DNA of 64,000 bases, from positions 1,364,001-1,428,000 of the forward strand of contig NC_092578.1 of assembly GCF_037975245.1 (NCBI RefSeq). The letters run 5' to 3'. The notes under the pieces were generated by a model. That model saw nothing but the letters and a program-made list of their open reading frames with translations. It was not told the origin of the DNA and did no database searches. Positions 1-64,000 of this stretch are shown piece by piece (positions within the stretch are counted from its first letter, which is position 1; every line of letters starts with the position of its first letter). The translations under genes and the position numbers were made by a program. The stretch comes from Apostichopus japonicus (Eukaryota > Echinodermata > Holothuroidea > Aspidochirotida > Stichopodidae).

Positions 1-768
1 TATACATATACCTTATTGTTGAGAAAGTTCAATTTTTTACATATTTGATTTTTCGAAATTTGTTATCTTCCCCCTCCCCCCATACTTCCTTTTAACCATA
101 TATATATCCTCTCCTTGGACTCCTCCTCTCTTCATCACACATGCTATCAATCCACAACACGCACTTGTTTCTTCCTTTCTTATCACCATTGTCCTTCTCA
201 CATTCACCTAATTAACTCACATTGTTTTATACACCCTTCTGTACAGGTTACCTCTGTTGCATTTCATCTCATAGCTGTTTCATCTCCTAAGTTGTTTTCT
301 CTTTTCAATTTTTTATTTGCTCTATGCATTGTTCATTGGTCCAATTAAGTTGTCTGTCCATCTGACTCATGGAAATACATCCTTAATCTGTTTTTATTTC
401 AGTTTATCATTGAAGTAAATCCTGCTAGGATTGAAACACGAGGCCCTTTAACCTATACTTACACCTACACAGGCTTTTGGAGTAGATAAGTAGTTTAGTT
501 AACAGGTTTTTCTCTCCTTCAAAAAGTTTCAAAATTTGAATGTAACAATTTCAGCCAAAAATAGAAAGACATAAACATATCACTGACATCTAGTCATTGA
601 TTGATAAGATTGATTCACAAGCTTAAAGTTATTTCGATGAAGTTGTATTCATGATATGGGTACAAAATGTTTCTGTGATTTTTTAGGAAAAAGAAATAAA
701 ACAACTCTATAAAGCAAAATATCCTCAAAAATATATTTTTCCCCCCTGATCTGTGACACTGTCCTTAC
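1..768 (-). other. USP40 intron, no exon recognised
   Basis: The exon at 1015-769 ends in a good donor (GTAAGG on the minus strand), so this stretch should be intron leading to C-terminal exons off the window. I see no coding segment matching the USP40 tail. It contains a dispersed repeat copy near 411-525 and pyrimidine-rich sequence at the left. Confidence 0.6.
411..525 (+). repeat. Dispersed repeat family R1, copy 1
   Basis: Contains CCTGCTAGGATT followed about 60 bp later by a GTAGATAAG-type motif and TTAACAG. The same ordered motifs recur near 8481-8585 (inverted) and 51130-51240. No coding capacity; probably a short non-autonomous element. Confidence 0.4.
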
Positions 769-3700
769 TTGAGAGTTTGATCTCCGTCTAATACTTTTCC
801 AAGTCGACCTTTTACAACCAGTCTGATTCGCAGGTAATGAACTGACGGAGCGCATATTTCAGCCAACGAGGGTAACGTCAGAATCTGCATTTTGAGCTGA
901 TCCACTTTGTCATCTCGTGAAACTTCCACACTGCCCAGCAATGCATGATGGGAAGTTATGTCCAAGGCATTGTCACTCTCAGTTTGTGTTGAACAAAGTA
1001 GAGTTTGCAAGATTTCTGTGGAAATTTAAACAAATGTAGAAAATTACTAAAATCAGAGGGATTACTGCTATTAGTCATCAAATACTTAATCAAGAGTCCA
1101 TTCGAACCAATCAGCAGAATATTTGCAGGAACCCATGACTACATATCCTCAAGAAAAATTCATTCATAGCCACCAGAAAGCCACTTGATGACTTTAATAT
1201 AATTCCTCTTTCAATACGGTATACAACAGAGCTAGAAGATTAAACAATGGTGAAAACTGTAAGCTGATATATTTTCAAGAAGAGCATCTTGTTTTTCTGG
1301 TTCTAAAGACACTCAGGCTTGATTCAAACCTTGACTTTGTTGGTGCATCCAGGGGGCCTGATCTGAGGTACCCTGGGGATTGGTTTCAAGGAATCCCTGC
1401 TGAGGAGTTGGGTATAGCCAAACCTGACATCGAATGTAACCCTTTGGGGGCAGTCGGCCCTCTTTGAGTAACAGGTGGTCTCCATCTTGAATATTTTCTT
1501 CTTCCAAGCTATGATCCTGAACAGAGAAATTACACAACATTATTAGAATCACAAAAATGAAGAAAACGAAAGAAAAAAAAAGAAGGAAAAAGGGACATAA
1601 GGTAACAAAGCAGAAAAAGGTGCTAAAAAATGGTACGTTAAATTTGCCACCAAAGTTTGGAATAGTTCCGAGCTATCTATAACAAAACTGGCAGCTTGTA
1701 AATGACTTGGAAGGCAAACATTGTCTGGCACAATAAACATATAAGCTTTTAACCGCTGGTTAAAGCATTGAGAATGAAAATCCAAATAAGTGTTGTGTGT
1801 AATCTAAACACTATGTCACTTTAAGTTCTGGCACTGGCATAACTAAGTACACAGTATTCTAGCTACTGACACAGACATAAAAAAGGATATGAAGTGTTTT
1901 GGGATACTCTAAGGGTCTCTAAAGTGAACCCGCTGTAGCAGGTGTTCCCCCGGCACTCTGGTTACTCATGTTATTTCCCACACACCTGTTTTCAGCTATT
2001 GGTAACGTATTTGCTTGAGGTCAAAGGTCAAACACCTTTGATCAGTAGCAGTTTAATTTTGAGTACTAATTGGTAAGTTTATTACAATTGCTATTCAAAC
2101 ACATAAATTTGCTTGAGTAATATTATTTTATTTCAACAATTGACTTTATCAATCTATCAATCAATCAATTTCAGCTAGTTTTCAACTTAACAAGACAAAC
2201 GATATAAATGAGGATCAATAGCTCACCAGCTCTGTTAAGATATTTTGCTCCTCCCAAAACCAGTTGGTTCTGCATAAATGATAATCCTTGTTTTCCAGAT
2301 TAGCAGCAACAGTAGCTTTCTCCAGACACTGTAGGGAAGATTCATGGAGTTTAATGGTTTCTACTGTGTCAAATATACTTTGGTAGCTACATTTAAAAGT
2401 GTGTCTATTAAAAACAAACACAATTCTCAGTGGAAACAATAGATATTTGAATAATTTGTCATGCAACAAGCAATACAAAATAATCCTTTTATTGATAAAA
2501 TTCCATGGTTAGGATTGTTGATATGAAACTAAGTTATGATTATCAGAACAAGAACAAGATGAATAGGCTAATGATTGACAGAGCGGCTATTCCTTGCCTA
2601 CAGTAGCTACACCAGCTACAGGATGGCTACTTCTTACATAGAGAGCCTACTCCAGCAACCCCACACTCCATCCTTTTCATTCTTCCTCAAAGTATTTAGC
2701 AACAGTTACCTCTGCACAAGATAAATTCCTGTTGAGTAGTAGCTCCCATGTTTTTGTCCCTTGCTCTGTGTTGAGAGCAAATGTCACAGAAATCTAAATA
2801 AATATGGGGAAAACAAAAAGTTTAGAATCTCATTGACCTACCAATAAAAGTTTGTTTTTGGTCTTGAAACAGACATAACCAAATATCAATTGTTAAATTA
2901 GTACTTCCGAAATGTAACAATTTGGAGTTTGTTGCAAACTTCTTTAAAAATGTGCCTCTTATTTGCAAAACGACCAAACTTTGGAAAGAGCACTGTAACA
3001 TATGGGATAATGAATATTCATGATGCTAGCAATCAGTACCAAGAGATATGAGTTATGCTTACAGAATGGTTATCTTTTTGTCCATTTATTTTTATGAATT
3101 CAAACTCCTACTTTCAATTACCTCATTGTTCTTTGGAGGTGATCCCATTTCTAGCACTAAATGGCTGTTTCTTTTGATAATAGATTCCTGAATGGTTTGG
3201 TCTTCATGTACTGAAAAAAAACCCACAGAAAACATTGCGAGAGATTCATATGGTATATTCTGATTTACAAAACTAACAGGCTCTGACAAGTTCTGAATCA
3301 TATTTGTTATTACACAAATGATTATGTTTCATTCCTTTGACTACGTAAACAAATCCCATTTACCAATGGATATACCAGAACAACATGTCTCAAGATAGGG
3401 TCTGTGGACCCCTAAGGAACCTATAAATCTCAATAGAGGGTGTATGGACCCCTCAGGAACCTTTAAATCTTCATAGAGGGTGTATGGGGCAAAGGATCTG
3501 CAAAAACAAAAGGGGTCCATAAAAGCCTAATCAGCTTTTTATCATACTAATTAACTGCCCTATGCTGTCAAGACATTCAGAACAATCCTTAAATTGCCAT
3601 CTAGGGCCCATGTGAACCAAGCCTTAACCATGGTGGGGCTAAGGTCATTGCTATATATAGCACCTATGTGGATGGAATATAAACGTTGAGAACCTAAAGG

Positions 3701-6454
3701 CACTAGAGTGACCAGTGTAATATATTGTAAGAAAGCTTCCATAATTATGTCTGAGGAGTGAGGACATATATACTTATATTCCAAAGTGGAATTCAAAGTC
3801 ATGTAAAGTCACAGTTTCAATTGATGAAGAATACCTGTACCTCCACCAGATGAGGACATAAAAACTCATATATCCCTATCTATTGATTTCTGTAAATGTT
3901 GTTTGAGGACAAGAGTAGTACTTACGTGGAGGTTGTAGTCCTAAGTTATCATCCTCCACTCTTAATCTTGTTGAATCAGGTGACAAAGCTTCTCCTGAAA
4001 ATTTGAATAAAATCAGCTGCTTCAGTTCAGCTACAGTCTGAGAGAAAAGAAATAAATAAAACAAAGATAAAATGAATATCATTATTAGACTTCTTGTAGA
4101 ATGGAATACATAAACATGTCATATTGTATATACAGGAGTCATGCACATATGACTGAGTGTTCCCTGTTGCTATGGCTTTTTGTGTCTTACTAACAATAGC
4201 CTAACCGATATCCTATACATTCATCTTGCTGTAACACGTGTTAATGAGTACCAATCAAAATGTGCATGATTAGTTAATGAGTGAAAATGTAATTATTAAT
4301 ACTTGCTTTGTCTTTGGTCGTATTAATCTGTATAGCTGGCCACTCCTCCTCTCCCGTGCCCTGATCAACACATCTATTCTCAGCCGTCAAATGCACCTGG
4401 TTCTGTAAGTTTTCTTTTAGAACAGGAGCAAGTTGTTTAGAGGAACTGTTATGAAGTTAGAGAAAATATGAATAAACATAAGAATACATGCTAATTTAAA
4501 GACAAACAATTGAACTGGGTTAAGATTTAATGAAAAAAGAAGGTCAAAATATTTAATTCAGTTTTTGACAGACCACTGAGGTCAACTGCTATCAAAGTTG
4601 CTGGACTAACTTCTTTGCACACAACCTGTTCGTGCAATAACTTTTCACTGTTGTTTTACTGTTGAGCAAAAACAAAGCTGCCAGTCCAAATACATATTTA
4701 ACAGAGATAAGTAATCTTTACAAGATACTTTTAATACATCATACCTATATTATATTTACATATATTGACTTAATACATCATGGCAATGTGTATCAAACTT
4801 GCCAACGACAGGCACAATATGCTGTCATTTCATGCCTGAGTGTTCTGTCGTTTAGACCCATTTTTCCCTTGTTCTTTGGGAATTAATTTGCTTTCTATGT
4901 GAAGCGCCTTGAGAAGTGACTTTTGTCTAGTGATTTGGCCCTATATAAGTCTCATTTATTATTATTATTATACAAAATGGCAGAAAACACAGGCAATTTT
5001 TGTACACAAACAACATCATAATAAGAGATGATTAATTGGTGCGCCCATGGAATAAAATTGAACAGTTGCAATCACTAATATCCTTCAAATATTATCTATT
5101 ATTCCCCAAAACTTTGTCTGAACCCGACAACTCCCGATCTGACTTTATTTTTTCCATTCACCTTGCCCACTTGTTATCTTTACTCGTCTCCATCTCAGCC
5201 ACTAAATTATCTTCATCCTCTAGTCCCTCTTCAAAGATACTCTCATCTTTCCTCTCCAGCATGACAAGTTGTCCATCTTTTGCCATTCTCTGCAGATTGA
5301 GGCTCTCTTCCGGGATATCTGTGAGCACAGACAACATCTCAAACAGGCTCCGCATGGAAGTGTCCCTCGGGTACCCCCGAGAGATTTCAGAACGATCACC
5401 GGACTCACTCAGATATGAAAGACGCAGAAAGATCGGTTGGGCATCCAGACCAGTTCGTATAGGCATGCCGTCCACCTGCATATATAAATATATTAGACAA
5501 AATATATGCATATGTAACATAATGACTTTATACAGAAATACCTTTCTTGTTCCTGGAATGCTTGCTGCCAAATGATCAGTCAGAACTTTCAGCAAGTTTA
5601 ACATTTGTCATGAGACTAATAAAACAAATATTAAATACAAATTGTACTAAAGTCATAGTGAAATATACATTGAGCAGTTGAAAATACAACAGACAGGTTT
5701 AGCACTCACCTGTTTACCATCCCATACAAAGAGATAACTACCATCGGTAATACACATATTTCGGATAGTGGATGAGTCTTGTTCTGAAAAAATGAAAGAG
5801 AAAATATTTTTAAATTTTTGACTCCACTATCTATTGTATTTATTTGAAGGAGATGGATTACCATGGCAATAGCAACTTCTCTCTATGTATCATTCCACAA
5901 ACCTTTTCAGGCAACTACAAACAAGAAATAGGGACTAACATATTATGAAAGTAAAAATATAAAAGTTAAACACAACTTTAATTTTCCATTTAGTTTAAAC
6001 AAAACTATAGAGCGCAGTCAACAACTCTCTGTCAATATGACTGCTACATTATAAAGATGATAGTTAAGGAGGATACCAATCATCACCCACCAACATCACT
6101 GCCCCACCCCCACGATCATCCATCATCATCACCCACCTTGGCAATCATAACCTACCACCAGTACCCTCATACTAGCAGATTGATAGTGGGAACAAGTGTA
6201 ACTGCAGACCAAGACACAAGGGCAGAAACACTAACTTCACATCTACCATAACTGCAACCACCATCCTCACTCGCAACCACCACTATCACCCTCATCACCA
6301 TACTGGGTGGATAATATTAAGAACAAGGGTAACCTCAAGACAAAGACACAAGGGCAGAAGCACCACCTTGACAACTACTTCAATCACTTGGTGGTTAAAA
6401 TTGGGAAGAAAGGCAACAGCAAAATAAAAACACAAGTGTAAAAGCACCACAATT

Positions 6455-6488
<34 letters not shown>

Positions 6489-9400
6489 CCAGCACCATCA
6501 CTAATATCAATACCATCATCATCAAAGTCACAATCACCACCATTAATCACTCGCCATGACCACCCATCACCATCACATTATTAATAGGTTGATATTGGGA
6601 AGAAATGACAAAGATACCTGAAATACAGTCATACAAATGGAGACCAGCCGGTAATTCTTTGGCAATGTGAAGGCAACAAGGTGAGATAACCTGATCATCA
6701 CAAACCTGTCAAGTAGGGAAAGAATATTACATTTAAGTGAATTACACAACAAGGAAACTATAAAACAAGTCTATGTAAGAATGATTAAACTACTCCCCAG
6801 GATGGGATTTGGAACTAATAGTCACAGAAATGGTTTTCCTGAGTCAGGCACACTGGTTTGAAGTTTCATTGCTGTACTAAGGGTTACTTTGGGTTATGTA
6901 GTTTTTGTAGCCAAATTGTCTTGTTTGGACTGTTTTGACAGCATATATAAGTCAGTAAAATGTTAATGGACCCCTTTTACATACCCAGATTTATACTGCT
7001 GAGGACCCTTTGTTCACTTTCAGACTCCCCCCCCCCACCATTTCTTTTGGACTCCCTAGAGGTCTGCAGACCCCAGTTTAAAGAAGAAGGACTAACATCA
7101 ATACCCTCATCAAAAATAGAACTCTTTGAACCACAAGAATATTATAATATAAGACTTGAACATATGAAAATAATGATTGAAAACAAATTTACAGTAACTT
7201 TTCCGAGAATTTAAAAATCCTTCAAAATGACTCCATATCTGTGATATATTACTTTACAATACTTACCGCTTGAACAGATTGTTTCAGGTCAGCAATGGTT
7301 TTTCTTCGATCCAAGGAGATACATTTGGGACTGATATCTGAGTTTCGTTTGACCTGTAAGGCCCCGGAGCTCCACTCATAGCATTCCGGAAAGAGAAGAT
7401 GTACCTTGATTTCATTGACAGTCAAGTCATAAATATCCCTGAAAGATGATCGTAAAATATATCTTAAAATGACGATATTTACACATGCATCATGTGTCTA
7501 TCAAATGAGGGCGCTGTCTTGACATCTTCAAGTAACACAAGTAAACTAATCACGTGAAGATGCACTGTAGAATACACATGACACATTTAGCTATATTCAG
7601 TTGCATAGAAACAGTTGCCTAGGAACAGTTGCCTAGTAACAGAGACTAATGAAAGGTTCCCTACATACACACTGTGAAAATATGACATACATAAATGATG
7701 GCATCTTTTGCAATTTTGAATGATGACACCTCAAGTAATTTGACTTCTCCTGGTATTTGAAGCAATATTTTTAACAGATTATTAAACCCATATCAGAGAA
7801 TAATTTATCCAGTATTGCATCGCAAAATGCTAAGACAATTGGCAAATTGCTATTACAAGTGCAAAGACGTACATATAGCAGTTTTTTGTACACAGGTACT
7901 ACATTATTTGTAAGGGAACATTCAGTGGCATCGCCAAGGGGTGGCCTGGGGGGGCGTGCCCTCCCCCAAAACATTGTGCCCCCCCTCAAATGCGATTTGT
8001 AGTGTTAAAAATTATACTCAAAACAACAAATTTATCTGCCTCAATAAAAAACATAAATATCGGACAGATTAAGTCTGAAAATTCTTGAACATGAAGTTAC
8101 TTCAAGTTGCAGAGTATAGCACCAGATTGCATCTAAAGACCCTTAATTAATCAAAAATAATAAGTGCTGTGCAACCCAAGATTGAAATGTCTGGCGACGA
8201 TACTGGGAACATTCAGAGCATTCAAGGGTGCTTACTAAATTTGAGCAAAATAAATTATTGGCTGCATATAATTAACTTTAATACACAGACATAACTGGAG
8301 ATTTGATTGGAGCTTTTTGCTGATAAGCTTACAAAGCATGTACTTTACCTCTGCAACGTGAGTTCTTCATTGGATTCTTGGATTTCTTGATGTAGCCACA
8401 TAGGGAGAGATTCAAGATGATTCAACCCTTCTGAAAGATAAAATCGAGGATTGTGACACATTCTACTTCAAAATAAAGTAAAACTGTTAGCAAACTGCTT
8501 ATCTACTAAAGAGCCTGTGTAAGAGAATGTGTAAAAGTAAGCTGGCCTGACTTTTTGATCCTAGCAGGATCTTCTTCAAAGGCTAAATGTCTACTTCTAT
8601 ATTTTTCTGATGCAAGATTTGTTAAAGCAATTTTGATGTTTTCTTATTAGTTTTTTTTTTTGGTTTTCGAGCACAGTGTCTCTAACCTATTCCTTATTAT
8701 TCAAATTGAAGATGAGGCAAATATGTAAAAGTTTTTCTTTTTCTAAATAATTTTCATGCTAACACTTTTAACAATTTTCCGATGAGAATTATTATCCCTC
8801 TATGTATCTTACCTTCTGGTTTTCTCTGCAAATTCTTCTTTCTATAAAAGAGCATGTAGGCACTTTCTCTCCCTGCAAATTTACTTTGTATGACTGCATC
8901 ATGAATTGGTTGTACTCTAGAGTCATTGAAATCAAACCAACCATATCCGGGGGCCGGAGTAGAAAGACTTAAACCAGGAAGAAAGAAAATCAATACTTAA
9001 CTAAAAACAGAAAAGAATAAAAAGGGGGGGGGGAAGGGAGATACAAAAACTTTAAATTTTAAATTAAGGGGTGGAACACTAATCCAACTGAACAGACATA
9101 CCACCAGGCTGATATTTTATGCTTTTGTCAAAACATTAATACAAAAATAAATGTAGAAATACAAGCAAAAATAAAAGGACAAAGCAGGCTAAGTAAGAAG
9201 TAATTTCATAACTGTTTGGATGGAGATTGATATTTTCTGCTTCTTTTAGAAGTGGTGATTATGAATAACTACTGCATATTCATTAGATATTTTACATGTT
9301 GCATCTCATTTATTTGTACAGAAATACATCAATTTATCCCCAAGGTTTTATTCTTTTACCCATTATGTAGATAATATGCCATGAAACTTACTTGATAATG

Positions 9401-12400
9401 TGATAGAATTTGAATCAAGTACAACGGAACACAGGCGCGTAGCCAGGAATTTGCCAAGGGAGGGGTGAACCTGTAGGCAAACTATCAGAGCCGTAGATTC
9501 TGCATTGAAAACTATCTAAGTGTAGCGCCACGATGGGTTGGCGCGAATCATACAAGAAAATTTTGGCTGAAAATGCCTCCCAGATCGCTGGAAATTGGCA
9601 CTTCCCAGGCCTTGTAAGTTGCATCTTAGCATTTTCTCTTTTGAAATTACTAGCGATATCATAAAAACATTAAAAAAAATATGCTTAAAGGGGGGGGCGG
9701 CTGCCCCCTTTGCCCCCCCCCCTTGACTACGCGCCTGACGAAACACAACGATGAGTCCTACCTCTCTTGGGAATTGGCAATCTCTGCTACTTGAGGTGAA
9801 GATATATCCTTATGGTCAGGTGAGGCATTCGATGGTTTACTTGGAGAAGACAAAGCTACAGATTTAATGTCAAATGGATCTTTGAGTGAGACTAGGCTAC
9901 TAACAGGATCCACAATGAAGATATCGTTGTATCTCTTCAAAAACTGTGAAAGAAATGTCAATCAGGTTAATTAAGATGAGAAATCATTAACCAAACTATC
10001 ATGATATACTTTGAATTCTCTCTGATGTATGCCATCCCTTGCTCCTGTAACCACATCTCAAACTGAAGTTTCTTTGATAAATATCACAGGTTATGCGATA
10101 GGAACGTCACTTTATTCTGTAACGGATTACTGAGAACTGCTCCTCAGGTGTTTCTCTGGTGATTGACTGATTACAACATAATTCCAATACTTGATTACAA
10201 CATAATTCCAATACTATTCAAAACTCCAGTCTCCACATATATAAAACTGCTTGTAGTCAGTCTACTACATTTGGTAATGTTTTCCTTCTGTCATTTTCCC
10301 TTATCACATGAATCATGTTGTCTTGTTATGTATCGACTTCTGTACTGCATTTTTTGTGACAAACGATGTTTCGTTACCTTCAAAAACATCTTAAGTGATT
10401 AAAAACGTTGAATACCTTAGAAAATTAAGACAGTGTCTCATGTGATTAATAGTCACTTATAAAGGCAAACGTGAAACATGACAAAAAGCATTTCATACAA
10501 TAAAAAGAGAGAAAAAAAAAACCTGCCAAACATACCTTTGTGATGGATCCATATTGTCTCTTGAATCTTTTGTTCCAGGAAACCCCCGTTTCTTTCATGA
10601 GAACCTGACAATATTTCAGTAACAAGAAATTTATAGTTGGAAACATAAACAACAAAGAATAAAGGGGGTAAAGAGTTCAACATTTAAAGTTTGCGATGTT
10701 TTGATATATTAGTTTTGAATGACGAAAACCTATTACAATGTGCGATGAGAGCGTAAAATTAAATTTGAAATGTTCTGATACTTGGATCCAAACAATTATC
10801 TCCTTCAAAGTCTGGTCAGAAAAGTAGAAAAGGGAAAAAATGTTGAAATTTGGGGGGAATGCCTGATAGAGTATGAATGAAATGAATTTGTATAGCATAA
10901 TCTACTGCAAACAGCAGTGAAGTTTTGGGGAACTTTTATCACTTTGATTACCATGATGCAGATTTCCTCTACCATACTTTAAATCAAACTCAGTAATATT
11001 TCTTGAATATCTAATGTCTAGTACTGTTTGTAGAAATTCACAAAGCATTTGCCAAAATCTTGGCAGTAAGAAACATGTTGTTCAAGCATTTGTGTTAACA
11101 GGGTTGCTTCAAGTCGACTTGACTTACTTGACACAGTTTATCGACTGGCAGTGATCCGTCCGCAGCATACTGCTGAAGAAGAGTTTTAAGTAATTGTTGC
11201 GGGGAACTTATTTCAATGAAGTCAACCTTGCCCTCCTGAGGGTCCGATTTAATCGTGATGGGAGATTCCTCCTGTTGAGAAGGAAAATTACAATGATCAT
11301 AATAATAATAATGTTTGTTTTATATAACAATTTATACCAGCGATAGGTCTCAAAGTGCTTTACAGATGTTAACCCCTGGTCAATGTTGACCTGTCCCAGA
11401 GACAATCCCTCCAGTTGGCTGCAGTTACATACTGCCCCTAATGACAAGTTACCTCACATGTACCCATTTAACCACTAGGTGGAGAGAGGCAATTGAGATA
11501 AAGTATCTTGCCCACCTAAGGACACAACATAATGAACTAGGCAGGAATCGAACCAGCAATGCTTGGATCACAAGTCAGACGCCTTAGCCAATTGACCCAG
11601 TCTCATCATGGAAACATCAAATAATTAAATAAAAGGACTTTCTGAAAAAGGAATTCTGAATTGCTATCGATCAGGAATAATTGTAATATTCCCTGACATC
11701 ATTGCAAAACTATCGGTGGTGATAACATTTTGATAACAGTTTTAGTTTGTAAAAAATGAACCTTTGTACATGAGAGGTTTAGCAAGGAAAGCATTAATAC
11801 AAATGCTGCAGTAAATTTTGTTTTATAAAGGTATCTGAACAAAATGCAGGTATATGAGTATGCGTGAAGATGAAATATCTTACAGGGGCAGACCAGTTTC
11901 CAATGCCATCAACGTCCCTTATGTAGGCCCTGTAGTGTCCACCATGTGTACTTCCACTGTGTATGACCACTGAGAAGAGCTCATAGATACCATCTGAATC
12001 ATCTAAACTCTGAATATAAACATATATCAGGACAAAGGTTTAATTCACGATCAGTCAGAACATATTCATGTGCGTATTCTGTTCTATTAGGATACACAGT
12101 GTACGGTAGATCGCTCATAACCTTCACCAAGACCTTACTCCCTTCCGAGGGACTCATGACACTTTACTTGATATGACATAGCCATGATCACATGTTGTAT
12201 TATTTGAATATTCTTTGATCATTAGACTAGAATCACTCATAGCTATTGGTGAAAAATACAGATGGAATCTCAGTTTTGACATTCTAACCATTTTCATGTA
12301 ATGTAACAATGCAAAGGGTTATTTTAAATTTTTCTTCTTTTCAAAAAACAAAAAATGCAGTAATTTATGTTCTTCTCCGGAATAAAAAAGGAAGTTAATA

Positions 12401-15400
12401 GATATCATTAGCCCCATACATCAATAGACACGCATGCACAAAACTCCTTTCAATAAACAAAGATCTTCATCTCATACTCCTTTTTGAAAAGAAAGTTAAG
12501 TTGTTTCCAAATAATTTAACATCTGGTCGACATTCTTGAAACAACTTGGGGAATATTTGGGCTTACCTCCTCACAGTAAGATGTCATATCAAGTTCGAGT
12601 GGGAAGGTGTAATGATTGGTCTCCTTGTACCGTTCACCACGTTGAAAGTCGTAGCTGAATCTTAATAGAGAAAGGGTCAGGATGGGGGGCAGCTTCCGTA
12701 ACTTGGCATCCTGTTGTTAAAAAAAAATTGAAATGTTACACAGAAAAATATACAAACAATCACACAAACAGGGAAGCAGGATGTGATGTTTTTGAGTGTA
12801 ATGATTTTCAATTATTTAAAGAAATATTCTGGTGGCAAAATATATTTTCTGCACCATTTCATGAATGCTGTCTCCACATGTCATATTAAGTTTGCAGAAA
12901 TGTTATAATTCCTTTAACGTTTTAAATGTATCTAAACACTAGATGTATTGCTAGTGTTTGTTTTCATGTAACAAAATACATATCACACTTTGAGTCAGGT
13001 CTGCTACATTCTGAAATATTAACTCCTGGCCTATGACTACATTTTAAAAATAAACAGCAACAAACATGGCAACTTCTCGCCTTTGTTTCCAACACTTTTG
13101 CAATAAATATACATATACCAAGGGTAATTTGTAAACACCAATACGTAAGAGTTGATTAACTACTAACTTACTGATATTTGATAAATATTATTGTAATATT
13201 TTTGATGATAGTGATACAAGAGATGATTCAAAGAGGTGTTGTTATTGCTTTGACTTCAGAGTGTATTCAGAGTGTCTCATTATAACACACTCATTGTTCT
13301 TAACTACTTCTACTAACAAGGGTCATATGTCATATATAAACATTCCTAATAGTGACCACAGCCCATGCTTCTTAGAGTAGGTTGGGTTGGGTATGTTGGT
13401 GATACATAACAGGACATATATATTGTGGTTGCCAAAGGGTGGTGTAAAATATAATACTGTGGAATGAGTATAATATTTTACAATTATAATATGTGATGCA
13501 ATGTGTTGTGATGGTGTGATGTGGTGTGATGTGGTGTGGTGTGATATGATATGATATGATAAATAATATGATTTATATGATATAATATATGATATGATTT
13601 GATATGATATGATATGATGTGACGTGGTGTGTTGTGTTGTGTTGTGATATGATATGGCATGATTTGATATGGTATATGATATTAAACGAAACTAAGCAAC
13701 ATGATATGATATTATTTGATACTGATACATATGTAAATACAAAACATATCACTACCTACTAGCCATAAATGGTTCTAGGTAGACAGTACTAATAAACCCC
13801 AACCAGCAGTAATAATTATTATTGACATCTTACCTTCTTGGCATCCACAAGTATTTGACAGGAGCTACATCGGTATTGGTTGCTATCTTTCATCAGTTCT
13901 ACCTCAGCGTACATTGCTCTAAGGGTGTCCGAGACTCCTACGTAACCAGTAATGGGCAGAGTCAAATCCAAGAAATCCTCCTATGACAAACAAGAGATTA
14001 TTATTATTATTACTATTATTTACCAAATTTATATAGCACTCTTTTCATGCTTAAGCATGTTCAAGAGCGCTTTACAATGACAACAAAATGACAAAACCCT
14101 TAAAATATGAATATGAAGAATAAAATTGACACAGCTTAAATATTAATATAAAAAATATATATATATATAAACGAAGGAATAATTTTAAAAATAATATAGA
14201 TTTACAGTAAAATTCCTAAAAAAGAAAAAAGTGAGTTTTAAGTAAATTTAATCCCCAATGGTTTTGTCCATAGCAAGTTCTCATAACAAAGAAACTGATG
14301 TCTTCATAAATTGACAATGGAAACAACTTAATTCTGTAATTTTAGTTACATAATACTATACTGACTTGTAACATATTTCAATGTATTGTAATATTATGTT
14401 TGAATGAATGTATGAGTTTGTCTGTTTAAATGTTTTCTCCCACAATGAGAACATTCCAGTAATACCTTACCACAAACTGGGAGTAAACAAGAATAAAGAA
14501 TGTTTTATAACCATTTCTTACCTCACGTTCGCTTACTTTGCCACATTTGTCACAAACAATCTGTAACACAAACGAAACAACGATATGTAACACGTCTAAC
14601 AAGATTATTATAAAAAGAAAAGCTAATTAAATTTTCTCGAGGAATGAAAGAAATTCTACAGCTAGAATGGAGTGTTACGAAGTGCTTAAGCACTCTTCCA
14701 CGAAAGCTATTCAGTCTTAATTGGGAGACAATCCCTTCTTAACACTCCTTTTCTGGCTTTACCAGGTAGGATTAAAGTCACAACCATGGTTGGTAGAGGT
14801 CGGACAAATGCTCAGAGTTTGCATCTGGCAAAGGCTATGAAAGTAGACTTCTGAAGATGGTTCAACATTTACCTCTTTGAAGATTATTATCTTATCTAAA
14901 TCTCAAAGATTTATTCCTTCATGTTGTGTTACTAACTAACAAAGAAAACGTGTTGATCACAAACTCATTAGCATCACCTTGTACTCAGGCTATGAGATTA
15001 TTGAAAACTTCATTTTGATATGAACATTATTAATTTGATTCATTTCTATCTTTATTAAGTTACCCTGTTTACGATGGTACCATGATAGAGCTCAGAGATG
15101 ACATTCTGTCCAGAAGTACCGACAAGGGAATCTTCAAGAGCACTGAAGAGAATTCGATTCAGCTCTTGAATGTCATGTTGCTGAAAATGCTGGAAAGAAA
15201 GAAACATGAAGAGAATGAGGTGATATTACAAGAAACATTAAACATATTGACTGAAATTTACCTTGGGACCTGTGTTAATTACGATTCTATCCTGATACAT
15301 ATGCATGAGGATAGAATAGCTGGGTGGCAAGCTGACACACTGTGGTATGAGAAGGTGTGGTGAAGTGGGTTAATGTGTTTGCTAGACAATCATAAGGTTA

Positions 15401-17416
15401 AAAATCCATCAGGAGCCAAAGTTACAGATCATTGCAGTCATAGTTTGGGTAATTCGACATGAAATAAGATAGTTTTAGTAATTTTTCAAAGTTTAATAAC
15501 TGCACTGTCATAAAAACTGAATTCATGGTTCATTTAACAAGAGTTGATTGAAGTCTGTTACCTCACAACGTTTGAATATATTCATAATATCGTGATCCCG
15601 TAATTGATGCTTACCTCATTACTGTTCCAACCAAAGCTACTTGTGAGAGCGTCTGTGCTGCAACTGTCTTGGTTCTGGAAAAGAAGTCTGGCAAAGAGCC
15701 GCTGTAGCTCAATAGGGATTACACGGACCTACGTAAAAATAAAAAAATAAAAATAAAACAAGACAATGGCAGCATGGCACGCTAAAAAGCCACATACACA
15801 TGGGGCAGAAGCCAAACGGCCTACTACTAAAATAATAATAATAATCAGATAGTTATTATTATGACGCTTACGTGATCACAAAAGTGGGAGAAGCCTGCAA
15901 GGGCTTATGGATTTCAAGTTTCACGTTGGGTGGCTTCCAATTCAACATTTTAACTCAAATTTGGAAAGTTTTCAATTTAGAAAATCATTTTGTATGTGAA
16001 AACTGTAGATAGATCTTGGATGAAAAACCCACCTTACTATGACTCGGCCAGGGATCGAACCCCAAACCTCATTGCTTCCAATGCCACCGCCTTTATCCAC
16101 TCTGCCATAGCAGTGGTAAAACCTATAATGTTGGGTGGCTATCCAATTACAGTTTTAGATCATTTTGGATTTCTGTTCATGGATGTCTAAATTTGGGTGG
16201 AGAATGCCTCATAACAATGTGACTGTAGGTTCCAGCTGAAGAAGGCTAATTTTCAAGGTTAAATGCCTGTTTACGATGGAAAAATTAAAGACTTAAAGAC
16301 TTGGACTTGGTAACTCATCAAAATTCACATCAATTTACAAACCTTAGCTCCAGGGTTGTCCTTGTCTCCTAAATTGCCAAGTTCATCAGGTCCAAGACAA
16401 AAAAGTGCTTCTGTAAATGGCAAAAAATAAAACCAATCAAATTCAAAACAATGAGCAAAAGTCTTAAATGTAGTTGACCAAAGATGCATTGTTGTAAAGT
16501 TTGAACTGAAACAGAGTATCAAATGTGACTTTAAAATACAGGAAGGATCACATCAGTGAAATTTTTTTACCAGATCTATCCCAAACTTGCTTGTTACATT
16601 ACTAATTAAAGACATTAACATACTCAAAAACCTCTAAATCACCTCATAATCACTCTAGTTTCAAATGCAAAATATGTTAGATCTTATGTGAGCCTAACAA
16701 GTAACAGCAAACTTATCCATGCCATTCAGCATTGTGAATTTGCAGAATCATTTCCCGCCCAATTTATAAATTACAGTATTTAATATCTCGAAGTAGATTA
16801 CATCCTTGACCATACAATGTTGGATATAACATCAATCAAACCACTCGTCTCATAAGGCATTCTATACACATGTTTTAATCTTACAAATGCAATTTAAATA
16901 ACCCTCCAGCTACTGTACCTAACACTACTTATTTAACGGAGGATTATTTAATTGGACTGCCCAAGTCCTCCTTTTTTGTTATTTTAATTCCATAGTTGAT
17001 GATGGAATATCAACAAATTTAAAGCACTGTGTAAATGCAAATAAAAAATGGATTATCTTCTTAATTAGCCTGTAAAATATTAAAAGAAAGGCAAAGAATA
17101 CTAACATTTTTCAGTGAAATTCTTTTCCATGAATCATGCAGTGATTTTGAAGCTACTTTAGCACTTACATAAAGTTATGTAACAGCAACATTTGTACAAG
17201 TATCTCACCACGAAGTTCTGGAGTCAAAAGTAACGTCTGAAGGAGAGAGTTTAGGTAGCAAGTGGCTCCTCTGTTATCAATGCCAGCAAGCCCTGTTGGA
17301 TTTTTGGGTGCTGGTGGTCCTGAAATTTTAGTATTATCACCTCCTCCTCCTCCTCCTCTTCTACAGGGTTTCTGAGATGAATTTTCATCTTCGTCTTCAA
17401 ATAGGAGATCCAACAT
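769..17416 (-). CDS. USP40: Ubiquitin carboxyl-terminal hydrolase 40 (USP40), 24 exons, 3' end outside window
   Basis: Cysteine deubiquitinase of the C19/USP family. Exons in transcription order: 17416-17209, 16410-16343, 15728-15615, 15189-15064, 14560-14522, 13980-13834, 12710-12567, 12009-11884, 11271-11128, 10604-10536, 9943-9762, 8967-8813, 8430-8349, 7438-7267, 6705-6618, 5783-5710, 5475-5162, 4445-4303, 4030-3926, 3210-3122, 2793-2710, 2328-2227, 1516-1330, 1015-769; all phases join, giving 1,069 codons plus 2 nt. The Cys box NRGATCYLNSLLQ puts the nucleophile near residue 53; the His box THGGHYRAYI lies near residues 303-312, with CxxC pairs (IVCDKC, YRCSSC) between. Diagnostic USP40 segments are QHDIQELNRILFSALE, FAGRESAYMLFYRK and the ubiquitin-like tail. 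It starts at MLDLLFEDED, matching the family N-terminus. A Gly6 tract lies at residues 21-26. About 150 C-terminal residues of the human protein have no counterpart here, so the gene should continue left of base 1. The 4030 acceptor (TAG) was chosen over a CAG 6 nt upstream because only it keeps frame. Confidence 0.93.
3388..3500. repeat. Short imperfect tandem repeat
   Basis: Two copies of a unit of about 58 bp that includes TGGACCCCTAAGGAACC or TGGACCCCTCAGGAACC followed by AATAGAGGGTGTATGG. It lies in a USP40 intron. No function visible. Confidence 0.5.
4886..4975 (+). repeat. 3' tail of a SINE/LINE-like element
   Basis: The sequence GAAGCGCCTTGAGAAGTG, then CCCTATATAAG and an (ATT)n tail is the usual 3' end of L2/CR1-mobilised elements. 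It sits in a USP40 intron. Confidence 0.5.
6445..6540. repeat. (ATC)n microsatellite
   Basis: Runs of ATC/TCATCA within a CAC/ATC-rich stretch from about 6,060 to 6,600. The long His- or Met-rich reading frames across it are composition artefacts. It lies in a USP40 intron. Confidence 0.8.
7923..8015 (+). mobile_element. One end of a G-rich hAT-like element (truncated)
   Basis: Begins CAGTGGCATCGCCAAGG and continues through GGGGGGCGTGCCCTCC, closely resembling the left end of the complete element at 25,407. No matching inverted end was found nearby, so it appears truncated. Confidence 0.5.
8481..8585 (-). repeat. Dispersed repeat family R1, copy 2 (inverted)
   Basis: Shows CTGTTAGCAAACTGCTTATC then GATCCTAGCAGGATC, the reverse complement of the order seen at 51,130-51,240. 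USP40 intron. Confidence 0.4.
9432..9737. mobile_element. hAT-like MITE, about 306 bp
   Basis: Termini are CAGGCGCGTAGCCAGG at the left and CTACGCGCCTG at the right, inverted with respect to each other. The flanking 8 bp are ACGGAACA at 9424-9431 and ACGAAACA at 9738-9745 (7 of 8 identical), as expected for an ageing hAT target duplication. It lies about 25 bp from the USP40 exon at 9762-9943, in the intron. No coding capacity. Confidence 0.75.
11297..11612 (-). repeat. tRNA-derived SINE
   Basis: Read on the minus strand it begins with a tRNA-like head: an A-box-like TTGGCTAAGGCG and a B-box-like GGTTCGATTC. It ends in an AT-rich (ATT)n tail. USP40 intron. Confidence 0.65.
13481..13700. repeat. 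GATAT/TGTGA microsatellite tract
   Basis: About 200 bp of interrupted TGTGATG and GATAT pentamer repeats, in a USP40 intron. No coding potential. Confidence 0.8.
13997..14085 (-). repeat. SINE tail fragment
   Basis: An (ATT)n tail followed by TTTATATAGCACTC and GCGCTTTACA resembles the tail of the SINE at 11,297. Only the 3' part is recognisable. Confidence 0.45.
16035..16118 (-). repeat. tRNA-like SINE head
   Basis: On the minus strand TGGCAGAGTGGATAAAGGCG resembles an A box and GGTTCGATCCC a B box, spaced as in a tRNA. I cannot fold a complete acceptor stem, so I call it SINE-derived rather than a functional tRNA. USP40 intron. Confidence 0.5.
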
Positions 17417-18657
17417 CACCTCTCTGTGGTACCTTATCTTTCATGAAATATATCTGCAATGCAAGAAATGCACTTAGCATGGTTGGTCCAATGGAACTCT
17501 ACAGTGTCCATCTGAGGGCACTGTTGCTAATAAATTTTAACTGTGAATGTTTACAAATCAGCTCTGCTTCAAATTAACATGATTGCTGGAAAGCACTGAC
17601 AAACACACTACTTATCCTACAATAATAACTGTCCTCTAACCACAACAAACCATGGCAACTTATCTACCATTACCAATACCATCATATGAAGGGAGAGGCT
17701 TACAGTAGCCTACCTGTGTTGTATTATCAACAACAAAACAAGTAATAAGTAACAAGGCTTAAGAAAGGATAATATTACTAAGTAGATCCGACTGTTACTT
17801 GTTAGGATAATTTTAGGCTAGGCCTAGTTAACTACAAACGGTACAAGCATAACGTTATACCCTTCCACAGTAAAGCTACAAAAAGTAGCCTACACCTAAT
17901 ATAGGCTAGGTGTAGGCTGAGCCTAACTTGCATATCAAAAGAATAAACTTAGGCCTAGGCCCTACCAAGATAATGAAATAACTACTCAGGGTAACATAGT
18001 GAGCAGATATCAGCAGTTAGATGTCTGATAAAATGCTCCAACTGCAGAGATAAGATACAGTCCATGTGGTCTGGAAATTCCCTTCTAACTTTTTAAGATC
18101 AAATGTGTAATAGTAATAAGTAATGAGGCTAGGCTAAGTAGACCTGACTGTTTAAGTGTTCGGGCAATGTAAGGCTAGGCTAGACCTACTTAACTACAAG
18201 CCTAACTCATACCCTTCTAAATTCTATAGTAAAACTACAAAAACTAGCCTAGACCTACGCCTATACGAGTAGACCTAGCCTATACTGAGTATAGGTATAT
18301 AGGCTGAGCCTAACTTTGAACGAAAGACTAAAATTTTGCCTACCAAAATTAAAAAATAACTACCAGGGTAACCTAGTAGCAGATATCAGCAAGTGGGTGT
18401 ATGATAGACGCTCTTCCAGCTGCGGATATAAGATACACAGTCCATGGGTTATGGAAATTCCCTTTTTAAGTTCTAACCTGTTACTGTACGTGAGACTTAA
18501 AAACATTGCGACATGTGTAGTGTTGTTATTTCGCAATGATGACCTTTGACCAACGTGTACATGCTGTACACAGAACAGAAATCGGGACACAGTTGTAACT
18601 TGTACGATTTTCTGAATGCATGCGTCCCCGTTGAGAAATGAGTGACCAAGTTTCAAA
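17417..18657. promoter_or_regulatory. Head-to-head spacer between USP40 and the ASDURF-like gene
   Basis: About 1.24 kb separates two divergently read start codons, so it should hold both promoters and 5' UTRs. No TATA box or other core element is convincing. Most of it is a diverged tandem duplication. Confidence 0.55.
17741..18470. repeat. Diverged tandem duplication, units about 350 bp
   Basis: Copy 1 (about 17741-18090) and copy 2 (about 18112-18470) share the order AGTAATAAGTAA, TAGGCTAGG runs, TTAACTACAA, TACCCTTC, AGTAAAACTACAAAAA-type, GGCTGAGCCTAACTT, CAGATATCAGCA and TGGAAATTCCCTT. Divergence is substantial. No coding frame is conserved between copies. Confidence 0.75.
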
Positions 18658-21095
18658 ATGACAAGCGCAAACGATATTAAATGCCTAGAAAATAAGGTAG
18701 GTGCAAAATGAAGTAGGCCATGCTGTTTTGTTCACGATTACTCTTTAGCCCAACATTAGGCCTAAGTTTGACTTGTCCGACCTTTTTTTTAGCTAGGATA
18801 CACTACACTTGCAAGTAGTGTGAATGGGTTCAAGAATGCTTTGGACATTGTAATCGGGTCTGAGTGTTTGTGTCTTCAGTTTTTCTTTTGCCTTGAGTTG
18901 CCACCCTTCTTCTTCAGTGATCTTCTGAAAGAGACTGGCTGTTATGGATAGAGGGTCTCATGACCCTTGAAGATCCATTTCATGTTCCTCTCCAACTTGC
19001 TTTTAAACACATTCAGTGATGGTGCCTTTACTGTATCTTCCAGTAATAAATTCCATATTTTCCATATCCTGCAGAAATATGTGTGCTTCCTATAGGGTTC
19101 TTGATGGGGACTTGAATGTCCCTCCTGTTCTTTTTTTCTACTAAACTAGAGGCATTGGCCTAACATAGGGCTAGCCGATGACTTCACCCCAACTTTATAG
19201 CCTGGCTAGGAGACATATGATAGCATATATATTTCCCTAACTAAGTCCTTAGGAAAGAAATATTTTTATTTGGTGTTTCTTTCGTAATGGTCAGTTCGCA
19301 GTCCATTAACATTTAATAGTTTTCAATTTTGCAATTTGGAAGCAAGTGACTTCCAACAGCCCTCCTTTTTATATTTTTCTTCTAAAAGTTTCAGATTGAC
19401 CTAATCAGATTGTCATAACCACTCAGTATTCTACATAGTGCTTGTGCATATTTCTGCCTCTGATGTAGAGGCCATTTCACAGTTCAACAAATTTTGGCAA
19501 CAGATGAGGCAGTTGAATATAGCTCACTGGCATTAGGCTAAGTAGGTTCTTTACATGATATAGTTGATAGTTATGGCAAGGTCTAGCAGTATTGTCCATT
19601 TCAGGGAAATGCAATTCTCTCTTGGTAAGCTCTATGGAACAACCTTGACATGCCAACAAGTATTTTTCTTACTGACATTACTTATTTAGGATTTAATGGA
19701 AAACAGTTCAAGAACACCTTTCGTAACTCAGAAAGCCCCTTCAAGCTGAATGCTGTGTAGTCAATTAACATTTTTTATGCTTTTTGAAAACAGTTGTTCT
19801 CAGTTCATGCCAAAGACAGATATTTTGTATTACAACTCTAAATAGAACAGTTCTGATTTAACATGTTTCCACTAGTTTACTTCAGTATAAATTATCTAAA
19901 TAATTTGGAAATACATTTTGTCATATTCTATCCTTTTTATAATATTCTGTAGATTGAAGAACTTCTGGTGGTTGAGAGTGAATTATCCAGCACTAAAAAG
20001 GCTGTGGTGAGTATTTCCGACCTTTCTTTCAGTAAATCATTTGATAGTAATTAAAAGTTAAATGTCCATTTTTATCCAGTGCTCCTACTGAGCTGCTTCA
20101 CACAACTAAAGTTCAGAGGAGTTGTAACCATGTTCAATTTTAGTATTAAATAATGAAAATTTGGCATTATAGTAAAATGTAAAGAAAAGGCAATAAGAAA
20201 TACACATATTCTATATTTGGATTCCAAAAGGTATCTTGGTTCTTTATCCAGAGGATTACTTCCAACCATTATTTTAACTTCTTGTTTATTTTCCTAATTG
20301 GTTAAATATTTAATAATGCCATATTGGTCGTGAAATGAAATGCTACATAGCAGACATTTGATAATTACCTTATTTCTAGTTTTTAGAATTTTTTCTCATG
20401 AAAGTGTTGAAATCTCTTTTTTTCTAAACAGAAAGTGTACAAGCAACAACCAAACAGTTTTGTTTACTTTTGTGATGATGGCCATCAACTTCTCAACAAC
20501 TGCCGCAGTAAGTGTAACTTTGATGTCTGCCATCCCTTATCCTTGATGGAACTTTATAATTTTGCTTTGATACCTTGCTTGATAAGAAAATAACGGCCCA
20601 TTGATCGCTAAATTTAACAGGGTCAATAACAAATTCCCAAATTCTATGCAAGAACAAACCTTAGAATTTACCCTAAACTTAGGATCAGGGAAACTTTTTT
20701 TCTGCAAATATCTGCAAATTAATAGGAAAATGAAAATGTGCAAATGTTGTGTGTTCAAGTTAGCATCTCCTACCAAGTACATGAACACATGTGCAAAAGT
20801 TAACCTTACCTAGAGTAATGGTTGCCACCATAACAATGAATGTTTAATACCTAGAGAAAGTCAAAACAAACATTGACTCCAATTAGCCATGATCTACAAC
20901 ACACTCATTTGTTGGCAAAATAGCATCACTTTATCTGTAATTGTTAGGCTTCTTTGAACCAGCAGAAATGATGAAACTAATAGTATTAACAGACAATCAA
21001 CCCTGATTTGATCTTCTCTTTCTGTTTTAGAACAACTAAAGGAGTTGAAAGCTGAGCTTGAAAAGACGAAAGCAGAAAATTCTACCACAAAATGA
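18658..21095 (+). CDS. ASDURF: ASDURF-like prefoldin-type protein, 77 aa, 4 exons
   Basis: Exons 18658-18696, 19953-20006, 20432-20507 and 21031-21095 join in frame to 77 residues plus stop, all with consensus GT/AG borders. The core VYKQQPNSFVYFCDDGHQ followed by a Lys/Glu-rich helix matches the beta-prefoldin-like human protein ASDURF (VYRQQQNSNIFFLADR), flanked by two predicted coiled-coil helices (about residues 1-32 and 52-77). In mammals ASDURF is encoded by an upstream ORF of ASNSD1 mRNA and belongs to a PAQosome-associated prefoldin-like complex. Here no ASNSD1 reading frame follows; poly(A) signals lie near 21,456 and 21,486 and the next gene is antiparallel, so it looks monocistronic. 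The start was chosen as the first ATG opening this frame; an ATG 18 nt upstream is in another frame and stops after seven codons. The family call rests on a short protein. Confidence 0.78.
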
Positions 21096-21455
21096 TGTTA
21101 GGATCATCTCAGTGCAGGATTGTCAGATCGTTTGAAATGTTTGGTAAAAAACAAAATGCAACCAGGGACTGGATATTGTTTCTGCAAACATTTATTAACA
21201 GAGGAGATGGATATATGGTACAATAATGAGAAGATTATGTATTCGTCTGAGAAGATATTAGTAGGACTTGATGGGCTGTGTGTAGTAAGTAGATCTGAGA
21301 GGTCCTGGTGCAGGTGACAGATCAGTATAAATGGGGTAGGGAAGGGGTAGTGAAGGTGACACCAGAGAAGAAGGAGGGACACGTAGAAGACTACCACCGG
21401 TGGGAACAGAGTCGATGAGCCCTCTCCGCTCTCAGTGAATCTTTTGTAATTTGAA

Positions 21456-21491
21456 AATAAACTATACTTTCAGAGGTCATCTGAGAATAAA
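21456..21491 (+). terminator. Poly(A) signals of the ASDURF-like gene
   Basis: AATAAA occurs at 21456-21461 and again at 21486-21491, about 360-400 bp after the stop codon. Another AATAAA lies at 21736-21741. Confidence 0.5.
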
Positions 21492-22110
21492 CAATCCTAA
21501 CATCAGGAGACATTGTATCTCAGACGTGTCGCAAAATTTCATTTTTGTTTTGAGCAAATGTCAACAATGAAAAAGTCCAAATTTGAACAGATTTTGAGAA
21601 ATATCAACTAGATATTGAACATTTGATTGTTTTAATTATTATTCAATATTTTTCATACTACCTTGTCAGCGTCCATGAAACTTGAGTGTTTACAAATGAT
21701 GGCATTTTCCGAATTTTGTGGCTCTGTTGGGTCAAATAAAGTTAGTCTGATAAGTATTTCCCCCCCCCCTCCCCACTAGACCCCCATCCTGTCTTGGAAC
21801 CTTTGTGACACTCCATGTACCACTGATAAGTTTACAGAAAGCTTTCAAAACCGTTACTATTCAATACTACAACCGATGGTATTCAGCCTCTCTTGTATAG
21901 ACTAATTTACAGTTGTTTCATAAACTCATGAAAGTGTTTTAATCATGTAGTTCCTTATAACCAAATATTAGTAGGGGAATAGATCTAAATCAACAAGAAC
22001 AAAAAAAGGTGATATGAAGTAAATATTTCAAGGTGTGTATAAAATTCCTACGTGCATTGAGTATTATTCTGTAACTCTCATGTATACGCATGCACACACA
22101 GTAGGCCCTA

Positions 22111-25100
22111 TCAGCCAACGATGAAGCTTTTGTGAGCATCTTTCCTCAAATAGTCATTCACCTTGTCATCCTCCCCAAAAATGCAATGAAGATCCATGTT
22201 TGGTGAGAATTGGGACGCAGGTGGGCATCTACCAATGCTCTCGCAGAGGGCACGGGTGTAGTGAGGGGAATTCCCACAACACAATCCGATGTATTGTATT
22301 CCAAGTTCATCACACTGCCGACCGAAATCGTAGATGTCGTCACGTGTACACAAGAAACAGTCCAGGTTGGTTGGGAACACTCGCTTACCTGCATGAAATG
22401 AAAGAAACTTTAAAATAGTGTGAACAATCAATATTGACCATTTCTACAAGATGAATTTGTGTGTTAGGCTATATCATTTAGAACTGTGATACATGGTGAC
22501 TATCATATGGTCACTTTTTTGATGTAAAGGAAATAACAATGATTTATCATTGAAAGAGATGAAATCTAAATGGGAGGATAGGAATGGGGAAAGAACGAGA
22601 AATCCTATTCGAACATTTCACTGAATAGACAATTTTAAAATAAAACCTTTTCTCCCCATCATCGTGTTAAGTGCCTAATTACAGGGTATAATAAATTAAA
22701 CATCAGTCAACAACATAAAATGCACTTCACTTTGTATACAAAGTAAACACACGCATTCACTGGGCACCTGGATTAATAATGTTACCAAATAACGTGCCTT
22801 GGATGTCTCAAAACTTTTTTTTTGTGCGTGTAATGAGGGGGGGAGGGGGGGGGGGCTGAGTTTTGCCTGGCTCAGTGCAACCAAATTGGCCATGGGTGAG
22901 CTTTCTGTTATTGGCTAACCCTGATTGAATCTTCAACACGTAAAGAAATGTTATAAATACTTTCTATTAATTTGTCTTTTAAATTAACTCCAAAATACAC
23001 GCTCTCGCATTCGTAAAGTCATTAACGATGGTGATCAGTCATATACCTGTTTTTGGGTCGCTCAATGTCATGAACGTGGGCTCTCTTTCGTGGGTTCGAT
23101 ACGTCACAGGAAGAGCTGCTAACGGTACCTTTAAATTAATGGAAATGACGTCATAAACATAACGTTAAAGGATGGAAGGGATGAATGGATGTGTGTAACC
23201 ATGGAAGTCTTACTGGGTAATACAAGCTAAGTAAAACAGAAAAAAAAATATATCTCGTCGCTCGTCCCAAACCCGCCCATCTGCATCCGGTCCAACGGGA
23301 ATATATATACTGAAGCTGAGGGTATCAGACTTTTCTTCAATGGCCTTGAAATCCTCAAGGCGACTGCAGGCCACCGACACACCCATCCTGCTGTACCACA
23401 AACTAACCTTTACTCCGGACTTCATAATTGTTTTCATCAGTGGAATTATAGTCTCCGGACCTCGACTGCAGTTCAGTCCAACTACGTCACTTCCGGCTGA
23501 TTCTAAACGTTTCATGGCTTCGGTTATTTCGACGTCATCAACAGTATAATCTTTGCCATCTTTGTGATTGTAATGGGCAGCTAGAGTGACTACCGCTGGC
23601 ACACCTGTGTTTCCATGGAAACGATTGTTAATATCTAATGGGGTACACAGGATTTGAAGTATAGGTGGGAGGGTGGGGGGGGGGTTTAATCCCGAATGAT
23701 TCAGGTAGGGGATGAACCTTTCATGGAAGGGCTAGAGGCGAATGAAGGATTTTATAAAGGACGGTCTCTGGCCCTGTGGTCGTTGAAGCCAACTCCCAAG
23801 AAACGGAGTTAGACGACAAACGATATATTTTGATACATATTTTTACACTATCAATTAAAACAATAGGCTAAGTTATATGCAAGGTTGCGCTAACAACATA
23901 AACACTCTTGAATTTGTGTGCGACGTTGAAAACGGGACTTTCACTCGATCAAGAACTCTTATTCGTTCGCACGTGTCGATAACATGTGTGGAAATCATGC
24001 CTTTAGTACGTACTGCGTAACATGTGGATACATTGTTTTTGTGAATGAAAATGGAGGGACCATTTAAAATATTTCAACACTAGAAATGTTAGTTTTCTTG
24101 TCATTATTTTACCGGACAGCTTCAATTAATGTCAAATTGAAATTACCTCGGCCAAATTCTTGAATTGCTTCAAGGGCGACGAGAGCTTCCTCCACCATAC
24201 CGAATGTTTCTGCTACAATGTAATCTGCACCTTCATCAACAGCCCACTCTACTTGTTCCTACCCACGAGAGAAAACAAAAACATCAAATTACATACATGC
24301 AAGTATCCCGCATTGGACGGGGAGACTCACGCAATTAGGTCATGTCTAGTACCGCTGAGGTCAATAAAACTCCCGCATTCTGGCCCAGCAGCCAGAAATA
24401 TTTAATCAGTGCTTTTAGTTTGCCCCCAAAAGCCTGAATTAATGTTACAAATGCCATAAGAATGCACTATTTAATTTTCAAAATTTCCCGGGAGCATGCC
24501 TCCGAACCCCCCCCCCCCCCAGCAGGGCGCCGACCTGCGGCCCGGGCGCAGATATCCTTCTTTCAGAAACCCACAACTCGGCATCTCTGAAATAAACAAG
24601 AGACTATGTATGGCTCACATGGGGGCGACAATGTTATCAAAACCAAATTTACGTGGATTTAGTTTGCCCCCCCCCCCTCCCAGCCTACGGCAAACTAACA
24701 TTCATACGCCACCTGCTATGATCACAATTGATGTTCCCGGGTTGGTACCGGCGAAATATGTCAGAAATCCAAAAGTCTGAAGTCTCCACTGCAGGGTCCA
24801 ATATCATGTTCCGGCACCTTCATGGGATAATCGGGCACCTTGCACCCACTTGACCCACCTATACCAGAATTTTCTGTCGAAACCTTACCGGAAATTGTCA
24901 AAGTTGAGTACAAGACAAGTAGGCTACGTTATGAGTTATTATATCTTCACAAATATGTAAGGCATTGTTTTCTTTACTTTTCCATCTTGTTTTAACCTGG
25001 AAATGTTGCCAACATATTTTTTTTTTATTTATTTAGTAACTGACCTTAAATATTTGTTTGACCATTTCTCTGTTTTTAGGAAGCTTGGGATCGTAGACGT

Positions 25101-28100
25101 TTGTGTTACAAATATCACCAGCCATGAGTGTACCAGTTTCGTCAGCGCACTTCCTCGCAATACGTAATGCATCTCGGTTCATATTCTCCAGGTCGGTTAA
25201 CCGGTTGACCAGTTTCAGCTTCTCCCGGTGTCCATAATACTGTAACAAGGAATACGCGTAGGCCAGTTGATTTATATCGATATGGCAACTTTTGCGTTTA
25301 TGTACTATACCAGTGTTATGTGGGACAAAATACCTTTGACCTCCATATAAAATGTAGAAAGTTTGCTGATAGCATGCAGATGGAGGTAAAACCTCCATGT
25401 TTTAACCAGTGGCTTCGCCAAGGGGGGGGGGGCCAAGGGGGCACGTGCCCCCCTGGAAAACCTAGTGCCCCCCGAGTGCCCCCCATCTGAGATTTGGGTT
25501 GGTAAAAAAAATTATATTTTGTTATATTCAACTCCCATCATCTGAGTTGGTTTAGACAAAGAAGCACAGTAATTCGTATTTTCTTCAAATGAGTTGCGAA
25601 AAAATGAAAAAGTTTATCCTTGAACATCGGGTATCGATCACAACAGGTGTCGATATTTACATTGAATGTGTCAGTGCTCACGCCATACCAGCGGATATAC
25701 ACGTCCGCTTCGCGAGCTACATGACTGTGAGAAGGGAGGGTACTGCAATATGTTGCCTTGGTCTGAGGTTGACAGGTTAGGAGCTGACGAAATGTGAGAA
25801 TGTGAGGGTCCGCAGGCACCATACTTGCCTATATTTGTGGACCCATATATTAACCCTGTTGTGTAGGGGGTGCAGAGGTCATTTGAGGTCAGATGCTTTA
25901 GGAACAAATGGCGAATGTTCACACCTGCATACTGAGCCATACTCGATGTGTGATCAAACTTTGGATTGCATGGTGAGATCCCTGATAGGAGCCAATAACG
26001 ATGCTGGAACCTGTTACATCTTAATAGATAATGGGAGAAAACGAGAAGGACAAGAAAGGAGTCGGGGGTCATGCACACATTAATTCAACAAATAGTTCTA
26101 CTGATAGGGTTAGGAATAATATCGACAGCATGTGGTTCATATCCTTTGCAAAATTCTGCGCGTTGTTAAAATCATTACCTCAAAAATAGCAATTTCTGGA
26201 GATATTTTCAGATCGAATTTAGCATCAAATGTGGCAGCATTTTGCACCTAGCCCATCCTCCGTATGCGAAAATTTTCCAAAGGGGAGGGGGCAGTGGCGG
26301 CGGAACCGGGGGGCTTGGGGGGCTCAGCCCCCAATGAAAAAGTTGAGGGGGCAAATGCATGATAAGCCCCCCAATATTTACCAAGGCTCCGAAACGTGCA
26401 TCTGCCCATTTTTCAATGCATACTTGTCGATCTGTCCGATGCACACATATACTATATAGGTGTAAAATTTTAGTAAATGCTGGGGGACCCTCGGCCCGTC
26501 CCCTGGCTATAGACCACATTGTCACCCCAACGGCGTCTTCACGCCCCGTGAAAAGTGGAAGCAGTGAGTGTGAGTACCGGTAAGCGCAACACAACTTCGT
26601 CTTAGGCCAATGACTTGCTTCATTTCAGCCAGTTCTCCAACATCCCACACTCAAAAAAGTCTTTGCGAGTACACTACGAGTAATAGCTACTCTCTTTAAA
26701 CACCATCGAATATACAAATTACAATGTTTTACAGACTTTTACGTGCGGTCTGAGAAATTGCAGGCTTGAGACCCATATTTTAGGGCTAGCTATTCGCAGC
26801 ATAAAACACTCGGGAAGTGCCGTTTCCGGCCATCTGGGGGTTTGAAAAACCCAAAATTTTCTTGTACGCTCCGCGCCAACCAATGGTGGCGCTCCGCTTA
26901 GGTAGTCTCTACACATTAGCCCCCCCCCAATAATTTTCCCGTTCCGCCGCGCCTGGAGGGGGTACCCCCTTCCCTTAGACCCCTCCCCCAGGACGGCGAT
27001 ACGTATCCACCTGAGTGCCCCCCATCAAATGCTGGTGCCCCCTGTGCCCCCCAGACTGAAAAGTCTGTTGACGCCACTGGTTTTAACTCCATGCTGATAG
27101 GAAGTACAAAATACATAGTGCATGATAAAATGAGTAGGCCTATACTCATCAGTGGCGGCGCCAGGAATTTTTAGTTGGGGAGGCTAAGGGGGGGCTGAGC
27201 CATTTTTTTGGGTGGCTTACAAGATTGAGTGATCGCCGTCCTGGGGGAGGGGTATAAGGGGAGGGGGTTCCCCCCTCCCCTTTTGAAATTTTCCCCAATC
27301 CTGGAAAGGCCTACATGCAAAATGGTGGTAATTTAGCGAGGCTTTTGTCACCTGAAAATTTCTCCAAAAATATGCATTTTTTTGTGAGTAACTTTAGTCA
27401 AATTAGAATGGAAGATACCAATTCACAGTTTTCGTATCACTAAAATATTACCTGCTGTGAAAGATCCAATTCCTTTGCTGGTTACATCTCTATGTTCCGA
27501 CGTCTCTATGTTCCGACGTCTCTATGTTCCGACGTCTCTATGTTCCGACGTCTCTATGTTCCGACGTCTCTATGTTCCGACGTCTCTATGTTCCGACGTC
27601 TCTATGTTCCGACGTCTCTATGTTCCGACAATTTTTTTTACCCAAAATTATTTTAGACCAATATATTTTTATGACCAAATTTTTTGACACCAACATGTTT
27701 TTGGACCAACTTTTTTCCGACCAAATTTTTTTTTGACCAAACTTATTTTGGTCCCAAAAAATTTGAGTGCAAACAATTAAATTTCGGGTCACAAGCAATT
27801 TTCGGTCACAAGCAGTATTTGGGTCATAACAAACTTTGGGCCCTTTTATTCCTGAAAAAAATTTGGTGCGTCCAAAAAATTGTGTCCCCCAAAAAGGTAG
27901 GTCAGAAAAATGTTGGTCCCAAAAAATGTATTCCCCCCCCCAAAAAAAAAACAATTGGGTCTCAAAAAATTTGGGGCCAAAAAAATTAAGTCCCCCCAAA
28001 AAGTTTGGTCTGAAAAATGGGGGACCAAAAAGATTGAATCTCCAAAAACAAATTGGGTCCGAAAAAATGTTGGTCAAAAAAAAGAGTCCAAACAATTTGT

Positions 28101-30327
28101 CGGAACATAGAGACGTCGGAACATAGAGACGTCGGAACATAGGGATGTCACCCCTTTGCTCAATTATTATATCGCGCTCTCTGACACAACTCCTGTTTTA
28201 GTCTGTATACACGCTGTTTGTGAAACGCACACGACATTGCCGTATGAGAACACCTGTCGGTGAATTGTTTTTATCAGTCACCAAAACAAGGCTTCCTGCA
28301 CCACAACTGAGTCAGTGACTATTATCATGTGAAAAATTCATCAAAATTTCCATTGACCATTGTAGCACTGCGTTATGGCTGACAAAATTTGGGTAGGCTA
28401 TATCGTTTCAATGAGGTTTTTTGGGGGGGCCTATTTCAGTTGGGGGGCTAATGGGGGGCAGACTACTTCAGTGGGGGGGGGGGCTAAAGCCCCCCAAGTC
28501 CCCCCTTGGCGCCGCCACTGATACTCATGCAGCTAGTCCATGTATACAACGTTGTTATAACAATGCTTGTGAAAAGGAAATTATATTTTCATCCGATGAC
28601 CTTATTCGTGACCTTTGACATGAACTTATATATCATTAACTCACTATAGAGAAGGATCAAGTCAGCGTGTCGCCTATCACGTCTCTGACCTTTACCATTC
28701 TTGATGATGTTAGACTGCAAAGTATAACAGCAGACGTCGCGCTTGTGTACAAAAACACACATACCGACATGTCTGCTCGATCAGCTGTTCATCTGCCTCA
28801 AGATGAATCAAAGTAACTATTCCCTTGGCAAATTTTCACTGCTCGTGAAAATGTACCGTCGGCATTTGTCAAGCTTTTAGCCTTTATTACCCCGTGTGGT
28901 AGACATAACTCAGCTTGTCTGTACCAATCACGCTACCGGGGGACTTCCCATAGGGTTGCAGCCGCAAACCGGCGCACGCAACTATATATAATACAAGTTA
29001 CCTCGCAAGTCTCCATTCATACACCTGGGTGAAGTGATGCAATGGAGATAAAGTGCCTTGCCCAAGGTCACAACGCAATGATCTGGCCCGGGACTCGAAC
29101 CTGTAATCCTTAGATCAGAGTCCACTGCCTTAACTACTTGACCACATTGCAACGCCTTCTCACTTTCAGACAATAATTAATTGATCATCATATAACTAAT
29201 TGAATCTTCATGAAGTGTGGTCTTTGTTATTTTTTAAGGCTTTCTACATCACCATTGTCTTACCGTAATTCCCCCTTTTATTTTATCTTTTCTTTTTTAA
29301 AGTCATTAGTGAATATTCTCTTTCGGATAATCTTGGGTTATCTGCAATTCAAGAAAACCTTCAAAACCCGAACTTCACTGATATCGGAGAAAGTTTTCAG
29401 TCAGATAGAGAGAACAGCATTAAAACGGCAAGATTATGAAATAATATTTGAAATTAATGAAAGGATGACTTTATAGGCCGAAATTTAGTCTTGATATACC
29501 ATGTTCGAGAAAACAAAAACGAAGAAATGCTTCTACAAGTATTCCGGTTTCCAAGATATTAAAGATAATAATATCTATGGAATGATTACGTCAACTCCTC
29601 TGTATAGGCGTTAATGTTTATGCTAATAATCCTTTGTTTTGACAAATTCTAACGAACTCAACCAAGACATGTTCTTTTAATTTCACATACACAACAGAGC
29701 ATGCATTCAATGATGATATTCAACACTGTTTGTCTTTGAAATTTGTTACATATTGTAAACATGTCAATTTTTATATCTTCCCAATGAATTTTGTATTGCA
29801 TCTGATGAATTAATAATGGTCGGTGTATAGTCCGGTCACTAATTACTGTTTAAAGGTTAATTTCTTAAATATTCAAAAAAAGCTATATAGAGATAAAACC
29901 TAGACTGATAACAGCGGTTCCCAATGGTCTGTTTCAATATCAACATTAATGTTTGTGTCTGCAGTCATTCTTTTAAATTAAGAAACCATGACTTTGTAAA
30001 TTTGAGAGTTATGCATTGAACACCTTTAGACTAAAATTTGCGAAATTCAAATTTAGTCCGTATATAGCAACACATTTTTAGACATAGAGTATTGTTAGGC
30101 TACATAATAACTTTTGGAATAAATTCATTATCATACGGTAAACGCTTGAACTACGTCACTTCCGGCCCGGACAAATTCCTCATGAAGTTGTCTGACCAAA
30201 TCGGGTCGGTCTAAGACCACCGTGGGTATGAAAGGTCCAGCCTGGATGTAGCATCTCCTCTCAAAGTTGAATATGTACCCCTCGGCTACCACTACCTTCT
30301 CCCCACAATGAAGCCTCTCCATTAACC
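22111..30327 (-). CDS. BHMT-like homocysteine S-methyltransferase, first exon not found
   Basis: Exons in transcription order 30327-30137, 25239-25045, 24258-24147, 23604-23408, 23128-23047 and 22388-22111 join in phase to about 351 residues. The fold is the zinc-dependent homocysteine methyltransferase TIM barrel (BHMT family), which transfers a methyl group, from betaine in BHMT itself, to homocysteine to make methionine. Zinc ligands are visible: Cys in VVGLNCSRG and the Cys pair in [10 protein letters not shown]. Other landmarks are GAGSDVV-like [18 protein letters not shown] and [10 protein letters not shown]. It is clearly divergent from vertebrate BHMT and stops about 40 residues after the Cys pair, so the C-terminal dimerisation arm is absent. 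The most 5' exon opens after a splice acceptor with two bases of a split codon, so an initiator exon must lie upstream (right); I could not identify it. The substrate is inferred from the family. Confidence 0.85.
25407..27079. mobile_element. hAT-like element with 8-bp TSD, carrying a nested insertion
   Basis: The ends are CAGTGGCTTCGCCA at the left and GACGCCACTG at the right. The flanking 8 bp are identical: GTTTTAAC at 25399-25406 and 27080-27087. CAGTG termini with an 8-bp duplication identify hAT. The interior holds a second element at 26,292 and about 0.7 kb of unrecognised sequence with no convincing transposase. It lies in the intron upstream of the second traced BHMT-like exon. Confidence 0.85.
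26292..26955. mobile_element. Nested hAT-like MITE inside the 25,407 element
   Basis: The ends CAGTGGCGGCGGAAC and GTTCCGCCGCGCCT are inverted repeats. GGAGGGGG occurs at 26284-26291 and again at 26955-26962; removing the insert and one copy restores the GGAGGGGGTACCCCC context seen in related elements. The last base is ambiguous between element and duplication. Confidence 0.7.
27150..28520. mobile_element. hAT-like element, 1.37 kb, with minisatellite interior
   Basis: Perfect termini CAGTGGCGGCGCC and GGCGCCGCCACTG are flanked by identical 8-bp duplications ATACTCAT (27142-27149 and 28521-28528), fitting the hAT nTnnnnAn pattern. The interior consists of a 16-bp tandem repeat and a long self-complementary low-complexity block. 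The reading frames of up to 184 codons across it are composition artefacts. It lies in a BHMT-like gene intron. Confidence 0.88.
27488..27630 (+). repeat. 16-bp tandem repeat (9 copies) with inverted copies at 28,098-28,150
   Basis: The unit GTTCCGACGTCTCTAT repeats nine times without visible change. Three copies in inverse orientation (GTCGGAACATAGAGAC) sit at about 28098-28145. The 470 bp between the arms is made of short GACCAA-T-run and A-run-GGTC units that pair with each other. Confidence 0.9.
28985..29158 (-). repeat. tRNA-derived SINE
   Basis: On the minus strand GGTCAAGTAGTTAAGGC (A box) and GGTTCGAGTCC (B box) are followed by a body containing GTGACCTTGGGCAAGGCAC, typical of tRNA-derived SINEs. 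BHMT-like intron. Confidence 0.65.
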
Positions 30328-31475
30328 CTGAAATGAAAGAAAACCAAAACTTTATGGCGAGGGCAGTCTAAATGGCTGGAAGTGCAACCGCGTGGACGTG
30401 TTGAAGACCGTAACCATGCAAGCGTGTCTCAAGATAGGAATCCCTAGCGTCTATAAAGATCTGTGCTGTTTAGCATTAACGTATCTTTAAACCAACGTAA
30501 CGCGATTGCGTGAAAGCGCATTCAAACATGCTAACGCGCCGCGGGTGAACCGTAAAAACTGATGGGCTGGGTGATTAACTATTTCTAAGTTCCATAAACT
30601 TTCAAACAAGTTGCGTTATAAAACAGTTATAGTTTGTTCTGAAAAGTTCTGTTGCATGTTTTGAAAGATCTATATATCGAATATCGAATAATTACGAACA
30701 AACTTGCAAAAATACAAATTTAAAGACAGCAATGCATTTGTGATTAACCACTGACACCGTGATACTGCGGTTGATTCCATATCATCGACGGGATTAAAAG
30801 TCTCAAGTTACACACTGTACTTTCATGTCACCGCAAAGCATATGCTTGTATGAGCAGTATGCAGCCATATCAGTAATTATAGAAGTACAGAGTGGTACTA
30901 TTAGCACTGGGAAATTGTCCCAAGTTTCTGTTTTTCTCAGATTTTGTTTCTTTATGGTAATTTCACGTCCCGTTTTCAGAGCACTCGTCGGTACTGTCAG
31001 TGCGAGCAGTATGTGAAACAAACATCCAATTAGCCGGGTTTGTCATCGCCACTTGACAATAGGCTTGAACTTCGGTGCATGGGAGTTGTGTGTGTATGAA
31101 GAAGGACCGGGTGGGGGGGGGGGGGGGGGTTCGCAAAAGTACGAAGCTAACCATAAAATGAAGTTTGATTAGTGATTTTTAACAGAAGACTGTATTTATC
31201 TGTTGAAACGATTTGAAGGGGTGGAATGAAAGTTTCCGCCCTTCCAAACCTGAAAAAACTGGTCGACGTCCCTGTCCACTGCATGGTAGGATCGAGGCCT
31301 ATATCACTATTTTATAACTTGAGGTGATATCCCCATTCCATATGCCCTAGCTCGCTGTTCACAGGACCTGCACGCCCACTCATCCGTTCGCCCACGCTAC
31401 CCCTCATTCCGAACCGACTTGCACCACCCTGTCCCTCTTTCAACCCCCCTGGTCATTTTTTCGTGGGGTTTTGCA
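30328..31475. other. Region upstream of the traced BHMT-like exons
   Basis: It should contain the missing first exon and promoter of the BHMT-like gene on the minus strand. I could not identify either. It contains a poly-G run near 31,110-31,130 and no convincing ORF. Confidence 0.4.
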
Positions 31476-31603
31476 CTGTTCAAATTTACGGCAACATAAC
31501 TTCCTGCTACAGAAATCGAACCGAATCCCGAACTTGTTCGCAGCAATATTGAAAGATGAGGTCTTTTGATGAATAAACTGACTTCATGTACAAAAGACAT
31601 TAA
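31476..31603. repeat. Left part of target-site tandem duplication, unit A
   Basis: This 128-bp segment matches 44742-44869 in the same orientation, differing at a few positions. Together with 44625-44741 it forms a 245-bp unit interrupted by the large element. The last six bases (31598-31603, CATTAA) are the left target-site duplication. Confidence 0.9.
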
Positions 31604-31737
31604 TACGATGGCCCATTAGGGCCATAGTGAAAAAAAAAATTGTCAAGTAAAAAAAAAAAAAAAATCAAGTGAAAAATTGATAAGTGAAAAAAAAAAATTG
31701 ACAAGTGAAAGAAAAAAACAATTCCAACCAAAGAATT
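31604..31737. repeat. Left terminal inverted repeat of the 13-kb element
   Basis: Pairs with 44492-44618. The first 26 bases are identical to the reverse complement of the right end; beyond that come A-runs separated by TCAAGTGA-like spacers and CCAACCAAAGAATTAATCTG. The outermost bases themselves form a small hairpin (ATGGCCC, ATTA, GGGCCAT). Confidence 0.9.
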
Positions 31738-31738
31738 A

Positions 31739-32200
31739 ATCTGTCATGACAGATTATTTAATCTGTCGTAACAGATTATTTAATCTGTCGTAACAGATTA
31801 TTTAATCTGTCGTAACAGATTATATAATCTGTCGTAACAGACTATTTAATCTGTCGTAACAGACTATTTAATCTGTCGTAACAGATTATTTAATCTGTCG
31901 TAACAGATTATTTAATCTGTCGTAACAGATTATTTAATCTGTCGTAACAGATTATTTAATCTGTCGTAACAGATTATATAATCTGTCGTAACAGATTATA
32001 TAATCTGTCGTAACAGATTATATAATCTGTCGTAACAGATTATATAATCTGTCGTAACAGATTATATAATCTGTCGTAACAGATTATTTAATCTGTCGTA
32101 ACAGATTATTTAATATGTCGTAACAGATTATTTAATCTGTCGTAACAGATTATTTAATCTGTCGTAACAGATTATTTAATCTGTCGTAACAGATTATTTA
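31739..32200. repeat. Left subterminal array: 21 copies of a 22-bp hairpin unit
   Basis: Core ATCTGTCGTAACAGAT (6-bp arms around CGTA) repeats every 22 bp, 21 times. The first copy has CATG at the centre. The 6-bp spacer alternates between TATTTA and TATATA, and one copy has a single change (ATATGTCG). Confidence 0.95.
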
Positions 32201-35135
32201 ATTACACATAGATGCCTGCTCTTGTACGGAGACTTCGACGTGCCATATTACTTCTTCTATGAGCGAAATGTCAGTTAGTTCAGATTGAAAAAAGATTGAA
32301 AATGAAGCAAATTAATTTTTGGGTCGATTTATCCTGTATTCCTGTAACTATGAGGAAACGACTATGGTAGTGTGTTTATGTTGGCTACACACATCAAGCA
32401 AAGAGTGTGGAACGCCAAAACCGACCAAAATGCAGTACAAAATTATGTGAACCTTATATGTGAATAAAAAGTTCCCGCTTCATAATGACGTGGAACTGTA
32501 TAAATCCATTTGTGGCACTATTGGCACCGCCAAATTTTAAGAACGCATTTTGGGGGTAAATTTTGGTGGAAAACAAAATTTATTACGGCGATGTGCATTT
32601 ATGGAATAATGCCCGTTTGCTCCTAGTTCACTTTTGGTGCTACATGTTCAAACTTCAGCTGCGTGCTAATGTATCGAAAGCTAGGACAGGACATTAAGAG
32701 TTTATCAGAATGGTAACAATGTATGCCACTATGATATTATAACACATTGTCACAATTCCTGATTCTCAAAGCAACAATTATTTGCCAAATTTTCTTTTAT
32801 TACGTCAAAAGAAATATTTACCATCTTTAAATTCTAAACTAATAAACGATGTGTTTTCCTATTTTCGAGGGTATGAAAGCATAATAATTAAAAATATAGG
32901 GAGGGTTCTCTATATAGGGAACTTTGGATGATAAGTTACAGATCTATTGGTTAGGTAAACGTAGCAGCCGGGGGGGGGGGGGATATCCGTGGGAGGCAAA
33001 TCCCTATATCCAATTTGAACTTGAATTATCCCACTGTTAGAACGCTTAGTAACCGTTTTTTTAGTTCGGAACTTTGATGTTTGGGACTTCTGTATGGCAT
33101 GACGCGAGCTAAAAGGTGGATTTTCAAGCGACAGGGTGGGAATTTTGTCTCTTTCAGGTTTTCCGTCCCACCTAACCTATTTAATGTTTATTAACGAAAG
33201 TTTGCATGACCTGAGTTGGTCCAAACTAGCAGTGGAATCTGCAATGCTTGGCTCTTGATCCCTGACTTGCCGAACCTATATGGTGAAATCATGAATATCT
33301 CTGAAATAAAGTTATTTTTAGGCTAGTTTGATCAGAACAATTATCCTGCATGTCCTCTTTACATCTACTTTCAGTGGCGTAGGAAGGTACTTTTGAGTGG
33401 GGGGGGGCTGAAGACTGATGGCCGGCCTGGGGGAGGGGTCTAAGGGGAGGGGGTGTCCCCCTCCCCTTTGGAATTTTTTGCATTTCCAGGTAGCCTCAGA
33501 TGCAATTTGGTGCAATATAGCACACTTCAACACCCAATCCATTTTGTAAACTTAATTTTGTATTTTCACCAGGCCTTAGATGCAATTTGGTGCTCCAAAT
33601 GAGATTTTTTCTCATTTGGAAATGAAAAAGGGGTTTTCTGACTTGCGAAGCGGGGGGGGGGGGGGGGGCGGAATGATACTTCCGCCCCTCCACATTTTTC
33701 ACTGGGGGGCTGGCGCCCCCCAGCCCCCCCGGTTCCTACGCCCTTGTCTACTTTACATTACAAGTTTGTGTAACTGTGCACGATCACATGATAGCTTAGT
33801 CATTGAAAACATGCTTGATAACAGAGGCGCTCGCAGAAATATAGCCAGGTCCGAAAAAAGGTGGGGGGGGGGGGATCCTGTAGCGTGGACAGCGCCACCA
33901 TTGATTCACAAACATGTCCTTAGATTTTCAAAGTCCAGAAAATTTGGAAAAAAGCAAAACTGACGGAAGGAAAATGATTACTAGAATGAACTTCTGAATT
34001 TTGATACCCCGTATAAACTCATCTATATCCCCTTCATCGTACACAAACGGATGACCTCATGGGCATTAATTTTATTTAAAGCAGCTTTAACATGGCACAT
34101 CAAAGTCCCCGTACAATGTCCATCTCTGTTAGGACAGATGAAATAGTCTCTCATGACAGGTTATTATCTATGCGGTCGTCATTGTAACGAATCATTTACC
34201 AGTAGGAAGGAAATTTCGGACTTCAAGGAAACTTGAAGGAAATTTCGGAGGAGTTCTACATAATAAGAACATTGCATGTAAGCACATTTCATTTGTAGCC
34301 AGTGTTTTTTAATTACACATTTTGCTATACCGTACTGCAGTTGTAGATACATATTACCGTAGGTAAGCCCAACCATACTAACAATTAACAGAGATATCGA
34401 GAAGAGGTGAGGGTTTTCACGTTCCTTTCCCCAGTTTCCTACCTAAAAAGTTGTTCGTATCATTTACTATCAGAGAGGGCGAATCAACTGTCATTTGGCA
34501 AAGAACCATTACATTGGCTCCTATTAATTGTCAATATTCCATTCACCAAATCACAAGGTAAATTCTTGGTAGGTTGTGCATGCTTGATATAGGTTTCTAG
34601 TAACATACAATTGTCGTTCAATTTTAGAAGTATGAAACTAAATTAACATTTTTGGTTTACAGTGTTCAATAGTGATGATGGTGGTTGGGCCTGGGGAGGT
34701 GACAGGAGATAAAGCATGGAATATGAACTGTGAACTTATACGGTACTGAAAAATGTGTAACAATGGGGCGTAGTTGTTGCCATGGCTTCCCTGTTCGGGT
34801 ATTAGTGGCACATATCACAAATTTCTTAAAATATTTGTGGGGAGAACATGTTATACGAATGCGTTCTAGGAGAATCTGCTCAACTCCGTATAGTACAGGG
34901 AACTAAATTTAGTACGTGACTTATTAATTGGGAGATGTAAAGGTGAGAAATGCAACCCCGTACCCGCGGGTACAGGATTACATGCTCTCCTCTGTGGTCC
35001 ACATACCACACCATCGAATCCACTGTACTGCTGGGGTATAACTAAGTCGTGTACACAGAAGAGTAGGCAAGTTTACATAGCAATAATTGTCTTAGATGGA
35101 TTTCATTTGTTTACAGATATTTTGTTCAAGGCGTA
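32201..35135. other. Left internal non-coding region of the element
   Basis: No ORF of note. It contains the MITE at 33,372-33,746 and presumably the promoter and 5' UTR of the integrase gene; a TTTACAG acceptor-like site ends at 35,116, 19 bp before the ATG, suggesting a spliced 5' UTR. Confidence 0.5.
33372..33746 (+). mobile_element. hAT-like MITE nested in the 13-kb element
   Basis: 375 bp with ends CAGTGGCGTAGGAAGG and GGTTCCTACGCCCTTG, flanked by identical TCTACTTT at 33364-33371 and 33747-33754. The same family occurs inverted at 46,098. Its presence inside shows that it inserted after the large element formed. Confidence 0.9.
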
Positions 35136-36966
35136 ATGGAAGATCGAGAGGAAATTATCCGTCACTATTTTCGCCTTGGATACAGTTATGATGACATTTG
35201 TATTTCCCTTGCATCGCGTCATAACATATTGATTAGCAAGCGGCATCTGAAGAGACTTATTAACTTTCATATGGGTTTGTTTAGACGGAAGCATTATTCT
35301 GATATTAATGATGTTATAGACTTCATTGAGATATTGTTAACGACATCAGGACAGTTACACGGTTATAGGTGGATTCATCTTAAATGTATCTTGCATGGAC
35401 TGACTGTAAGCAGAGAAACTGTTCGCTTGATTCTTGGATTTCTAGATCCAGAGGGCGTTCAAGTTCGGCGGAGAAGAAGACTGAGACGACGCCAATACCG
35501 CGTTGCCGGGCCTAATTTCCTTTGGCACATTGACTCGTATGATAAACTGAAGCCATACGGCATATGCATAAATGGATGCATTGATGGATTCTCTAGGCAG
35601 ATGATATGGTTAAAGGCATACCACAATAACAGCGACCCACGGCTAATTGCCGGCTATTACATGGAATCGATTCGTGAGACCGAGGGATGTCCAGCCGTAC
35701 TCCGCACTGACTTTGGCACCGAAAATAGCATAATCAAACGTATACAGCAGTTTCTAAGGAGAAATGGTAATGATGCCCTAGCTGGCCCTAGTAGCTTTAT
35801 GCAGGGCACAAGCCATCACAATCAAAGAATCGAATGTTGGTGGAGTTTTCTTCGCAAACATTGCACTCAGTTCTGGATGAATGCTTTTAGTTACCTCAGA
35901 GAGGAGGGCATGTTCACTGGAACATACCTGGACAAAGCGTTGATTCAGTTTTGCTTTCTAAATCTTATCCAGGTAATGTATTTTGTATGTAGTCAAATAA
36001 ATCCATGCCATGTATTAGTAACAAATTGCTTGTTTTATGATATGTTTGCAAAATGATAAACCAGAATGCAGAAATGGATTAAGATGGGACAAATTTTGTA
36101 CTTCTGATTATGATGACCAAATGATAGACTTGTGCTTGAACCAATGTGATTCCTCAGCATACAATATGCTATTATAACCATGAGATCTCTCCAAGCTTCC
36201 TCATCTTGAGATATTGTGTCCACATTGTTTTCACAAATTGATGCCTGTTAAACGAAAATAACCTTTGACCTCCATCAAAACAATAAGCTTCTTGTACTCA
36301 ATGCAGTACAACTATATACAACATATCAGACCTTTCCAAGCTTCCAGCCTTGAAATATGGTGTTTACTAGCTGGGCGTCACCAACACACACATACACACA
36401 CCAAAAATGTTACGATTATCATCTAAAAAAAAAAGGAGAGGGGGGAGGGGGGGTCATAGCAGATAGAACAAGAGCATGAAAAGAAATACTTCAAAATTTT
36501 GTGCAGCATATGATTTCTAGGTGCAGAAGGGTGGATGTGCGAATTCAATAAGCATTTTTCACCATGGAGGTTACATATACTATGACATGATTAACTTTTA
36601 ACCAAAATTCGGAAAATTCCAACTAATATTTTTTTACAGACAGAATTACATGATCTGCAGCTTGAATGGAACAACCATCGCATATCACCATCCAGAAACA
36701 GAATTGGTCCTTTCGGTCGACCAGAAATTATGTACACTGCACCGGAACTATATCAAACTAGGAGTTACCTAATGGAAGTGCAACAGGACGAAATAGAAGT
36801 TTGTGAGGAAGAATGTGTCTTTAGGGATAACTTTCCATGCGACAGAGATGTATATGAACTATGTTGTATTCAAATGGTAGATAATAATATTAATGTTCCA
36901 GTTACAGCATTTGATGCCATGATGTTATATGAACGTCTTAGAAGATTGGTGCTGGCTGAACTGTAG
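35136..36966 (+). CDS. Transposon DDE integrase, 2 exons, 387 aa
   Basis: Exon 1 35136-35972 (donor CAG/GTAATG) and exon 2 36640-36966 join in phase 0. An N-terminal helix-turn-helix-like region (about residues 1-50: YFRLGYSYDDIC, SKRHLKRL) precedes a short arginine-rich stretch (111-119) and an rve-type integrase core. The putative DDE residues are Asp133 in WHIDSYDKLKP, Asp192 in RTDFGTEN and Glu233 in NQRIECWW. A C-terminal part with NNHRISPSRN, MYTAPELY and a Cys-containing tail matches the family of integrase-core proteins that occurs in many copies in fish, corals and other invertebrates. No stop or frameshift interrupts it, so it may be active. The second exon restores residues that single-ORF translation would lose to intron read-through. 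Confidence 0.88.
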
Positions 36967-39900
36967 GAGAAATCTGCCTCCCCCTGCACCTTTATGCATA
37001 TGGATATTGTATGCTTCCTGTGAGCCTATCTCACATGGCTCCTGATGGAACACATGGTTAAGAGAATTTTTTGGACGTATCAGCAGCCAATCTAATGCCA
37101 ATCGAAGCCTTCCTAAAAGGCATTAATAGATGAAGGCTGGGTGTCTTGGTGATTGGAAGAGCAAAACATAGGCTTAATTTGCTGACGGAGGCGTTGGCAC
37201 AGTGAAGTGCCCCCAATAAGATTTGTAAAATGGAGGAGTTTTATACTCTTTTATGTTCTGTTTGCTTTACTCTCACTGCAAAACTACCTGTTATTTACTG
37301 TTAATGTCACTTCTTTCCACCCACGTGCACCTGCCCCTTCTGTTTTCCCCTAGTTTTTCCCTTTCTTACCCATAAAGCGTGCATCCCAGGCCAAGCTCAC
37401 CCTGGATAAACGCCTGTTGTTAGTTAAGTTGGACTCAGACTAAGGATATACTTGTCTCAAACTGGGGGATCCCCTGATATTTACTTCAATTATCTGATAT
37501 TAACATGCATGTCTTCTTTAGCTAGTTTTCTCTATGCAGCAATTAGATTTATATTACATTAATCACTTGCCCTCTTTGCTCACCACCACTACACCGACCA
37601 AGTTCATATTAGCCCCCTTTTGCAATCCTTTTCCAAGGTTGTCATAAGCCTATGTTTAAGTGAAAATGATAATTATAGGGTACAATTTTTGTGTAGTTTC
37701 ATACATATGACATATCAAGTGGTGATATAGAGCACATAACCTGCAGACCTATTCGATCACAATAAATTTTTACAGCAAATACACATGATCAAACACAACA
37801 GTGGCTTAAAAAAAAAATAATAATTTGTGGTCAAATTTTAAAAGTAGAGTTAACACCCCTCTGAGAAAGAAGCAAGGCACACCTGAATGTTGTATGGAAA
37901 AAAATCAAGGACGTATTAGGAAGGACATGAGACAAGGTGAGTAATTAAAGGAATGGAATGCTAAGAGTGTGAATGGTTGTCAAATGTGTTGGCAATAGTA
38001 GTAAAATGGCATTAGCTGACAGTACTAACCGTACTTGTTCTGACGAAGTGATTTTTAAATACCAAGACAGAATAATGTAAAGAGGACACTATGACTGACA
38101 ACAGTGTCCTCCAACTACAGCAACAAATATTGATATGGACACAATATGTAAGGACACTATGACTGACAGTAGTGTCTCCATGTTCTGCAGAAGCAGGCTG
38201 CATCCAGTCTAAGCAAGTTCGACAACACGTTACAGTATAATTACAAAGATTTGAAGTATTATCAAATCTGCAGTGTAAAACTGATCATTTGACACAAGAA
38301 AATAGGATCAATAATTGAACTGATAGCCAGATATCTGAGTATCCATCTATATATTTTGATGCTCCTTCAATATACCATGATGTGATACCTTACAGGATGA
38401 ATCCATTACCAAGTCATTGTGTCCTTATAGATGCAATACATTAAGTAATTGAATGGCATGGGAAAGAGGAAAAGGGGGAGGGGGGGGGGGGTAGCCTTAA
38501 CCATACAGTCTAATACATATAAACATAATATCCAAAGACAAAGACCTTACATAAGATATGCATAATGTAGTCTGTGTTTGATAGAGTGCTCAATCTGCAT
38601 AACAAGCTACCTGTATGTCTGATTTATTCCCTTGGATGTTTAAGCATTAATGTACAGTAAGAACACATGACCACAACTATGCTAAAGCAAAGTCAAGACA
38701 TGGTCATCGATACTCAGTTTTGCTTTCTGAAACTTCAGTATGTATATACCTGACCACTTTGATGAATATAGCAAGGTCACTTTTGAAACTAATATACCTA
38801 ATGATATTTAGCTTAAGATATTAAGGGGACAACTATCATGATCAATCTGAGTCATGGGAAAATGGATACTTTCCATACTCATAATAGGTACAGTATATGG
38901 GGTAAACAGAATATTGCATATATGTGTTACAATGTATTGCCATGTACTATTAATATGTAGCTTGGACTTAGGCTCGGACCAGCTGGACTCGGATCTACTA
39001 ATCTCAACTACAGCACTGGACTGTCACTCTAAGTATTTAATGTATTTTTCTCTCTCTAAGTCATGAATTCTTATTAAGTACCCCACATCTAAGTAAATGA
39101 CCCAAGTCATATAGCAGCACTGTACTCTTTATGGTTACTCTGAATATTGGCAATAATGGCAATAACTAATTTTGTTTTGCCCTTTGCCTTAATTATTCCA
39201 TGAATCATTAATAAATTTCACTTTTTTTTGGCTCTCTTAAAGCAGCATTTTGCGTCCTTTTCTATTATTTTTCTCAACCTCACTGACTTGGGTTAATTAC
39301 TTGTATTGAATTTTCAATTCACTGCATAGGTTTTTCTGAAATTTTTCGTTTATCATAACAATCTTTACTGCAGGAATATGACAAAGTTTACAACAAAACT
39401 GTGGAATGACCAGCTCTCCTGCTCTGTTTATTCATGAACAATAATAACTCAAAATAAAAACCAAGAAATAAGTTTAAGATAAAACAATTAAAGTACTTTC
39501 CAAATTATTGAAAATGTTTATGATAAACAACTACACATCTTCAAAACGTGCCCAGAGTAATTACCTGAGGATGCACCAATGCAAGACTCTAATGAGCAGT
39601 GAGGTTGGAGTAGCTGTACATCACACCTCATAGTTCCTGCTCTATTCCGCATAGGACTCATTTTAACTACTGATCTCTCTTTATATTCACGCTGACACTG
39701 TCCTGTTTCTTTCTAAATGATTTATACCACTTTTTGCATTACATACAGGATCTCTGTTTTTGTTGAATATATGGATTAAATATTCTTCAAAATTAAAAAA
39801 CAAAGGCTGCATAAAACTTTACATATAACTCAAAAGTAATGTACAGTAAGCCAACAATTTACTATTTGTAGAAACCATGCCAGTTATGCAAAAAAGTATG

Positions 39901-40699
39901 ATAGAAATTTTGTACAAAATTCCTTAGACATACTGCACAAAAATGTATTTTTAATCCGACTTGCTTAATGTACTGACAGTTTCTAGGATCAAAAAGATGA
40001 CAAAAATTGATAAATCTATCCAATTGATGTATAACACTTCCTTGAATATGTTGTAATGGCTCTCTTTTATACTTTGCCAAATTGTCTAAAACTATGAACA
40101 TATGGAGTAACTACTTCTGCAACTTTAACAAAATGCACTTTTACTACAAAAAAAAACATTAAACTCTCATGCAATATTTAGCCAACACTTCAATCTAACT
40201 ACAGAAAATATTTGTAATGTCAAGTCCTATCTGTTTACTTGTTACTTCATTCACCACGAAGGCTAAATGATGTTGTATGATTTGTTAAATAAGAGACCAA
40301 AAGACAGAAACTTTCAAAGTTCCAGCCGACTTTGCCTAATCAATGTTATACAGGCTGATTGTAATGATTTAAATAAACTGACTCTAGTAGACTAAAACGT
40401 ACACATAACACATATCTACATTTGAAAACAGTTTTCCTGGTCCACAGAGCATTCTGAATGAATGAACAAAACCACTGTACATTTTATCCCTTATCTTAAG
40501 ATGATGGTGATGTAATAATTGGCTGAACAACACCAATTTCTCAGGTTACAGAAGAAAATATCCTTTACTTTAAAACACCACCATAAACAAGAAATATGGG
40601 TCTTTGCAGAAGAAAAATATGTAAAAGACAAGTTGAGGGTACCTCACAAACATAAACTTAAAGTAGTAGAACTTATTTTATTCACAAAGGCCAGCTATA
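36967..40699. other. Central non-coding region between the convergent transposon genes
   Basis: 3.7 kb with no ORF that resembles a protein. An AATAAA lies at 37761-37766 for the plus-strand gene, and TTTATT at 40677-40682 for the minus-strand gene. Poly-G runs occur near 36,440 and 38,480. Confidence 0.6.
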
Positions 40700-42463
40700 T
40701 TAAACTATGTCCATTACCCAGATACCTGAGTCAAGAACCTGGTTTAGTTCATTTTTCATATCAATGTAGCTTTCATAAGTTGTTGGAAGCTCCAAACACT
40801 GGCTGCAAGTGTGTGCGACTGGCCTGCGTGCAAAGCCATCCAAGAGATTGAATGAAACGTTTAACTGCGGGAATGACAAAACATCAGCCCCAGTCCAAAA
40901 GCGCAAAAACTTCTGAAGCTTGTCTTTCTCAAGGGATCGGATGTACTTCTTTAAGTAAGAAAATACCACATGTTGGCCTTCTGAAATATCTTGTGGGACT
41001 TTTATCCTGCTAATAACTTTCTGGGACGTTGGCATCATGTTTTTGTAGAGTTCACGCAGTTGTAATGGAGTTAGTTCTTCTCGCAAGGGCTCAAGAGTCT
41101 CTCGCATGCTGTCAGCTATGAACATTGGTTTCTGAATTATCTCTTTGTGCCCTATTTCATACAGGATTTGAGGCAAGTTGCGCTTCGTAACTAGAACTCG
41201 GCATCCGTAACCATCAAGAATATCAATCAGCTCATCATAACTAGCACCCTCTGGAAAGTGTGTAAGTGCTTCCACAATGACCATTTTCTCTGACACTGAT
41301 ATGTATTGCAAAAATGCATCCTTCATGTCCCCTTCACTCTTCCCAAATATGGCTTCTTCCATGAATGGGGGACTAAGAGACAATGGAAAGTACCTCATAT
41401 CTTTCCATCCTTTGGAAATTATGCGACCAACTGATTCCCAAGAATTTGCATCAAAGTCATGTCGTAATGAAGGAACTTTGAACTGGTCACCTGTTGAATA
41501 CTTTGCAAACTCCTCCCAAAAAGCTGTGAAGGCATCGGCATACACTCCGGACCCCTCTCCCAATTCAATTTCACCATTTGGCAGTACCATTCTTATCTCA
41601 ATTGCAGAATTTGGTACTTGTGGGTCTTTAAAGAACTCTATGAAGTCTTCAAAAACATGTGTTCTCCTGATTACAAATGTTTTTTTGGTGTGTTTATCAT
41701 CAATATGACTATCACTAGCAGCTAAAGCTGATGGTCGAAACACAATTGTGGGTGTTCCTGAAGGTAATTCATTGCTGGGATGGCCACTTAAATTAATTTC
41801 TGACTCTTCATAAGTCGTCAGATCACTTAGTTCAGTCATTACTTGTTGAGATGTACCAACCGTCACCTCACTGCCAACATCAGTCATCACATGAAGATCA
41901 ATGGCTGGAATTTCATCACCTGAATCATCGGACACATGGACAGTTTCATCTACATCTTGTACCTGGTCAGCTTCCTCAGAGGATGCTTCACCACTAGTTG
42001 ACTCGTCTCTTTCAATTTCTTTGGTAGATATGTACATTCTTAGGACACTCAATTTGGTGGTTTCGTACATCTCTTCAATTGTTGGATTGTTCACAAAGGG
42101 GAGCTTGCGAACATCCATCATCTCAAATTTAAAATCTGCTAGTGTTCCTTTAGGGGAAAGCCCGTCTGGGAAAAACAACTTCTTTGCCTCCTCTAACACA
42201 TGTGAAACATTCATGGCTTTTGGCATAATTAAACGTCGTATGCCACCACCGTTTTGTATACGTACTTGCTTGTATGTGTCCCCTTTGGACAAATGCAGCC
42301 ATCCAACATCAACCCTTCTTTCAGCTTTCGCAGCATTTTTGTTTCCTTGCATTCTGCTGGAACGGTGTGTAGAACCTTCAGTTGTTCTGTTTTCCCTTTG
42401 TCTTAGCCTCAACTTTTCTCGCAGCCTCTCCATTATTTTGTCCTTTCTGGTTGACATTTTCAT
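40700..42463 (-). CDS. HECT-domain E3 ubiquitin ligase-like protein, 587 aa
   Basis: A single coding exon. A basic N-terminus (residues 1-50) leads to a conserved module (KQVRIQNGGGIRRL, KKLFFPDGLSPKG, MYISTKE), an acidic Ser/Thr-rich linker (about 150-255) and a HECT domain from about residue 265 (GEGSGVYADAFTAFWEEF in the N-lobe). The C-lobe contains LQKFLRFWTG and HTCSQCLELPTTYESY, placing the thioester Cys at about residue 553. This arrangement matches the multi-copy G2E3-like proteins of fish and invertebrates. The start is the first ATG after a splice acceptor at 42,473; joining to a candidate 5' exon gives an in-frame stop upstream and no earlier ATG. The catalytic Cys and closing sequence are intact. 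Substrate and role in transposition are unknown. Confidence 0.87.
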   Translation of the reverse strand: MKMSTRKDKIMERLREKLRLRQRENRTTEGSTHRSSRMQGNKNAAKAERRVDVGWLHLSKGDTYKQVRIQNGGGIRRLIMPKAMNVSHVLEEAKKLFFPDGLSPKGTLADFKFEMMDVRKLPFVNNPTIEEMYETTKLSVLRMYISTKEIERDESTSGEASSEEADQVQDVDETVHVSDDSGDEIPAIDLHVMTDVGSEVTVGTSQQVMTELSDLTTYEESEINLSGHPSNELPSGTPTIVFRPSALAASDSHIDDKHTKKTFVIRRTHVFEDFIEFFKDPQVPNSAIEIRMVLPNGEIELGEGSGVYADAFTAFWEEFAKYSTGDQFKVPSLRHDFDANSWESVGRIISKGWKDMRYFPLSLSPPFMEEAIFGKSEGDMKDAFLQYISVSEKMVIVEALTHFPEGASYDELIDILDGYGCRVLVTKRNLPQILYEIGHKEIIQKPMFIADSMRETLEPLREELTPLQLRELYKNMMPTSQKVISRIKVPQDISEGQHVVFSYLKKYIRSLEKDKLQKFLRFWTGADVLSFPQLNVSFNLLDGFARRPVAHTCSQCLELPTTYESYIDMKNELNQVLDSGIWVMDIV

Positions 42464-42855
42464 CAGCAAACCCTTTAAAGAAATAATGCAACAAAAATAT
42501 AAACATCACTATCAAAATGTATTCATATTAAATGAATGCTTACTAAAACACACTCGTACATGTTGACTAATCAGTTTTTCATAATTGCAAAGCTATTACC
42601 AATAATGCCGGGTCAAACAATAATTCTGCCATGCACCTCCATTAATCAAATGTCTTTCATATAACACAATTTACATGAATACTTTGTAATTATCATGCTT
42701 TATGTACAGGACATCTGCACATGCCTATCTATATCACTGTTGGCAGATTGGTTGGGGGGGGGGGATCTTCCCTCGTGCAGGCCAGTCCACTATTAATGGC
42801 TTTTGAACTGTTTATTTCAGTAGGCTATTTTCTGAAAAAGTAGTAGTATATTAAA

Positions 42856-43430
42856 GGCTTCGTAATTGACGCACCCCCGTAATTGACGCACCTTCAATTA
42901 TTACTAGCAACGATACAGAAGGCCACCTAAACTTTTTGCAGTCAAGCAGAATTACATATTTCATGAGTTTGAATCCATTTCAGCTATTTGCTGACCAACT
43001 TGTGGTATTTTTTAAGCTTTAAACACCCTCCCCCCCAGTTTTACACATTTTTGGGACATTTGGAAATCTTACTCCCTAAAAATAACCAAAACTACTTCAA
43101 AATGATACCACTACTCTCTGGGACCTGACCTGTCTAAGCTTAGAGGTTCAGAGCATAGCAAACGGCATGCAAAGTCAATGGATGTATACTTAGGCGTACA
43201 ATACAGTTACGACGCATGTGTCAATTTAGGGGTATGAAAGAACTTGACACAGCAGACATTTTGTGGTCAAATTCTTCTCAATTGTACGTTGTGTAAGCAC
43301 AAAACAATAAATATTTTGAGATCATTACATTTCTAAGGAACTACACATATGAAAAGTGCATGCAGTTGAGTGATTTTGATGTTGACCGACATCGTCAATC
43401 CAATCCTTAAGTGCGTCAATTATGAGCCCA
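42856..43430. mobile_element. Possible small TIR element
   Basis: GGCTTCGTAATTGACGCAC at the left pairs imperfectly with GTGCGTCAATTATGAGCC at the right, about 570 bp apart. No target duplication was found. Confidence 0.35.
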
Positions 43431-43818
43431 CCATGCTACTACTAGTACTAGGCTAGGCCTAGCAATTGTTTAATAATGTGTTAAACTCGATCAGTCAAAT
43501 GCTAGGCCACGAAGCAGTGGTATGAATTCCCTCCCAATCTTGCTTCAACTTAGTAATGTATAGTGAAGTGTAGGCCATGGGTTTACTTTATTTCAACTAA
43601 ATCTAACTTTTGCTTTTATCATTCATGGTTAGGGCAGGCCCGGTAACAGCTGTTTGTAACGTTAGGCAACTTAGAGTTGTTCGTAGACCTATGACTAACT
43701 CTGAACATCCATGAAGCCGATGATCTAGGCTTAAAGTTAGTCTTTCTAACCAGAAAAGTAAAACTTTACATGTATAAATAACTTAACATGTTTCAAACGA
43801 ATACAACTTTAAACTTAC

Positions 43819-43960
43819 ATGGTAAAACTCACGCCGAAATACAAATGCATCACTGATGGCGTTCCTAATCCTACTGGCTATGCACACGTACGTACTTACT
43901 TCAATGACTGACTGTTCGGTAAGTGGAATATATCATGCGCTATGCGCTACTGTATATGTT
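43819..43960 (-). other. Candidate 5' UTR exon of the HECT gene
   Basis: A perfect donor (CAT/GTAAGT on minus) at 43813-43818 could splice to the acceptor at 42,473, just upstream of the HECT start. The joined frame has a stop and no ATG before 42,463. The right border is a guess. Confidence 0.35.
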
Positions 43961-44122
43961 GCACGTGCAGCGTGCACTGTGATGTGGTATTGTTCAGCGT
44001 TATTGTGTTGGAGTTCTCTCTTCATACCTTGCTCGTGCCCAGGCTTGGGTTTGGATAAATATATTCTTTACACTTCAATACTCGTGTGTGTTTTTTCGTC
44101 GTTCATCGCCTGGCGTAGACTA

Positions 44123-44490
44123 ATCTGTTACGACAGATTAAATAATCTGTTACGACAGATTAAATAATCTGTTACGACAGATTAAATAATCTGTTACGAC
44201 AGATTAAATAATCTGTTACGACAGATTATATAATCTGTTACGACAGATTAAATAATCTGTTACGACAGATTAAATAATCTGTTACGACAGATTAAATAAT
44301 CTGTTACGACAGATTATATAATCTGTTACGACAGATTAAATAATCTGTTACGACAGATTAAATAATCTGTTACGACAGATTAAATAATCTGTTACGACAG
44401 ATTAAATAATCTGTTACGACAGATTAAATAATCTGTTACGACAGATTAAATAATCTGTTACGACAGATTAAATAATCTGTCACGACAGAT
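44123..44490. repeat. Right subterminal array: 17 copies of the 22-bp hairpin unit
   Basis: Core ATCTGTTACGACAGAT, the reverse complement of the left-array core, repeats every 22 bp, 17 times. The outermost copy has CACG at the centre. Confidence 0.95.
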
Positions 44491-44491
44491 T

Positions 44492-44618
44492 AATTCTTTG
44501 GTTGGATTTTTTTTTCTTTCACTTGTCAATTTTTTTTTCACGTATCAATTTTTCACTTGAATTTTTTTTTTTTTTACTTCAACTTTTTTTTTCACTATGG
44601 CCCTAATGGGCCATCGTA
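44492..44618. repeat. Right terminal inverted repeat of the 13-kb element
   Basis: The reverse complement matches 31604-31737 apart from changes in the lengths of A-runs and a few substitutions. The last base of the element is 44618; CATTAA follows. Confidence 0.9.
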
Positions 44619-44624
44619 CATTAA

Positions 44625-44986
44625 CGTATCCTAAGTAAGATTTTTTAATACCCCTTGTGTTTACCAAAACAAAAAACGTTTTCTTCAATTTTCTCAGTTA
44701 CGTAAAACATCTATCCCTGGACCTCACCAGGGGCCCTAGGGCTGTTCAAAATTACGGCAACATAACTTCCTGCTACAGAAATCGAACCGAATCCCGAACT
44801 TGTTCGCATCAATATTGAAAGATGAGGTCTTGTGATGAATAAACTGACTTCATGTACAAAAGACATTAACGTATCCTAAGTAAGAATTTTTTAATACCCC
44901 TTGTGTTTACCAAAACAAAAACGTTTTCTTCAATTTTCTCAGTTACGTGTAACATCTATACCCTGGACCTCACCAGGGCCCTAGGG
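44625..44986. repeat. Right part of unit A plus intact unit B of the 245-bp tandem duplication
   Basis: 44625-44741 (117 bp) completes unit A (128 + 117 = 245 bp). Unit B is 44742-44986 (245 bp). CATTAA sits at offset 123-128 in both. Unit B carries the unoccupied site AGACATTAACGTATCC. Confidence 0.9.
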
Positions 44987-45599
44987 CGTCTTGGACCCCC
45001 AGCGGAGAAGCACAGTGCTGCGCGCGCGAATTTATTATGTGCCCCTCAGCCTGCACCTTTTTTCAGTGAAGACAGGGTTCTGATATGATGTTATATCAAG
45101 ATACGCAATCGTTTGAGCCGACGGTCAGTAAACTAAAGCCGGGCTTTAAAAGTTTGCCCACCGCTGGTATAACATAGAACTACAATGGAGATAGCGGAGT
45201 CCGCATAAGACGTATATAACAAGTTGCACAGAAAGCCCGATACCTAATGAAGTTTGCCTATATAACACTTGGACTTGTTAAACAGAAAGTTGTGTTTAAA
45301 AGTATAGTTCACCTCAGTTGTTTCTCTAAAGACAATTTATAAAGAACTATATTAACATTTCTCAAATATGTGGATGTAGTCTGATGCGGTCAATATGGCG
45401 AGTTGATAATGACAATCAATTCAGAAAATATGTGATATTTTAATAGTAGAAAAATCTTACCTTTTGTAGCCATTCCGATAGCTGTGTAGCCGAAATCCCT
45501 TACTATTTGGAAATGGGTGTTACCTCCATGGTGTTACGTGATGCAACATGGCGATTTGCTTGCGACGTTTTCTTATTTCTCTGTATATAGAATAGTACG

Positions 45600-45945
45600 G
45601 AAGCGTAGAAGGGACATTGCATTGACGAGTGACCAACTTGACAATACGACAATTTTCTGCAAATTGACGAGTTGTCGAGACGGTAACGTGACAAAATTCA
45701 GAAAATTGACGTTTTGACGAGATCACGGATCTCGTCAATGCAGCAATTTTCTGCAAATTGACGAGTTGCACAGTTACTACCATCTCGACAAGATGACAAA
45801 ATTCAGAAAGTTGTCGTTTTGACGAGATATCGGATCTCGTCAATGCATCAATTTTCTGCAAATTGACGAGTTGCACACTTACTACGTATACCATCTCGAT
45901 AAGATGACAAAATTCAGAAAATTGATGCATTGACGAGATCCGGAA
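45600..45945. repeat. About 104-bp tandem repeat containing inverted motifs
   Basis: Roughly three units share AATTTTCTGCAAATTGACGA, ATGACAAAATTCAGAAA and GACGAGAT-n-GGATCTCGTC, the last being a hairpin. A reading frame of 154 codons on minus runs through it without resembling a protein. Confidence 0.75.
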
Positions 45946-46097
45946 TGCAATAGTCTTCTTGTACTTAATAAGACAGATCCACATACCAAGTATGAAGTTA
46001 ATCCACCATTAACTTATTGAGTTTCCATGTTTACAAGCAAGAGTGACACACATATACGCCATCACCATCACATAGATTCCTTTTTCCTCTCGGCAAG

Positions 46098-46464
46098 CAA
46101 GGGCGTAGGAACCGGGGGCTGGGGGCGCCAGCCCCCCAGTGAAAAATATGGGGGGGGCGGAAGTATCATTCTGCCCCCCCCCCGCTCCGCAAGTCAGAAA
46201 ACCCCTTTTTCATTTCCAAATGAGAAAAAAATCTCACTTGGAGCACCAAATTACATTTAAGGTCAGGTGAAAATGAAAAATTCTTTACAAAATGGAGTGG
46301 GAGTTGAAGTGTGCTATATTGCACCAAATTGCATCTGAGGCCACCTGGGAATGCAAAAAAATTCCAAAGGGGAGGGGACACCCCCTCCCCTTAGACCCCT
46401 CCCCCAGGCCGGACATCAGTCTTCAGCCCCCCCCCCCACTCAAAAGTACCTTCCTACGCCACTG
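46098..46464 (-). mobile_element. hAT-like MITE, inverted relative of the 33,372 copy
   Basis: 367 bp from CAAGGGCGTAGGAACC to CCTTCCTACGCCACTG, flanked by identical TCGGCAAG at 46090-46097 and 46465-46472. Its reverse complement closely matches the copy at 33,372-33,746, including the internal GGGGTGTCCCC-type block. Confidence 0.9.
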
Positions 46465-47275
46465 TCGGCAAGGAATCAAAAACAGCCAGGAGTGTCTTCT
46501 GTACAATGACCAGGTGAAGGGGAGGGGGGAGGGGTTGCATGAAGGGGCATGCTGGTATTTTGCCTAGGTAATGTTTGTCCTAACAATATTTGCAAGCAAT
46601 GCCATACATTAGTTACTGCCACTATGAATAATCAAGTCATCGATTTTGACTATACCTCTCATCATTTGAATTTCTAACTTGAAACGTTATCAAGATGTCC
46701 AATTTTGAGCCAAAAAAGAAAAAAAAACGAAACAAGAATTTTGTCATAAAACGTTGTTACGTTAGGATGAAAATGTTAAATTTCCATGTAAACATTGCAA
46801 ATTAACAGCCCAGTTCAATACTAAACCTATCATAGTGCTTTTTCTCTAATATAACATGTATGGCTTTGTGTCAAGCAGGACTTTTCCTGCCAAAAATACC
46901 CCTTATCCAAAGAAAAGTTTCCCATAGAGGAGGGGAACCCTTCCCTAAAACTTGGGCTTAGGTTGGTTATCAATTGAGTGCAGTGAAGATGAAATGAGGG
47001 TAAAGGAACTCTGCTCTTACTCTTATGCCACCGACTTGTGTGTCTTTTCCTCGTGAGAGGACACTCATGGTCAGCTAAAGCTGAACTCCAATCAAGTTGA
47101 ACACCTCCCTCAATTTTTTTTGAGAAAGTGATCAGTGTTGGATGGAGAAAATGCTCCAGTCATGTGGGAGAGACTACACTGTTAGATATCATGAGTGTCT
47201 GTGAATGGGGGAATGCAAGTAAACAAAAGGGTAATCCAAAAACACTAAGTCCATTACTTAACAGGGAATCTGCGC

Positions 47276-47281
47276 TTTATT
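47276..47281 (-). terminator. Candidate BBS12 poly(A) signal
   Basis: AATAAA on the minus strand about 283 bp beyond the stop codon. Confidence 0.4.
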
Positions 47282-47563
47282 CAGCCACAAATTCCTAGCA
47301 TATGGCCAAAACCAGAATTATGCCACTAAACATTCTGAACAACAGAAAAATTTGAATGGATATTTTATCATTTTTTCCCCTGTTCACTACAGGACCATCT
47401 CATTGTGAGATACTCTATTGGCTATTTCGACACAATGACTAAACAGAGTTTGAGAGATTGTTAGTTTGTCTGCTGGGAGAGTGCATGGTAATATCTGACC
47501 TGTGTCCGGAGAGTGCATGGTAATATCTGACACTGTGTCCATAACGAATGGTTTCAGTAAATC

Positions 47564-50500
47564 CTAGAGAAGAACATTCCTATGAGTTTGGAGTTGAGAT
47601 TTTTGAAGACCTGTAGTGAGAATCCAGTCCATACTCATTATCACCTTAAGAAGACTCCAAGCATTCTCCCAGGCCTCTGTCTTACTGGTCACAGAATCAA
47701 GCACTATCCCTGGTTTATGAATATTCATAGAGGATCCAGACAGTCTATCAGTCACAAATCCAGTCTGCTTCTCACAATTGGTCTTACCAGGTCTGACTAA
47801 CACACTGGAAAAGTGATCCTGAGGTAAGCTGTGATGAATGCTGGCTTGATGAGCACTCTTTTGGTCGTCTAAAGAAATTAAACTTTGATCTCTGCTTGTT
47901 TGGACATCTGGACCAGCATTTATGGAATGAGTTGTATCATTCGTTTGATGAACTGCTTTGCAGTCTGAACGACTGGCTCTATCAGTCTCAGATAACAGAC
48001 TAGATGTGTCAGTCTTCATGTAGTGATCCACACTTGAACTGCTCTCTGTTCTACCAGCACAAATATTACAATTAGGAACTGATAGACTGACTCCATCAGT
48101 ACGACTGAAACCATCAGTACTAAGAGGCATGCTTTGTGTCCTGGCTTTGGCTTTATGACAGCCAGTTTTTGCCTCCTGCTCCTCAATCTCTTGAAAACCA
48201 CTAGTAGAAGTTGGAGCTATGTCAGTGAGAGAGTTCTGGCTGGTCAATAATGTAGAGTTAATTTCCACGGTTGTTTTCACCACTTTGTCCGGGGTCCAAT
48301 TTTTGTCTTGACGGGATGAAAACAGGGTTTCTATTACAGCCTCAGTGTCCAAATATGAGGCTGATACAAAATTCCTGATGGCAGTCTTGATGTCAAACTT
48401 TGACAAATTGCCTTGATTTGAAACTAACCAAATTATGAATTCTTCCAACCCCTCCTGGAATGCTTCGAGTACTCTCGTTTCTTCCAAAACTTTACGAGAA
48501 CCTTTCGGCTGACCCAGTGAGACTGTGAAAACAAGGATGAATAAGACAAATAAAATCGACCAATGCTTCAGAAAACAGTGAATAGGATGGACAGATCTGG
48601 TCTGGAGGGTCGTTTGGATAGTAAAACAATCTGGGTAATATATAAGCTTTAATACACTACAGCTTAGGATGCAATTTCATTGGAATGTACACAGTGAAAA
48701 ATAATTTCTCTCCTGCGTGATTATGGCATTCTGGGCTGTAACTGAATCTGTCCCGTTTAAATTTTAAATACTCATGAAATTTGAGTTTCATAAGTTGTAA
48801 TTATGTCCTTCATTTTTACACTAATGAATGTTTAGTTATCAGAGCAGGATAATGGAGGATATGTATGAGAGAGGCACTGGATATTCCAGGTGATGCTATA
48901 ATTATAATTAATCATAATATAATTAATCATAATTAATTAATTATAATTAAGTATAATATAATTATAATTAATAACTATAATTAATCAGTAAGGATTGCCA
49001 TTACTTTCAACAGAGCTATATGCAGCAGCATGAATGTTTATTGTTGGTAGAGTAGAGGGTTTACAGGCTCAGATCCAGGGGATGGGGGAGGGGGAGATGG
49101 GGGGTAATTTGCTGACTGGGGCCTTACCTTTATGTTCTTCTAATTTTCTTAATACTTTTAGTTCTGTTATTGCGCCTCCCAAACAAACGTATCGCATCTT
49201 CAATAAATCTCTCAACTTGTGATAACTTGACCAAAATTTTACTCTCTGTTCCTCTACATGAGGGTTACTTGGTCCACAGATTACCACTGTCTGAAATAAT
49301 GGAACATAAATGAAAAACCAAAATAGATATATTATCACCATAAACTTAATCCAAAACAATTCACATATGTAGACGATGTGACCTTAATAAAGAAGTACTT
49401 GGATGATCATTGTAACCTAAAACTGAAAGAAGATGAATTATGTTATGCTTAAGACTAACAGATGACTCAAGCAATGGAATTGAAAAATCTAAAGTAACTT
49501 ACAAAATGACAGAAAGCTGAAACAGTTGAATACAAACAGTTTACACCTTCTTTATCACACTAGACAAAACAATCACCAAGTATATTGATGCAATGTGAAA
49601 CTGAATGGCTCCTGTCCTGACTTCATACAACACAGGGGAGTTACATCGGTTTTCAACAAGGGAGTTTTCTCAACTGCCTTATTCGGTATAAAGGGTCAAA
49701 TATATTTTCAAACAATGATATAATGATCCCTGACCTTTGATCTTAAATTCTTAAACTACCCAACCACCCACTATTCAAATATTGTTATGAGCAACATTGA
49801 TCCCCGATCCAGACAATCATGTACAAGGGTCAGAGTTTGAGTAGTTTCAAACAATTACCTATAATGTCCACTTAACGACCTTTGACTCTGACCTGAATCA
49901 GGAAGACAAAGTAGGGCAATGTTTGAATCCAATGGGTGTGAGTCTGTGCTGTAGAAAGCCATTACTAAAGCTACCAATTTTCCTTGCTCGATAAACCATA
50001 AATTTGTGAAGATTTTTTTTTTCCCGTAGAGAGTAATACTGTTGAACTTGGCTAAATGCAGGAAACTTACTGACAAATGACTTGGCTCGATTTAAAATTT
50101 AGAATATCTCGTTAATTTATCTGATTAATGACAACAATGTAGTAAAAGCTATTACATACATGCAGGCTGTTAATTCCTGTTATTTTGATGAAGGCTGTTT
50201 GTTGGGTTTGAAGCTTTCTGACCACAGAATGCCAGCCTGCCTCCCAACAATCTATGTGGAGATTGTCACAAATATCATGCTGTGGACAAAAAAACAAAGA
50301 CAATGATAATCCTGATAATTATACTGATAGGGGGACACAATAAAGGACTGCTTATGATAATGGGGAGGGTGTTGGGGGAGGAGGGGGGCTAACAAGGCCT
50401 ACTATACATGGCTTTGTGTGGTGAACATTTGTTTTATTTGTACAGTGAATGTTTACATGTCACATTTGCAATCATGTATGTCAAAGGTCATTCTTCAAGT

Positions 50501-53500
50501 AGGGGAAAGATTCTTTTATTATACTGCCCTCATGCTGTCATTTATATCAGGTATTCTGATTTAAGTCTTTTTTATTATCTTGTAATGGGTGTAAGAAACA
50601 GGGCAAGTTTAACCCCTATAAAATTTAGGGCAAATGTTGGCAGCAATGTACAAGCCTTGAAAGATAACCAATTACAACTAATCACCTCTAAAGTAAGGTG
50701 CACCTCAGTCACACAAATTAGGACATTATCCTTCTGCCCCCCCCCCTACTTCTCACTAAAACTTATTTTGTTTTCCCCACAAAGTAGAGGGGTAACGCTC
50801 AAACTATATCACCCTCCTCTTTTTCTTCATACCTAGATTAGGAATGTTTCATACCTGAGTAATACATGTAAAATATACATTGATATGTGTATTTGTGACT
50901 GCACTCAAATACTCCAAGGCACTAAAAGGTACTGACGAGACAACCAGGATATCATTAGCCAAGCAGTAATCACATAGCTGAGTATCCACATGACCTTTGA
51001 CCAGAATCATTGAAACTTTCAGCTGCAAAGAGATTAAACTTGATTAGACCTTGTATCAGTATAGTCAGTGGTTTAATATCTATTATATTTATTACACTAA
51101 CAAGAATCATCAGTTCTGTGACCTGATGTATTGGTCCTAGCAGGATCTTGATCCTCTGAATAAGATCCTTCTAGGATCGACATGTCATTCCATCTAACTA
51201 CAATGGTGTTTTGCAGTAGATAAGCAGTTTGTTAACAGTTCATTTCACTCTCTCTCATGTACTGTTATTATAAAAGTGCTACATTCTAATATTAGGGCAA
51301 AGGTGGCCACCCTTTAAATAGTAGAACAACATAGAGTTACTCATTAAGAATGTCTGGTAAAGAAAATTGAACAATGATTTGAAGGAACAAAACTTTCAAA
51401 TAGTGCAAAAATCTCTTCCCATAATGGCCAGTTACACATCAATCCCTCTGACGACTTTAAAAGAAAAACTTCCCACTCTCTGGAACAAATTCATTTATTT
51501 AATGTAAATAGCTTCTTTAATAATCGTCTTCTTCGTAGTCTTCATCATACTTTGTTCTGATTCGATACAAGAAATGTTTATCCTACCTCCTGCAAGATTT
51601 GCTTAATGTTATCCAGCCATGATGAGTGACTGTCCCTTGCACTCTGTGAAAGGCTATCTGTGACAAGCTTTACTTCCATTGGGCCTTTGAAACCTGGATG
51701 TTTGAATCCAGGTGTCAAATCTCCATTGATTAACTGTGAATCAAACATAAAAATTGAAACCTAGAATACATATACAGAGCACCATGGGATATGTAAATGC
51801 ACATCTTAACAGACAATGGGGCATTGCACCTTTTGCGATATGTTATGCTTTGCAAAGAAGGAGAAGGATCTAAATACTAAATATTCTAATTTTACATATC
51901 CTTCTACCAAACACGCTATAGTGGGTAAAAGTTGTTTCTTAAATTTGACATTATTTCTGTCACTGTATTTTAGCCAAAAATGCAACAATTTATCTGTTCA
52001 ATGGCACAGTGGTATTAGACATGGTTGAATAATTACAGGAAAGATGAAATTATTCAGACCTCTTCTATTTCAAGATATCATCACCATTTGCTGGAAATGT
52101 TTTGTCATTTGTAACCTGTTCCACCAAACAATTCAAAGTTGCACATTTAAAGTACATATCATTGATTTTGTCCATTAACTTACCACTGCTCTCAAAGAGT
52201 TGCATCTAAGAGAACTCACAAGAGGAATCTGGTCTACCTCACATCTTAGCACCAACCCATCTATGATGGTGGAATCCTCTACAGAAGGACCAAGGACCTG
52301 GCAAACAAAAGGATCTCCATGGTGACTGCTAAAAAACAAGGAAAGCAAGATACTTATCCATGTGTAAAATGCAAGAAAAACATCATAACACAAAGTTATA
52401 AGCTAAAAAAACAAAAATTAGGGAAATACTACATAGCAACAGCTAGACTAGATAAGTATAAACCATCAGTACTCCCTCCACCCCCCTCTTCCCCTCCCCT
52501 ACCACAGGCATTACACTTTCATACTGCACAAATTGTTCATGCCACATTTAATAAATTAAACTCCTTCATTGTTAATGTCAGCTGAATCAAACAATGAGGT
52601 GAGTTTAGTTTTGTCCAAATATATCATTTTCTTCTTAAACAATGAAATAAATTTCACAGCTTGGTTTCTCTATCTGTTCTCACAACAAACCTGTTTTATA
52701 ATTTTGCATCTAAAAAGGTACAGGGAAATCGAATAAAATCACATTTAAAATGTATAAAAACAAATAAATCAAACAAGACAATTCATCCATTAAATGTTAT
52801 AATGTCTTAAAATCTGACATTTGTTGGTTTAAAATCAGTGACCAAATCATCCAATAAATCAATGAATAAATGAATAAAAGATATTGTTTATTTACTTATC
52901 CTGCAACTGCTTTAAGCAGATCTGCTTGGCTAAATTCATTGAAGACTTCGCACCATGAGATAAACTACCACTGGTAAACAGAAAGAAATATGTATCAAAT
53001 TGTGGTCAATTCATTACAATTTTAACAAGCAATCTTACACGATTCTTTGCTACTTTCGATAAAATTTCATTACTTTCCAGTTAGAATTTACATTTCCTCT
53101 ATAAAATGTTTCCAGATGAATTGAGTAACAAACCAGGTATTTACCATCTTGAGTTAAAAAAAAAAAACAGTCTGAGCAACAAACCATGTTTTTGCTTCTT
53201 TTTGTAAAAACCACCCAATTTTAACTTCTATTTTCTTGTTAGAGTAACCTTCAAGGAAGAGCAAATTATCAAAGGGACAACAGCAAACATTCTTAAAATT
53301 CAGCTCTGCTCTGTTCACAGACAGCACCACAACTAATTGGAACTTACCAAAGATTCAGAAATGCTTGAACTCTCTCATCATCAATATCCTCATCAGTTGG
53401 ACTGAGAGAATGTCTTGAAGAACTAGCAACAGAGTGAAAATGTTGAATACCTTTGTTGCTGCATGAGATGGGTTGATGAAGTGTTTGTTCTCCTACTCTC

Positions 53501-56500
53501 TCAGGAGATATTTCTCCTGGCTTCATTTCTACTTGAACTTTACCATTTCTCTCCATCTCTCTTAACTCATCATCACATTTCACACTTGGCAGAACAAACA
53601 ACCCTTTATCCCTGGGTGACTGAACAGGACTTGAAGGATGTGTTACGTTTGAGGAGAGATACATATTGCTCAATCTACCTTCAGAAGAAGAGTTTGCAAC
53701 CATTGCTCTGGGAGGTAAAATGGAGGATGAAGTCATAGGTTCTCCGTGGTTACCATGGTAACTTCCTCTATCATTCTCAGTCATTCTGTCATCATCATCA
53801 AAGGTCAGTCTATCTTGTAAATTTTCTGACTTCCCATTTGCAGGTTTGTAACGAGCTTTGTTTCCATTAGTTTTTAAACAACTCCTGTTATCTTCATCGA
53901 AAATTCCACCAGAAGTTGTCCGAGTAGTTTGAAAGTGTCTGCTATTCCTGAGTATCATTTGTATGGATGGAGCTTTGGGTTTCATTGATTTCACATCAAC
54001 ATTCAAGCTGCTTAATCGTGTTTCCAAATTTTCATCATTATTTCCTAATTCTACAGGAAGTAGGTGCTTTGTCATATTTTGATTGTGCTCCAGTAATAAG
54101 TTTCGTGTGTGTCTAGTCCCTGATGTAAGATTAATTTTGGTCTGTTCTTCTGATGCAACCATCTGATCATAAGATTGGACGTCAGAGATGGAATATTTAT
54201 CATTTGACATTCCTTGCTCTGTTGTCAAATTATCATCTTCTGCAGAAAGGGCTAACTTTCTTCCTGTCAATGACATCCTTTCTCCTAAACCATTATCATC
54301 ATCTTCATAATATCTGCCATTGTCACTTCTGGTCTTTTTTGCATCCTCCATAATTCCACAAGTTCCTGAGACTTGGAGCAAGTCTAGAGAAGCTTTGTTG
54401 CTAGGAGATGCATCATCCACTCTTATGCCATTTGTTTCTTTCAGGCTTGAGATACCAGAGTCACCAATAGAATCCTCAAAATACCAACCAACCTCATCAT
54501 CGCTGTTCATTGCTACTGATTCATGGATGACTTCCGACAAGTTTACAGAATTCCCTTTGTCAATCCTGTTGCTTGCTATTGCATCATCTCTTTCAGTTTG
54601 CCTAACGGAATCACTCTCATCTCCATCCCTATCGAAAAACCAACTTAAATCATCCTCAGAATAATTCACATCGATTTTTGAATCCTCTGACGACTCCAAG
54701 TTTTTTGTGCTGAACTCCAAACTAAGGTCGACTGGGCCTACTTTGCAGTCATCTGCTCCAAGCAAAGATCTTTGTTCCACCTGATTTTGTTGGATCATTT
54801 CTTTGGTTTGAGAGCTTTCTGTTCCAAACAATTGTGGTCTTTTATTTGTTGTCTCTAAGGTTTCTATAATATCTGAACAATCGATGGCTTCTTCCTTACA
54901 GGCATCTACACACACATGCATGATGCTATCCCCCAGAGAATGAATGGTTTCTACTGATATTCCCTGTCAAGAGAAAATTAAAAACAGTAGTGTAGTAAAT
55001 TTGTGAACAAAGACATTTTTTAATATTATTAATTGTATCTGAGACATTAGTAATTGGTTAATTTCTCAAATCAACAGCCATAGGAAAAAAGAAAGATCAG
55101 AAGAAAGGTAACATTGCCCCAATGTACGCTAAAAGACTAGAAATTGTCGCCAATTACTACAATTAAATCACTGCTGTTAAATCCTCCTCCAGATTACCAA
55201 GTACTAACATTTGGAGCCAACTTAAATGATCTTTAAGTGACATCATTTAGAGATGGTTTGGTATTGCGTGTTAATTTAAAACAGATATGTAAAAACACTG
55301 GTACATAATTAGATTTGGCATTTCTCTAGCTAAATTAATTTGATGATTGCATGTAAGTAATTGTCCCCAAATAAATCATCCAACTTGCAGTAATTCATTA
55401 AACATCGGGAAAACGAATATTTGATTTAAACAATGAAAGGGTTTTATGACTTCTAACCTTCACCCAAAAAACACCCCAAAAAAAGCCATGATTTATCTTT
55501 CTTTAACTAATGCGGTACAGCCTCATATACCAGCTAAACACCTACTTCGTCCAGCAGTGACTGTATGGCGTTTGCCCAGGTGCCAGCCATGCAAACTAAT
55601 GTGGTGCAGCCAGAGCCTATTCGTTTGGAATGATTCAAGCAAGCATCCCTAAGAAGATGGCCAACTGGATGCTATAGAAAAGGAAAACCAAAAATAAGGA
55701 ATTTATGTTAAGCTGATTATTACTTAAGTCAAAACCTAGGTTTAAGAAATGAAAATATTTACTTCTAAACTAAAACAAACACAGATTGATTAAATAAACA
55801 CTTTTAATTAACAACTACTATTATCGGCATGCTTCTAAACTTTCAAGCAATGAACCCATCTTAAATAAATGCTACTTACTTCTATATCCAGCAACGATAA
55901 TAACTTTTGGGTAGAAAAGGCGGCCTCACAACCATCATCTTCTGTGATAAATTTAATACTAAGATGAGAAAACAGAGTCGTGTAAAGAAGTTAACATCAG
56001 TAATCTATTCTTTCTTGGTATACTTGTTGGTTTACTTTTGAAAACAATGTGTTATTAAATTCAGAAGAAAAGGTGCAAATATGAGAAAAATGTTGCAGAA
56101 ACAAGAAACTTTTTGGGGGACATAGCCCTATTAGTCTACCATAGTGTAACGATTGTATGTACTGTGAGACTGAAATATATGGAACGCGAAAAGGACCACA
56201 ACATATGATGATGTTAATGATGATCTAATTTTATACGATCATGTACTGTAAACTTACGATCATGTACTAGAAATACACCATCATGTATTAAAAATTTACG
56301 ATCATGTACCAAACATATACGATCATGTACTAAAAGTATACGATCATGTTCTAAACATATACGATCATGTACTACAAACGTACGATGTACATCAAAACAA
56401 ATACGATCATGTACTAATAATGTTATGTTCAAAAAAAGTGGCGTCTGCATACGCGTATGTATATTCATATGTGGTGTATGCATACGAGTATGGATATTCA

Positions 56501-57625
56501 GTTTAAACTCATTAAGAACCATTAGGGGCGGGGCTTCAGTATCAACTTTGATATTCCTAGGGACACTTATATATGGATATGCATACGCGTATTCAAACGA
56601 CAATAATGGATATTCATACGCCACTTTTTTTTAACTTTTTTTAAGTTTTCAGTACATGATCGTATATGTTTTGATGTACATCTTACGTTTTTAGTACATC
56701 ATCGCATGTTTTGATGTACATCTTAGTTTTTAGTACATCATCGTATATGTTTAGTACATCATCGTAAGTTTTTTAGTACATGAACGTATAAAATTAGATC
56801 ATCATTAACATCATCATATGTTGTGGTCCTTTTCGCGTTCCATAGAAATACATGTGTTGTAACCTAACAAATTAACTAATGAAATACATTAAAAATAGCA
56901 TATTGTTATTAGCAAATTTATAATTTCCAACAAATACAAAGACATTATCTATTAGGAATAAAAAATAAAAGAAATTGTATGACTAATTTGTAAAAAAATT
57001 GGCCTACCTTCTTTCTGGTCCCAGAAATCTTTTGCAAGCAACAGCTTAAGAAATTAAGAAAGAAAAGTTATAATTACTCTCAGTAACTCTTTACTTTATT
57101 ACGTTATGAAAGGAAAGGGTTATGTTTTGATAATTAGTAATTACTGTAGGTTATCCAGATATAATCATCAGATATTATTATTTCTATTACTTATTGTAAA
57201 ATGTTGTAAGTTTTGTATAATCATGTTTTTTATTCAAAAAAAAATAAAAAATGTATTTAATATTAATATTGTTAAAAAGTGATAACTATTTACTTAATCT
57301 CTGCTAACTTATCAGTTGATAACATAATTAGAGATGGCAAATCTAATAAGCACAAAAATTTAATCCTAAGCATTATATTTTAGAAAATATAAAGTAGTTA
57401 TGGTGAAAATTTTGGAAAAGTTCATCAAGAATTTATATTCAGACCATCTTGCAACCTGATATAATCGAAACGATTAGGTAGAATAATGCAATGTATACCT
57501 GTCTATGATACCTTACTGCAAGAATGGTTGAGAAGTGTTTTACCCTAAGTTACATTCTTACCGATGGAATGTACAGCTTGTAGCCCAGAACAGCATTTTG
57601 CGGTGGTGGGTTCCCAGTATGTCAT
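47564..57625 (-). CDS. BBS12: Bardet-Biedl syndrome 12 protein (BBS12), 12 exons, about 1,232 aa
   Basis: Group II chaperonin-like protein that, with MKKS and BBS10, helps the CCT complex assemble the BBSome at cilia. Exons in order: 57625-57562, 57044-57008, 55958-55880, 55671-55546, 54963-53348, 52970-52896, 52328-52184, 51733-51587, 51022-50855, 50279-50160, 49290-49128, 48522-47564; the total of 3,699 nt is in frame throughout. Landmarks shared with human BBS12: GLQAVHSIAVACKRFLGPER at the N-terminus, GSGCTTLVCMAGTWANAI, SLSHGAKSSMNLAK, LINGDLTPGFKHPGF, ILVKGHVDTQLCDYCL, YVCLGGAITE and, near the end, TSKTEAWENAWSLL. The start ATG has an in-frame TAG five codons upstream. Human BBS12 is 710 residues; the excess is mostly the 538-codon exon 5, rich in Asp, Ser and Asn, and an extended last exon. 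Two other exons are as small as 37 and 64 nt. Assignment is by motif order. Confidence 0.87.
48890..48990. repeat. AT-rich palindromic low-complexity tract
   Basis: Repeated ATAATTATAATTAAT-type motifs in both orientations, in a BBS12 intron. Confidence 0.7.
51130..51240 (+). repeat. Dispersed repeat family R1, copy 3
   Basis: GGTCCTAGCAGGATCTTGAT, then AGTAGATAAGCAGTTTGTTA further right, in the same order as the copy at 411-525. BBS12 intron. Confidence 0.4.
56178..56844. mobile_element. TIR element with internal 21-bp arrays
   Basis: The ends TATGGAACGCGAAAAGGACC and its reverse complement extend to about 60 bp of near-perfect inverted repeat. GAAATA flanks both sides (56172-56177, 56845-56850). 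If only the terminal TA is the duplication, a mariner-like origin is possible. Interior arrays of ACGATCATGTACTAAA-like units at about 21-bp spacing occur in opposite orientation in each half. A second inverted repeat of about 200 bp (GTGGCGT...ACGCCAC) occupies the centre. BBS12 intron. Confidence 0.8.
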
Positions 57626-58652
57626 TATTTTAAAGCACTATATAACTGTCTCATGTCAAAAGCACTCAGCAAAAAAGAAGAAGATCATCCTGAAAAAGAA
57701 AAGGAAACATCAGGAAAGAGAGGTACAAGGTAATTCCCACTTTCAAGCAAAAGAGTAGATTGAGTCAATTTAACTGTGGCATACAAGATCTATTTCCTCT
57801 CCTTTAGTGCCTTGCAGTGTGGGAGGTGATGTAGGATTCTAGGAAATTACAAATTGGTATATATTTAGGCAGTTTATACTACTACTAGTAGTACTAGCAC
57901 TAGTGCTATATGAATAATTGGTTTATTTGCAAGACTGCTTGATGAACAGAGGTGAAAGAAAGTACTGTAAGCAAATACAAACTACTGAAAGTAGACTGGG
58001 GCATTCACTTACATAGTTACATCTGCTACCAAATTAACCAATACAATCACCTGACACCTAGCCTATATACTTCCACAACTTAATATTTCGCACAACTGGT
58101 GACGAGATGTGCGATCGAATTTGCAGATGGGACTAGGCTAGCCTAAAAATAAATTAGTGCCTAGGCTTAGTATTCGATAGAGAAGTTACAAATTTTACCG
58201 TACTCAGGTATGGGATGTGATAACGATGCTTATAAAAGAAATCGACACCTATGTTTTAATTTGGTCCATATGTTCAATTATATATCCTTCACCGATGGCG
58301 ATCAATTCTGTTGATTTCTTCACCGCTATAGTTCTGCATGCACCTGCTGACACTGATCTGTACACTAGTGTACAGATCAGTGCCTGCTGATCATGAATTG
58401 GATTTGTTTACAAACAAGGAATTTGTTCGTTGGTGATATTGCACAATACATGCTGCTAAGAATAGCTGCATGTTTTTAAACGTTTATATCTCAGTAATAT
58501 ATTTTCAATATTGATCACAAATACTTCATTAAGAAGTAAAATTAAGACATTATAGTAACTTTTAAGACATTTATATTGCTAAAAAATGGTTTTTAGTATT
58601 TTTAAACTCGAACTTTAAAGTGCAAAATTCTCCTTCTGGCTATATTTTCAAA
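57626..58652. promoter_or_regulatory. Head-to-head spacer between BBS12 and TTC19
   Basis: About 1.03 kb separates the divergent start codons and should carry both promoters. It contains a perfect 32-bp palindrome at 58351-58382. No TATA box stands out. Confidence 0.55.
58351..58382. repeat. Perfect 32-bp palindrome
   Basis: The left arm CACTGATCTGTACACT is followed directly by its exact reverse complement with no loop. The next outer base pair does not match. Confidence 0.95.
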
Positions 58653-61600
58653 ATGGCAGCCTCCATGATCAATACATACCGCAATGGGACTGTGAGATGC
58701 AAAAGAATCATTCGATGTTTACCTCATTTTAAACATCATTTTCTGAATTCAGCGGGAGAAACCAAAGCAATGTCATATGAAATCAAGAATCAGAAGAATT
58801 ATTCTGGTAGATGTGGGGTCGTTTTTTCATTAGACAATTTGTATGGCTCCGTTTTCTGTCGCAGATTTGATACTATATATGCTGCTCTTGTTGGGCCTAA
58901 GCATAGAATTGATTCTACAAAATGTTCCTCCGCCGCAACATGTACAAGGCAAAAACATACAGCGGGACACCAGAATTTGATAGTAATTGCCATTGACTCT
59001 TGGTTGAATAAACCACTTAGACCAGGTGTTTGTGTTCGTACTCAAGGGAATGGATGTAAATGTCTGTCGAATTTTGATCAACAGCCCAATTCAAAAACCA
59101 CTAGCAACAGAAGTGGAAATACCTTAAAAGTTATAGGTAAGGATCATGCAACCTAACTTTAATAGAGTATCCAGCATTGAAGGGTTAATTTAATTCATTT
59201 TATACCAATCTTAATGACACATTTGTGTAGAAAGTGTGTTATTACTGACAAAGGTTGCTTTTACTCATGAACAAATTAGGCTAATAATTGTACTGTATCA
59301 AATGTTAGTAACTAATGTTTATACAATTAAATGAGTGAAGATGATTGTTGAGTGGAAAATATGAGTTCAAATCCCCTCAAGTAAGTTTATTTTAGACATA
59401 ATAGTGAAATGTGCAGCTGCAAGCTACTGTATGCAGTTAGAATTTGGACTATAGGTCATGTGTTTGGTTTGAAAAATCCTGTCTTGAATATTTATTTTCT
59501 CAACTTCCTTTTAATGCTTACACTTATTTTCCATTTAACAAAGCTTTGAATCACTTCTACAGAACCCTAGCTCAATATTCCTTTACTGCACTATTTCTAA
59601 GAAGATCTACTCATTTGTAAATTTTCTGTACATTTGTACCTTCAGGTATTGGCCCAGTTTTCATTGAAAATAACTTATAATAGGACATATAAATGATGTC
59701 CTTTCATTTTGCTCATCATATGCTGCTTCTATTCTTTGTATTCTGTGCAGACAGTAAATTGTTTCCTAATCATGAACAATTACACAGGATGGCAGTTGAT
59801 GTTTTCATTATCCCTACTAATAAAGTAACATATTTAGGTTTTTATTCTTCTATATATATTGATTTTCAGGGATATTTGCTGCATTATTTTTCAAAAAGGA
59901 AAAAGAAGAAGAAAGTGTCGAATCACTAGTTGCAAAAGCTGTAGCATCTGAGCAGAAAGGACACATGGATAAAGCTGAGGACTTTTATCATCTAGCAATT
60001 GAGTTGGCAAAACAAGAAAACAGAACTGATAAAGTAGTCTACATTTATGATATGGTATGTTTTTCTATTTATTTTCTTTTAAGGTCCTATGGACTGAAGA
60101 AAAAATATTGTGTGTGTGTTTTACTGTGCTATTTTGACCGACTGAATCAACACTGTTCACTTTGTTAATATATGATGGTATCATTTCTTTCCCCAGACAT
60201 CAGGGTAAATGTAAATGATAAAACTTTTGGTAGTCATAGTAAATATAACTTAGCAATACAATACCTGCTTCATTTTGCTTTAAACTTTAGTCCCATGGTA
60301 CAAAGAGCCCAGTAAAACCAACTTTACTGATTTACTTGATCAACTTTCATAACTTTGATACCAAGATAGATATCAAACACATAAGCCCTCATTTTCTATG
60401 CTTATTCATATTGTACATACACTACATTTAATTCTTTTATTTTATTTACCTTCAGATGGCAAATTTCAACCTGAAAATCAGCAAGTATTTGAAAGCAGAG
60501 CAGCTCTTTAAAGAAACTATTAAGCTACTTCTGGAGGCAGGGTTCAAGCAGCATGACCCCGCAGTCCTTGAAATATCTCTTAAACTAGCTGGTATATACG
60601 ATCTACAGTACAGGTATAGTACAACAGTGTTCATTTTAATTTTGCTTTTCATAACCAGATCACAAAATTGATGCAAACTGGTATCTAAACTACTTCTTGA
60701 GGCAGGCTTACCCAAGCACGACCTAGTCGTCCTTGAGATATCTCTTAAACTAGGGAGTATATATATATGATCTTTTTGTCTGTTTACGAACTGGCATGCA
60801 ATAATATAAAGTGAAGCGGTGTTTTGAAAGTATGGTGATGTACGTTGGTGGCAAAATGATACTGTTAATTTGTGGTTAAGAAGCCATGATTTCCTTATTA
60901 TTAATGTGCTTGAATATTCATCAGAGAGTCTGCCCAATCATGTTTTAATTAATGCAGATTTGTTTTAGTTAAATCAGGGGTGGGCATGAAATTGATTTTG
61001 TTGATTACAGCAATAGTTGTACCCAATCTCCCGGGTTGCAACATTTGGGTTGTACTTACTGTGGTGCAAATATTAAAATGTTACATAATATTGGAAGTCA
61101 TAAATTTATTAGAAAAATTGTACATTTGTATTGTTGACCTGTTATGATGAATACTCTATCACAATTAGGCCCTGAGCTTAAACTCCCAAAGGTATACATG
61201 TTTCATGTTTTTCTTGCTAAAATGATTCTGGTACTATTATAGTAGGGGCAGCAGATACTTGCCCGCAGGTTGCCATCTTTGAGTCATACTGTCAGTGTTG
61301 TAGTCACATTTTTAGTAATTATACAGAATTTGTTTTACTTGCAAGGTACACAGAGGCAGAAGCAGGATTTCAGTTTTGTCTTTCTAAAGCGGAGGAAGGT
61401 TTGAAGATATTTAAGGAGAATGGTGAGGAAGATATCGAACAGGAGATGAATCTGTACGCCATGCTCGGCGTCAGCTTGGATGCTTATGGTAAATTCATGT
61501 TGAAGAGGAAACATTATGATGTTGCAGAAGATGCTTACATCAGAGCAATCAAGATTTGTGAGAATGAGCTGGCAGATAAAGGAAAACCACATCCACAGGT

Positions 61601-63450
61601 AGGTAACACTACAGAGTGTCATGGTCGTATAGTAGAAACCGCACTTATAGTGTCACACAATATTAAAATGTGGAAATACGAACACTTGAAACCCTTGGTA
61701 GCAGAAATTCAGATATTTATGGATCCTTATGTTAGATCATGCACTTTCTATGTTACAAACGGACCAGACCAGAATAGTATCCACTTTTTTCTGGTTCCTT
61801 TACTTCCATCTGCAATTCCCTATATTTACCGTTTACTGTATTTGATACCATCTATATTTATCCTATCTTGTTCAAAATGTAAACAATGGAAGGTAGCAAA
61901 TACACTTGATTGATTGATCATGTGATGTCAACACAGATATATTTAGGAAATGTTGTAAAACAGAAGACTTGTTTTGTGCATCTATGTTAGTACTAAATAC
62001 TAAAGTGAATACTTATAGTAAACTGTTATAGCACTACAGAATGTTTGGTGAACCTTGCAGGAACAAGGAGTCAGCTCTTGGAAAACCAACCAGAAGATTT
62101 TGTCTCAAGTAGATAATGTGAAAAGCTCCTATTGAAATAGAGATTAAGTTAAAGGGAGGGAAGACTCGCGCACAAAGAAACGTCTGATGCCGGTAATCTG
62201 ACCTAGTTTTGAATGAGGTGTAACAGAAGTGTTAGACACCACCATCGATCCCAGAAAATACACACACAGCTTGCTACCTTCGGTAATTAGACACTAGTGT
62301 ACAGTCAATGCATACAGCTACGGTCAATACCCACAACACATTGTACATAGCAGCGATGGACATCTCAGGTCAAGATAAAAAATAACAAGGTATCACGTTT
62401 CATTACTGTCTGCATTTTGTAGCGACAAGATAAAAACTTCACTTGCAAGCTACGGAAATTAACTTTTTCAGAGGGCGGCACGCGGTTTGGGGCAAGTCTT
62501 CAATGCCTTTAAATATTGGTTTAACTTAACATGCTATTACATAGCAATTCACTACATTAAAGAACAGAAAGAATGAAATTAGGATTACATCATTACAGAA
62601 CAGGCGAAGGACAGAGCTTAGCTATAAATGCCAGCAATGTTTTCTTGTTTGTTTTCAATTTCTCTTATTTCTGTGTTGCAGACGGCAACTCTCCTAAACG
62701 ATCTTGGAACGGTTTATGAACAGAAGAAGAATTATAAGAAAGCTATGGAGATGGTTTGTAGAGCTGAGAAACTGGCACAGGATTCTCCAGATAATTTAGC
62801 CGTGATATTGTGCAATAAAGCTTCTTTGCTTCTCAGGAATGGTAAGAAACTGAGTAGCTGTTGATAGAAGTCTGTTTGTTGATGTGGTACTCTCTTTATA
62901 TCACTAAAAGATACAACAGAGATTCAACTACTTCTGTGCAGTCTCCTGATCTTAGTAATAACCTACTTTTCACAAGAGTGTAGAGGACGGGGAGGGGGGG
63001 GGCAGGAGGTTCATATGAGAGAAAAGGGGAAGGAAAGTGAATATCCAAATACATTGTGGTGTCAAAAACTGTTGCTTAGATTCACATTTTTATGACAGTT
63101 GTGCTGAACCAGCCATGCTGCATTTTCTCAGCTCACAGGTCTTATTCCATCTTGGGCTGACCTTTGAACCTTTGAAAGTGTCTTGGTTATTATGACTGGT
63201 GAGTGATGACATGCAATGTGTTCTACTTAGGTCTTTCTCTCTACGTTTAAATTTTATGATATTTTGTTGTTTTACTGACAAGTATCAATTATTAATCTTT
63301 CTTTTATGATCTGCAGGTGACAGAGAGGAAGCAACTGCTCTCTTTCGACGAGCATTACGATTGGCCGAAAAATCACAAGATGATGATACCATCATATTTG
63401 TACGGATTGCCATGTCCAAGCTCGCAGCTCCTCTCAGAAAAACAGATTAG
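58653..63450 (+). CDS. TTC19: Tetratricopeptide repeat protein 19, mitochondrial (TTC19), 6 exons, 457 aa
   Basis: Exons 58653-59136, 59870-60054, 60456-60613, 61346-61598, 62682-62841 and 63317-63450 sum to 1,374 nt with matching phases. TTC19 is an inner-membrane mitochondrial protein needed for complex III maintenance through clearance of Rieske-protein fragments. The TPR-bearing part matches human TTC19 in order: YIYDMMANFNL, AEQLFKETIKLLLEAGFKQ, ISLKLAGIYDLQ, GFQFCLSKAEE, MLGVSLDAYGKF, HPQTATLLNDLG and a final AL/RLAEKSQ helix. The N-terminus (MAASMINTYRNGTVRCKR) is basic and free of acidic residues, as expected of a targeting presequence. Exon 1 codes a longer leader (161 residues) than in mammals. 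The start is the ATG in an AAAATGG context; the reading frame is open upstream to a GTG but has no other ATG. Confidence 0.9.
60684..60772 (+). pseudogene. Degenerate duplicate of TTC19 exon 3
   Basis: About 90 bp in the intron right after exon 3 resembles that exon: CTACTTCTTGAGGCAGGC, AAGCACGACCTAGTCGTCC and GATATCTCTTAAACTAGG parallel exon 3. Frame and donor are not preserved, so it is a dead partial copy. Confidence 0.75.
62150..62515. mobile_element. Possible TIR repeat in a TTC19 intron
   Basis: GGAAGACTCGCGCAC on the left and GGGGCAAGTCTTC on the right form a loose inverted pair. No target duplication is clear. Confidence 0.3.
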
Positions 63451-64000
63451 AATACTAAAATTAATGCCAGTGATGAAAGGAACAAAAAGAAATAAGTCGT
63501 TGGTGCAAAAAAGTCCATTATACGATTTTAGTTTCCGCTTAAGCCATTGTTGCTTACATGTACCTCAGTTGCTATGGCAACTATTTTTCAAGAATCTCAG
63601 GTAGTTTAACAATGAGATTTGTTCTCATATTATCTACATCTACTCTTCTCCAGGTGAGGAGTGTCTAGTGTACTGAGCGACAAATCAATGGTGGAGCTGC
63701 ATTAATCTGTTTGGGTCTGTGTGACTGTTATCTATTTCTCTAAAAAGACGGAAAAGAAAAAAAAGGGTTAGAATAATGATAATGGATTGGTCTACTTCAA
63801 ATGCAATACCACCAGACTCCCAGAAGGAACCAAAGTGTTAGTTTCTTGTCCTTAACATTTACCATGATATGCCTTCTAGTAGAATCTCTGCATAACTAAT
63901 CTAGTTTTTGGTCAACAGTGGTAACATTGTGACACACCTTGGCCTGTCCACCCTATATTCACCCCTCTCCACCCCCTACAGCACCCCCTCCCCCCCCCCC
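63451..64000 (+). other. 3' flank of TTC19
   Basis: Presumably the 3' UTR and downstream spacer. I see no canonical AATAAA and no ORF of note; the window ends in a C-rich run. Confidence 0.5.

Follow-up and report, generated by a model that had tools for sequence, protein, structure and literature searches.

A 13-kb IS3EU-like DNA transposon in Apostichopus japonicus enclosing a transposase gene and a predicted HECT ubiquitin ligase gene

In a 64,000-nt stretch of the genome of the holothuroid Apostichopus japonicus (contig NC_092578.1; hereafter the window), a transposase gene and a gene for a predicted HECT-domain E3 ubiquitin ligase lie between one pair of inverted ends. This arrangement raises the question of whether the two genes arrived at the site together and, if so, what a ubiquitin ligase might be doing within a DNA transposon. 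The first part is answered by the ends and flanks of the element (Table 1), which is 13,015 bp long and whose outermost 35 nt at both ends are identical inverted repeats, with CATTAA directly outside each of them. The locus also preserves a paralogous empty site, a second copy of the target unit that adjoins the transposon and whose first part differs from the left flank by 3 mismatches in 128 columns. The inverted ends, the CATTAA duplication and the paralogous empty site together show that the interior with both genes is a single 13-kb unit that integrated as a whole. The initial annotation had proposed a complete DNA transposon around both genes, and the duplication and empty site bear this out; its limits proved exact, and the 6-bp target duplication that it described is found at both flanks and singly in the empty site. 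The transposon is structurally intact and therefore possibly autonomous. A TTAA-type target, which is Kolobok-like, was considered for CATTAA and ruled out, since trimming the duplication to TTAA leaves the tips unequal and the transposase belongs to another family; it is also disfavoured by the GAAATA duplication of a separate element in the window (56178-56844), which contains no TTAA.

Table 1. Features of the transposon, its target site and other elements in the window
Feature	Position	Strand	Basis or remark
Complete IS3EU-like DNA transposon	31604..44618		35-nt identical inverted ends, flanking CATTAA pair, paralogous empty site
Left target site duplication, CATTAA	31598..31603
Right target site duplication, CATTAA	44619..44624
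Left terminal inverted repeat arm	31604..32108	+	96.0% over 505 columns to 44618-44121
Right terminal inverted repeat arm	44121..44618	-	Alignment with left arm
Palindrome ATGGCCC-ATTA-GGGCCAT in left tip	31608..31625		Read in sequence; mirrored at right tip
Left subterminal array, 22-bp palindromic unit TTAATCTGT-CGTA-ACAGATTAT	31736..32202	+	TRF, 21.2 copies, 97% matches
Right subterminal array, same 22-bp palindromic unit inverted	44121..44493	-	TRF, 17.0 copies, 98% matches
Nested MITE, presumably hAT-like, 8-bp TSD TCTACTTT	33372..33746		Later insertion
Transposase exon 1, 279 codons	35136..35972	+	Pfam rva_4; candidate D133, D192, E233
Transposase exon 2 to stop	36640..36966	+	Reading frame and splice consensus
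HECT-domain E3 ubiquitin ligase gene (predicted), 587 aa, HTC motif	40700..42463	-	Pfam HECT; single coding exon
Paralogous empty site, second tandem copy of 245-bp target unit	44742..44986		Single CATTAA at 44864-44869
Separate 667-bp non-autonomous element, TATGG..CCATA, TSD GAAATA	56178..56844		60-nt perfect inverted tips

The terminal inverted repeats extend over ~500 bp and are made up mostly of the arrays of the 22-bp unit, with the outermost termini reading TACGATGG..CCATCGTA. The exact inverted termini claimed in the initial annotation thus prove longer than the 20 bp given there, and the 22-bp unit, likewise named there, is recovered by TRF as an array on either side. Searched at up to 3 mismatches, the 20-nt terminus has two matches in the window, one at each transposon end, against a chance mean of 0.01. 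The 26-nt tip folds as DNA at -9 kcal/mol and the 22-bp unit reaches a folding z of -8.46; in either case 0 of 200 shuffles was equally good. A listing of inverted 20-mer pairs in the window, spaced by more than 200 bases, gave 4,156; once those whose left arm starts within 31731-32206 or whose right arm starts within 44116-44501 were set aside, 372 were left.

The ORF listing contains three reading frames of at least 150 aa within the transposon, namely the transposase, the HECT protein and one antisense to HECT. Polinton/Maverick elements, which have DNA polymerase B and capsid genes besides a 6-bp duplication, do not agree with this list of unsplit frames. The two exons of the transposase gene were delimited from reading frame and splice consensus (predicted sites CAG/GTAATG and TTTTTTTACAG/ACAG), and the spliced frame is open over 387 aa. 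This product matches the Pfam 'Integrase core domain' profile rva_4 at 4.1e-33, the score rising from 96.1 bits for the unspliced version (306 aa) to 115.2 bits after splicing. The general Pfam profile rve reaches 14.3 bits, under its cut-off of 32.6, and the NCBIfam matches to IS3 (5.8e-04, 19.2 bits, cut-off 160) and IS481 (0.0048, 16.5 bits, cut-off 224) are weak, as is a link to the phage transposase family phrog_157 (5.4e-05). The candidate catalytic residues, chosen by eye, are separated by 58 and 40 residues; the usual spacing for IS3-type integrases is DD35E. No HHCC motif was seen by eye upstream of the core (residues 1-132 of the translation), and a PDB search by sequence gave no match at E up to 1.

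The excerpted text of PMC10045372 describes IS3EU/GingerRoot elements as having TA..TA termini, usually a 6-bp TSD, and an integrase-type DDD/E transposase with no HHCC upstream. The transposon has each of these in common with them (TA..TA termini; a 6-bp TSD, here CATTAA; an integrase-type DDE transposase, here matched by rva_4; and the lack of an HHCC zinc motif upstream of the core), and by termini, TSD length and transposase type it fits this published description. Ginger1 and Ginger2 differ from the transposon in their TSDs of 4 bp and 4-5 bp, as given in the same excerpt, against 6 bp here, and IS481EU in its TNT..AYA or TGT..ACA termini and TSDs of ~4, 15 or 25 bp. For fungal TET+ IS3EU elements, the portion of PMC12730594 at hand states the tips as TAYGG..CCRTA, for that subset only; the tip TACGA of the transposon departs from this signature at the fifth base. 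The separate element at 56178-56844 meets it and, with its TATGG..CCATA tips and 6-bp TSD GAAATA, fits IS3EU as well; it carries inverted arrays of a ~21-bp unit on the same plan as the 13-kb transposon.

The two genes are convergent, each reading inward from its own transposon end, and their frames are open over 387 aa (plus strand) and 587 aa (minus strand), in agreement with the two intact convergent genes of the initial annotation. Pfam HECT matches residues 342-580 of the minus-strand ORF at 37.0 bits (cut-off 23.9; 3.9e-09), and from base composition alone the chance of its 601 stop-free codons is ~8e-19. The HTC motif contains a cysteine, residue 555 in the ORF and 553 when counted from the ATG, that is presumably the HECT active site, and the motif aligns weakly with the solved HECT ligases AREL1 and UBE3C in PDB (E 0.011 and 0.08). 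Searched whole, the protein has no PDB match by sequence at E up to 0.01 and none in NCBIfam or PHROG; we take it to resemble G2E3. Codon usage of the HECT and transposase genes correlates moderately (r 0.56 over 57 codons), and single-sequence AlphaFold models of the two proteins have mean pLDDT values of 36.6 and 36.3.

Searches for relatives gave no further copies of transposase or HECT in the window (tblastn, E up to 1), where Rfam likewise returned 0 matches at gathering score. Translated scans for protein relatives produced 2 and 11 pattern matches in viral_contigs and 14 in genome_contigs, none of them confirmed. Degenerate DNA motif scans gave 0 matches in viral_contigs and 2 in genome_contigs, both within apparently ordinary bacterial reading frames, and these two loci have no match to transposase or HECT (tblastn, E up to 0.01).

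How the HECT gene came to lie in this transposon admits several explanations. In one, host genes happen to sit between two unrelated terminal-repeat elements and the unit as a whole never transposed. Nothing except the large size speaks for this; the arms are 96% identical, the same 6-bp duplication outside the outer ends together with the empty site indicates one integration event, and the paralogous empty site rules this explanation out, leaving it virtually no probability. We also regard as very improbable a later entry of HECT, by nested insertion or as a retrocopy, into a transposon already in place. The single coding exon and the presence of one nested insertion, the MITE, accord with such an entry, but no A-run of at least 8 lies within 1.4 kb 3' of the HECT stop, and the flanks 42481-43600 and 39201-40690 have no word of more than 10 nt in common; a retrocopy insertion was rejected, its hallmarks being absent from the stretches tested. 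The initial annotation had considered a novel superfamily plausible, and the TACGA tips and the NCBIfam scores under cut-off point that way. However, this did not hold up as the leading reading, because the description of IS3EU in the excerpt of PMC10045372 fits in termini, TSD length and transposase type; with the 56178-56844 element showing IS3EU-like tips, a 6-bp TSD and the same inverted-array plan, an undescribed superfamily is improbable.

Accidental capture of a host HECT gene by an IS3EU-like transposon, as a passenger with no role in transposition, is unlikely, though it deserves consideration. A single copy was seen, and DNA transposons do take up unrelated genes: TET/JBP dioxygenases pass between transposon superfamilies, according to the portion of PMC12730594 at hand. 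Against capture of this kind, the HECT frame remains open over 587 aa although the transposon is old enough for a MITE to have inserted into it, the convergent layout assigns one gene to each end, and G2E3 matches among unclassified repetitive elements of Cottus fish (excerpt of PMC5638112) hint at a recurring link. From the one copy examined, we consider that the locus probably represents a complete cut-and-paste transposon of the IS3EU/GingerRoot kind in which HECT is an accessory gene rather than random cargo.

Under this accessory-gene reading, the transposase would recognise the TACG.. tips. It would also bind the palindromic 22-bp arrays, probably in dimeric form, and would cut the transposon out and integrate it at target ends staggered by 6 bp. 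HECT would serve as a transposon-encoded E3, most likely ubiquitinating a host factor that limits transposition (repair, chromatin or silencing); alternatively, its target could be the transposase itself, whose level it would set. We infer a conserved accessory role for HECT from this one copy. G2E3-like HECT genes are multi-copy in fish and marine invertebrate genome annotations. We tentatively suggest, as a conjecture short of a favoured conclusion, that an animal IS3EU lineage carries a HECT E3 as its standard second gene, disarming or reprogramming a host factor, and that copies of it are the source of these multi-copy genes. Should the pairing prove recurrent, it would mean that a DNA transposon has appropriated an entire E3 ligase, and it would open a direct way to study how such elements interfere with protein turnover in the host. 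Many 'G2E3-like' HECT genes of fish and invertebrates could then be accounted for as transposon genes for masking rather than host family expansions. The transposon seems intact enough for activity testing.

Among the literature matches listed, no description of a HECT gene as DNA transposon cargo was found, and the excerpted texts of PMC4255032, PMC9243025 and PMC13228809 contain nothing on HECT transposons; HECT cargo in an IS3EU-like transposon therefore appears to be new. The Cottus repeats matching G2E3 are described, in the excerpt of PMC5638112, without transposon structure. Relative to IS3EU/GingerRoot as portrayed in the excerpt of PMC10045372, the transposon differs in its own HECT E3 ligase gene, its 13-kb length and its long terminal inverted repeats of inverted 22-bp arrays. 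Kolobok lineages with an accessory nuclease, helicase or KolX are likewise DDE transposons with distinct accessory proteins, but their transposase is of another family and the accessory proteins named in the excerpt of PMC9587614 are not E3 ligases. The TET+ fungal IS3EU families resemble the present transposon in carrying extra enzyme genes (alpha-kinase, TET/JBP) and a 6-bp TSD, and all of them reportedly have the alpha-kinase gene in the orientation opposite to the transposase (portion of PMC12730594 at hand), a precedent for an accessory gene in such a transposon; the extra gene here is HECT, whereas theirs are alpha-kinase and TET/JBP. The IS3EU-like transposon itself agrees with a known superfamily, and its ubiquitin-ligase cargo is the unusual part.

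The large IS3EU/GingerRoot-like element transposed as a unit, producing a 6-bp target duplication. CATTAA lies directly outside both of its ends, and its target was a tandemly repeated 245-bp unit (tandem duplication at 44619-44986); a neighbouring copy of this unit is unoccupied and holds CATTAA once. The first part of this empty copy aligns with the left flank over 128 columns, 3 of them mismatched, after which right-flank sequence follows; everything between the tips, later nested insertions excepted, therefore entered in one event together with the 6-bp duplication. At the element's own boundaries, the first 35 nt of both ends are identical inverted repeats, and the arms—its terminal inverted repeats of ~500 bp—are 96.0% identical across 505 aligned columns. 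Both the exact inverted termini and the 6-bp duplication claimed in the initial annotation are thus borne out. Just right of the element lies a further tandem repeat (45689-45939, period about 105, 2.3 copies), and elsewhere in the window we observed a homocysteine S-methyltransferase-like exon (23210-23731, minus strand; Pfam S-methyl_trans, 6.4e-05). This exon and the predicted transposase intron are compatible with an animal genome.

Features of the large element, its target site and the second element (window coordinates)
Feature	Position	Strand	Structure	Remarks
Large transposon	31604-44618		13,015 bp	matching inverted ends
Nested MITE	33372-33746			TSD TCTACTTT
Transposase gene	35136 to stop at 36966	+	predicted intron 35973-36639	387 aa; splice predicted from sequence
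HECT gene	42463 to 40700	-	one coding exon	587 aa; Pfam HECT
Unoccupied 245-bp repeat copy (paralogous empty site)	44742-44986			single CATTAA at 44864-44869
Second, non-autonomous element	56178-56844		667 bp; 60-nt perfect inverted tips	6-bp TSD GAAATA

Within the window, the 20-nt tip (up to 3 mismatches allowed) is present only at the two ends of the large element, against a chance mean of 0.01. Tandem copies of a palindromic 22-bp unit (TTAATCTGT-CGTA-ACAGATTAT) make up most of each arm; the left array has 21.2 copies and the right array 17.0, and the two are mutually inverted. The tip palindrome (ATGGCCC-ATTA-GGGCCAT) follows the same design of palindrome arms around a 4-nt centre, and on folding, it and the 22-bp unit each outdid all of their own shuffles (n = 200 each).

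The transposase and HECT genes are convergent: each begins closer to its own end of the element, and 3.7 kb separates their stops, in agreement with the proposal of two intact convergent genes. The only further ORF of at least 150 aa listed for the element runs antisense to HECT. Both genes are still open although the element carries a nested MITE, which we take to be hAT-like and which indicates that the element is not brand new. This MITE (CAGTGGCGTAGGAAG tip) has a second copy at 46098-46464; the two are 90.8% identical over 380 columns and mutually inverted, and a further piece, at 27227-27337, shows 78.6% identity over 112 columns.

For the transposase, the Pfam rva_4 score rose from 96.1 bits for the unspliced 306-aa ORF to 115.2 bits (4.1e-33) after splicing, a gain that supports the predicted splice. 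Candidate catalytic residues, chosen by eye, are D133, D192 and E233, separated by 58 and 40 residues. The transposase family phrog_157 also matched (5.4e-05), and the NCBIfam IS3 and IS481 models gave weak matches below cut-off. The HECT protein was recognized by Pfam HECT at 37.0 bits (cut-off 23.9), with no match in NCBIfam or PHROGs, and its C-terminal HTC motif aligns weakly with AREL1 and UBE3C chains (E 0.011 and 0.08). From base composition alone, the chance of the 601 stop-free codons at this ORF is about 8e-19. The HECT protein is presumably similar to the G2E3-like proteins that fish and cnidarians have in multiple copies.

We consider the HECT protein most likely to be an accessory enzyme of the transposon, a putative role drawn from one copy examined; this single-copy basis counts against it, and the main rival is that HECT is a captured passenger. 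Its arrival as a later retrocopy into the element is unlikely, because no A-run of 8 or more occurs within 1.4 kb past the HECT stop and the tested flanks (42481-43600 and 39201-40690) share no word longer than 10 nt. As an accessory enzyme, the HECT protein would target either a host factor involved in restriction, repair or chromatin, or the transposase. The transposase would recognise the tips and palindromic arrays, cut at TA..TA and insert with a 6-bp stagger. Among the papers listed by our literature search, titles, abstract starts and term counts pointed to no description of a HECT-bearing DNA transposon; most subscription journals and Repbase lay outside that search, and an earlier description there is possible. 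Scans of viral contigs and prokaryote genomes yielded no relatives. In Cottus, unclassified repetitive elements are reported to have G2E3 as one of their protein matches (PMC5638112), as would fit a HECT gene that is mobile in fish.

The second element starts with TATGG, ends with CCATA and contains inverted arrays of a ~21-bp unit, thereby combining the published IS3EU signature with the body plan of the large element; blastn detected no similarity between the two (one search per direction, with E limits of 1e-4 and 0.1). Given this signature and common body plan, the A. japonicus genome has plausibly undergone more than one IS3EU-type transposition event. A 673-bp MITE-like element at 27480-28152 (8-bp TSD CCTTTGCT; 16-bp unit TCTCTATGTTCCGACG repeated in inverted arrays) has the same array-in-TIR plan as both, with a different TSD length. 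Among known groups, the accessible sections of PMC10045372 describe complete IS3EU families as always having TA..TA termini and usually 6-bp TSDs, and GingerRoot as having 6-bp TSDs and mostly TA..TA, with the HHCC motif missing from both and TSD lengths differing in Ginger1, Ginger2 and IS481EU. The fungal TET+ IS3EU families of rusts, as portrayed in excerpts of PMC12730594, have the ends TAYGG..CCRTA, from which the large element differs at the fifth base (TACGA). According to the same excerpts, an alpha-kinase gene oriented opposite to the transposase is present in every TET+ IS3EU family, providing a precedent for further enzyme genes in IS3EU.
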